DNA of 44,293 bases, from NCBI GenBank assembly GCA_902805625.1, contig CADCTL010000210.1:1-44293 (forward strand). Reading direction: 5' to 3'. The position numbers and the translations under genes are program-made. The notes beneath the pieces are model-generated. The model was not told the DNA's origin and did not search any database. It worked only from the letters and a program-made list of their open reading frames with translations. Source of the stretch: an uncultured Acetobacteraceae bacterium. Its GTDB lineage: Bacteria; Pseudomonadota; Alphaproteobacteria; Acetobacterales; Acetobacteraceae. Below, one piece after another: positions 1-44,293 of this stretch; positions within the stretch are counted from its first letter, which is position 1; the number at the start of each line of letters is the position of its first letter.

Positions 1-591
1 AAAACCCTGGGCTTCGTGTCCTTCGGCCGGGTCGCGCGCGCGGTGGCGAGGCGGACCGCACCCTTCGGCCTCCGCATGATCGCCTTCGACCCCTACGTGG
101 AGGAGATGCTCATCTCCGAATACGGGGTGCAGCCCGCCACCCTGTCCGAGGTCCTGTCGCAATCGGATTTCGTTTCGATGCACGCGCCCGCGCGGCCGGA
201 GGTCCACCACATGCTGCGCGAGCAGCACTTCCGGCAGATGAAGCCGAGCGCGGTGTTCGTGAACACCGGCCGCGGACCGACGGTGGACGAGAGCGCGCTC
301 ATCAAGGCCCTCCAAGAAGGCTGGATCGCCCACGCCGCGCTGGACGTGCTGGAGACGGAGCCGCCCTCGCACAACAACCCCCTGCTCAGCATGGGCAACG
401 TGACGCTCACCGCGCACGTCGCCTCCGCTTCGGCGCGGTTCGACGAGGCGCGCAAGCGGCGGGCCGGGCACGAGATGGCGCTGGTGCTCTCCGGCAAGTG
501 GCCGATGAGTTGCGTCAACCCCGCGGTCCTGCAATCCACGTCGCTCCAGCGGTGGCAGCCGATCGGGATGGGCCGCGGGCCGAACAGCTAG
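1..591 (+). CDS. D-2-hydroxyacid dehydrogenase (NAD-binding), 5' partial
   Basis: This is the C-terminal 196 residues of a D-isomer-specific 2-hydroxyacid dehydrogenase; the reading frame is open to the left window edge, so the start is missing. The family interconverts 2-hydroxy acids and 2-oxo acids with NAD(P). All three catalytic positions are visible: Arg in NTGRGP, Glu in DVLETEPP and His in LTAHVAS. The dinucleotide loop is unusual: where the family has GxGxxG, this protein reads SFGRVA, so two of three glycines are replaced by Ser and Ala. It lies 13 bp before an SDR gene on the same strand, so the two are probably co-transcribed. The substrate cannot be told from sequence; phosphoglycerate dehydrogenase is only one possibility. 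Confidence 0.85.
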
Positions 592-604
592 GAGGACCAG
601 GAAC

Positions 605-1357
605 ATGCCCAGCAAGATCGCCGTCGTCACCGGCGCCGGCTCCGGCGTCGGCCGCGCCGCGACGCTCGCCCTCCTCGCCGACGGCTGGACCGTCGCGCTC
701 GCGGGCCGCCGCGCCGAAGCGCTCAACGAGACGATCGGGATGGCGCCGGACGCCGGACCGCGCTCCCTGGCCGTCCCGACCGACGTGGGCGATCCCCAAG
801 CCGTCGAGGCGCTGTTCGCGGCCGTGCGCGGGAAGTTCGGTCGGCTCGATTTCCTGTTCAACAACGCCGGCGGCAACGTGCCCGGCACGCCGCTGGAGGA
901 CCTCGCCTACGAGGACTGGATGCGCGTGGTGCAGGTGAACCTGACCGGCTCCTTCCTCTGCGCCCAGCAGGCCTTCCGCATGATGAAGGCGCAGCAGCCG
1001 CAGGGCGGGCGCATCGTCAACAACGGCTCCATCTCGGCGCACGCGCCGCGGCCCGACTCCGCCCCCTACACTTCCACCAAGCACGCGATCACCGGCCTGA
1101 CGAAGTCGCTGTCCCTGGACGGGCGCAAGTACGACATCTGCTGCGGCCAGCTCGACATCGGCAACGCCGCCACGCCGATGACCCAGCGGATGCAACGCGG
1201 CGTCAAGCAGGCGAACGGCACGACCGAGGTCGAGCCGACCATGGACGTCGCGCACGTCGGGAACACCATCGTCATGATGGCGAACCTTCCGCTCGACGCG
1301 AACATCCAAACGGTCACCGTGATGGCGACGAAGATGCCGTTCATCGGCCGCGGCTGA
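605..1357 (+). CDS. SDR family oxidoreductase
   Basis: This 250-residue protein is a classical short-chain dehydrogenase/reductase. The cofactor motif TGAGSGVG is at residues 9-16 and NNAG at 86-89. A Ser near 142-144 and the YxxxK pair Tyr155/Lys159 complete the catalytic set. The ATG is preceded by AGGAGG in the 3' end region of the dehydrogenase gene upstream, which supports the start and a shared transcript. Its last 17 bp overlap the end of the convergent hyuB gene. Family members oxidise or reduce alcohols and ketones with NAD(P). The neighbourhood (a hydroxyacid dehydrogenase, and a TRAP-Hyu operon facing it) suggests breakdown of an imported organic acid or cyclic amide, but the substrate is unknown. 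Confidence 0.9.
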
Positions 1358-2981
1358 CGTAGCCCAGCGCCAGATCGCCTTCGACCGAGGCGGCCGCCCG
1401 CGTTTCCGGGTCGCCGAAGCCGCCGCCGCCCGAGGTCTCCAGCCGGACGCGGTCGCCTTTCCGCAGCGGCACGTTGTCCGCCTTGGGCGGCAGGTCGCTT
1501 TCCTCGCCGTCGCGGGTGAGGACCAGCCGGCCGACCGCCGCGGGCAGGCCGCCCGCCAGGCCGTACGGGGCGTGGACGAAGCGGTCCATGTTCGCGGTGA
1601 AGAAGCACTCCGGGCTGTCCACCCGCCACTCCCGCACCAAGCCGAGCCCGCCGCGGTGGCGCCCCGCCCCGGCGGAGTCCGGCAGCAGCCCGTAGCGCGT
1701 GACGGTGAGCGGCGTCTGGCTCTCGATCATCTCGATCGGGATGTTGCTGTTGTTGTGCATCCCGCTGGCGAAGGCGTTGACTCCGTCCTTCGCCGGGTGG
1801 CCGCCGGAGCCGCCGATCTCGATCTCCACCAGCACGTCGCGCCGCGCGTCCTCGGCGACGGTCTGGAAGGTGCAGACGTAGGAATTGCCGTAGTAGGCGG
1901 CCGGGATGCGGTCCGGCACCACTTGGTGCAGCGCGCCGAACATCGCGTTCAGCAAGCGGTGCGTCGCGGCGATGCGGTGCGCCACCGGCGCCGGGTGCCG
2001 CGCGTTCACCACCGTGCCCTCCGGCGCGACCGTGCGGATCGGCCGGTAGCACCCGGCGTTCGCCGCGAAGGGCTCGTCGCAGGCGCACATCACGGCGAAC
2101 ATGACCGCGGCGTTGCTGCTGGCGAGCGTCGCGTTGACCGGCCCCCTCGCCTGCGGCGAGCAGCCGGACAGGTCCACCGTGATCGCGTCGCCCGCGACCA
2201 CCAGCGAGACGTGCAACCTGATCGGCTTGCCGAGGTCCACGCCGTCGTCGTCCAGGAAGTCCTCGAACTCGTAGGTCCCGTCCGGCATCCGCGAGATGGC
2301 GCTCCGCATCGCCGCCTCGCTCATGTCCAGGATGCGCGCGCCGGCCTCAACCATGCCGGAGGCGCCGTGGCGCTCCGCGAGCCGCCGCAGCGCCGCGGCG
2401 CCCACCTCCAAGCTGGCGATCTGGCTTTGCAGGTCCCCCGCGAGCAGGTCGGGCTTGCGCACGTTCTGCAGGATCATCGCCCAAACGCCGTCGTTCCGCC
2501 TGCCGCCCTCGATCAGCTTCACCGGCGGGATGCGCAGCCCCTCCTGGTAGATCTCGATGGCCTTGGCGGCGTAACTGCCGGCCGCGAGGCCGCCCACGTC
2601 GATGTGGTGGCAGAGCGTGCCGACGAAGGCGATCCGCCGCCCCTCGTGGAACACCGGCTTGAAGGCGACGATGTCCGGCAGGTGCTGCCCGCCGCAGTAC
2701 GGGTCGTTGGTGACCACGACGTCGTCCGGCCCCCACGCGGCGGGGTCCACGTGCCGGTCCAGCAGCTCGCGCAGCAGGTGCGACATGCTGTTGAGGTGGC
2801 TCGGGATGCGCGCCGACTGCGCCAAGTTGTTGCCCTCGGCGTCGAACACGGCCGTCGAGTAGTCCAGCAGCTCCCGCACGATGGTGCTGCGGCTGGTGCG
2901 CCAAACGGTCACGTCCATCTCGGCGGCCGCGGCCGTCAAGGCGTTCCGGATGACTTCGATCTCCACGGGTCCGAGCGCCAC
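1341..2981 (-). CDS. hyuB: Hydantoinase B/oxoprolinase family protein
   Basis: This 546-residue protein matches the HyuB family: N-terminal [18 protein letters not shown], the [11 protein letters not shown] segment, and a late [11 protein letters not shown] segment. With HyuA it forms ATP-dependent N-methylhydantoinase/5-oxoprolinase or aryl-ketone carboxylase-type enzymes in the cytoplasm. The start is GTG at 2981. An AGGAGG that overlaps the hyuA stop region stands about 7 nt before it, so translation of the two subunits is probably coupled. It is the last gene of the operon dctP-dctQ-dctM-hyuA-hyuB, and its 3' end overlaps the convergent SDR gene by 17 bp. Which cyclic amide or ketone is processed cannot be read from sequence. 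Confidence 0.9.
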
Positions 2982-2993
2982 GCGCGTCTCCTC

Positions 2994-5057
2994 CTAACCG
3001 CGGCGGGCAATGAGGGCGCCGGCCGCGCCGAGACCCGCCATCCAACCAGCCGCGACGAAGTGGGTGGCGAAGGGCTCCTCCACGATGGCAGGACCCTCGA
3101 TGCGCTCGCCCGGCGCGAGCGCGTCCCGGTCCCAGATCGGCACGTCGCGCCACTCCGCGCCGTCGAAGACGCGGCGCCGCCCCTTGCGGGAGGCGCGCGC
3201 GGGCGGGGGCGCGGGCGCGTCGTCCGGCTTCGGCAGCAGGCCGATCGCCTTGACGCGCAAGGTGACGATCTCCACGGCCCCACCCGGCTCCGAGTAGCTG
3301 AACCGCTGCTGGTGCATCGTGTGGAAGCGCGAAGCCAGCGCGTCCAGGCCGGGCTCGGTGATGCCGGCCGGCTCGTCCCACGGCACCAGCAACTCGAAGG
3401 CCTGCCCTCGGTACCGCATGTCGGCCGCGACCTCGAAGCGCCGGCGCGCCTCGTCCACGCCGTCGGCCGCGAGCCGCGCGTCCGCGTCGCTCCGCAACCC
3501 GCCGACCATCGCCGCGATCTCCGGCAGGCTCGCGCGTTCGGCGGGCAGCACCCGCGAGCGGGCGATGTCCTGCGCGATGTCTCCGAACAGGATGCCGTAG
3601 GCTGACAAGGTGCCGGGCTCGCGCGGGAAGATGACCTCGCCGATGCCCATCTCGGCGGCGACCTCGGTCGCGTGCAGCCCGCCCGCGCCGCCGAACGAAA
3701 GCAGCGCGAAGTCGCGCGGGTCGAGGCCCTTCTCGAACAGCGACAAGCGCACGGCGGCGCCGAGGGCGGCGTTGGTGACCGTCAGGATGCCCTGCGCCGC
3801 CCGCTCCACGGACATGCCCAGCTTCCCGCCGACGCGCGCCGCCACCGCGTCCCGCGCGGCCTCCATGTCGAGCCGCATCGTCCCGCCCAGGAAGTAGTCC
3901 GGATCGAGCCGGTTCAGCACCAGATTGGCGTCGGTCACGGTGGGCTCCGTGCCGCCGCGCCCGTAGGCGACCGGACCGGGGCGCGCGCCGGCGCTCCGCG
4001 GCCCGACGCCGAGGCGCCCGCCCGCGTCCACGTCGGCGATGGAGCCGCCGCCGGCGCCGATCGTCCGCATCTCCACCATGGGCAGCCGCACCGGCAGCCG
4101 GTCCACCTCGCCCTGCGTCACCACGCTGACGCGCCCGCCCTGCACCACGGACACGTCGAAGGAGGTGCCGCCCATGTCCACCGCGACGAGGTTCGGGCGC
4201 CCGAGCAGCCCCGCGATCCGCGCCGCGGCCAGCGCCCCGCCGGAAGGGCCGGAGAGGAGCAGGCGCGCCGGCTGCTCCGCCGCCACCGCCGGGCTGCACA
4301 CGCCGCCGTTCGACTGCACCAGGAAGACGGTGGGCCGGAATCCGTCCTCGCCCAGGCGCGACCGCAGCCGGTCGAGGTAAGCCCGCACCACCGGCATGAG
4401 CAGCGCGTTCAGCACCGTGGTGGAGCTTCGCTCGTACTCGCGTATCTCCGGGCTCACCTCGCTCGACAGCGACACCGGCAGCTCCGGCATCGCCGCGGCG
4501 ATGAGTTCCTTCAAACGCCGCTCGTGCGCCGGGTTGGCGTAGCTGTGCAGCAGGCACACGGCGACCGCCTCCACCCGCATCTCCCGCAACCGCCCGATGA
4601 GGGCCGGCATCGCCCCCTCGTCCAACGGCAGCTCCGCCGTGCCGTCCGCCCGCATCCGCTCCGGCACGCCGAGGCGCCGGTCGCGCGGCACCAGCACGGG
4701 GAAGGGGTCGGGATCAAGGCGGTACAGCTCGCGCCGGACGTGGCGGGTGATCTCCAGCACGTCCTCGAAGCCGGCCGTGGTCAGCAAGGCGCCGCGGGCG
4801 AGCCGCCGCTCCAGCACCGCGTTCGTGGCGATGGTGGTCCCGTGCATCAGCAGCCCGACCTCGGCGAGCTTGAAGCCGAACCGCCCCGCCGCTTCTTTCA
4901 CGCCCTGCATGAGGCCGACCGACGGGTCTTCCGGCGTCGTCGGCGTCTTCCACGCCCGCACGGAGCCGTCGCGCGCGTCCAGGATTTGCAGGTCCGTGAA
5001 GGTGCCGCCGATGTCCACGGCGATCCGCAGCGGCCGCCCGTCCTGCTCCACGCCCAC
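2994..5057 (-). CDS. hyuA: Hydantoinase A/oxoprolinase family protein
   Basis: This is HyuA, the ATP-binding subunit with an actin/ASKHA-like fold. The N-terminus RIAVDIGGTFTDLQ is the family phosphate-binding motif, followed by HGTTIATNAVLERR; a second nucleotide-binding stretch AVDMGGTSFDVS lies mid-protein and GGAGGLHA near the C-terminus. I chose GTG 5057 (687 aa), because GGGAGGG stands 7 nt upstream. The alternative TTG at 5078 would overlap the dctM stop (TTGA) and add 7 residues; a third option is GTG 5051. The gene is followed 12 bp later by hyuB. Together they would hydrolyse or carboxylate a substrate probably brought in by the adjoining TRAP transporter (inference from the operon). 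Confidence 0.9.
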   Translation of the reverse strand: MGVEQDGRPLRIAVDIGGTFTDLQILDARDGSVRAWKTPTTPEDPSVGLMQGVKEAAGRFGFKLAEVGLLMHGTTIATNAVLERRLARGALLTTAGFEDVLEITRHVRRELYRLDPDPFPVLVPRDRRLGVPERMRADGTAELPLDEGAMPALIGRLREMRVEAVAVCLLHSYANPAHERRLKELIAAAMPELPVSLSSEVSPEIREYERSSTTVLNALLMPVVRAYLDRLRSRLGEDGFRPTVFLVQSNGGVCSPAVAAEQPARLLLSGPSGGALAAARIAGLLGRPNLVAVDMGGTSFDVSVVQGGRVSVVTQGEVDRLPVRLPMVEMRTIGAGGGSIADVDAGGRLGVGPRSAGARPGPVAYGRGGTEPTVTDANLVLNRLDPDYFLGGTMRLDMEAARDAVAARVGGKLGMSVERAAQGILTVTNAALGAAVRLSLFEKGLDPRDFALLSFGGAGGLHATEVAAEMGIGEVIFPREPGTLSAYGILFGDIAQDIARSRVLPAERASLPEIAAMVGGLRSDADARLAADGVDEARRRFEVAADMRYRGQAFELLVPWDEPAGITEPGLDALASRFHTMHQQRFSYSEPGGAVEIVTLRVKAIGLLPKPDDAPAPPPARASRKGRRRVFDGAEWRDVPIWDRDALAPGERIEGPAIVEEPFATHFVAAGWMAGLGAAGALIARRG

Positions 5058-5074
5058 TTCCCGCCCTCCCTCGC

Positions 5075-6442
5075 TCAAGCGAGCGCCCGCGGCAGCCAGA
5101 GCGCGATGCCCGGCCAGACCATGAGGAGCACCACCGCCAACAAGTACACGCCCAGGAAGGGCAGCACGCCGGCGAACACGTCGGTGATCGGCCCGCCCGG
5201 CTTCGGCCGCATCCCCTGCAGCACGTACATGACGGTGCCGTCGGGCGGGCTGATCTGCGCGATCTCAACCAGCATCGTCACCACCACGCCGAACCAGACC
5301 GGATCGTAGCCGAGCGCGGTCACGATGGGGAACACCACGGGTATGGTGGTGATGATCATGGAGAAGCCCTCCATGAAGGTGCCGAGCGCCAAGTAGAGCG
5401 CCAGGATGCACGCCATGATCGCCCAAGGCGGCAAAGGCAGGCCCGCCATCAGCGCCGCCAGCGCCTGCGGCACGTTGATGGTGGTCAGCACGTAGTTCAG
5501 CAGGTAGGCGCCCAGGATTATGAGGCCGAGCAGCGCCGTGTTGCGCGCCGTGGCTTCCGCGCTCGCGTTCAGCATCCGGAAGCTCAGCTTCCCGCCGAAG
5601 CCGGCGAACAGCGCCGCGCCGACCACGCCGAGCGCCGCCGCCTCCGTCGGCGTGGCGTAGCCGGCGTAGATGGAGCCGAGCACCAGCGCCATCAGCGCCA
5701 CCGTCGGCAGCAGGTCCACCAGCGCCCGGAGCTTGAGCGCGAGCGGCACGGCCGCCGGGCGCTCCATCGGCCGCGCCAGACCGTGCGCCAGGATCACCAG
5801 CGCGAACAGCGCCGTCACCAGCAACCCCGGCAGCAGCGCCGCCATGTAGAGCGCGCCGACCGAGGTTTCGGTGATGAGGCCGTACACGATGAAGGTGATG
5901 CCCGGCGGGATCAGGTTGCCGAGCGCCCCGCCCGCCGCGAGCGAGCCGAGCACCATGCGCTGGCTGTAGGCCGTCCCGGTGAAGTAGGGCAGCGCCACGG
6001 AGCCCATGGTGGCCGCCGTCGCCACCGAGCTGCCGGAGATCGCGGAGAACACGGCGCAGGACGCGATGTTGGTGTGCAGCAGCCCGCCCGGCATCCGGTT
6101 GAGCCAGATGTTGAGCGCGCGGTAGAGCCGGTCCGACAGCCCCGCCCTCAGCAGTATCTCGCCCATCAGCAGGAACAGGGGCACCGCGACCAGCACGAAG
6201 TTGCTGGAAGGCCCCCACAGCGTCTGCCCCGCGAAGTCCCACCAGGGCCGGTCCGAGAACACCAGCCCGACCAGGATGCCGAGCAGCCCCAACACCGCCG
6301 CCACGTGGACGCCGGCGCCGAAGAACACCACGAACACCGCCGTCAGCCCCAGGATGGCGCCTACCGGCACCTGTTGGCCGCCCGCCGCCATCGCCAGCAC
6401 CGAAGCGCCGAGCAGGAACAGCAGGACGACGACGGCGATCAC
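5075..6442 (-). CDS. dctM: TRAP transporter large permease (DctM-like)
   Basis: This is a 455-residue, very hydrophobic protein with about a dozen membrane segments, typical of the TRAP DctM subunit, which moves organic acids across the inner membrane using a sodium gradient. Family signatures visible are VPLFLLMGEILLRAG, SGSSVATAATMGSVALP, LIPPGITFIVYGLITE and ISPPDGTVMYVLQG near the end. The frame stays open far upstream, but the real start is the GTG at 6442, which overlaps the dctQ stop codon as GTGA; the sequence upstream of it encodes no membrane protein in this frame. The 3' end overlaps or abuts hyuA. The substrate is likely the acid or amide handled by HyuAB. Confidence 0.9.
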   Translation of the reverse strand: MIAVVVLLFLLGASVLAMAAGGQQVPVGAILGLTAVFVVFFGAGVHVAAVLGLLGILVGLVFSDRPWWDFAGQTLWGPSSNFVLVAVPLFLLMGEILLRAGLSDRLYRALNIWLNRMPGGLLHTNIASCAVFSAISGSSVATAATMGSVALPYFTGTAYSQRMVLGSLAAGGALGNLIPPGITFIVYGLITETSVGALYMAALLPGLLVTALFALVILAHGLARPMERPAAVPLALKLRALVDLLPTVALMALVLGSIYAGYATPTEAAALGVVGAALFAGFGGKLSFRMLNASAEATARNTALLGLIILGAYLLNYVLTTINVPQALAALMAGLPLPPWAIMACILALYLALGTFMEGFSMIITTIPVVFPIVTALGYDPVWFGVVVTMLVEIAQISPPDGTVMYVLQGMRPKPGGPITDVFAGVLPFLGVYLLAVVLLMVWPGIALWLPRALA

Positions 6443-7080
6443 GCCCCGCCGCGCCCTTCCCGCGCCATCCGCACGGCTTCCAGCGCCTCGGCCGTCTCGT
6501 CGTCCACGGTGCGCGACCCGAGCAGCCGGTCCACCTCCCCCGGCTGTCCGGACAGCAGCATCAACGCCGCGTCCAGCGCCAGGACCAGGACCACGAGGCA
6601 GAAGGCGAGCAGGCCGAAGAGCCACACGCCCTGCGGCACCGCCAGCGGCACGCGGAGCGCGCTGTTGTCGTGAGCGTCGAACAGCAGGCTCTCGTCCACC
6701 AGGGACCAAGCAGCCCAGGCGCAGAAAGCCCCGAAGGCGCCGAGCAGCAGCAGGGCGAACAGGTGCAGCGCCGCGCGCAGACGCAGCGGCAGTCGGTTCA
6801 CCCACACGTCCACCCGGATGTGCGCGCCCCGCGCCAGGGTGTGCGCCAGCGCCCAAGCGATGCCGCCGGCCAGCATGTAGCCAGTCACCTCCACGGTCGC
6901 GGCCGAGGACACGCCGAGGAGGTTCCGCCCGACTATATCGGCGGTGATGAACAGGGCGCAGGCGATGTAGTTCCAGCCGGCCAGGTGGGCCATGCCAGCG
7001 GCCAGCACGGAAACGCCCCGGCGCAACCGGCCGGTGGCGCGCAGGGCCGCCGTGCTGCCGACGCCGCCCTCGCTCCTCAC
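6439..7080 (-). CDS. dctQ: TRAP transporter small permease (DctQ-like)
   Basis: This 213-residue protein has four predicted membrane helices (about residues 20-45, 55-75, 98-120 and 150-175). It carries the DctQ signature of a helix ending in DIVGRNLLG and a conserved HIRVDVWVNRLP stretch. DctQ holds DctM and couples it to the periplasmic binding protein. The start is GTG 7080, which overlaps the dctP stop as GTGA; its own stop overlaps the dctM GTG the same way. These 4-bp overlaps fix both boundaries and show one transcript. The C-terminal tail is charged and cytoplasmic. Identity is secure; the substrate is not. Confidence 0.87.
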   Translation of the reverse strand: MRSEGGVGSTAALRATGRLRRGVSVLAAGMAHLAGWNYIACALFITADIVGRNLLGVSSAATVEVTGYMLAGGIAWALAHTLARGAHIRVDVWVNRLPLRLRAALHLFALLLLGAFGAFCAWAAWSLVDESLLFDAHDNSALRVPLAVPQGVWLFGLLAFCLVVLVLALDAALMLLSGQPGEVDRLLGSRTVDDETAEALEAVRMAREGRGGA

Positions 7081-8162
7081 CCGCCGAAGCGCACCCCGGC
7101 GAGCGGCGCGACCACCTGGTTGAAGGTCTCGCCGCAGCGCGCGCCGCAGCGGCGCACGAAACCCGGCAGCACGGTCTTTTCCAGGATCTCGCGGAGCTGC
7201 GCCCGGTCGGCGTCGGTGCCGTTCACCTCGGTCATCGGCCGTGCGGCGAGGCTGTGGATGCGGCACGCATCCGCCTTGCCGGTCGCGCAGTCGATGCCGT
7301 CCCGCGTCGCGGCGTCGCCCAGCTCCCACAGCTTGTCCGACATCTCCTTGAAGGTGCCTTCCAGGAAGGCGCGCACCTGCGGGTCCTGCCGGTTCCACCA
7401 GTTCACGTTCACCATGTAACCCGCCAGCGCCCAGGACACCGGCAAGTTGGAGATGTGCGTCGTCACCTCCGGCCAGCGCGCCGCCACGCCGCTGCCGGTG
7501 CCGGTCACGGCGCAATCGACCACGCCCCGCTCCAGGGCGCTGTACACTTCGGGGAAGCCGATGGAGACGGGCTGCCCGCCCACCGCCGTCACCAGATCGA
7601 CCAAGCTGTTGCCGAAGGTGCGCACCTTGCGCCCGCGCAGGTCTGCCAACGACGCGAAGGGCTGGCGGCAGAACACCACCTGCGCCGGGAAGGGATAGAT
7701 GATGACCAGCCGCGTCCCGAAGCGCTCCAGGTCGCGGTTCACCACCGGCATCATCGCGTCCGCGATTTGCCGCGCCACGCCGATCCCTGGCGCCAGCCCA
7801 GCCAAATCCACCCCGTCCAGGATCGGCACGTCGCCGGACAGCGTGGTGAGCGTGCTGGCGCCGATGTCGGCTTGGCCGGACCGCACCAGCCGCACCAGCT
7901 CCGTCCCGCTGAGGTTGCGTTCGGCGTGGCTCGACACCGTGCCCTCGATGCGCCCGCCGCTCCGCTCCCGCATCATGTCGCGCAGATAAGGAACGTCCAC
8001 GCGGGTGAACTGCGGCTGGGTCGGCAAGGGCTGCGTCACCGCCACGATGTTGACCTTCGGCCCGGCGGGCAGGCTGGCCGGCATCTGCGCCGACGCGGCC
8101 CCGGGCAGCAGGGTGGTGGCGCACAACGCCGCGGCGAGGCCGCGCAACACGAACCGAAGCAT
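7077..8162 (-). CDS. dctP: TRAP transporter substrate-binding protein (DctP-like)
   Basis: This is a 361-residue periplasmic binding protein. Residues 1-25 form a signal peptide ending in ASAQ. Family features follow: SGQADIGASTLTTLSGDVPILDG, the central ADLRGRKVRTFGNSLVDLVTAVGGQPVSI block, and ALERGVVDCAVTGTGSG, which belong to the DctP/TRAP fold. A conserved Arg (in GRKVR) normally clamps a substrate carboxylate. The ATG at 8162 begins the dctP-dctQ-dctM-hyuA-hyuB operon; the 169-bp gap to the divergent DUF427 gene must contain its promoter. Two extra pairs of Cys near the C-terminus (CATGKADAC and CGARC) are unusual for the family and could form disulfides in the periplasm. Confidence 0.9.
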   Translation of the reverse strand: MLRFVLRGLAAALCATTLLPGAASAQMPASLPAGPKVNIVAVTQPLPTQPQFTRVDVPYLRDMMRERSGGRIEGTVSSHAERNLSGTELVRLVRSGQADIGASTLTTLSGDVPILDGVDLAGLAPGIGVARQIADAMMPVVNRDLERFGTRLVIIYPFPAQVVFCRQPFASLADLRGRKVRTFGNSLVDLVTAVGGQPVSIGFPEVYSALERGVVDCAVTGTGSGVAARWPEVTTHISNLPVSWALAGYMVNVNWWNRQDPQVRAFLEGTFKEMSDKLWELGDAATRDGIDCATGKADACRIHSLAARPMTEVNGTDADRAQLREILEKTVLPGFVRRCGARCGETFNQVVAPLAGVRFGG

Positions 8163-8331
8163 CGGAAGCCGCCCCTCTCGTCACCGAATCCGTTGCGGAG
8201 CAGGATGGCACGGCGGCAGCCGGCGTAAACCCGTGAATCCCGGGAGCGAAAACGCCATCTGCTTGCCGAGCGGGCAGAAACCCGGACAATGCCCGCCGGA
8301 AATGCTCCGTCCGGGAGCAGGAGGAACGCGC

Positions 8332-8691
8332 ATGGCAACGCCGGCGTCCGACCACCCGATCGCCATCCACCCCGAGCCCCGCCGTGTCCGCGTGCTGGCC
8401 GGCGGTCAGGTCATCGCCGAAACCAAGCGGGCGCTGAGCCTGCGCGAGGCGTCCTACCCCGCGGTGCTCTACATCCCGCGCGAGGACGCGAGGATGGATT
8501 TCCTGCGCCCCAGCGTCCACCGCACGCACTGCCCCTACAAGGGCGACGCGTCCTATTTCAGCCTCTGCTTGGTCACCGGCCTCGAACCGGACGCGGTCTG
8601 GAGCTACGAGAAGCCCTTCCCCGCCGTGGCCGAGATCGCCGGCCACTTGGCGTTCTATCCCACCCGCGTGGACGCCATCGAGGTCGGCTGA
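8332..8691 (+). CDS. DUF427 domain-containing protein
   Basis: This 119-residue cytoplasmic protein belongs to the DUF427 (NTP_transf_9-named) family. Visible family features are RVRVLAGGQVIAET, the SYPAVLYIPREDARMDFLRPS segment, the HCPYKGDASYFSL motif and the closing GHLAFYPTRVDAIEV. The start is ATG 8332, with GGAGGAA 7 nt upstream; longer upstream reading in this frame runs through the divergent promoter region and is not credible. The family has no established biochemical role. It stands alone on the + strand between the TRAP operon and a phosphoesterase, so context adds nothing. Confidence 0.88.
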   Translation: MATPASDHPIAIHPEPRRVRVLAGGQVIAETKRALSLREASYPAVLYIPREDARMDFLRPSVHRTHCPYKGDASYFSLCLVTGLEPDAVWSYEKPFPAVAEIAGHLAFYPTRVDAIEVG

Positions 8692-8857
8692 GGCCCGGAG
8701 CAGGCTGCGTGGAACCGCTCGCTCCGAAGGGACGAAGCGGGTACAATCCTGGCCACCGATACCCGAGCCACGCCGTTTGTCCGAAGGGACCCGGTGCCGG
8801 CGGGTAAGATGGCAAGATAGTAAGGTGGTAAGGCGGCGGGAAAGTAAGTCGCCGCCC
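8692..8857. other. Convergent intergenic region holding a tandem-repeat element
   Basis: The gap between the DUF427 gene and the phosphoesterase gene encodes nothing I can support. Its right-hand part is the 8-bp repeat element described separately, which runs into the last codons of the phosphoesterase gene. Confidence 0.6.
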
Positions 8858-8870
8858 CTAATCGCAACCC
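8804..8870. repeat. 8-bp tandem repeat plus hairpin element, copy 1
   Basis: Strict 8-bp units run from 8804: GTAAGATG, GCAAGATA, GTAAGGTG, GTAAGGCG, then GCGGGAAA and a partial GTAAG. The arm GGCGGCG (8832-8838) pairs with CGCCGCC (8850-8856) across an 11-nt A-rich loop. The tail AATCGCAACCC (8860-8870) closes the element. The same order of parts recurs at 43530-43610. The tail lies inside the phosphoesterase gene and supplies its stop codon, TAG. The function is unknown; it could be a small non-autonomous repeat of the REP/MITE kind or a transcription-end structure. Confidence 0.75.
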
Positions 8871-9847
8871 GGACGGGCCGGCTGGTCCGCCGTGCCGATG
8901 AGCGCGAAGCGGAAAGGCTCGGCCGCCGCGGGGTCCACCGTCACCTGCACGGCCCGCAAGTCCCGCGCCCCGGGCACCATCACCCGGAGAAGGTTCTGCG
9001 CTCCGGGCACCGGCCTGTCTTCGAGGTGGAAGTGGCTGTCGCCGTGCAGCAGCAGCACCGGCTTTCCATACCGCCGCGCGCCCTCCGCCAAGGCCTGCCG
9101 CGTGTCCTGGTGGCCCTCCACGGTGCCGCGCCCGCAACGGTCGCGGTAGTAAAGGTCCGCCTGCAAGGCGAACACCACGGCCCCGTGCCCCTCCCGCTCG
9201 GCGCGCGCGAAGGTCCCGCCGATCCAGGCGAGGTTGGCGCGGTTGCGGGCCGGGTACTCCTCCGCCGCCCCGGGCGGCACCGCACCGCCGTCCCGCGGCC
9301 GGTTGTTGTCCGAGCCCGGCACATGGACCGTGGCGAAGAGCACGCCGTCGCGCTCCCACCGCGCGTTCTCGACGTAGAGCCGGTGTCCCGCATCCGTGTC
9401 CGCTTGCCGCAGCAGCGGCATGGGCGCCCCGCCGAGGCTCCGCGGCTCGGCGAAGAAGCGCTGCCGCAGCCGCCCCAACCGTTCCAGCGGGTCGAAGCGC
9501 CCGGCGCGGTCCTGCCAGCAATCCGTCCACTCGTTGTCGCCGGGCGTGTAGACCAGCGGCCCTTCCACACGGGCGAACCAGGCCGCGGTCCGGTCCAAGA
9601 CCACGGCGTCCGTGCAGCGTTCGCCCCCGGCCTTGGTGTCGCCGAGGAAAACCGAGAAGACGGGCCGCGCGGCGTTGATGTCCGCGATCAGCGCCTCCAG
9701 GCGCGCGACCTCGGTTCGGCAGTCCTCGGGATCGCGGTCGTTGCAATACGGCATGTCGCCGAAGGCCACGAACGAAACCGGCGTCGCCTCGCTGGCGGTC
9801 GGCAGCGCAGCGGCGGCGAGGAGCAGGCACCAAGCTGCAAGGCGCAT
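8858..9847 (-). CDS. Secreted calcineurin-like metallophosphoesterase
   Basis: This 329-residue protein has a signal peptide (about residues 1-20, MRLAAWCLLLAAAALPTASEA) and an exported metallophosphoesterase domain. Metal-ligand motifs appear in order: FGDMPY, FLGDTKAGGE, the GDNEWTDC nucleotide-like GDNE motif, VHVPGSDNN, and LLLHGDSHFH. These correspond to the Asp, Asn and His ligands of the calcineurin-like fold. It probably hydrolyses phosphate esters in the periplasm; the substrate is unknown. The gene is divergent from queA with 103 bp between. Its last codons (PGCD and TAG) lie inside a repeat element, so the native C-terminus may once have been different. Confidence 0.8.
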   Translation of the reverse strand: MRLAAWCLLLAAAALPTASEATPVSFVAFGDMPYCNDRDPEDCRTEVARLEALIADINAARPVFSVFLGDTKAGGERCTDAVVLDRTAAWFARVEGPLVYTPGDNEWTDCWQDRAGRFDPLERLGRLRQRFFAEPRSLGGAPMPLLRQADTDAGHRLYVENARWERDGVLFATVHVPGSDNNRPRDGGAVPPGAAEEYPARNRANLAWIGGTFARAEREGHGAVVFALQADLYYRDRCGRGTVEGHQDTRQALAEGARRYGKPVLLLHGDSHFHLEDRPVPGAQNLLRVMVPGARDLRAVQVTVDPAAAEPFRFALIGTADQPARPGCD

Positions 9848-9950
9848 CGAATCGTCCCCTGGATCGGCGGGAGCCCTAGCCCGTCCCGCGCGAGCGGCGC
9901 CACCCCGCCCGCGCCTTGCCCGCGCGGCACCGGCGGGCTACCGGCCCGGC

Positions 9951-11054
9951 GTGTCCGCCTCCCTCCTGCACGCCTCGCCGCCGCCGCCCTTGCGGACGAC
10001 GGAATTCGATTTCGCCCTCCCGGACGCGCTGATCGCGCAACAACCGGCGCGCCCGCGCGACTCCGCCCGGCTCCTGGTGGTGCGGCCGGACGCGCTGGAG
10101 GACCGGATCGTGCGGGAGCTGCCGGAGCTGTTCCGCCCGGGCGACGTCCTGGTGGTGAACGACACGCGGGTCGTCCCGGCGCGGCTGCGCGCGCGGCGGG
10201 GCGACGCCGCCGTGGAAATCCTGCTCAACCGCCCCGACGAGGAGGGCTTGTGGCACGCGCTGGCGCGGAACGCGCGGCGGCTGCGCGAGGGCGACGTCCT
10301 GACGGTCGAGCGCGCCCCGGAGCTGCCCGTGCGGGTGGTGCGCCGCCTGGAGGACGGCGGCGTGCTGCTCGACCTCGGGCCGGACCGGGGCGCCGTGTTC
10401 GCCGCGCTGGAGCGGGCCGGCGAGGTGCCGCTGCCGCCTTACATCGCGCGCCCGGACGGGCCGCGGCCGGAGGACCGGGAGGACTACCAAGCCATCTTCG
10501 CCCGCCGCCCCGGCGCGGTGGCCGCCCCGACCGCCAGCCTCCACTTCACCGGGGCGATGCTGGCGGCGCTCGACGCCAAAGGGGTTCGCCGCGCCGCCGT
10601 GACCCTGCACGTCGGCGCGGGCACCTTCCTGCCCCTCCGCGGCGAGGACCCGCGCGCCGGGCGCCTCCACGCCGAATGGGGAGAGGTTTCGCCGGAGGCC
10701 GCCGCCCTCATCAACGAAGCCCGCCCGGCGGGAGGGCGCATCGTCGCGCTCGGCACCACCGCGCTCCGCCTCCTTGAAACGGCGGCCCTCCAGGGCGATT
10801 CATGGCAGCGGCCGGCGCGTCCGTTCCGCGGGCTCACCGACCTGTTCCTCCTGCCCGGCCACCGCTTCCGCTCCGCCGATGCCCTGATGACCAACTTCCA
10901 CCTGCCGCGCAGCACGCTGTTCATGCTCGTCTGCGCCTTCGCCGGCACGGAGCGGATGCGCGCCGCCTACGCCCACGCGGTCGCGGCGGGCTACCGCTTC
11001 TACAGCTACGGCGACGCCGGCCTGCTCTTCCCGGAAGAGGCGGCGCCGGCATGA
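9951..11054 (+). CDS. queA: tRNA preQ1(34) S-adenosylmethionine ribosyltransferase-isomerase
   Basis: QueA transfers and rearranges the ribosyl group of SAM onto preQ1 at tRNA position 34, giving epoxyqueuosine. Family signatures include [37 protein letters not shown], the [21 protein letters not shown] block, TASLHFTG and [11 protein letters not shown], and the late [19 protein letters not shown]. The start is taken as GTG 9951 (367 aa), slightly longer than usual, with a Ser/Pro-rich leader; starting near residue 15 would also fit the family. The stop overlaps the tgt start as ATGA. It is the first gene of a six-gene queuosine operon. Confidence 0.95.
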
Positions 11055-12220
11055 CCCTCGCCTGGACCTCAGCGGCGCGGGACGGCGAGGCGCGCGCCGG
11101 CACGCTCCACACGGCGCACGGGCCGGTGGAAACGCCGGTCTTCATGCCCGTCGGCACCGCCGGCACGGTGAAGGCGATGACCGCCGACGCGGTGCGCTCC
11201 ACCGGCGCGCGCCTGGTGCTCGGCAACACCTACCACCTGATGCTGCGCCCCGGCGCGGAGCGGGTGGAGGCGCTCGGCGGCCTGCACAGGATGATGGACT
11301 GGCGCGGCCCGATCCTGACCGATTCCGGCGGCTACCAAGTCATGTCCCTCGCCGCCCTGCGGAGCATGGACGAGGACGGCGTCACCTTCCGCAGCCACAT
11401 CGACGGCACCCGCCACCGCCTGACGCCGGAGCGCAGCATCGCCCTCCAGCGCCAACTCGGCGCCGACATCACCATGTGCTTCGACGAATGCACCCCCTTC
11501 CCGGCGACGGAAGAGGAGGCGGCGAAGTCCATGCGCCTGTCCATGCGCTGGGAGGCGCGCTGCCGCGAGGCCTTCGCGCCGCGGGACGGCCACGGCCTGT
11601 TCGGCATCGTGCAGGGCGGCGTGTACCCGGCCTTGCGGGCCGAGAGCGTGGAGGCGCTGACCCGCATCGGATTCGACGGCTACGCGGTGGGCGGCCTCGC
11701 GGTCGGCGAAGGCCAAGCGGCGATGTTCGCGGTGCTCGACTGCACCGTGCCGCTGCTGCCGGCGGACAAGCCGCGCTACCTCATGGGCGTGGGCACGCCC
11801 GGCGACATCCTGGGCGCGGTGCGGCGCGGGGTGGACATGTTCGACTGCGTGATCCCCACGCGCTCCGGCCGCACCGGCCGAGCCTACACCAGCCGCGGCG
11901 TGCTGAACCTCCGCAACGCGCGCCACGCCGACGACCCGCGCCCGCTCGACCCGGCCTGCGCTTGCCCGGCCTGCGCCCGCCATTCCCGCGCCTACCTGCA
12001 CCACCTGGTCCGGGCGGGGGAGATGCTGGGCCCGATGCTGCTCACCTGGCACAACGTGCAATACTACCAAGACCTGATGCGCGGCCTGCGCGACGCCGTC
12101 CTCGACCGCCGCTTCGAGGCGCAAGCGGAGGCGCTGGAAGCCGGCTGGCGGGCCGGCGACTCGCCGCCGGACGACGCGGCCGCCGAGAGCCTGGCCGAAG
12201 ACCGCGAGATGGTGCGATGA
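11051..12220 (+). CDS. tgt: tRNA-guanine transglycosylase
   Basis: Tgt exchanges guanine-34 of tRNAs for Asp, Asn, His and Tyr with preQ1. The 389-residue protein shows [20 protein letters not shown] at the N-terminus, the [12 protein letters not shown] active-site segment, GIVQGG, GGLAVGE, the nucleophile-bearing [17 protein letters not shown], and the zinc site CACPAC followed by a His-rich helix. All catalytic parts are intact. It is translationally coupled to queA before it and queF after it by ATGA overlaps. Confidence 0.97.
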
Positions 12221-12690
12221 GCGGCAACCCGAAGACCGACACCTCCGGCCTCACCCAGCTCGGCCGCCCGGTCGGCGTGCCGGCCTCGCCGGAGGACGCG
12301 GCGCTGGAGCGCGTGCCCAACCCGCACCCGGACGTGGCCTACTGCGTGCGCTTCACGGCACCGGAATTCACCAGCCTCTGCCCGCTCACCGGCCAGCCCG
12401 ACTTCGCCCACCTGGTGTTGGACTACGTGCCGGGCGAGTGGCTGGTGGAGAGCAAGTCCCTCAAGCTCTACCTGACGTCCTTCCGCAACCACGGCGCCTT
12501 CCACGAGGCCTGCACCGTCGGCATCGCCCGCCGCCTGATGGCGGAGCTTTCGCCCGCCTGGCTCCGCATCGGCGGCTACTGGTATCCGCGCGGCGGCATC
12601 CCGATCGACGTGTTCTACCAGAGCGGGGAGCCGCCCGCCGGCGTCTGGATTCCGCCCCAGGAGGTGCAGCCCTACCGTGGCCGAGGCTGA
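12217..12690 (+). CDS. queF: NADPH-dependent 7-cyano-7-deazaguanine reductase (unimodular QueF)
   Basis: QueF reduces the nitrile of preQ0 to the amine of preQ1 using NADPH. At 157 residues this is the short, unimodular type. The catalytic residues fall at the positions known from the Bacillus enzyme: Cys55 in [11 protein letters not shown], Asp62, and His96-Glu97 in GAFHEACT. The family NADPH motif ESKSLKLY is at 78-85. The start overlaps the tgt stop by ATGA, and the 3' end overlaps queG by 14 bp. Confidence 0.96.
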
Positions 12691-13738
12691 CGTTTTCAAC
12701 GCGGAGGCCGCCAAAACGGAGATCCGCACGGCGGCGCTCGCCCTCGGCTTCGACGCGGTCGGCTTCACCGAAGCGCACCTGCCCACGGAAGCGCGCGAGC
12801 GGCTGGACCGCTTCCTCCTCGCCGGGATGCACGGCGAGATGGGCTGGATGGCGAACCGCGCCGCGGAGCGCGGGCACCCGCGTTCCCTGTGGCCCGAAGC
12901 CGTCAGCGCCGTCTGCCTCGGCCTGTCCTACGCGCCGGAGGGCGACCCGCTCGCCGTGCTCGCGCGGCGCGACCGCGGCGGCATCAGCGTTTATGCCAAG
13001 AACCGGGACTACCACGACCTGGTCAAGAAGCGCCTGAAGGCGCTCGGCCGCTGGATGGCGCAGCGCTGGCGCGGCACCGACCTCAAGGTGTTCGTGGACA
13101 CCGCGCCGGTGATGGAGAAGCCCCTCGCGGAGCGCGCGGGCCTCGGCTGGCAGGGCAAGCACACCAACCTCGTGTCGCGCCACCACGGCTCCTGGCTGTT
13201 CCTGGGCGAGATCCTCTGCACCCTGCCCTTGCCGCCGGACCCGCCGGAGGCCGACCACTGCGGCTCCTGCCGGCGCTGCCTCACCGTCTGCCCGACGGAT
13301 GCCTTCCCGGCGCCCTACCGCCTCGATGCGAGGCGCTGCATCAGCTATCTCACCATCGAGCACGCGGGACCGATCCCCGAGGAGTTCCGCGCGCCGATGG
13401 GCAACCGCATCTATGGCTGCGACGACTGCCTGGCCGTGTGCCCCTGGAACAAGTTCGCCCAAGCGCACAGCGAACCGGCCTTCGCCCCGCGCGCCGAACT
13501 CGACGCGCCGCGCTTGGCCGAGCTGGCCGCCCTGGACGACGCGGCCTTCCGCGCCCTGTTTTCCGGCAGCCCGGTGAAGCGCATCGGCCGCGACCGGTTC
13601 CTCCGCAACGTGCTGGTCGCCATCGGCAACTCGGCAGACCCCGCGCTGCGCGCCACGGCGCAGGAACACGCGGAAGGGCCGAACCCGGTGGTGGCCGAGG
13701 CCGCGCGGTGGGCCGCCGGGAGGCTCGCCCCCGCATGA
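12677..13738 (+). CDS. queG: Epoxyqueuosine reductase
   Basis: QueG is the cobalamin- and iron-sulfur-dependent enzyme that removes the epoxide oxygen to give queuosine. The 353-residue protein begins at GTG 12677, within queF. It carries the N-terminal [13 protein letters not shown] segment, the [26 protein letters not shown] cofactor region, and two ferredoxin-type cysteine clusters, [12 protein letters not shown] and [13 protein letters not shown], which bind two 4Fe-4S clusters. A HEAT-like C-terminal stretch ([16 protein letters not shown]) matches the family. The stop overlaps queC as ATGA. Confidence 0.96.
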
Positions 13739-14454
13739 CGGCCGACGAAGGCGCGCTCGTGCTGTTCAGCGGCGGGCAGGACTCCGCCACCTGCCTCGCC
13801 TGGGCGCTCCGCCGCTTCGCGCGCGTGGAGACGGTGGGCTTCGCCTACGGCCAGCGGCACCGCGTGGAGCTGGACTGCGCCGAGGCTTTCCGCTCCCGCC
13901 TCCCCGCGCTGTTCCCCGCCTGGGCGGGCCTCCTGGGCGAAGCGCACACGCTGCCGCTCGACGCGCTCGGCGCCCTGTCCGACACGGCCCTGACGCGCGA
14001 CGCCGAGATCGCCGTGCGCGCCGACGGGCTGCCCAACACCTTCGTCCCCGGGCGCAACCTCGTCTTCCTCACCTTCGCCGCCGCGCTCGCGTACCGGCGC
14101 GGGCTGCGGCACATCGTGGCCGGCATGTGCGAGACGGATTACTCCGGCTACCCGGATTGCCGCGACGACACCATCAAGGCCATGCAGGTCGCGCTGAACC
14201 TCGGCATGGGGCGGCGTTTCGTCGTCCACACGCCGCTGATGCGGCGGGACAAGGCCGCGACGTGGCGGTTGGCGGAGGAGATCGGCGGGGCGCCGCTCGT
14301 GGAGGCGATCGTCGAAGCAACGCACAGTTGCTACCTCGGCGACCGCGCGCACCGCCACCCTTGGGGCTCCGGCTGCGGAAGTTGCCCCGCCTGCGACCTG
14401 CGGCGGCGCGGTTGGGAGGCCTACCGCGCCGGCGCGGCCGAGGAACGGGCATGA
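13735..14454 (+). CDS. queC: 7-cyano-7-deazaguanine synthase
   Basis: QueC uses ATP and ammonia to turn 7-carboxy-7-deazaguanine into preQ0. The 239-residue protein has the PP-loop SGGQDS (residues 12-17), [19 protein letters not shown], the [16 protein letters not shown] substrate segment, and zinc cysteines at about 199, 214, 217 and 220 (SCYLGD and CGSCPAC). It sits between queG and the VUT transporter gene, overlapping both by ATGA. The earlier pathway enzymes QueD, QueE and FolE are not in this window. Confidence 0.96.
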
Positions 14455-15017
14455 ACCCCTCCGCCCGCCGCCGCGCGGAGGGGTTCGCGTTCCTGGCCGC
14501 GTTCGGCCTCTGCATCCCCGCCGCCAACTGGCTCATCGGCAACGTCGGCACGACCTGCGTGCCGGGCGGCGGCCCTTGCTTGATCCCTGTGGCGCCCGGC
14601 CTGCTAGCGCCCTCCGGCGTGCTGATGGTCGGATTGGCGCTTGTCCTGCGCGACTTGGTGCAACGCCGCCTCGGCCTCGGATGGGCCGGCGCCGCGGTGC
14701 TGGCCGGCGCCGCCCTGTCCGCCCTGCTGGCGCCGCCCGCGCTGGTGGTCGCTTCGGCCGCCGCGTTCCTCGTCGGCGAGGCCGTGGACCTCGCGGTCTA
14801 CACGCCTTTGCAGCGCCGCGGGCTGGTGCTCGCGGTGGCGCTCAGCGGCGTCGCGGGGCTGGTGCTGGACAGCGTGGTGTTCCTGCTGCTGGCCTTCGGC
14901 GGCCTCGACTACTTGGCCGGCCAGGTGGTCGGGAAGCTGTGGATGGTGTTCGCGTCCTTGCCGTTGGTGGCGTGGCTGCGGCGCCGCGACGAGGTGCTCG
15001 GGCTGAGCGCTTCCTGA
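14451..15017 (+). CDS. VUT family protein, probable queuosine-precursor transporter
   Basis: This 188-residue membrane protein has about six hydrophobic helices and resembles the VUT (vitamin uptake)/YhhQ family; the [21 protein letters not shown] segment and the helix with [16 protein letters not shown] are typical. YhhQ proteins import preQ0, preQ1 or related deazapurines. The ATG at 14451 overlaps the queC stop as ATGA, so it is the last gene of the queuosine operon, which supports that job here (inference from context). Family assignment is fairly firm; the exact precursor is not known. Confidence 0.82.
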
Positions 15018-15019
15018 CC

Positions 15020-15045
15020 GGGGCTTCCGCCACGCGGGAAGCCCC
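15020..15045 (+). terminator. Hairpin at the end of the queuosine operon
   Basis: GGGGCTTCC (15020-15028) and GGAAGCCCC (15037-15045) form a perfect 9-bp stem with an 8-nt loop, 3 bp after the last stop codon of the operon. No T-run follows, so it may be a GC-rich terminator variant or an mRNA-stabilising end. Confidence 0.65.
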
Positions 15046-15079
15046 CCATCCGAACGGGGTCGCAAAGGATCGCCTAAGC

Positions 15080-15202
15080 GTGCCATCGCTGCTCCGCGCC
15101 GTCCTGCTGCTCCTGGCCTGCGCCGCCGCGGGCTGCGGCGCCGTCACGCCGGCCTCCGGGCCGCCCACTTACGGCGACGGACGCGATCGCGGCGGCGCCT
15201 GA
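15080..15202 (+). CDS. Small putative lipoprotein (40 aa)
   Basis: This short frame from GTG 15080 encodes a 40-residue peptide: hydrophobic LLRAVLLLLACAA, then AAGC as a lipobox, then a short Gly/Pro/Asp-rich tail ending DGRDRGGA. The Cys at about residue 18 would be the lipidated one, leaving a mature part of roughly 23 residues, probably anchored in a membrane facing the periplasm. There is no strong ribosome-binding site. It follows the queuosine operon hairpin by 34 bp and converges on the decarboxylase-like gene. No function is known; it could be a chance frame, although the lipobox makes it plausible. Confidence 0.45.
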   Translation: MPSLLRAVLLLLACAAAGCGAVTPASGPPTYGDGRDRGGA

Positions 15203-15232
15203 CGCCCGCCGCGGCGGTCTCCGAGAAGCGGC

Positions 15233-16195
15233 TCACACCGCCTCCCCCAGCGTGCTCGGGTGGAAAAGCGCTTCGGGCTGGATCGGCTCGGCGGCCAAGC
15301 CGTCCGCGACGGCGAAGCGGACCATGGCCGCGATCTCCTCGCGGTTGCGGGCGAAGCCGTAGGGCCAAGGGTCGCCGCCCATGATCGCCGCTTGTTCCTC
15401 GAAGGCCGCGGCGGCCCAGGGCAGCGACACGCGCAGCACGTTCACCATCCGCAGTTCGGCCAGCGCAAGGTCGCGCGCGCGGGCGAAAGCGCGGAACAGC
15501 TCCACCGGAAGCCAGGGGTGCCGCTCCGCCACGTCCCGCCGCACGGCCATGCAGTGCATGACGGGGAAGAAGCCGGTGGCGCGGCGCCAAGCGATCTCCT
15601 CTGCGCGGTAGTCGGGCCAGAGGCGGCCGACCGGCGCGCTCCGGTCTTCGAACGCGGCGGGCGGACGGGGCGCGATCAGCGCGTCTATGCGGCCGGCCGC
15701 CAACGCGGCCTGCAGGTCTTCGCCGAGCGGCCGGACGTCCAGCCCATCCGGCAAGGTGATCGGCACCCGCTCGCCCCCGGTCCGCCACGCCATGCGCCGC
15801 GTGTCCACGCCGTGGTGCTCGCGCAGGATGCCGCGCACCCAGAGCGCCGCGGTCTGCTGGTACTCTGGCAGGCCTATCGTGCGCCCGGCCAGGTCGCCCG
15901 GCGCGGCGATTCCGCGGTCCGTGCGGATGTAAACGGCGGAGTGGCGGAAGGCCCGCGAGGGGAAGACCGGCACGCCGACGTAGGGACTGTCGCCGCGCGC
16001 GCTGGTGACGATGTGCGAGCCCATGGACAGCTCGGAAACGTCGAAGGCCCGGTCGCGCAGGGCGCGGCGGAAGATGTCCTCCGGCTCGCCCGGCAGCATG
16101 GTGAGGTCCACCCCCGGCACCGACACACGCCCGTCCAGGATGGGCCGCGTCCGGTCGGAGGCTGTGCAGGCAAGGGTGAGCGAAAGCCTCGTCAC
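15233..16195 (-). CDS. 4,5-dihydroxyphthalate decarboxylase-like / periplasmic-binding-fold protein
   Basis: This 320-residue protein has no signal peptide and resembles the family usually annotated as 4,5-dihydroxyphthalate decarboxylase, which shares the NMT1/THI5 binding-protein fold. Signatures are RTRPILDGRVSVPGVDLT near the N-terminus, FDVSELSMGSHIVTSARGDSPYVGVPVFPSRAFRHSAVYI, and the DLAGRTIGLPEYQQTAALWVRGIL block. The GTG at 16195 overlaps the stop of the molybdopterin subunit as GTGA, so it is the last gene of that operon. It may decarboxylate an aromatic acid made by the hydroxylase, or bind a ligand; sequence alone does not decide. Confidence 0.72.
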   Translation of the reverse strand: MTRLSLTLACTASDRTRPILDGRVSVPGVDLTMLPGEPEDIFRRALRDRAFDVSELSMGSHIVTSARGDSPYVGVPVFPSRAFRHSAVYIRTDRGIAAPGDLAGRTIGLPEYQQTAALWVRGILREHHGVDTRRMAWRTGGERVPITLPDGLDVRPLGEDLQAALAAGRIDALIAPRPPAAFEDRSAPVGRLWPDYRAEEIAWRRATGFFPVMHCMAVRRDVAERHPWLPVELFRAFARARDLALAELRMVNVLRVSLPWAAAAFEEQAAIMGGDPWPYGFARNREEIAAMVRFAVADGLAAEPIQPEALFHPSTLGEAV

Positions 16196-18360
16196 GGCGT
16201 CGCCTCGTCCATCGCCGCGGCGAGGTTGTCGGGCGTGAAGGGCAGCCGCCGCGGGCGCACCCCCAGCGCGTCGTGGATCGCGCCGGCGACGGCGGCGATC
16301 GTCGGCGCCATGGAGGCCTCGCCGGCGCCGAGCGGCGGCGCGTCCGGCCGCGCCACCAATTCCACCCGCACCTCCGGCACGTCGGAAAAGCGCAGGATCG
16401 GGTAGTCCTCCCAAGCGGTGCTGGTGACGGCGCGGCGGTCGAAGCGCGCCTCTTCCAGCAGCGCGACGGAGGCCCCGTGGACGGCGCCGCCCTCGAGCTG
16501 GTTGGCCACGCCGTCCGGGTTCACCGCCTCGCCCACGTCGCCCGCCACCCAGAGGCGCCGGCAGCGCACGCGCTCCGCGGCCTCCACCTCCGCCAGCACG
16601 GCGGCGTACGCGCCCGTGTTCTTGTAGCGCGCCATGCCAAGGCCGAAGCCGGTGCCCTCCCGGCGCGGCCGGTCGGCCCAGCCCGCCATGGCAGCGACGC
16701 GCCGCAGCACCTCCGCCGCGCGCGGGTCTTCCAGGTGCCGCAGCCGGTAGTCGAGCGGGTCGGACCCGGCCAGCGCGGCCAGTTCGTCCATCACGCTCTC
16801 GATCGCCCAAACGTTGAGCGTGGCGCCGAGTCCGCGCAGCGCGGAGGCGCGGATCGGCATGTCGAGCAGCCGCGTCGTTTCCACGCGGAGCGAGGGGACG
16901 CGGTAGATCGGCACCGCGTTGCGCGGCGCCCCGCCGCCCGCCGCCATCGGCGGGTTGATGGCGGGCCGCTCCGCGAAGGGCTCCGCCAGCATGGAGGCCG
17001 CGAGCAAGGCCGGCTCCGGCGCGCGGCCGGGGCGCGAGGAGTGGCCGTTGCTCACGATGTGGCTGCGCCAGCCCAGCAGGTCGCCGCGCGCGTCCACCGC
17101 CGCCTCCACGTCCACGAGCATCGCGGGCGAGAGCGGCGCCCAGCCCAGCTCCTCCGCGCGGCTCCAAACGAGGCGCACCGGCCTCCCCTCCGCGGCACGG
17201 GCGATCAGCACGGCCTCCAGCGCCACGTCGTCGGCGCCGTTGTGGCCGTAGCAGCCGGCGCCCTCGGCGTGCCGCACCACGACCAGCTCCGGCTCGCAGC
17301 GCAGCGTCTTGGCGATGTCGGCGCGGAGGTTGTACGGCCCCTGGCTGTGCGTCCAAACCTCCACGGCATCGCCCCGCCAGCGCGCCACCGCGCAGCAGGT
17401 GCCGATCGAGGCATGGGCGAGGAAGGGCCGCACGAAACGCCGCGCGATCCGGCGCGCTCCGCCGTCCGGCGCCTCGCCCCGTTCCTCCACGGCGCCGCGC
17501 TCGCCGCGCGCCGCCGCGTCGTCGAGCCAAGCCTCCAGCGCCGCTTGCTCCGGCAGGCTGTCCTCGGCCTCCCATTCGGCGCGCGCGGCCAGGCGCGCCG
17601 CCGCTGCTTCCGCGTGCCACTCCGTTTCAGCCAGCACGGCGAGGAAAGCGCCGTCGCGGACGACGCGCGCCCCGCCGGGCAGCGGCGGCCCGCCCTCGCG
17701 CAGCGCCAGGAGCCGCGCCCGACGGGCAGGCGGACGCGCCACGCGGGCGTGCAGCATCCCGGGCAAGCGGAGGTCGTGGACGTAGCGGGCGGCGCCGAAC
17801 ACCTTGTCCGGCAGGTCGAGGCGCGGCACGGACCGCCCGGCCACCGCGCGTTCCGCGGCGGGCTTCGGCTTCGCGTCCGGCGAGGCCTCGGTTTCCAGCA
17901 GCTCCGCCCCGGCCAGCGCCCAGTAGGAGCCGACCTCCCGGCCATCCGGCGCGAGGAAGCGGCCGTCCTCCACACGGATCGCCTCCGGCGGCACCCCGCT
18001 CCGTTGCGAGCACACCCCGATGAAAACGCGCCGCGCGTCGGCGCAGGCGTGGCGCAACGCGCCGCCCGAGTGCTGCACGGAAAGGCTGCCGGAGGTCACT
18101 CCCTCGTCGGGGCTGTCGGGCGTCGCGGCCGGTTGCAAGCGGACGCGCTCCAGCGCCACGTCCAGCTCCTCCGCCGCGATCTGGGCGAGCGCGGTGAGTA
18201 TCCCCTGCCCCAGCTCCACCTTGCCCGGCGTGACCGTGACCCGCCCCTCCGGGTGTATGGCCAGCCACTGCGACAAGCGCCGGTTGCCGTGCAGGCTCCC
18301 TGGCAGGCGTGGCCGCCCGTCGTCCACGGGCAGCGCGGCGCCGAAGCCGTGGTGGCTCAT
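16192..18360 (-). CDS. Molybdopterin-binding large subunit, isoquinoline 1-oxidoreductase-like
   Basis: This 722-residue protein is a xanthine-oxidase-family molybdenum hydroxylase large subunit of the two-subunit type (IorB-like). It lacks a FAD partner, so electrons probably pass to a cytochrome or other acceptor. Features in order: GRVTVTPGKVELGQGI, GVTSGSLSVQHSG, LDLPDKVFGAARYVHDLRLPGMLHARV, GCYGHNGADD, a RGLGATLNVWAIES loop, and GAGEASMAPTIAAVAGAI, where the Glu is the expected base at the Mo centre. The ATG overlaps the small-subunit stop as ATGA. It likely hydroxylates an N-heteroaromatic or aldehyde; the substrate is unknown. Confidence 0.87.
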   Translation of the reverse strand: MSHHGFGAALPVDDGRPRLPGSLHGNRRLSQWLAIHPEGRVTVTPGKVELGQGILTALAQIAAEELDVALERVRLQPAATPDSPDEGVTSGSLSVQHSGGALRHACADARRVFIGVCSQRSGVPPEAIRVEDGRFLAPDGREVGSYWALAGAELLETEASPDAKPKPAAERAVAGRSVPRLDLPDKVFGAARYVHDLRLPGMLHARVARPPARRARLLALREGGPPLPGGARVVRDGAFLAVLAETEWHAEAAAARLAARAEWEAEDSLPEQAALEAWLDDAAARGERGAVEERGEAPDGGARRIARRFVRPFLAHASIGTCCAVARWRGDAVEVWTHSQGPYNLRADIAKTLRCEPELVVVRHAEGAGCYGHNGADDVALEAVLIARAAEGRPVRLVWSRAEELGWAPLSPAMLVDVEAAVDARGDLLGWRSHIVSNGHSSRPGRAPEPALLAASMLAEPFAERPAINPPMAAGGGAPRNAVPIYRVPSLRVETTRLLDMPIRASALRGLGATLNVWAIESVMDELAALAGSDPLDYRLRHLEDPRAAEVLRRVAAMAGWADRPRREGTGFGLGMARYKNTGAYAAVLAEVEAAERVRCRRLWVAGDVGEAVNPDGVANQLEGGAVHGASVALLEEARFDRRAVTSTAWEDYPILRFSDVPEVRVELVARPDAPPLGAGEASMAPTIAAVAGAIHDALGVRPRRLPFTPDNLAAAMDEATP

Positions 18361-18842
18361 GCCGCGCCTCCTCCCCGCATGGCCCGGGCGGCTCGCTCCA
18401 CCGCGCGCACTATCCGGTTGTGGCTGCCGCAGCGGCAGAGGTGCGGGTCGAGCGCGCGGCGGATCGCGCCGTCGTCGGGGTCCGGGTTCGCCGCCAGCAG
18501 CGCCGCGGCCGAGACCAGGATGCCGGGCAGGCACCAGCCGCACTGGCCCGCCTGCTCGGCGAGGAAGGCGGCCTGCAAGGGATGCGGCGCGGCGGCGGTG
18601 CCGAGTCCTTCCACCGTGACCACCGCGCGGCCGCCGACGGCCGACGCGGCGAGCGCGCAGGAGCACGCGGGCTCGCCGTCCACCAGCACCATGCAGCACC
18701 CGCACTGCTCCGCGCCGCAGCCGAAGCGCGGGCCGGACAGCCCGAGCGGCCCACGCAGGACGTGCAGGAGGGAGGCGTCTCCGGGCACCTCGCCGGGCAC
18801 GTCCAACGCAACGGCGGCGCCGTTCAGGGTGAACTCCAGCAT
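18357..18842 (-). CDS. (2Fe-2S)-binding small subunit of molybdenum hydroxylase
   Basis: This 161-residue electron-transfer subunit has two 2Fe-2S domains. The plant-type ferredoxin site reads GCGAEQCGCCMVLVDG with a following Cys, and the helical domain has GQCGWCLPGIL and CRCGSHNRI. It pairs with the large subunit immediately downstream (ATGA overlap). The start ATG 18842 has GGAG 7 nt upstream; a GTG at 18863 overlaps the stop of the Bug gene and would add 7 residues. The operon order is Bug protein, small subunit, large subunit, decarboxylase-like protein. Confidence 0.92.
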   Translation of the reverse strand: MLEFTLNGAAVALDVPGEVPGDASLLHVLRGPLGLSGPRFGCGAEQCGCCMVLVDGEPACSCALAASAVGGRAVVTVEGLGTAAAPHPLQAAFLAEQAGQCGWCLPGILVSAAALLAANPDPDDGAIRRALDPHLCRCGSHNRIVRAVERAARAMRGGGAA

Positions 18843-18859
18843 CGCGCCGCTCCCCGCCT

Positions 18860-19819
18860 TCACTGCACCTCTATGCGCGCCAGCCGTATCCAGTCGCGCT
18901 GGCGCTCGATGTCGCGCGCCAGGAACTCCCCGAAGGCCGCCACCGTCATCGGCATGGGCAGGGCGCCGGCGCGCGCCTGCGCGGCTCGCGTTTCCGGCAA
19001 GCCCAGGATGCGGTTGACCTCGGCGTTGAGCCGCGCCGCGATCGGCGCCGGCAGGCCCGCGGGCGCCATCAGGCCGAGCCAGATGGAGGCCTCGAAGCCC
19101 GGCACCACCTCCGTCAGGCTCGGCAGCTCCGGCAGCAGGACGGAGCGCTCCGGTCCGGTGGTGGCGAGGCCGCGCACCCGCCCGCCGGCGATCTGCTCGC
19201 GCATGGTGGGGATGGCGTCGAACATCACCGGCACTTGGCCCGCGATCAACGCCGTCCGCGCCTCGTTGCTGCCCCTGAAGGGGATGTGGTTCATGCGGAT
19301 GCCGGCCATGGCGCAGAAGACCTCGCCGGCGATGTGGTAGGGCGTGCCGGGGCCGGAGGAGGCGAAGTCCACGCGCCCCGGATTGGCCCGGGCGTGGGCG
19401 ACCAGCTCGGGCACCGTCGCGGCCGGCAGGCCGGGATGCACCGCCAGCACGTGGTAGGCGACGTTCACCGCCGCCACCGGCGTCAGGTCGCGCAGCAGCG
19501 CATAGGGCCGGTTGGGGATGAGGGTCTCGTTCGCGGTGTGGGTGTTCGACATCATCAGCAGCGTGTGGCCGTCGGGCGCCGCCTTGGCCACCGCCTCCGT
19601 GCCGATCACCGCGCCGCCGCCGGGCCGGTTCTCCACCACCACCGGCACGCCGAACGTCGCCGACAAGGGCTCCGCCAGGAAGCGCGCGGCGACGTCGGCC
19701 GAGCCGCCCAGGCCGAACGGCACCACGACACGGATCGGCCGCGCCGGCCAGGGTTGCGCGATGGCGGGTCGCGTCGCGGCGACCGCTGCGCCCGCGGTCA
19801 GGAAGGCTCGGCGTCGCAT
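18860..19819 (-). CDS. Bug-family tripartite tricarboxylate transporter substrate-binding protein
   Basis: This 319-residue periplasmic protein begins MRRRAFLTAGAAVAATRPAIAQ, a Tat-like signal with consecutive arginines. The Bug/TctC family marks follow: WPARPIRVVVPFGLGGSADVAAR, VVVENRPGGGAVIGTEAVAKAAPDGHTLL, the SSGPGTPYHIAGE segment and the GLMAPAGLPAPI turn. Such proteins capture carboxylates or other small organics, often without adjacent TctAB membrane genes, as here. The ATG at 19819 is chosen over one 6 codons upstream because GGAGG stands 5 nt before it. It is the first gene of the molybdenum hydroxylase operon and probably feeds its substrate. Confidence 0.92.
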   Translation of the reverse strand: MRRRAFLTAGAAVAATRPAIAQPWPARPIRVVVPFGLGGSADVAARFLAEPLSATFGVPVVVENRPGGGAVIGTEAVAKAAPDGHTLLMMSNTHTANETLIPNRPYALLRDLTPVAAVNVAYHVLAVHPGLPAATVPELVAHARANPGRVDFASSGPGTPYHIAGEVFCAMAGIRMNHIPFRGSNEARTALIAGQVPVMFDAIPTMREQIAGGRVRGLATTGPERSVLLPELPSLTEVVPGFEASIWLGLMAPAGLPAPIAARLNAEVNRILGLPETRAAQARAGALPMPMTVAAFGEFLARDIERQRDWIRLARIEVQ

Positions 19820-19971
19820 GTTTCCTCCATCGGGCACCCCGACCTCCGCCGGCCCGCCGAGTGGGCATGGTCGCGCGTCCGGCGGCGCTCCGCCAGCCCC
19901 GCGCGGGCCCCGCCGGTTTCCGGGAAGCGGGTGCCGTGCCTAGGCTGCCGCGCCACCACGAGGAGTCCGGC

Positions 19972-21639
19972 ATGGGCCCGGCAAGGGACGCGGCGAGCGC
20001 CGCGGGAGGAACCAACGCCGCGGACGCGGTCGTCGCGGCGATGATGGACGCCGGAGTGATGCGCTTGTTCGGCGTGCCCGGCGGCGGGTCGAGCCTCGAC
20101 CTCGTCGCCGCGGCCCACAGGCGCGGGCTCCCCTTCGTGCTGGCGCGGCACGAGACGGCCGCCGTCATCATGGCCGCCACGACGGCGGAATTGTTCGGCG
20201 GTCCGGGCGCCGTGCTGGTGACGCGCGGCCCCGGCGTCGCCAACGCCGCGAACGGCGTGGCGCACGCTTCGCTCGACCGGGCGCCGGTTCTGCTGGTGGC
20301 GGACGGCTTCACGGGGGCGGAGCGCGCCTTCGCCAACCACCAGTGGTTCGACCAAGCGGCCATGCTGGCCCCGGTGACCAAGGCGGCGGCGAAGGCGGTG
20401 GAGCCGGGCACGGCCGCGGGGCCGATGGCGGCGGCGCTGCTCGCTTCCGCCATCGCCGCGCCGCGCGGGCCGGCGCTGCTGGAGCTGTCCGGCGCCGCGG
20501 CGCGCGCCCCGGCCGCGGTGCCGCCGCCGCCGGGCGGCGCGGACACGGCATCCGCCGCTCCGGACACCGCCGCGCTGCACGCGGCGATGAGGCTCGTGGC
20601 CGGCGCGCGGAAACCCGTGCTGATCGCCGGCCTCGAAGCCACGGAACCGGCGAGTTGCGGCGCCCTGCACCGCCTGCTCGCGGCGCTCGGTTGCCCCGGC
20701 CTCGTGACCTACAAGGCCAAGGGCGTGATTCCGGATGAGCACCCGCTCTTCGCCGGCGTGTTCACCGGCGGCGCGGCCGAGGCGCCGGTGCTGGCCGAAG
20801 CGGACCTGATCCTGCTGGCGGGGGCCGACCCGGTGGAGTTCATCCCCCGGCCCTGGCGGTACGCCGCGCCCGTCGTGGAGATGGGGACCGCGCCGCGCGC
20901 GACGCATTACACGACGCCGGCCGTGGCGCTGCACGGGCCGCTCGCACCCGCCCTTTCGTCGCTCGCGGAGGTCGCGCGACCGGGCGCGTGGGCCGCGCGG
21001 GAGATCGGGGACCACCGCGCGGCCTGGCTCGCGCGCCTCGCCAACCGGCCGACCGCGGGCGGCAACCGCGGCCTTTCGCCGCAAGCGGTGGTGGAGGGAG
21101 CGCAGGCCGCGTGCCGCCGCGTCGGCGCGGACCCGCGCGTTTCGGTGGACGCCGGCGCGCACATGTTCCCCGCCACAACCTTCTGGCGGGCGTCGCGCCC
21201 GGGCGATCTGCTCATCTCCAACGGGCTTTCCACCATGGGCTTCGCGCTGCCGGCCGGCATCGCCGCCGCGCTGCACGACCCCGGCCGCGGCGCCCTGGCC
21301 TTCACCGGCGACGGCGGGCTGCTGATGGCGCTGGGCGAGTTGGCGACGGCGGCGGCGCTCGGTGCGAAGCTCGTGGTCGTCGTGTTCAACGACGCCAGCC
21401 TCTCGCTCATCGACATCAAGCGCGACGCGCGCGCCCTGCCCGACGGCGCGCTCGGCTGGCCGAGGGCGGACTTCGCGCTGGCGATGCGCGCCTTCGGCGG
21501 CTTGGCGCTGCGCGCGGCGACCGAGGAGGATTACGCGGCAGCGCTCGACCGGGCGCTCATAGCGCCCGGCCCGGTGCTGATCGACGTCCTGGTCGATCCG
21601 GAGAGCTACCCGGCGCAGATGGAGGCGCTGCGGGGGTAG
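19972..21639 (+). CDS. Thiamine diphosphate-dependent enzyme (acetolactate synthase-like)
   Basis: This 555-residue ThDP enzyme has the usual three-domain layout. The N-terminal Pyr domain carries FGVPGGGSSLDL and the activating Glu61 in LARHETAAVIMA, the middle domain has VLIAGLEA and the C-terminal PP domain has GDGGLLMALGELATAAALG followed by FNDAS, the Mg/ThDP motif. Relatives include acetolactate synthase, benzoylformate decarboxylase and sulfopyruvate-type enzymes. No small regulatory subunit is next to it, and the location beside aromatic catabolism genes favours a catabolic 2-oxoacid decarboxylase or lyase rather than branched-chain biosynthesis (inference). The start ATG 19972 has GAGGAG upstream; the upstream in-frame ATG at 19861 lies in the divergent promoter gap. 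Confidence 0.85.
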   Translation: MGPARDAASAAGGTNAADAVVAAMMDAGVMRLFGVPGGGSSLDLVAAAHRRGLPFVLARHETAAVIMAATTAELFGGPGAVLVTRGPGVANAANGVAHASLDRAPVLLVADGFTGAERAFANHQWFDQAAMLAPVTKAAAKAVEPGTAAGPMAAALLASAIAAPRGPALLELSGAAARAPAAVPPPPGGADTASAAPDTAALHAAMRLVAGARKPVLIAGLEATEPASCGALHRLLAALGCPGLVTYKAKGVIPDEHPLFAGVFTGGAAEAPVLAEADLILLAGADPVEFIPRPWRYAAPVVEMGTAPRATHYTTPAVALHGPLAPALSSLAEVARPGAWAAREIGDHRAAWLARLANRPTAGGNRGLSPQAVVEGAQAACRRVGADPRVSVDAGAHMFPATTFWRASRPGDLLISNGLSTMGFALPAGIAAALHDPGRGALAFTGDGGLLMALGELATAAALGAKLVVVVFNDASLSLIDIKRDARALPDGALGWPRADFALAMRAFGGLALRAATEEDYAAALDRALIAPGPVLIDVLVDPESYPAQMEALRG

Positions 21640-21648
21640 CGCCCCGCG

Positions 21649-23079
21649 TCAAAGCGGCGGCACCCGCCGGTGCCAGTCGGTGTCGCGCTGGAAGGCGTCG
21701 GCGGCGCGCAGCACCCGCGCCTCGGCGAAGGGGCGGCCCGCGAGCTGCAACCCCACCGGCAATCCGCGGTCGTCGAAGCCGCACGGGACGCTGACGGTCG
21801 GCAAACCGAGGTAGTTGAACGGCCGCGTGTTCGCCGACACCGCCATGAACCGCGCCCAGTTCTCCGGGTCGGCGTCCACGTCGGTTTCGGCGAGCGTCGG
21901 CACGCGGGTGCGGAGGGTCGGGGTGGCGACCAGGTCGTGGCCGGTCAGCACCTCCGCCACGAACCGCCGCAGCAACGGGCCGCGCCGGGACAGCGCCTCG
22001 ACATAGTAGTGGCCGGGGATGGCGTAGCCGCCGTAGAGCCGGGCGCTGAGGTGCGTCGCGTAGTCGCCCGGCCGCTCCCGCATCCAGTCGGCGTGGATGG
22101 CGGCGCCCTCCACGCGGCTGAGGATCGCGCCGAAGGCGTTCACCGCCGCCAGCGCCGGCGCTGAAACGCGGGAAACGACAGCGCCGCGCCCCCGCAGCGC
22201 GTCCAATGCGGCCTCGAAGGCGGAAACCACCGGCGCGTCGGCGCCGTCGAGGAACCAAGTTTCGCACACCGCGATCCGCACGCCCCGCAGATCGCCGTCC
22301 AGCGCCGCCTCGTAGTCCGGCACCGGTTCCCGCGCGCTGGTCGGGTCGGCGGGGTCGTGGCCGGCCGTCACGCGGAGGAAGCGGGCGGCGTCCCGCGCCG
22401 TGCGGACCAGCGGCCCGACGTTGTCTGCGGAAAAGGAGAGCGGCATCACCCCGAAGCGGGACACGCGCGTCTGCGTCGGCTTGAGCCCGGTCACGCCGCA
22501 GATGGAGGCCGGCAGGCGGATGGAACCGCCGGTGTCGCTGCCGAGCGCCGCGGCGAAGAAGCGCGAAGCGACGCCGGCGCCCGAGCCCGAGGAAGAGCCG
22601 CCGGTGCAGTACTCCGGGCTCCAAGGGTTGTGGCAGTGCCCGAAGTGGGCGTTGTGCCCCGTCGGGTTCTGGGCGAACTCGGCCATGTTGAGCGTGCCCA
22701 TGTCGATCGCGCCGGCCGCGTCCAATCGCCGCAAGACGGTCGCGGTGGTCTTGGGCACGAAGTCGCGCCGGATGCGCGAGCCGCAGGTGCTGACCCGGCC
22801 CTCGCGGTAGTACATGTCCTTGTGCATCATCGGCACGCCGGCGAGCGGCCCCGGCTCGGGCCCGCCGGCTCCGCGCGCCTCGTCGGCCGCCCTAGCGGCC
22901 TCCAGCGCCGCGTCGCGGTCGAGGCGGATCACCGCGTTCACCGCCCCGTCGTGCCGCTCGATGCGGGACAGGCAAGCCCCGACCAGCGCCTCCGCGCGGA
23001 CTTCGCCGCGGCGGAACGCGTCGGCCATCTCGGTCATGGACAGTTCGGCGAGGGACGCGGCCCCGGGCGCGGCGTCCAT
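21649..23079 (-). CDS. Amidase signature enzyme
   Basis: This 476-residue amidase has the full Ser-cisSer-Lys triad region: Lys87 in GVPMMHKDMY, the GGSSSGSGAGVA loop at about 160-171, and SDTGGSIRLPAS, in which the last Ser (about 186) is the nucleophile. It hydrolyses a C-N bond of an amide. The ATG at 23079 has AAGGAG 8 nt upstream, and the stop of the small upstream gene overlaps it (TGATG); GTG at 23082 is the alternative. It converges on the ThDP enzyme gene. Coupling to a small GatC/AtzG-sized partner suggests an AtzG-AtzE-like or allophanate/amide hydrolase pair, but the substrate is unknown. Confidence 0.9.
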   Translation of the reverse strand: MDAAPGAASLAELSMTEMADAFRRGEVRAEALVGACLSRIERHDGAVNAVIRLDRDAALEAARAADEARGAGGPEPGPLAGVPMMHKDMYYREGRVSTCGSRIRRDFVPKTTATVLRRLDAAGAIDMGTLNMAEFAQNPTGHNAHFGHCHNPWSPEYCTGGSSSGSGAGVASRFFAAALGSDTGGSIRLPASICGVTGLKPTQTRVSRFGVMPLSFSADNVGPLVRTARDAARFLRVTAGHDPADPTSAREPVPDYEAALDGDLRGVRIAVCETWFLDGADAPVVSAFEAALDALRGRGAVVSRVSAPALAAVNAFGAILSRVEGAAIHADWMRERPGDYATHLSARLYGGYAIPGHYYVEALSRRGPLLRRFVAEVLTGHDLVATPTLRTRVPTLAETDVDADPENWARFMAVSANTRPFNYLGLPTVSVPCGFDDRGLPVGLQLAGRPFAEARVLRAADAFQRDTDWHRRVPPL

Positions 23080-23282
23080 CACCCAGGCTCCTTGAGGTCG
23101 AGCAGCGCCGCCTCGAAGCCGCTCGGCTCGTCCTCGAAGGCGAGGCCGGCCCGCGCCCGCTCGATGTCGGCGATGAGGTGTGCCATGTCGGCCAGCCCGT
23201 GCAGCGCGGCCGCGTTGGGTGGTTCCACGCCGCTCCAGCGGCGGATCGCGTCCACGGTTGGCGGGACAATGTCCGGTTCCAT
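23079..23282 (-). CDS. Small protein upstream of amidase, AtzG/GatC-like candidate
   Basis: This 67-residue acidic protein starts at ATG 23282, with GAGGAGG 8 nt upstream, and its stop overlaps the amidase start. An upstream ATG in frame would add 12 residues without a better ribosome site. The protein has a short N-terminal helix (VDAIRRWSGVEP), a central helix with HLIADIERARAGLAF and the tail EAALLDLKEPG. Size, coupling and layout recall the AtzG/GatC-type partners that wrap around amidase-family enzymes, though I see no diagnostic motif. The relation is inference from context. Confidence 0.65.
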   Translation of the reverse strand: MEPDIVPPTVDAIRRWSGVEPPNAAALHGLADMAHLIADIERARAGLAFEDEPSGFEAALLDLKEPG

Positions 23283-23402
23283 GCTTCGGGCCTCCTCGCG
23301 GGAAGCCGCATCGTGCACTCCTCGCCCGCCTGCGGATAGAGACCGCCGGTGTCGCGGGGCGCCACCCCCGCGTTCCGGCTCTCGTCAGTGCGCCGCCGTC
23401 GT

Positions 23403-23966
23403 TTAGCCGCCGAGCCCGAAGAAGACGTCGGCGGTGATCGATTGCAGCGGCACGTTTGCGAACTCGACGGACCCGCCCTCGAAGGTCACGAGGGTGCCGT
23501 TGGCGACGCGGAAGCCGCCGGGCAGCTCCAAATAATTCGTCTCGATGTCCAAGTCGGCGAAGCTCAGGCCCCGGCCGCCGAGATCGACCTTGTCCTCGCC
23601 CACGGCGAAGTCGAAGATCCGGTCGTCGCCGGCATCGATCGCGGTGCCGCCCGGACCCGGCGCCAGGACGAAAATGTCGGCGCCGGCGCCGCCGGTGAGC
23701 GCGTCGTCGCCCTCCGCACCGATGAGGGTGTCCGCCCCGCCGCCGCCCAGCAACCGGTCGTCGCCGGCGCCGCCGTCAACAAGCGCACCGGTGTCGCTGC
23801 CCAGGTACAGGTCGCCACCGGCGCCAGCGAAGACCAGGCCGGCACCGGCGTCGATGATGACGTCGTTGCCCGCCGTCCCCATTGCCGCGACCCCGGACGC
23901 GACGACGACGTTGGGCGGGGCCACCGGCGCGAAGCCAGCGAAGATGCTCGAAAAGCTGAAGGACAT
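23403..23966 (-). CDS. RTX-type calcium-binding protein
   Basis: This 187-residue protein has no signal peptide. Its middle (about residues 60-105) holds glycine-aspartate nonapeptides of the RTX type: GGAGDDRLLGGGGADTL, GAEGDDALTGGAGADIFVL. These bind calcium and usually mark type I-secreted proteins, with a secretion signal at the C-terminus; here the last residues are hydrophobic (ITADVFFGLGG), as is usual for such signals. A second segment DAGDDRIFDFAVGEDKVDLGG is the common cap after RTX repeats. GAGGTGA precedes the ATG. No type I exporter genes are in the window. It lacks an enzymatic domain, so it may be a surface or matrix protein. Confidence 0.82.
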   Translation of the reverse strand: MSFSFSSIFAGFAPVAPPNVVVASGVAAMGTAGNDVIIDAGAGLVFAGAGGDLYLGSDTGALVDGGAGDDRLLGGGGADTLIGAEGDDALTGGAGADIFVLAPGPGGTAIDAGDDRIFDFAVGEDKVDLGGRGLSFADLDIETNYLELPGGFRVANGTLVTFEGGSVEFANVPLQSITADVFFGLGG

Positions 23967-24272
23967 CGGCTCACCTCAAAATGCAATGGATCAAACCGGC
24001 ATCGCTAAACCGGCGGTGCTGCCGGAAGCCCGATTTGAAACTTGAGAGTGGTGCCGAGTGACGGATCGTCATGTGACAAACCCGCGATGAAAATGATTCC
24101 GCATATCTCGGCGCGTCCGTGGCAGCGCGCGCCGGAGAAAACCAGGACCCGCTCGCCAAGTCTCGTGGCCGACGCACCGCCTCCACGTCGGCGGCGCGTT
24201 GGGAAATCAGCACCCAAGAGCGCCGGTCTTCGAACACGGCGGATGCGGGCGCCGCGCCGGTTCACGCAGCTC
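23967..24272. other. Intergenic region upstream of the RTX gene
   Basis: This 306-bp gap lies between the RTX gene and the end of the AsmA gene, both on the - strand, and must hold the RTX promoter. The part at 24030-24100 is less GC-rich than its surroundings. A perfect short inverted repeat is listed separately. I see no gene and no clear -35/-10 pair. Confidence 0.5.
24059..24071. promoter_or_regulatory. Inverted repeat TGACG-GAT-CGTCA, possible operator
   Basis: A perfect 5-bp inverted repeat with a 3-bp centre lies about 95 bp upstream of the RTX start. GTGAC also occurs at 24058 and again at 24073. Dyads of this size are typical of dimeric regulator sites, but no regulator is identified and chance is possible. 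Confidence 0.25.
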
Positions 24273-26261
24273 TCAGCGCCGCCCTCCGCCCTCCGGCGCT
24301 TGCCGCTGCTGCTGGCGCCGCCGCTCGCCCGCTCCTTGCAGCGCCTCGCACTGGCTGTTCTCGCCCACGCCGAGCTGGATGGTCGGCAGAAGGGCCAGCG
24401 GCGGGAACAGCACGCCGAGCCCCACGGCCGCGCCCGCCCGCGCCGCGGCCTCCGCGAGTTCCGGTTGGATGGCCGGGTTCTTCAACGTCCCTTCGACGCG
24501 GATCGGCGTCGGCAAGGACGCGACGGTCGGCCGCTTGGTGTCCGTTCTCAGCCGAAAGTCGAGCTGCTCGCGCCCGAACTCGACACCGCCGCTGCCCGTC
24601 ACGACGTGGGCGTCCGTGTCGAGCAGGAAGGTCCGGGCCTTCAGCGCGCCGCGTTGCAGGGCGAAGTCCGCGATGAGGCACTCGATGCTCGCCCGCGCCG
24701 GGATGCCGAGCGCGGACAGCAGGGCGTTGCCGAAGTGCAGGCCCGAAAGATCGACGAGGAACGAGCTGACGTTGCCGCCCACCGTCACGAACGTGGCCTC
24801 GCCGTTGCCGCGCCCGAGGATCTCGGACAGCGACTTGCCGCTGCCCTCGATGCGCGCGACGCCGCCCAGGGTGCCGGCGCCGCCCGCGCCCGCGGCCCCG
24901 AGCAGCCGCGACAGGTCGGCGCGGCGCAGTTCGACGTCGATCTTCGCGCGCAGGCCGCCGCCCTCCTCCGGCGTCAGCGTCCCGTTCGCCACGAGTCGCC
25001 CCTGCCCGATGCCGAGGGACACCGGGTGCAGGGTCACGACGCCGTCCACGATGTCGGCCGCGGCGTCCAGGCTGTCGAAGGGCATGCCTTGCCCCTGGAT
25101 GCGGTCCGCGCGGTAGCGGACATGCACGTTCGCGGCCGTCAGGCGCGGCATGTTGACGGGCGTGGTGGGCAGCATCCTCGGGCTCGCCTGCGCACGCGCC
25201 ATGGCGGCGCGCTGCTGCGGAGTCTGCCCCGGCGTGCTGGCGCGCCCGGGCTGGCTCCCGATGAGGCCGCCGAAGTCCGCGAGGTCCACGCTGCGCGAGT
25301 GGAGGTCGGCGGTGACGTCCGGCCGGCTGCCGGTGGTGGATACGGTGAGGCTGCCCCCGATGTCGCTGCGCCCGACCCGCCCGTTCGCGTCGAACAACCG
25401 CACCCGGCCATCCGCGTAGTCCGCCTTACCTTCCAGACGGAACGGCGGTGTCTTAGGGAATGGCACGCCGCTGAGCGGCACCAGGTCCGCCATGTCCTGC
25501 CCGGCGAGTTCCACGCGCAGGTCGGCGCCGCGCAGCTTCGCGGGCTCGCGGACCGTGCCCTTCAAGGAGAGCGACGTTTCGCCGTTGCGCAAACGCAGGT
25601 CCACCGGCCAAGGCTCGTTTTCATTCCGCAGATCGAGGACGGAACCGCCGGTGAACTGCGCCTCGATCCGCTGGCCGGCGTAGGTGCCGCGCGCTTCCGC
25701 GACCAAGGCGGGCTCCTGCCCCTCCCGGTCCTCCGTCTTCACGTCCACCTCGAAGTCCGCGCGCAGCCACTCGATGGCGACCCTCGCCTTGCCCCCGTTG
25801 ACGCGGAGCGCGCCGACACGCGCCGGCGGCTTGCTGCCCGGCTCGGCGGCCTCGCCGGCGGGCGCGGCGACGTCGAATTCGTAGTTGCGGGTACCGTCGC
25901 CCCGGCCGACCACGTTGACCACCGGCTGATCCAGCTCGACCGAGGGGATCACCACCTCGCGCGAGCGCAGGAAGGCGCCGACGTCCACCCGCGCCGTGGC
26001 GCGCGCCACCTCCGCGAAGGGCGGGTCGTCCGGGAAGCCTTCCGGGTTGCCGACGCGCACCCCTTCCGCGGTGACGGCGGTGACGCGGCCCAGCTTGACG
26101 TGCAGGCGTTCGATCTTGACCGGGCGTCCGGCCGCCGCGCTCGCCCTCGCCTCGACGAGCGGGATGAACCAGTCCCACGACCAGAACGAAACCAGCAGCG
26201 CCACCAGCAGCAGCGGCGCCCCCAACCAGATCAGCCAGCGCTTCGACCGTCGCGCGGCCAT
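24273..26261 (-). CDS. AsmA family protein
   Basis: This 662-residue protein has one N-terminal membrane segment (about residues 8-27, WLIWLGAPLLLVALLVSFWSW) and a long periplasmic part rich in beta structure. The EARASAAAGRPVKIERLHVKLG opening and the late LSGLHFGNALLSALGIPARASIECLIADFALQRGAL and VTGSGGVEFGREQLDFRL segments match AsmA/TamB-related proteins, which bridge the envelope and help outer-membrane lipid or protein homeostasis. Start ATG 26261 has GGAGGAA 4 nt upstream; the in-frame ATG 11 codons earlier is less likely. The C-terminus ends in a Gln/Arg-rich tail. The precise cargo is unknown. Confidence 0.88.
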   Translation of the reverse strand: MAARRSKRWLIWLGAPLLLVALLVSFWSWDWFIPLVEARASAAAGRPVKIERLHVKLGRVTAVTAEGVRVGNPEGFPDDPPFAEVARATARVDVGAFLRSREVVIPSVELDQPVVNVVGRGDGTRNYEFDVAAPAGEAAEPGSKPPARVGALRVNGGKARVAIEWLRADFEVDVKTEDREGQEPALVAEARGTYAGQRIEAQFTGGSVLDLRNENEPWPVDLRLRNGETSLSLKGTVREPAKLRGADLRVELAGQDMADLVPLSGVPFPKTPPFRLEGKADYADGRVRLFDANGRVGRSDIGGSLTVSTTGSRPDVTADLHSRSVDLADFGGLIGSQPGRASTPGQTPQQRAAMARAQASPRMLPTTPVNMPRLTAANVHVRYRADRIQGQGMPFDSLDAAADIVDGVVTLHPVSLGIGQGRLVANGTLTPEEGGGLRAKIDVELRRADLSRLLGAAGAGGAGTLGGVARIEGSGKSLSEILGRGNGEATFVTVGGNVSSFLVDLSGLHFGNALLSALGIPARASIECLIADFALQRGALKARTFLLDTDAHVVTGSGGVEFGREQLDFRLRTDTKRPTVASLPTPIRVEGTLKNPAIQPELAEAAARAGAAVGLGVLFPPLALLPTIQLGVGENSQCEALQGAGERRRQQQRQAPEGGGRR

Positions 26262-26356
26262 CGCTTCCTCCCGACGGCGTGACACCAGCCGCATCGTTCC
26301 GAGGGAAAAGCGCGGCAGCGACCCCGCGGTTCGGCCCCGCCCGGGTTAAGGAAGGT

Positions 26357-27115
26357 TCAGGCGATCTCCCGAACGAGCTTGGCGCGGAGCGCGCGGGCGA
26401 TGTCGCGCCGGTCCTCGGCCGTGAGGACGAAAGCGCCCGGCCCGCCGATCACCTCTCGGCGATAGGTCTCGGCCAGGGGCTCGCCCGCGCGGGTCACCTG
26501 CCCGGCGGCCGCCACCGCCAGCGCGTTGACGGTGATGCCGGCCGCGACCGCGTCGTCCCGCGCCGCGGAGGCGGGCCGCAGCGACCGCAGGTCAGGGCCG
26601 TCGCCCGAAAGGTCGATGACGCGCTCCCGGGCCCGGAACGGCGCGGCGTGGATCATGGCGGCGCAGTGGTCCAGGGCGTCGCCGATGGCGTTCCAACCCT
26701 GCCGGCTGCGTGGCGCGGCCAGCACGGCCGCCGCGAGCGCCCGGGCGGAGGCGGCGTCGGGCGACAACCGCGTCCAGTCCACCACCGTCGCGGCGCCGCC
26801 CGGCGAGCCCCACTCCACCATGGCGACCGCCACCGCGCCGCGCGGCTTGCTGCCGATGGCCGCCAGCACGGCCGGGTGGGAGAGCGCCTCGGCGTAGCCT
26901 TCCCGTTGCAACCGGAACTCGTCGGCGTCGATGGAGCCGGACGCGTCCACGGCCAGCGCCAGCAACAGGTCCACCTCGTCCCGCGCCGCCGCGGTCTCCG
27001 GCACGGCCAGAGCCGTCGCGGCGAGGACGGCGGGCAAGATGCGACGGCCGAGCCCGGCAGCAAGCGGCGCCGCTTCGGGTTGAGCGGGGCGACCGGGACC
27101 AAGCGGTGGCGGCAT
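26357..27115 (-). CDS. DUF1194 domain-containing protein (VWA-like)
   Basis: This 252-residue protein carries an N-terminal hydrophobic export signal (RRILPAVLAATALAVPETAAA) and a von Willebrand A-like domain. The metal-site motif DASGS is in LALAVDASGSIDADEFRLQREG, followed by AVAMVEWGSPGGA, and RVIDLSGDGPD is the third metal region. These features fit DUF1194, a family of exported VWA proteins with no known biochemical role. ATG 27115 is preceded by GTGAGGAC. It is divergent from the enoyl-CoA hydratase gene and stands alone between it and the AsmA gene. Confidence 0.87.
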   Translation of the reverse strand: MPPPLGPGRPAQPEAAPLAAGLGRRILPAVLAATALAVPETAAARDEVDLLLALAVDASGSIDADEFRLQREGYAEALSHPAVLAAIGSKPRGAVAVAMVEWGSPGGAATVVDWTRLSPDAASARALAAAVLAAPRSRQGWNAIGDALDHCAAMIHAAPFRARERVIDLSGDGPDLRSLRPASAARDDAVAAGITVNALAVAAAGQVTRAGEPLAETYRREVIGGPGAFVLTAEDRRDIARALRAKLVREIA

Positions 27116-27227
27116 GGGTGCGTCCTCACCGTGGCGCGGCGCCGGAGCGTTCCGGCTCGCCGCTCCCCCTGTCAACCCGAGGCGGCCGAAGGGAGGATGG
27201 GCCCCCACCCCGGGACGGAGTTGACCC

Positions 27228-28016
27228 ATGACGGATTCGCCTGTGCTGCTCGACGTGGACGCCCGCGGCGTCGCCACGGCCACCCTCAACCGGCCGGAGC
27301 GCGGCAACGCCTACGACGAAGACTTGCTGCACGCCCTCATCGACGGGGTGCGGCGGCTGCGCGCGGACCGAGCGGTGCGCGCCCTGGTGGTCCGGGGCGC
27401 GGGCAAGCACTTCCAGGCTGGAGCGGACCTCGATTGGTTGGCGCGGGCGGCCGAGTACCCGCCGGAGCGCGCCTTCCAGGCCTCCCTCGCCACCACCACC
27501 GCCATGCAGGAGCTGAACGAGTTTCCCCGCCCGACCTTGGCCGTGGTGCACGGCGCCTGCTTCGGCGGCGGCTGCGGCCTCGTCTGCTGCGTGGACGTGG
27601 CGCTGGCGACGCCAAGGGCGCTGTTCGGCCTGACGGAGGTGAGGGTCGGCGTCGCCCCCACCCCGATCTCCACCCACATGGTCCACGCCATGGGCCTGCG
27701 CCACACCCGGCGCTACGCCCTCACCGGGGAGCGGTTCGGCGCCGAGGAGGCGCTGCGGATCGGGCTGGTGCATGAGGTCGTCCCGGAGGACCGGATCGAG
27801 CAGCGCCTGTCCGACGTCCTGGGCGAAACGCTGCTCTCCGCGCCCGGCGCCTGCGCCGTGACCAAGGACAGCTTCCTGGGGGCGAGCGGCCTCAAGCTGG
27901 ACGCCCGGCAGATGGCCGCGCTGGCCCACGAGAGCTGGATGCAGCGCGCCTCGGCCGAGGGGCGGGAAGGGCTCGAAGCCTTCCGCGCGAAACGGCGACC
28001 GGGCTGGGCGCCTTGA
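27228..28016 (+). CDS. Enoyl-CoA hydratase/isomerase family protein (methylglutaconyl-CoA hydratase-like)
   Basis: This 262-residue crotonase-fold enzyme has the expected oxyanion-hole segments: AGKHFQAGADLDWL and GACFGGGCGLVCCVD. The acidic residue of LTEVRVGVAPTPIS sits at the catalytic position. The LTEVRVGVAPTPIS wording resembles LiuC-type 3-methylglutaconyl-CoA hydratases of leucine breakdown, but no other leu/liu genes flank it, so that assignment is tentative. The start is ATG 27228, and the product is cytoplasmic. It lies just upstream of the first PstS gene with a 166-bp gap and is probably transcribed separately. Confidence 0.85.
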   Translation: MTDSPVLLDVDARGVATATLNRPERGNAYDEDLLHALIDGVRRLRADRAVRALVVRGAGKHFQAGADLDWLARAAEYPPERAFQASLATTTAMQELNEFPRPTLAVVHGACFGGGCGLVCCVDVALATPRALFGLTEVRVGVAPTPISTHMVHAMGLRHTRRYALTGERFGAEEALRIGLVHEVVPEDRIEQRLSDVLGETLLSAPGACAVTKDSFLGASGLKLDARQMAALAHESWMQRASAEGREGLEAFRAKRRPGWAP

Positions 28017-28182
28017 GCAAACCCTTAGGGGATTTCAGGTAGAACTACCGGCTGGCAATCTCATTTTTTAGGAGAAAAACCGCTGGCCATCACGTCTCGA
28101 CGATGCGCTAAATAATACCCTTGTCGCAACAATACGGCCGGTTATCGGGCACGTCCCGCCGGCCGCCGAGAGAGAGTTCCGC
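28017..28182 (+). promoter_or_regulatory. Likely promoter region of the first PstS-like gene
   Basis: This gap is clearly AT-richer than the surroundings, with a T6 run near 28064, GGTAGAACTACC (28038-28049) as a short inverted repeat, and AAATAATACC near 28110 that could serve as a -10 region. CTGGCAA and CTGGCCA match the PHO half-site CTGTCAT only partly. The assignment rests on position and base composition. Confidence 0.4.
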
Positions 28183-29238
28183 ATGAATCGACGTTCTGTT
28201 CTCGCCGCTTCCGCCACCCTCGCCGGCGCCGGTCTGTTCGGGCGTTCGGCCTTCGCGCAGCAGACCCAGATCAAGGGCTGCGGCGCCACCTTCCCGCGTC
28301 AGGTCTTCGAGGCTTGGAGCGAGGCCGGTGTCGGCCCGACCGGCATCAAGATGGCCTACGAAGGAACCAGCTCCGGCGAGGGCCTCTCGAAGGTCGCCGA
28401 CCGCGTGGTGGACTTCGCGGCCACGGTCGCGCCGACCTCGGTCGGCCGGCTCCGGGAAAAGGGCCTGATGCAGTTTCCGTCCATGGTGGGCCCGGTCGTG
28501 TTCATCGTGAACCTGCCCGGCGTGGCGAAGGACCAGCTCCGGCTGACCGGTGATTGCATCGCCGACCTCTACATGGGCAAGATCACCAAGTGGAACGACC
28601 CCAAGTTCAAGGAGCACAACCCCGGCTTGGCGTTGCCGGACTTGCCGGTGGCGCCGATCTACCGGAGTGACAGCACCGGCACGACCCTGATGACCACCAC
28701 CTACCTGTCCCGCGCGTCCGAAGCGTGGCGCAACGGCCCGAAGGCCGGCAACGTGGTGCAGTGGCCCGTGGGCAAGGGCGCGATCCTGAACGCCGGCATC
28801 GCCGAGGCGGTGAAGGCCACGCCGGGCGCCATCGGCTACGTCAAGAACGCCTACGCCGCCCCCAAGAACCTCACTACGACGCAGCTCCGGAACCACTCCG
28901 GCAACTTCGTGAAGCCAGAGCGGCCCAACTTCTACGCCGCCATCGACGCGACGGATTGGACCCGGGCCGGGTTCATCGTGGACATGATCGACTTGGACGG
29001 CGCGAACGTGTGGCCGGTCATAGGGCCGTGCTACACCGTCATGTGCACCAACCCGCCCGCGGAGAAGGTCGAGGCCATCCGCAACACGATGAAGTTCTTC
29101 GACTGGGCCTTCAACAAGGGCGACGACATCGTGCGCCGCATGGGCAACGCCTCGTTGCCGGACGCGCTCAACAAGGCCGTGCATGAGTCCTGGGTGAACA
29201 TCAAGGACCCCAGCGGGCGCCCGATCTGGGGAGCCTGA
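28183..29238 (+). CDS. pstS: PstS-like phosphate-binding protein, paralog 1 (diverged)
   Basis: This 351-residue periplasmic binding protein starts MNRRSVLAASATLAGAGLFGRSAFAQ, a Tat-like signal (RR then hydrophobic). It is clearly PstS-related: CGATFPRQVFEAW, LPGVAKDQLRLTGDCIADLYMGKITKWNDP, TTYLSRASEAW, TPGAIGYVKNAY and MKFFDWAF. It is not canonical: aligned with paralog 3, the phosphate-contacting Asp is Val82 (DFAATVAP), the Ser of the RxDxSGT loop is Thr165, and the GSGGG loop reads TSSGEG. It may bind a different oxyanion, or phosphate with altered affinity. It is the first of three PstS genes before pstCAB and has its own promoter region and downstream hairpin. Confidence 0.88.
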   Translation: MNRRSVLAASATLAGAGLFGRSAFAQQTQIKGCGATFPRQVFEAWSEAGVGPTGIKMAYEGTSSGEGLSKVADRVVDFAATVAPTSVGRLREKGLMQFPSMVGPVVFIVNLPGVAKDQLRLTGDCIADLYMGKITKWNDPKFKEHNPGLALPDLPVAPIYRSDSTGTTLMTTTYLSRASEAWRNGPKAGNVVQWPVGKGAILNAGIAEAVKATPGAIGYVKNAYAAPKNLTTTQLRNHSGNFVKPERPNFYAAIDATDWTRAGFIVDMIDLDGANVWPVIGPCYTVMCTNPPAEKVEAIRNTMKFFDWAFNKGDDIVRRMGNASLPDALNKAVHESWVNIKDPSGRPIWGA

Positions 29239-29616
29239 ACCCGGCACTCTCCGAGCCTCCCTCCCGCCGCTGGACGCACGGCGGGAGAGATATCGAGATG
29301 TCCACCATGGCGAGACAAGGCGCGGGACCGCCCGAACGGGCGCCCGCGCCTTCGGCGTTGCCGTGCCGGGACGAGGGTCGCCGGCACACAAGCGAACGGT
29401 CGAACCGCGCCCCGCTGCGACGCCGAACCGCTCGGGCAGCAAGGCGCAGTCGGCGGGCTCGGGCGAGGCGCGCCCAGCCGTCAAAACCTCCGCAGCATTG
29501 TCTACAGGTTGATATACGTAAAAGCTCGCTCCCGTATTTGCACTATCACTCATGGTCATTTGAGCGGACCGAGTCCGCGCGAGCCCTGCCCGGACCTCAC
29601 CGATGGAGAGAAGCTC
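29239..29616 (+). other. Intergenic region between PstS paralogs 1 and 2
   Basis: This 378-bp gap holds a terminator-like hairpin right after paralog 1, a GC-rich stretch (with CGCCCGAACGGGCG at about 29329-29342), then an AT-richer block from about 29490 to 29570. Within that block TTGATA (29509-29514) could be a -35 box, and CTATCAC (29543) with TGGTCAT (29553) resembles a degenerate PHO box but with 10-bp spacing. I see no gene in either strand. Paralog 2 probably has its own promoter here. Confidence 0.45.
29261..29287 (+). terminator. Hairpin after PstS paralog 1
   Basis: CTCCCGCCG (29261-29269) pairs perfectly with CGGCGGGAG (29279-29287) across a 9-nt loop, 22 bp after the stop codon. 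No T-run follows. Confidence 0.6.
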
Positions 29617-30678
29617 GTGCAGAGACGTTCCTTGTTGCTGGCCACGGGTGCCGCCGCCGTTCTTCCGTTCGTTGCTCGCACCGCGCTCGCGCAGGCGGGT
29701 AGCGTCGCCGGGGCGGGATCCGCGCTGCCGCGCTCGGTGTACCAGAAGTGGATCGAACTGGCCGCGGCCGGCGCGAACGTCAAAGTCTCCTACGAGCAGA
29801 ACGGCGGAGCCGCCGCGCTCGATCAGCTGAAGAACCGGCAGATCGACTTTGCCAGCGTGGACTACCCGCGGCGCCCCGCCATGCTGCGCGAATACCAACT
29901 CATCCAGTTCCCGACCGTCCTCACGCCCGTGCTGCCCTTCGTGAACCTGCCGGGCGTCGCCGACGGCCAGCTCCGCCTCACCGGAGAGCTGCTGGCCGAC
30001 ATCTTCCTCGGCAAGATCACCAAATGGAACGACGCCAAGATCAAGGCGCACAACGGCGGCGTTAACCTGCCCGCCACCAACATCATGCCGGTGCATCGCT
30101 TGGAGGCTTCGGGCGCCAACCTGCTGTTCACCACCTACCTGAGCCGGGGGTCTGAGGCCTGGGCGGCCGGCCCGCGCGCGGGCACGACCGTGCAGTGGCC
30201 GCAGGGCAAGGGCGCCGAGGTCGAGGGGCTGGACGCCTTGGCGGCGAAGGTGAAGGGCACGCCCGGCGCCATCGGCTACGGCGGCGTCACCACCGTCAAG
30301 GCCAATGGCTTCTCCTCGGTGTCCTTGCAGAACCGGGCCGGGGAGTTCGTGAAGGCCGACCACGCCTCCTTCGCAAAGGCGGCCGAGGCCGAGGACTGGA
30401 ACACGCCGGGCTTCAATGTGGACCTGGTGGACGAAGCGGCCGCCGGGGCTTGGCCGATCCTGGGCGCGAACTTCGCCCTGGTCCCCGAGAACCCGACCGC
30501 CGAGAAGGTCGAATCGGCCCGCAACACCTTCAAGTTCTTCGATTGGGCATTCGACCACGGCTATGCCTCGGCGCATGAGCTTGGCTACGAAGGTATCCCG
30601 AAGGCTGCGATCCCCGCGGTCGAGACGGTCTGGCGCCGCGCCAAGGACCCCAGCGGGCGCCCGATCTGGGAAACCTGA
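29617..30678 (+). CDS. pstS: PstS-like phosphate-binding protein, paralog 2 (diverged)
   Basis: This 353-residue exported protein starts at GTG 29617 (MQRRSLLLATGAAAVLPFVARTALAQ, Tat-like), with GGAGAGAAG upstream; a longer ATG frame beginning at 29509 lacks a signal peptide. PstS marks include GAGSALPRSVYQKW, LPGVADGQLRLTGELLADIFLGKITKWND, TTYLSRGSEAW, TPGAIGYGGV and FKFFDWAF. The Asp of the DFGASD site is kept (Asp82, DFASVDYP), but the GSGGG loop is NGGAA and the SGT of the arginine loop is SGA (Ala167). This would weaken or change oxyanion binding. It shares an identical 29-bp 3' end with paralog 1. Confidence 0.88.
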   Translation: MQRRSLLLATGAAAVLPFVARTALAQAGSVAGAGSALPRSVYQKWIELAAAGANVKVSYEQNGGAAALDQLKNRQIDFASVDYPRRPAMLREYQLIQFPTVLTPVLPFVNLPGVADGQLRLTGELLADIFLGKITKWNDAKIKAHNGGVNLPATNIMPVHRLEASGANLLFTTYLSRGSEAWAAGPRAGTTVQWPQGKGAEVEGLDALAAKVKGTPGAIGYGGVTTVKANGFSSVSLQNRAGEFVKADHASFAKAAEAEDWNTPGFNVDLVDEAAAGAWPILGANFALVPENPTAEKVESARNTFKFFDWAFDHGYASAHELGYEGIPKAAIPAVETVWRRAKDPSGRPIWET

Positions 30679-30685
30679 ACGGTCA

Positions 30686-30723
30686 CGCGGCAGCACGCGG
30701 GTCCTCGCCCCGGTGCTGCCGCG
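30686..30723 (+). terminator. Hairpin after PstS paralog 2
   Basis: CGCGGCAGCAC (30686-30696) pairs perfectly with GTGCTGCCGCG (30713-30723), an 11-bp stem with a 16-nt loop, 8 bp after the stop codon. A GGGTTT run follows. It is a strong terminator candidate that would separate paralog 2 from the downstream genes. Confidence 0.65.
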
Positions 30724-30817
30724 CCTGATCAGGGTTTCGAGGCTGGCGGCCGCCGCCGACGGCGCGGAACGCGGACTGTCGGTCGCACGGACGACCGCCT
30801 GAGGTCGTCCAGGCAGA

Positions 30818-30846
30818 CTGTCATATAAGCTTCATCATTCTGCAAA
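30818..30846 (+). promoter_or_regulatory. PHO-box-like direct repeat
   Basis: CTGTCAT (30818-30824), GCTTCAT (30829-30835) and CTGCAAA (30840-30846) are spaced by exactly 11 bp, the pattern of PhoB sites (7-bp direct repeats with 4-bp AT-rich spacers). The first half-site is a full match to the consensus CTGTCAT. It lies about 86 bp upstream of PstS paralog 3, and phoB is in the same locus, so control of this transcript by PhoB is likely. A search with the PhoB weight matrix would test it. Confidence 0.6.
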
Positions 30847-30931
30847 GAATCCGCCTCTCCGGGCGTCTACGTAGGACGCCAACCGCCCCGAGGTCCCTTT
30901 CCAAGGACCGGCGGACAACGGAGAGACACCC

Positions 30932-31990
30932 GTGCAAAGACGCACCTTCTTGCTGGCCGCCTCGGCGGCCACGGCGAGCTCCTTGCTCGCGCCCCGCATC
31001 GCGTCCGCCCAGCAAGCGCAGATCACTGGCGCCGGCGCCAGCTTCCCGCGTCCGGTCTACGAGCGTTGGGGCCAAGCGGCGCGCGAGGCCGCAGGCGTCC
31101 AGTTGAACTACCAATCCATCGGCTCCGGCGGCGGCATCAACCAGATCACCAACCGCACGGTGGATTTCGGCGCGTCCGACGCGCCGCTGTCGGCGGACCA
31201 GTTGCGGCAAGGCAACTTGCTGCAATTCCCCACCGTCATGGGCTCGGTGGTGCTGATCGTGAACCTGCCCGGCGTGCAGGACCAGCAGCTCCGCCTGACG
31301 CCCGAGATCCTGGTCGAGTTGTTCCTCGGCCGCATCGCCCGCTGGAACGACCCCAAGCTGGCCGAGCTGAACCGTGAGGTCCGCCTGCCGAACATCCCGG
31401 TCGCGCCGACCTACCGCGCCGACGCGTCCGGCACGACTTTCGTGTTCACCACCTACTTGTCCCGCGTGTCCGACGCCTGGAAGAACGGCCCCGGCGCCGC
31501 GACCTCCGTGCAGTGGCCGGGCGGCCAGGGCGCCCGCGGCAACGAGGGCGTGGCGAACACCGTCCGCAACACGCCGGGCGCCATCGGCTACACCGAGAAC
31601 GCCTACGCCACCGTCAACCGCTTGGTGACGACGCAGCTCCGCAACAAGTCGGGCGCCTTCGTCAAGCCCGAGATGCCCGCCTTCATGGCGGCGGCCAACA
31701 CCGCCGACTGGAACGCGCCCAATTTCGCCGCCGACCTTGTGGACCTGAGCGGCCCGACCGTGTGGCCGATCGTCTCGCCCACCTTCGTCCTGCTGCCGAC
31801 CAACCCGCCCGCCGACAAGGTCGAGGCCAGCCGCAACACCATGAAATTCTTCGATTGGGCGTTCAAGAACGGCGGGGACGCCGCGCGGCGGCTCGAGTAC
31901 ATCCCCCTGCCCGATCCCGTGCACACCGCCATTCGCGCCGCTTGGAGCAACGTGAAGGCGCCCAGCGGGCAACAGGTCTGGAGCGCCTGA
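30932..31990 (+). CDS. pstS: Phosphate ABC transporter substrate-binding protein PstS (paralog 3, canonical)
   Basis: This 352-residue protein begins at GTG 30932 with a Tat-like signal MQRRTFLLAASAATASSLLAPRIASAQ and GGAGAGACAC before it. It has every canonical phosphate-binding motif: TGAGASFPRPVYERW, GSGGGINQI (Ser65), DFGASDAPLS (Asp83), YRADASGT (Arg162, Ser166, Thr168), TPGAIGYTEN and MKFFDWAF. PstS delivers periplasmic phosphate to PstCAB. It lies closest to pstC, with a possible weak stem (GAAACC 32009-32014 and GGTTTC 32030-32035) in between, and behind a PHO-like repeat, so this is the partner of the transporter. Confidence 0.95.
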   Translation: MQRRTFLLAASAATASSLLAPRIASAQQAQITGAGASFPRPVYERWGQAAREAAGVQLNYQSIGSGGGINQITNRTVDFGASDAPLSADQLRQGNLLQFPTVMGSVVLIVNLPGVQDQQLRLTPEILVELFLGRIARWNDPKLAELNREVRLPNIPVAPTYRADASGTTFVFTTYLSRVSDAWKNGPGAATSVQWPGGQGARGNEGVANTVRNTPGAIGYTENAYATVNRLVTTQLRNKSGAFVKPEMPAFMAAANTADWNAPNFAADLVDLSGPTVWPIVSPTFVLLPTNPPADKVEASRNTMKFFDWAFKNGGDAARRLEYIPLPDPVHTAIRAAWSNVKAPSGQQVWSA

Positions 31991-32064
31991 CGGCCCATCG
32001 CCGACCGCGAAACCGGGGTGCGCGTCTCTGGTTTCCGCTCTGACGCCCATCGGGACGAACCGCA

Positions 32065-33048
32065 TTGCAGCAAGCCGTCACCTCTCCGCTCCCGATGACC
32101 GGCCGCCCCGGGCGGCGCGGCGGCACCAGCATGGGCGACCGCGTCTTCGAGTCCCTGTGCCGCGGCGCCGGGCTGTTCGTGCTGCTGCTGCTCGGCGCCA
32201 TCATCGTCACCCTGTTCATCGGGGGGCTGCCGGCCTTCCGGGAGTTCGGCGCCGGCTTCCTGTGGAGCGCGGACTGGAACCCGGTGGAGGGGCGGGAGTC
32301 CTACGGCGCGCTGGTGCCCGTGCTGGGCACGATCATCAGCGCCATACTGGCCATCCTGCTGGCCGTGCCGGTCGCCTTCGGCATCGCCTTCTTCCTCACC
32401 GAGCTGGCGCCGGAGTGGCTGCGCCAGCCCATCGCCACGGCGATCGAGCTGCTGGCCGCCATCCCCTCCATCATCTACGGCATGTGGGGCCTGTTCGTGC
32501 TGGTGCCCTTCGTGCAGCAGAACATCCAGCTCACCATCGGCGACGCCCTGGGCTCCATCCCGCTGGTGGGCTTTCTGTTCGAGAGCCGCTCCTTCGCGGG
32601 CACCAGCCTGTTCACCGCCGGCCTGGTGCTGGCCATCATGATCCTGCCCTTCATCGCCGCCACCATGCGCGACGTGTTCACGCAGGTGCCGCCCGTCTTC
32701 AAGGAGAGCGCCTACGGCCTCGGCGCGACGCGGTGGGAGGTGGTGCGCGGCGTGGTGCTGCCCTACACGCGCATTTCGGTGGTGGGCGGCATAATGCTCG
32801 GCCTCGGCCGCGCGCTGGGCGAAACGATGGCCGTCACCTTCGTCATCGGCAACGCCAACCGCCTGCCGCAGTCGCTCTTCGACCCCTCCACCACCATCGC
32901 CTCCATCGTCGCCATGGAGTTCCCGGAAAGCCTGATGGGCAGCCTCAAGCAGTCCTCCCTGCTGGCGCTCGGCTTCCTGCTCTTCGTCATCTCCTTCGTC
33001 GTGCTCGCGGTGTCGCGCTACCTGCTGCGGCCGCGGCTGAAGACCTGA
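32065..33048 (+). CDS. pstC: Phosphate ABC transporter permease PstC
   Basis: This 327-residue membrane protein with six helices is PstC, one of two channel subunits. Family marks are GALVPVLGTIISAILAILLAVPVAFGIAFFLTELAP, AIPSIIYGMWGLFVLVP, and the cytoplasmic EAA-like loop SAYGLGATRWEVVRGVVLPYTRI with LGRALGETMAV. The start at TTG 32065 has GGGAC upstream; ATG 32095 (317 aa) is the other candidate and has no ribosome site. pstA follows 4 bp after the stop. Confidence 0.93.
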   Translation: MQQAVTSPLPMTGRPGRRGGTSMGDRVFESLCRGAGLFVLLLLGAIIVTLFIGGLPAFREFGAGFLWSADWNPVEGRESYGALVPVLGTIISAILAILLAVPVAFGIAFFLTELAPEWLRQPIATAIELLAAIPSIIYGMWGLFVLVPFVQQNIQLTIGDALGSIPLVGFLFESRSFAGTSLFTAGLVLAIMILPFIAATMRDVFTQVPPVFKESAYGLGATRWEVVRGVVLPYTRISVVGGIMLGLGRALGETMAVTFVIGNANRLPQSLFDPSTTIASIVAMEFPESLMGSLKQSSLLALGFLLFVISFVVLAVSRYLLRPRLKT

Positions 33049-33052
33049 ACCC

Positions 33053-33964
33053 ATGAGCGCAACAACCGCCGACGGCCTCGCCCACGCGCCCGCCAGGGAC
33101 CAGGAGGTCGCCCGCGCCCTCGGCCGCCGCCGCCGCCTGGTGGACGCCCTCGTCCGCTGGCTGTGCATCGGCGCCACGGCGATCGGGCTGTTCTTCTTGG
33201 CGTCCCTGCTGTTCACGCTGTTCTGGCGCGGCTTGGCGGCGCTGGACTGGACGGTGCTGACGAAGGAGTTCGAGCCGACCACCTACGGCGACGAGACCGC
33301 GCCCAAGGGCGGGCTCAGCCACGCCATCGTCGGCACCCTGATCCACACGGTGCTCGCCACCCTCATCGGCACGCCGATCGGCCTGCTGGTGGGCACCTAC
33401 CTCGCGGAGTACGCGCGGGGCTCGGCGCTCGGCAACGCGGTCCGCTTCGTGTCGGACGTGCTGTTATCGGCCCCATCCATCCTCATCGGCCTGTTCGTCT
33501 ACCAGCTCGTGGTGCTGCCGCTCGGCGGCTTTTCGGGGTGGGCGGGCGTCGTCGCGCTGGCCATCATCGTCATCCCGGTGGTGGTCCGCACCACCGAGGA
33601 CATGCTCCAGCTCATCCCCAACACGCTGCGCGAGGCGGTGATCGCGCTGGGCGCGCCGAAGTGGAAGATGATCACCCTGGTCTGCTACCGCGCCGCCATC
33701 TCGGGGATCGCCACCGGCATCCTGCTCGCCGTGGCGCGCATCGCCGGCGAGACGGCGCCGCTGCTGCTCACCAGCTTCGGCAACTCGGTGATGTCGCTCG
33801 ACCTCGGCAGCGCCATGGCGAGCCTGCCCATCGCCATCTACCAGCAGGCCAACTCCGGCTTCCCGGACCTCATCGCCATCGCGTGGTCGGGCGCCCTGCT
33901 CGTGACGCTCGGCGTGCTGGCCATCAACATCGTCGCACGGGTCCTGCTGCGGCGCCGCCGCTGA
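33053..33964 (+). CDS. pstA: Phosphate ABC transporter permease PstA
   Basis: This 303-residue protein is the second channel subunit. Features are an N-terminal cytoplasmic charged stretch, about six helices, [35 protein letters not shown] and the permease loop [44 protein letters not shown]. It follows pstC by 4 bp and precedes pstB by 19 bp, on one transcript. Confidence 0.95.
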
Positions 33965-33983
33965 CCGAATGGAGATGCCGCGC

Positions 33984-34826
33984 ATGAGCGCCACCGCCGC
34001 CACCAAGGAAATCCAGCCCGCCACGTCCGGCTTCGGCGGCTTGCAGGCGAAGTCCTCCGCCGCGCTGAGCGCGAACGCCCGCGTCGCCATCCGCAACCTC
34101 GACTTCTTCTACGGCGACAACCGCGCCCTCAAGGCCATCAACCTCGACCTGCCGGACCGGCAGGTGACGGGCATGATCGGACCCTCCGGCTGCGGCAAAT
34201 CCACCCTCCTGCGGGTGCTGAACCGCATGTACAGCCTCTACCCCGGCCAGCGCGCGACGGGCGAGGTGCTGATGGACGGACAGAACATCATCGGCCCCGA
34301 CGTGGAAACCAACGAGCTGCGCTCGAAGATCGGCATGGTCTTCCAGAAGCCCACCCCCTTCCCCATGACCATCTACGAGAACATCGCCTTCGGCGTGCGC
34401 CTCCACGAGAAGCTGCCCAAGGCCAAGATGGACGAGCGGGTGGAGTGGGCGCTGTCCCGCGCCGCCATCTGGGGCGAGGTGAAGGACCGGCTCCACACCT
34501 CCGCCCTCGGCCTCTCGGGCGGGCAGCAGCAGCGCCTCTGCATCGCCCGCTCCATCGCGGTGCGGCCGGAAGTGATCCTGCTGGACGAGCCGACCTCCGC
34601 CCTCGACCCGATCAGCACCTCGAAGATCGAGGAGCTGATCGACGAGCTGAAGCGCGACTTCACCATCGCCATCGTCACCCACAACATGCAGCAGGCGGCG
34701 CGCTGCGCCGACCAGGTGGCGTTCTTCTACCTCGGCGAACTGGTCGAGGTGGCGCCTGCGGCGCAGCTCTTCACCGCGCCCAGGCATCCGAAGACGCAGG
34801 AATACATCACCGGCCGTTTCGGCTGA
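33984..34826 (+). CDS. pstB: Phosphate ABC transporter ATPase PstB
   Basis: This ABC ATPase of about 280 residues powers phosphate uptake at the inner membrane. Walker A is GPSGCGKST, the signature is LSGGQQQRL and Walker B is VILLDEPTS, with the switch His in THNMQQA. The PstB-specific segment [22 protein letters not shown] is present. ATG 33984 has GGAG 9 nt upstream; two in-frame ATG codons just before it (33969 and 33975) would add up to 5 residues. The gene is followed by phoU. Confidence 0.97.
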
Positions 34827-34843
34827 GCCCAGGAGCCCAGGGC

Positions 34844-35563
34844 ATGGAGCAGATGCAGGAGCACACGGTGCGCAGCTACTCCGAGGAGCTGCGCCGCCTG
34901 CGGGAGATGATCGTGCGCATGGGCGGCCTGGCGGAGCGGCAGGTGGCCGACGCCGCCCTGGCCCTTGTGCGGCACGACACCGACCTCGCCGCCGAGGTGG
35001 TGCAGCGCGACGCCGCGATCGACGCGCTGGAGCGCGAGGTCGAAGCCTTCTGCATCCGCATCCTGGCGCTGCGCCAGCCGGTGGGCGCGGACCTGCGGCT
35101 CATCGTGGCCTGCCTCAAGATCTGCCACGGGCTGGAGCGCATCGGCGACTACGCCCGCAACGCCGCCAAGCGCAGCATCGTGCTCGCGGAGCTGCCCGCC
35201 TTCGGCAGCCTCAACGGCTTCCAGCGCATGGCCCGGATGGTGCAAGCCAACCTGAAGGACGCCATCGACGCCCTGGTGAACGACGACGCCGCCAAGGCCG
35301 ACGAGGTCTGGGCGAACGACGAGCCGGTGGACGAGATCTACAACGGCATCTTCCGGGAGATGCTGACCTTCATGATGGAGGACCCGCGCAACATCACCGC
35401 CGCCACCCACCTCCTCTTCGTGGCGAAGAACCTGGAGCGCATCGGCGACCACGCGACCAACATCGCCGAGACCGTCCACTACGCCGTGCGCGGCGAAAGC
35501 CTGCCCGACGACCGCCCCAAGGCCGACATGTCGGCCTCGGCCGTGGTCCGGCCGCTGGGCTGA
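34844..35563 (+). CDS. phoU: Phosphate signalling complex protein PhoU
   Basis: This 239-residue helical protein has two PhoU domains. The repeated metal-binding motif is visible in both halves: CHGLERIGDYARNAAK and AKNLERIGDHATNIAE. PhoU links the PstB transporter state to PhoR/PhoB signalling and restrains phosphate uptake. Start ATG 34844 has AGGAG upstream; it lies 17 bp after pstB and 13 bp before phoB. Confidence 0.96.
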   Translation: MEQMQEHTVRSYSEELRRLREMIVRMGGLAERQVADAALALVRHDTDLAAEVVQRDAAIDALEREVEAFCIRILALRQPVGADLRLIVACLKICHGLERIGDYARNAAKRSIVLAELPAFGSLNGFQRMARMVQANLKDAIDALVNDDAAKADEVWANDEPVDEIYNGIFREMLTFMMEDPRNITAATHLLFVAKNLERIGDHATNIAETVHYAVRGESLPDDRPKADMSASAVVRPLG

Positions 35564-35576
35564 GGGCGCCGCCTCG

Positions 35577-36293
35577 ATGCCGGACACCGTCCAGGGCGTG
35601 GCGAAGCCCACCATCCTCGTCGTCGAGGACGAGGTGCCGCTGCTGACCCTGCTGCGCTACAACCTGGAGAAGCAGGGCTTCCGCGTGGACGAGGCCGGCG
35701 ACGGCGAGGAGGCGCTGCTGCGCGTCGCCGAGGGCCGGCCCGACCTCGTGCTGCTGGACTGGATGCTGCCCGCGCTCTCCGGCATCGAGGTCTGCCGCCA
35801 GCTCCGCCGCCGCCCCGGCACGCGCGACCTGCCGATCATCATGGTGACGGCGCGCACGGAGGACCAGGACGCGGTGCGGGCGCTCGACACGGGCGCCGAC
35901 GACTACATCTCCAAGCCCTTCGCCATGGACAGCTTGCTGGCCCGCATCCGCGCGCTGCTCCGGCGCTCCGGCGCGGTCGCCACGCGCGGCGTCCTGTCCT
36001 GGCGCGACCTCCTGCTGGACCAAGACGCGCACCGCGTGTCGCGCGCCGGCCGGCCGCTGCACCTCGGCCCGACGGAGTACCGCCTGCTGGAGTTCCTCAT
36101 GCAGCACCCGGGCCGCGTATTCAGCCGCGAGCAGGTGCTGGACGCCGTGTGGGGCCGCGACATCCACGTCGAGCCGCGCACGGTGGACGTCCACATCCGC
36201 CGCCTCCGCAAGGCGGTGAACGGGCCGGGCGAGGAGGACGTGATCCGCACCGTCCGCTCCGCCGGCTACGCGCTGGATTCGGAACCCGGCTGA
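35577..36293 (+). CDS. phoB: Phosphate regulon response regulator PhoB
   Basis: This 238-residue OmpR-type regulator has a receiver domain (residues 12-125) with acidic Glu17/Asp18, phosphorylated Asp61 (LVLLDWMLP), Thr91 and Lys113, and a winged-helix DNA-binding domain (about 135-235) with LGPTEYRLLEFLMQHPGRVFSREQVLDAVWG and RTVDVHIRRLRKA. It activates genes with PHO boxes when phosphate is short. The usual sensor kinase gene phoR is not beside it here; it may be elsewhere on the chromosome. Confidence 0.95.
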   Translation: MPDTVQGVAKPTILVVEDEVPLLTLLRYNLEKQGFRVDEAGDGEEALLRVAEGRPDLVLLDWMLPALSGIEVCRQLRRRPGTRDLPIIMVTARTEDQDAVRALDTGADDYISKPFAMDSLLARIRALLRRSGAVATRGVLSWRDLLLDQDAHRVSRAGRPLHLGPTEYRLLEFLMQHPGRVFSREQVLDAVWGRDIHVEPRTVDVHIRRLRKAVNGPGEEDVIRTVRSAGYALDSEPG

Positions 36294-36315
36294 CCGCCGG
36301 CGCGGAGCGGCGGCG

Positions 36316-37365
36316 CTACCAGCGGATGCAGGCCTCGTTGAAGAACCGCATGTCCGCGTCGCCGAGCGGCGCCCCCGACCCGACGAGCGCCGAAACGCGG
36401 CGGCAGCGATCCGGCGCGACCTCCGGCGGCGGCGCGGCTCTCCCCAGGCTTGGGATATCCCCGGCCTCCTGCTGACGCCGGGGCGGAGTCCTCTCGGGCG
36501 CTTTCCTGGCCGGCGGCGCGACGGCGTCCGGCCGCCGGGGCGAAGGGGCCGCGCGCTGGGGCGGCAGCGGCAAAGCTTCGACCAGGGGCGGAGGCGGGGC
36601 GAGCGAAGGCTGCTCCGAAGCCGGCGCGGTCGCTTCGGCCTCGGTGCGCGACGGGGCGGGGGATGGCGAGGCCGGGACGGGCTCCGCCGCGGGCCGAGGT
36701 TCTGGAAGCGAAGGCCACCACGGGCTGGCCTCTTCCACCGGCGAAACGCCGGCGACCGACGCGGGGGCCAACTCGGACTCAGTTGCCGTCCCGAGCACCA
36801 GAGACAACAGGCCGCCGAGCGCCGCGAGGCACACCAGCACCGCTCCGGCCGTCCGCATGGCCGCCGCGCCCCGCCGGCGTCGTCGGCCGCCGATGGCGGC
36901 GCTGCGGGACCGCTGCGGTTCGGGGCGAGGAACCGGGTGCTCCGCCGTCAGCGCCCGCGCCGCGACGCCGACCCAGGCGTCGCCGCCGGGCAGGCTCAAC
37001 GGCGGCTGCGCGGCGAAGGCGTCCTCCAGCAGCGAGGGGAGGAACGGCATCTGCCGCGATGTCGCTTGCAGATGGACCACCGGCAGGTGGCCCGCGAAGA
37101 TCGCGGGGAAGCGGGCCGCGTACAACCTGGCGCGCACCGCCTCGGCCGCGCCCGGCGTTCTGGAGGGCAGGATGTCCAGCACCGCGACGCCGCGCGCCGG
37201 GTGCAGCAGAACGGACGCCAAGCCGCCCCTGGCGGTCGCGCCGAGGCGGCAATCCCGGAGGATGAGCCAGTCGGGTCCGAGCTCCTCCGGCGTCCCGGCG
37301 AACGGGCGGTCCGTCGTCGGTGGCGGCAAAACCTCAACGCGGGCAGCGCGCTGCGCCATGGGCAT
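36316..37365 (-). CDS. Membrane protein with possible NERD-like N-terminal domain and proline-rich region
   Basis: This 349-residue protein is of unknown function. Residues 28-105 (PDWLILRDCRLGATARGGLASVLLHPARGVAVLDI, then GHLPVVHLQ) loosely recall the NERD nuclease-related fold, but I see no clear catalytic set. A basic run RRRRRG precedes a single membrane helix at about 172-192, giving an inside-to-outside topology. Residues 195-310 are rich in Pro, Ala and Glu, and the C-terminal 40 residues (PDRCRRVSALV to EACIRW) look like a small conserved domain with two cysteines. It converges with phoB. Confidence 0.6.
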   Translation of the reverse strand: MPMAQRAARVEVLPPPTTDRPFAGTPEELGPDWLILRDCRLGATARGGLASVLLHPARGVAVLDILPSRTPGAAEAVRARLYAARFPAIFAGHLPVVHLQATSRQMPFLPSLLEDAFAAQPPLSLPGGDAWVGVAARALTAEHPVPRPEPQRSRSAAIGGRRRRRGAAAMRTAGAVLVCLAALGGLLSLVLGTATESELAPASVAGVSPVEEASPWWPSLPEPRPAAEPVPASPSPAPSRTEAEATAPASEQPSLAPPPPLVEALPLPPQRAAPSPRRPDAVAPPARKAPERTPPRRQQEAGDIPSLGRAAPPPEVAPDRCRRVSALVGSGAPLGDADMRFFNEACIRW

Positions 37366-37536
37366 TCTTTCGATCAGCCGGAACCACGCACCGCGCGCGA
37401 TCCCGCCGCGCCCGGCGGTTCGGCGCGGGCTCGGGAAGCTGATGTGGGTGTAACCAGTTCGGATTACCCGGGCGAATCACAAGTCAAATCGAAGACTTAG
37501 CTCCGGAGCGGACCGCGGGCGACCGGTCGTGACGCC

Positions 37537-38349
37537 TCATCCCGTCCCCCCGCCGCTCCCCGCCCCCGGCCGGGGGCGGTGGAGGAATCCGCGCATCATC
37601 CGCGCGGGCTCGTCGCCCGACCACGACCGGGCGAAGGCCTCGATGCCGGCGGCTACCGCGCGGTCCGTCGGCAGGTTCTCCCATTCCCGCATGAGCGCCT
37701 TCTGCGCGCGCAAGGCTAGGGGGCCGGCGCTTCCGAGGTGCCCCAGCCACTCCTCCACCGCCCCGTCGAGCCCCGCCGCGGGCACCACCCGCTCGACCAA
37801 GCCCCACTCCAAGGCCTCCGCCGCGCCGATGATCTCGCCCAGGAGGAGCAAGCGGCGCGTCCGCCCCCAGCCGATCAATCCGGGCAGCAGCGCCGCCTCC
37901 ACCACGCTCGGGATGCCGACGCGGACTTCGGGCATCCCGAAGCGCGCGCCGGCGGCGGCGATGCGGAGGTCGCAGGCCGCGGCCAGTTCCAGCCCGGCGC
38001 CGAGGGCGTAGCCCTTGATCCGCGCGATCACCGGCACCGGGCAGTCCCGCACCGCCCGGCAGCAGCCGTGGACCAGCTCGATGAAGGCCCGCGCCGCGTC
38101 TGGGTCCGGGATCGCCGCCATCTCCCGGATGTCGGCCCCGCCGACGAAGGGCCGGGCGTCGGCACCGGCCAGCACCACCGCGCGCAGTTCGCCGTCGGCG
38201 GAAAGCCCGGCCATGGCTTCGGAGAAGCGCCGCATCAGCCCGGCGTCCAGCAGGTTCAGCCGGTGTTTGGCAGCGATCGAGACGAACCCGACCCGCCCGC
38301 CGTCCGGCCGGTCGCGCAGTTCGATCCGGACTTCGCCCTCGCCGTCCAT
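37537..38349 (-). CDS. Enoyl-CoA hydratase/isomerase family protein
   Basis: This 270-residue crotonase-fold enzyme has GADIREMAAIP and the oxyanion-hole GYALGAGLELAAACD, and the catalytic-region Glu in FGMPEVRVGIPSVVEAALLP. Enoyl-CoA hydratases add water to trans-2-enoyl-CoA in beta-oxidation. It differs from the family member at 27228 in the active-site neighbourhood, so the two are not recent copies. The C-terminal tail (RPRPGAGSGGGTG) is Pro/Gly-rich and low complexity. It is preceded on the - strand by a hairpin and a small membrane protein gene. Confidence 0.85.
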   Translation of the reverse strand: MDGEGEVRIELRDRPDGGRVGFVSIAAKHRLNLLDAGLMRRFSEAMAGLSADGELRAVVLAGADARPFVGGADIREMAAIPDPDAARAFIELVHGCCRAVRDCPVPVIARIKGYALGAGLELAAACDLRIAAAGARFGMPEVRVGIPSVVEAALLPGLIGWGRTRRLLLLGEIIGAAEALEWGLVERVVPAAGLDGAVEEWLGHLGSAGPLALRAQKALMREWENLPTDRAVAAGIEAFARSWSGDEPARMMRGFLHRPRPGAGSGGGTG

Positions 38350-38394
38350 GCCCCGCCTCCGCGCGGGACACCCCCGCGCTCGGGGCCTAGCGCG

Positions 38395-38423
38395 GCGGCG
38401 CCGGGCCTGCCACCCGGCGCCGC
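38395..38423 (-). terminator. Strong GC-rich hairpin between the small membrane protein and enoyl-CoA hydratase genes
   Basis: GCGGCGCCGGG (38395-38405) pairs with CCCGGCGCCGC (38413-38423), an 11-bp perfect stem and 7-nt loop. It lies downstream of the 38436-38726 gene, on its transcript strand, so it could end that transcript. Confidence 0.55.
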
Positions 38424-38435
38424 GCGGCCGGGTCG

Positions 38436-38726
38436 CTAGAGCGGCGGCGCCGTCGGGCGGGTCGCGTCGTCGCCGGGCTCCAAGGGCGAGCCCATGCCGG
38501 TGGCGCTGCCCAAATCCGAGCCCATGCCGTCGTCGTCGCGCCAGCTATCGCGCCGCTGCATCGCCTTGCGCGCCAGCACGGACCCGCCGACCAGCGCGGC
38601 CCCGACGCCCAAGCCGGCCAGGAACGGCCCCACCGCCGCCATCATCGCCATCCCGCCCATCGCGGTCCCGGCCACCGCCATCGGCAGGCCCAGGGGGTTG
38701 AGGGGGTTGCATCGCATCATCAGCAT
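38436..38726 (-). CDS. Small hypothetical membrane protein (96 aa)
   Basis: This short protein starts at ATG 38726 with GGAG 8 nt upstream (an in-frame longer version from 38786 is less likely). Residues about 12-50 are hydrophobic and Gly/Ala/Met-rich, with two closely spaced membrane segments. The rest is a polar tail with RKAMQRRDSWRDDDG and a short Ser/Gly/Met-rich stretch. It has no recognisable domain. It stands between the pqqB gene and the enoyl-CoA hydratase gene on the same strand. Confidence 0.6.
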   Translation of the reverse strand: MLMMRCNPLNPLGLPMAVAGTAMGGMAMMAAVGPFLAGLGVGAALVGGSVLARKAMQRRDSWRDDDGMGSDLGSATGMGSPLEPGDDATRPTAPPL

Positions 38727-38808
38727 CCGTTCTTCTCCCGACGTCGTTCGCCCGCCCGGAGATGGGCGAGGCCGCCAGGGGAGCAAGTCCGCGGCGGGGC
38801 GGAAGGTT

Positions 38809-39744
38809 TCACAACCGCAGTTCCATCCCGTCCTCCGCCACCTCCCAGCCCGCAGCTTCGGCGGCCGCGCGCTCCGGGCTGTCGGCCAGCAGCACGGGGT
38901 TGGTGTTGTTCAGGTGGATCAACACCCGCCGCCGCACGCCGAGCCCTTCAAAGGCGGCCAGCGTCCCGCCCGGCCCGTCCACGCTCATGTGCCCCATGCG
39001 CGCCCCGGTCTTCGCCCCCGCCCCGGCACGGACCATCTCGTCGTCCCGCCAGAGCGTGCCGTCGAACAACACGCAGGCCGCGCCGCGCAGCCGCTCCCGC
39101 AAGGCGTCCGTCATGGCCGCGCAGCCGGGGATGAAGAACAGCGCCTCGCCCTCCCCGGTCGAAAGCCGGAGCCCGATCGTCTCCCCGTCGTCGGCGCGGC
39201 CCGGATCGGCGCCGCCTTCTTCCAGGAACAGCGGCACCTTCCCCGGCACCGCGAAAGCCTCGACGCGAAGGCCGAGATCGCCCTCCGCCGCGTCCCTCAG
39301 GGCCAAGCCCTCGTGGAGCGGCAAGCGTCGCCGCGGCACCAACGCCGGGTCGAGCGCCCCGAAGATCGGGTTCTCCGCCAGCACCGCCAGCGATGGCTCG
39401 GCGCCGTACACGGCGAAGGCGTGCCGCTCGCGGAGGCTCAGCAGACCGGCGACCGTGTCCACCTCGGCGCCCGTCAGCACCACGGCGGCGATCGGCGAAT
39501 GGCGAACGGCGCCGCCCTCCGGCCGGGGATGCAGGGCGGGAGTCGCCCTGAGCTGCGCCGGCAGGTCGGGCGAGGCGTTCAGCAGAACCCAACGCCGCCC
39601 GTCCGTGGACACGGCCAAGGAGGTCTGGGTGCGCGGCGGAGCCGCCGGATCGCCGGCCCGCGCGCGCCGGCAGCCCGGCCCGGCCGAGTTCCATTGCGGA
39701 AAGCCGCCGCCGGCGGCGGCGCCGAGGACGATGGCGTGCAGCAT
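38809..39744 (-). CDS. pqqB: Pyrroloquinoline quinone biosynthesis protein PqqB
   Basis: This 311-residue protein is PqqB, a metallo-beta-lactamase-fold hydroxylase acting in PQQ biosynthesis. Family marks are VLGAAAGGGFPQWN, LNASPDLPAQL, VLTGAEVDTVAGLLSLRE, FFIPGCAAMTD, VLFDGTLWRDDEM, and the late RVLIHLNNTNPVL. The start is ATG 39744, after GAGGAACGCC; GTG 39756 is the alternative. The other pqq genes (pqqA, C, D, E) are not in the window, but the neighbour on the same strand is a PQQ-type sugar dehydrogenase. Confidence 0.93.
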   Translation of the reverse strand: MLHAIVLGAAAGGGFPQWNSAGPGCRRARAGDPAAPPRTQTSLAVSTDGRRWVLLNASPDLPAQLRATPALHPRPEGGAVRHSPIAAVVLTGAEVDTVAGLLSLRERHAFAVYGAEPSLAVLAENPIFGALDPALVPRRRLPLHEGLALRDAAEGDLGLRVEAFAVPGKVPLFLEEGGADPGRADDGETIGLRLSTGEGEALFFIPGCAAMTDALRERLRGAACVLFDGTLWRDDEMVRAGAGAKTGARMGHMSVDGPGGTLAAFEGLGVRRRVLIHLNNTNPVLLADSPERAAAEAAGWEVAEDGMELRL

Positions 39745-39853
39745 GGCGTTCCTCACCCGTGGGCCGCTGCGCCGGGGCGCTCAGGACACGGCCGGATCAG
39801 CAAAGCGGCGTTCGAGGCTCGCCGCCACCCTCCCGCGGCCCGCAAAGGGCGGG

Positions 39854-40210
39854 CTAACGGCGGCCCGGCACCGTCGCTTGCACCTCGATCGCCTCGTACC
39901 AAGCGGCGAGATCCGCGATGTGCGCGTCCGTCAGCGCCTGCGACACCACTGTCATCAACTCGTGCTTCCGCTCGCCGCTGCGGTAGTGCTGGAGCTGCGC
40001 GGCGGTGTAGCCGGCCTTCTGCCCGGCAAGGTTCGGCGCTTCCGGCAGCACGGCGATGCCGTCGTTGCCGTGGCAAGCCGCGCACTGCGCCCCCGCCAAG
40101 CGCCGCCCGGCGCGCGGGTCGCCCGACGACGCTGCAGGCTCCTGCGCGGGGGCCACGCCGGCCCCCGCCAACACCAGCATGGCCGCGAGGGCCGCGGGAC
40201 GCGTCGTCAC
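39854..40210 (-). CDS. Cytochrome c (single haem, exported)
   Basis: This 118-residue protein starts at GTG 40210, which overlaps the dehydrogenase stop as GTGA. It has an export signal (AALAAMLVLAGAGVAPAQ), the haem-binding motif CAACHG, a short helical domain (NLAGQKAGYTAAQLQHYRSGER) and a methionine candidate axial ligand in HELMTVV. It would take electrons from the PQQ dehydrogenase in the periplasm and pass them to the respiratory chain; the overlap supports a partnership. Confidence 0.87.
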   Translation of the reverse strand: MTTRPAALAAMLVLAGAGVAPAQEPAASSGDPRAGRRLAGAQCAACHGNDGIAVLPEAPNLAGQKAGYTAAQLQHYRSGERKHELMTVVSQALTDAHIADLAAWYEAIEVQATVPGRR

Positions 40211-41592
40211 CGCTGCCGGTCGTAGGAGATGCGGTAAATCGCGCCCGCCATGTCGTCGGACACGAGCAGGGAGCCGTCGCGCAGCGTCGCCACGTCCACC
40301 GGCCGGCCGAGATACTCGTTGGTTTCCTCGTCCAGCCAGCCCTCGGCGAAGGGCTTGTGCTCGCGCACGGTGCCGTCCGCGTTGAGGAACGTCACCATCA
40401 CCCGGGCGCCGACCGGCGTGGTGCGGTTCCACGAGCCGTGCTGGGCGTTGAAGATCGCGCCGCGGTACTCCTCGGGGAACATCCGCCCGTCGTAGAAGGT
40501 GATGCCGAGGTCGGCCGCGTGGTTCTGCGTCTCCACCACGGGCTTCACCGCGTCCGCCGGCGGCTGGGCGTTGGCGTATTCCTTGGTCCGGGTGGTGCCG
40601 CCGCCGTACCAAGGGAAGCCGAAGTTCTGCCCCGGCGCCGTGATGCGGTTGATCTCGCCGTTCGGGATGTCGTCGCCCATGCCGTCCACCTGGTTGTCGG
40701 TGAACCACAGCTCCTGGGTGCCGGGCCGGAAGGCGATGCCGACACTGTTGCGGATGCCCCGCGCGTAGACCTCGCGGTTCTTGCCGTCGCGGTCCATGCG
40801 GACGATCCCGCTGATGCCGACCCGGTTGTACACCTCCAGCTTGCTCTGCGGCGGCACGTTGAAGGGCTGCCCGAGCGAGATGTAGAGCTTGTTGTCCGGC
40901 CCGATCCGGCACACGCGGGCGCCGTGGTTGAAGCTCTCCTCCGACGCGGGGATGAGCTGGCCCTGGGCCGCCACCGTCTCGGCCGCGACGTCCGGCCCCT
41001 CGTAGAAGAACTCGGCGGCGGGGAAGGCGAGGACGCGGTTGTGCTCGATCACGTACAGGATGCCGTCCGGCGAGAAGCACAGCCCGTTCGGCACGCTGAA
41101 CCCGACGGACGGCGCGAAGACCTTCACCTCGTCGGCCACCCGGTCGCGGTCGCGGTCCGTCACGGCCCACACGCGCGTCTTGCGCGTGCCCACGAACACC
41201 ACGCCGGAAGCGCCCACCGCCATGTGCCGCGCGTCCGGCACCACGGCGTAGAGTTCGATGCGGAAGCCCTCCGGCAGCTTGATGCGCTCCAGGTTGCGGC
41301 GCAGCGCGTCGGCGCGGCGGCCGTCCTGCGGCACCGTTTCCATCTGCATGGCGGTGCCCGTCGTGCGGAACTGCTGCAAACGGTCGAGATTGCCGCCCTG
41401 CGCGGTGGGCGCGGGGCCGGGCGGCGGCGGCCGTACCGAAGGCGAGGTCTCGCCGGGGGCAGCCCCGCCCGGCGCCACGGCCGGCGGCTGGACCGGCCGT
41501 TGGTCCTGCCGCGGCTGCGGCTGCGCCACGAGCCCCGTCGCGCCGGCCGCCAGGAATAGCCCGGCGCCCAACAATGCCTTCGCTGCTCTCAT
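40207..41592 (-). CDS. PQQ-dependent sugar dehydrogenase (sorbosone dehydrogenase family)
   Basis: This 461-residue exported protein has a signal peptide (MRAAKALLGAGLFLAAGATGLVAQ) and a Pro-rich linker. A beta-propeller follows with the family motifs LPEGFRIELYAVVPDARHMAVG, GFSVPNGLCFSPDGILYVIEH, ARGIRNSVGIAFRPGTQELWFTDN, INRITAPGQNFGFPWYGGG and GRPVDVATLRDGSLLVSDD. These fit the sorbosone dehydrogenase family, soluble PQQ-type glucose/sorbosone dehydrogenases. The start ATG 41592 has GGAGGA 6 nt upstream. The following cytochrome c gene overlaps it. The exact sugar is unknown. Confidence 0.9.
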   Translation of the reverse strand: MRAAKALLGAGLFLAAGATGLVAQPQPRQDQRPVQPPAVAPGGAAPGETSPSVRPPPPGPAPTAQGGNLDRLQQFRTTGTAMQMETVPQDGRRADALRRNLERIKLPEGFRIELYAVVPDARHMAVGASGVVFVGTRKTRVWAVTDRDRDRVADEVKVFAPSVGFSVPNGLCFSPDGILYVIEHNRVLAFPAAEFFYEGPDVAAETVAAQGQLIPASEESFNHGARVCRIGPDNKLYISLGQPFNVPPQSKLEVYNRVGISGIVRMDRDGKNREVYARGIRNSVGIAFRPGTQELWFTDNQVDGMGDDIPNGEINRITAPGQNFGFPWYGGGTTRTKEYANAQPPADAVKPVVETQNHAADLGITFYDGRMFPEEYRGAIFNAQHGSWNRTTPVGARVMVTFLNADGTVREHKPFAEGWLDEETNEYLGRPVDVATLRDGSLLVSDDMAGAIYRISYDRQR

Positions 41593-41821
41593 CGAGTCCT
41601 CCCGTTTCGTCCCCCGCGCGCCGCGGCGTTTTCCGCGACGGGCAAGGGGCAGCCATGCTCGGACACCCGGCGGCCGAGCGTTCACATAGCGGCGACCCCG
41701 GATTGTTGGAGTCCCCCGGGCATCGCCGGCCACCCGCGCCGCTTGAACGCCGCCCCCTCCCGCGCCTATTCACACGGGCCCGGCGGGTGTCCGGGCTCGT
41801 CGCAGGTTTCAGGAGCGGGTC
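41593..41821. other. Divergent intergenic region between sugar dehydrogenase and asd
   Basis: This 229-bp gap must hold the promoters of both divergent genes. Near 41639 a GC-rich dyad is visible (CGCGGCG and CGCGACG flanking TTTTC). I see no convincing -35/-10 pair and no further gene. The AGGAG at about 41811-41815 is the asd ribosome site. Confidence 0.5.
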
Positions 41822-42856
41822 ATGGCATTCAGGGTCGCGGTCGTCGGCGCCACCGGAGCGGTCGGGCGCGAGATCCTCAAGACCCTGGCGGAGCGCGACT
41901 TCCCGGTGGGCGAGGTGGTGGCGTTGGCGTCCGGGCGCTCCACCGGATCGGAGGTGTCGTTCGGCGAGAAGGGCACGCTCAAGGTCCAGAACCTGGAAAA
42001 GTTCGACTTCCGCGGCACGGACATCGGCCTGTTCTCGCCGGGCGCCTCCGTGTCCGCGGTCCACGCCCCGCGCGCCGCCGCGGCCGGCTGCGTGGTGATC
42101 GACAACACCAGCCACTTCCGCATGGAGCCGGACGTGCCGCTGGTGGTGCCGGAGGTGAACCCGCAGGCCCTCAAGCGCTTCTCCAAGCGCAACATCATCG
42201 CCAACCCGAACTGCTCCACCATCCAGATGGTGGTGGCGCTGAAGCCGCTGCACGACGCGGCCCGCGTCCGCCGCGTGGTGGTCGCCACCTACCAGTCCGT
42301 CTCCGGCGCCGGGAAGGAGGGCATGGACGAGCTCTTCAACCAGACCCGCGCCGTGTACGTGAACGACCAGGCCCAGCCGGAGCAGTTCACCAAGCCCATC
42401 GCCTTCAACTGCATCCCCCACATCGACCGCTTCATGGACGACGGCTCCACCAAGGAAGAATGGAAGATGGCGGTGGAGACCAGGAAGATCCTCGACCCGG
42501 ACATCGCCGTGGTCGCCACCTGCGTCCGCGTGCCGGTGTTCGTCGGCCACGCCGAGGCGATCCACGTCGAGTTCGAGAACCCCATAGACGAGGAACAGGC
42601 CCGCGACCTCCTGCGCGATGCGCCCGGCGTGCAGCTCGTGGACCGGCGCGAGGATGGCGGCTACGTCACGTCCAGCGAGTCGGCCGGCGAGGACGCGGTG
42701 TACGTCTCGCGCCTGCGCCGCGACCCCACCGTGCCCAACGGCCTCGCCTTCTGGTGCGTGTCCGACAACCTCCGCAAAGGCGCGGCGCTGAACGCGGTGC
42801 AGATAGCGGAGGCGCTGGTGGAACAGGGGCTGATCCAGGCCAAGCGGGCGGCCTGA
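41822..42856 (+). CDS. asd: Aspartate-semialdehyde dehydrogenase
   Basis: Asd makes aspartate semialdehyde for lysine, threonine and methionine synthesis. The 344-residue protein has the NADP motif VVGATGAVGREIL, the phosphate loop GRSTGSEV, the active-site Cys131 in IANPNCSTIQM, and QSVSGAGKEGMDEL, FNCIPHID and the C-terminal VRVPVFVGHAEAIHVEF regions that bind the substrate and place the base. ATG 41822 has AGGAG upstream. A hairpin follows its stop closely, so it may be monocistronic. Confidence 0.96.
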   Translation: MAFRVAVVGATGAVGREILKTLAERDFPVGEVVALASGRSTGSEVSFGEKGTLKVQNLEKFDFRGTDIGLFSPGASVSAVHAPRAAAAGCVVIDNTSHFRMEPDVPLVVPEVNPQALKRFSKRNIIANPNCSTIQMVVALKPLHDAARVRRVVVATYQSVSGAGKEGMDELFNQTRAVYVNDQAQPEQFTKPIAFNCIPHIDRFMDDGSTKEEWKMAVETRKILDPDIAVVATCVRVPVFVGHAEAIHVEFENPIDEEQARDLLRDAPGVQLVDRREDGGYVTSSESAGEDAVYVSRLRRDPTVPNGLAFWCVSDNLRKGAALNAVQIAEALVEQGLIQAKRAA

Positions 42857-42865
42857 TGGATGGCG

Positions 42866-42891
42866 GCGCGCCCGAACCGATCGGGACGCGC
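42866..42891 (+). terminator. Hairpin after asd
   Basis: GCGCG-CCCGA (42866-42875) pairs with TCGGG-CGCGC (42881-42891) with one bulged A and a 5-nt loop, 9 bp after the asd stop. It has no T-run. Confidence 0.55.
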
Positions 42892-43166
42892 GACGACGTC
42901 ATTGAGAGTCGCCCACTCGGCGGACGCCCTTGCGACCGCCGTGCAGAGGCTGGCGGCCGGCCTCGATGGGCTTAGCGGAAAGGCCAGGGATGGCGCGGCG
43001 ACCGGGTTTCGGCCCCCGCCGCCGCCATAAGCCTCGCAAGCGCCGCCAAAGTCCTCGAAGCGATGGGCGAAAAGCGGCCGTGAGCGACGGGAATTTGGTC
43101 AGCCGCGATGGCATGAGGCGCAAGGCCAAGCTCACCGGTTAAGGCGGCGGCTCCGCTAATGGCGGT

Positions 43167-43387
43167 ATGCTGGACCAGCAGGCCGCAGCATTCGGAGCCG
43201 AGTTGCGCGAGGTGAAAACCGCGCTCGGCAGGATCGGAGCGTTATTTCGCGGCCCGGACTATCGCCTACGCCGCGTTGAAGCCGACCTGGCCGAACTCAA
43301 AGGCAAAGTTTCCCAGCGCCCGACTGGCTTGATCCTTGGATGTTCGCGCCTTCCTACGCCCTCTTCGGTTTCGGGCTGCCGCATTAG
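43167..43387 (+). pseudogene. Small coiled-coil protein, probably frameshifted
   Basis: From ATG 43167 the frame reads an amphipathic, charged stretch (FGAELREVKTALGRIGALF, RRVEADLAELKGKVSQ) typical of small phage-type or unknown coiled-coil proteins, then turns into low-complexity, cysteine-containing sequence. A shift of one base at about 43316-43320 instead gives APDWLDPWMFAPSYALFGFGLPH and a stop at 43387, a hydrophobic membrane-like tail that fits better. I therefore read it as a frameshifted gene. No function is known. Confidence 0.4.
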
Positions 43388-43529
43388 CTCGGGCTTCGGA
43401 ACGTGCCGGCATCCGGCGGCAGCGTCGAGGCTTCGGCAGCCCCCGCCTCGACGCTCGCTTAGTTGAGGTTGAACGGCCATACTCCCGTCGCCAGCACTCG
43501 AGACGCGCCCGCTAGCGGACCTACAAACA

Positions 43530-43610
43530 GTAAGGAGGTAAGGCAGTAAGATAGCAAGATAGTAAGGCGGCGGCACGCAACGCCGTCGCTCCGAAGCCCA
43601 ACCGCAACCC
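43530..43610. repeat. 8-bp tandem repeat plus hairpin element, copy 2
   Basis: Units run from 43530 in strict 8-bp steps: GTAAGGAG, GTAAGGCA, GTAAGATA, GCAAGATA, GTAAGGCG, GCGG. GGCGGCG (43566-43572) can pair with CGCCGTC across an A-containing loop (one mismatch). The tail AACCGCAACCC ends at 43610. This is the same order of parts as at 8804-8870, with different unit order and spacing, so it is a family and not a simple copy. Confidence 0.75.
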
Positions 43611-43693
43611 ACGATAGGACCAAGAACCTACATATTCCTTGACATAGGAACAAAAGCAGAACTTACTGCCCGCGCCGAAACGGAGGCGCTGGC

Positions 43694-44293
43694 ATGGACT
43701 CCCCTCTTTCCAACCTCTGGCCACTCCTCCGCACCCCTGCCCGCATCCTCCTCTCCGGCGCCGCGGCGCTGCTGGTGCTGGCGGGCGCGCGGCTCGCAGG
43801 GCTGCCGCCCCTCTCCGCCCTGCTGTCGGGTTCGCCCGCGCAGTTCGCGGCCTTCCTGGTCTTCCTCATCGGCGTCGCTTTCGCCGCCTTCCTGTGGTGG
43901 CTCGCCGCCCGCTCCTTCGCCTTCTTGCGCGACCCGCGCACCACGCCGGAGCAGTTGGCGAGCCTGCGCGAACTCCCCCTCGCCCTCCCGGAAGGCACCG
44001 TCCGCGCGCTGCTGGCGCTGATCGTCGGGGTCGTCGGCCTGCCGCTGCTGCTGTTCAGCCAAGCCCTCTCGCTGAACGACGCCACCGCCGGTTACGTCAA
44101 CGGCATCATCGCCGGCGTCTTCGGCTACTACTTCGGCGCCCGCTCCACCGCCGGGGAGGCCACGGCCACGCGCCGCCTCGGCGAAGCGCTGGCCGGCCAG
44201 GGGCGCCAAGCGGAAGCGCTGCGCGAAGAGAACGCCGCCCTCAAGGACCGCGCCGCCGAGGCGGCCACCGCCGGCGCCCGCCCCGGCCAGCTC
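43694..44293 (+). CDS. Membrane protein with C-terminal coiled coil, 3' partial
   Basis: From ATG 43694 (GGAGGCGCTGGC upstream) the frame is open to the window edge, 200 codons. It encodes about four hydrophobic segments: residues 17-36, 50-75, 105-125 and 128-148, ending in NGIIAGVFGYYFGARS. A charged, helical, coiled-coil-like stretch follows (GEALAGQGRQAEALREENAALKDRAAEA). No family is recognised. The stop codon is beyond the window. Confidence 0.65.
   Translation, partial: MDSPLSNLWPLLRTPARILLSGAAALLVLAGARLAGLPPLSALLSGSPAQFAAFLVFLIGVAFAAFLWWLAARSFAFLRDPRTTPEQLASLRELPLALPEGTVRALLALIVGVVGLPLLLFSQALSLNDATAGYVNGIIAGVFGYYFGARSTAGEATATRRLGEALAGQGRQAEALREENAALKDRAAEAATAGARPGQL

Follow-up and report, generated by a model that had tools for sequence, protein, structure and literature searches.

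Two diverged PstS homologues beside a canonical pstS-pstCAB operon in an uncultured Acetobacteraceae bacterium are candidate alternative anion receptors

Two PstS-like binding proteins encoded in front of a canonical PstS may represent a lineage-restricted, PstS-derived family that is transcribed in separate units outside PhoB control and provides alternative anion receptors for the same PstCAB importer; we give this reading an even chance of being right. The stretch of DNA analysed, the window, comprises the 44,293 nt of contig C210 from a metagenome-type bin of 3.77 Mb in 307 contigs, with 77% completeness. The bacterium belongs to the Roseomonas group; judged by pstS, Plastoroseomonas, Roseococcus, Falsiroseomonas and Rhodovarius are its closest named relatives. 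Three PstS-family genes, termed copies 1, 2 and 3, are followed in the window by pstC-pstA-pstB-phoU-phoB (Table 1). The start of copy 2 was chosen by alignment with a second contig of the bin, C17, and by an upstream ribosome-site-like GGAGAG.

Table 1. Positions of the features discussed, numbered along the window
Feature	Position	Strand	Basis
Enoyl-CoA hydratase/isomerase family gene; marker of the junction	27228..28016	+	
Copy 1, PstS-like binding protein, 351 aa	28183..29238	+	
25-nt block CATTGTCTACAGGTTGATATACGTA, before copy 2	29496..29520	+	strain comparison
Copy 2, PstS-like binding protein, 353 aa from GTG 29617	29617..30678	+	
Pho box CTGTCATATAAGCTTCAT, ~114 nt before copy 3	30818..30835	+	matrix scan
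Copy 3, canonical PstS, 352 aa; orthologue of the relatives' single pstS	30932..31990	+	
PstC permease	32065..33048	+	
PstA permease	33053..33964	+	
PstB ATPase	33969..34826	+	
PhoU, start approximate	34850..35563	+	
PhoB response regulator	35577..36293	+	

All three PstS copies are intact open frames. They scored 274.8 (copy 1), 256.7 (copy 2) and 339.7 bits (copy 3) against the NCBIfam PstS model TIGR00975 (cut-off 205), and each exceeded the PF12849 cut-off. A further PF12849 match, on contig C283 (L010), was left out of the PstS set, its permease and ATPase being unlike PstCAB. The trio is encoded with pstCAB, the adjacency being seen in the window and, as far as the contig end in pstC, in C17. 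Identity to copy 3 was 52% for copy 1 and 45% for copy 2, and a twin-arginine-type signal (RRS/T-x-L ... AxA) was recognized by eye at all three N-termini. AlphaFold2 models of copies 1 and 2 (pLDDT 83.6 and 84.3) found E. coli PstS as their best PDB match, with TM-scores to this target of 0.93-0.94 and 0.90, respectively, so that in the models both proteins have the PstS fold throughout. Copy 1 contains four cysteines (C33, C125, C283 and C288) kept in both strains, while E. coli PstS has none; disulfides are possible. Further along the window, a minus-strand gene (38809-39756) encodes a beta-lactamase fold (Lactamase_B_2) and is presumably PqqB-like.

To compare the binding sites we used the eight phosphate contacts of E. 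coli PstS, T10, F11, S38, D56, R135, S139, G140 and T141 (PMC10846223). In copy 3 these positions are S, F, S, D, R, S, G, T, so that all eight contacts are present, with Ser in place of Thr10; in copies 1 and 2 the canonical site is incomplete. The copy 1 set is T, F, S, V, R, T, G, T: Asp56 is replaced by Val82 and Ser139, conservatively, by Thr165. As Thr for Ser retains the hydroxyl, seven of the eight contacts are chemically kept. The copy 2 set is A, L, G, D, R, S, G, A (T10A, F11L, S38G and T141A), which removes the hydroxyls at 10, 38 and 141, and this copy also has a second-shell change, D137E; position 38 is Gly in the window and Ala in C17. It retains Asp56, Arg135, Ser139 and Gly140, so that among the three the acid is lost in copy 1 alone. 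An earlier note on this DNA had reported altered contacts in copies 1 and 2 and an Arg kept in all three, and comparison with the E. coli contacts confirmed both. Its numbering was correct (S65, D83, R162, S166 and T168 in copy 3; V82 and T165 in copy 1; A167 in copy 2 counted from GTG 29617). The copy 2 changes that it listed were right, and T10A, F11L and D137E had been missed. Judged by these residues, copies 1 and 2 are PstS homologues whose role as phosphate receptors is putative.

When 73 other PstS-family sequences were scored, R135, S139 and G140 were found in 73/73, S38 in 72/72 with a residue in that column, and D56 in 72, the single exception being a broken gene. Changes of the copy 1 or copy 2 type among the other homologues scored were confined to a single broken gene and a pair of remote homologues (Leu11, Asp141). 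Because the contacts are near-universal, the changes in copies 1 and 2 are not chance variation. We found no excess of lost near-invariant sites in the pocket of copy 1 (2/8 against 17/67 elsewhere) or copy 2 (4/8 against 19/67, p=0.24); change targeted to the pocket was thus unsupported, and the pocket changes may belong to general divergence.

The same trio, in the same order, was found on C17, which is collinear with window positions 5602-32574 at 88-89% DNA identity (L009, L107) and ends inside pstC. Since this independent contig repeats the arrangement, the trio is not an artefact of contig assembly, and a chimeric assembly was ruled out. C17 probably derives from a sister strain or species that was binned together with this one; a large duplication is a less likely origin, and either supplies a comparison pair for every gene of the trio. 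No second copy of window positions 33000-44293 was found in the bin. Identity between C17 and the window climbs to 97% inside pstC, at the contig end.

Comparison of the mature parts between the window and C17 gave dN/dS values of 0.083 (copy 1), 0.107 (copy 2) and 0.113 (copy 3) at dS 0.26-0.42, showing that all three copies are under strong purifying selection. Between paralogues, dN was 0.41 and dS 0.56 for copies 1 and 3, and dN 0.54 and dS 0.71 for copies 2 and 3; copy 3 compared with PstS of other genera gave dN 0.14-0.23 and dS 0.52-0.64. With 91-96% GC at third positions, dS is probably underestimated where it is large, and comparison at like dS is safer than dN/dS ratios. The high dN at like dS, together with the low dN/dS between strains, indicates fast change after duplication and constraint now.

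We then examined the junction and its regulation. The enoyl-CoA hydratase gene is followed directly by pstS and then pstCAB in Plastoroseomonas, Rhodovarius and a pond MAG; copies 1 and 2 thus interrupt a junction that is otherwise conserved. A matrix derived from 41 sites upstream in relatives gave the Pho box before copy 3, the only one in the window, a score of 30.2 (next best, 6.9). This box is identical in C17, and by this criterion copy 3 belongs to the Pho regulon. The matrix scan found no Pho box before copies 1 and 2, for which the whole window was covered, or before two related genes on contigs C142 and C191, and none of the four is assigned to the regulon. Copies 1 and 2 are therefore likely to form separate transcription units outside the PhoB regulon, although read-through may occur. 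Treatment of the trio as one operon unit was not upheld, given the single Pho box before copy 3 and the gene order of the relatives. The gaps preceding copies 1, 2 and 3 are 166, 378 and 253 nt. In the gap before copy 2 the strains share only 66% identity, yet the 25-nt block within it is nearly identical, making it a candidate promoter or operator of copy 2, in the latter case perhaps for a regulator. A consensus scan revealed no sigma-70-type promoter or plus-strand terminator. No clear promoter element was shared by copies 1 and 2 and the C142 and C191 genes.

Copies 1 and 2 form one clade with the PstS-like genes of C142, C191 and C178 (support 100/99), a family of four or more intact genes plus a broken one. 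The C142 gene (L011 5185-6246) has V10, S11, A139 and P141, and the C191 gene (L012 4605-5756) has E56 and A139; the four intact paralogues thus carry four differing contact sets, with Arg135 and Gly140 unchanged throughout. No Pst permease was found near the C142 or C191 gene. The former is solitary among unrelated metabolic genes, and the latter adjoins a tripartite tricarboxylate (TctC-type) system and a mutator-family transposase. The C178 gene (L108 1-1103) has an in-frame stop and has lost its N-terminal part; an IS66 transposase lies near. The sample comprised 397 genomes from 102 genera of the same family, this bin being the only genome of its genus. Among the matches listed, clade members were absent from the 396 other genomes, matches were at most 53% identical, and nearly every genome had a single match; the best matches, where retrieved, were copy 3 orthologues. 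The clade is therefore confined to this lineage, so far as sampled. The free tree placed it outside all Roseomonad pstS, and a constraint uniting it with copy 3 was not rejected (p-AU 0.38), so that duplication before and after the radiation of the Roseomonad group are both compatible with the tree tests. Horizontal gain from plasmids or phages was rejected: the best plasmid matches were ordinary PstS at ~39% identity, there were zero viral matches, and the tree sets the clade beside Roseomonad PstS.

We propose that the family arose when the canonical pstS was duplicated; it then diverged fast and is now under purifying selection. Flanked by the enoyl-CoA hydratase gene on one side and the Pho-box-controlled pstS-pstCAB-phoU-phoB operon on the other, and probably not induced by PhoB, copies 1 and 2 would act as alternative periplasmic anion receptors. 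They most likely dock on the same PstCAB because no other Pst permease was found; with the bin 77% complete, another could be missing from it. The pocket of copy 1 would offer only hydrogen-bond donors and the Arg where PstS has an acid acceptor. By analogy with sulfate-binding proteins, removal of the acid may favour unprotonated anions; copy 1 is predicted to tolerate unprotonated tetrahedral (sulfate-like) anions and to bind phosphate with a changed pH dependence. For copy 2, weaker phosphate binding is predicted because three hydroxyls are lost and side chains are smaller, and its pocket might admit a phosphomonoester or a phosphonate. Docking on PstCAB, separate transcription and the ligands of copies 1 and 2 are all features that we infer.

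Weaker binding of phosphate and binding of another anion appear about equally probable for copies 1 and 2. One serious rival, which we rate somewhat below even, is that both remain receptors for inorganic phosphate, binding it less tightly or at a different pH optimum, and are made constitutively to serve at low affinity while the Pho regulon is inactive. Both retain Arg135, Gly140 and a Ser or Thr at 139, copy 1 keeps most of its contact chemistry, and the missing Pho boxes fit expression outside starvation. In Synechococcus WH8102, labour is divided by affinity with 10-fold differences in Kd (PMC10846223). The structure of the E. coli D56N mutant contains monobasic phosphate (PDB 1ixi), and SAR11 CpPstS, without the Arg and with no Asp contact, still binds phosphate with a Kd of 112 nM (PMC12421899); thus, loss of Asp56 need not abolish phosphate binding. 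However, the loss of three hydroxyl donors in copy 2 exceeds the Ser/Thr change in WH8102, and four intact paralogues with four pockets fit ligand diversification better than affinity tuning. In favour of a new specificity, the four differ in their contacts while Arg135 and Gly140 stay constant, and the two with strain pairs are under strong constraint.

It is improbable that copies 1 and 2 feed no transporter and serve as free periplasmic anion buffers or as sensors, for example for a chemoreceptor. The C142 and C191 relatives lack a nearby Pst permease and one PstC was found per strain, yet copies 1 and 2 adjoin pstCAB in both strains and no sensor partner was seen. Decay of the two copies as superfluous duplicates has hardly any probability left. 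The broken clade member on C178 would fit decay, but the frames of copies 1 and 2 are free of stops and frameshifts in both strains, their start sites and signal sequences are kept, and the low dN/dS, over dS 0.27-0.42, rejects decay for the recent past. The earlier note's argument against decay, and its observation of open frames, thus held.

Pst importers are treated as phosphate-specific, and genes scoring as PstS are annotated as phosphate receptors. Such automatic annotation may be wrong for the four intact homologues here, which are kept with contacts changed in four ways; the selection evidence comes from the two window copies. The altered copies are natural variants of a site mutated for decades (Asp56, Ser139 and Thr141) and could be used to ask how the choice between phosphate and sulfate or an ester evolves. 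A tentative and rather unlikely extension is that a lineage-specific radiation derived from the phosphate receptor a set of receptors for other oxyanions or for phosphoesters, two or more of which use a single PstCAB outside phosphate-starvation control; if true, a transporter viewed as phosphate-specific would accept a wider range of substrates.

Extra PstS proteins, and multiple receptors beside one ABC importer, are already known. As here, Xanthomonas citri has a duplicated PstS, PhoX, near one pstSCAB, outside the operon and with a different promoter (PMC5439949; PDB 8ods, 5i84), and a difference in affinity for the permease has been proposed for the pair (PMC5439949), a point that weighs against docking of copies 1 and 2 on PstCAB. 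Its ligand residues are all conserved at 70% identity and both proteins are induced by phosphate starvation (PMC5439949), whereas here contacts are altered, identities to copy 3 are 52% and 45%, and copies 1 and 2 lack a Pho box. Synechococcus WH8102 likewise has three homologues with differing pockets, PstS1a, PstS1b and PstS2 (PMC10846223), but these differ only by Ser/Thr at position 10 and all bind phosphate only (PMC10846223). The SAR11 CpPstS pocket also departs from the E. coli contact set (PMC12421899); it lacks the Arg and is the receptor of its own PstSCAB (PMC12421899), whereas the Arg is kept in all three copies here. Mycobacterium tuberculosis too has several PstS proteins, and for PstS1 and PstS3 the preferred protonation state is proposed to vary with the number of pocket Asp residues (PMC4996455); each named PstS lies there in the operon of its own PstA (PMC4996455), in contrast to the one PstCAB found here. 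What differs in the present locus is the number of altered contacts, their occurrence in one lineage-confined clade, and the absence of Pho boxes.
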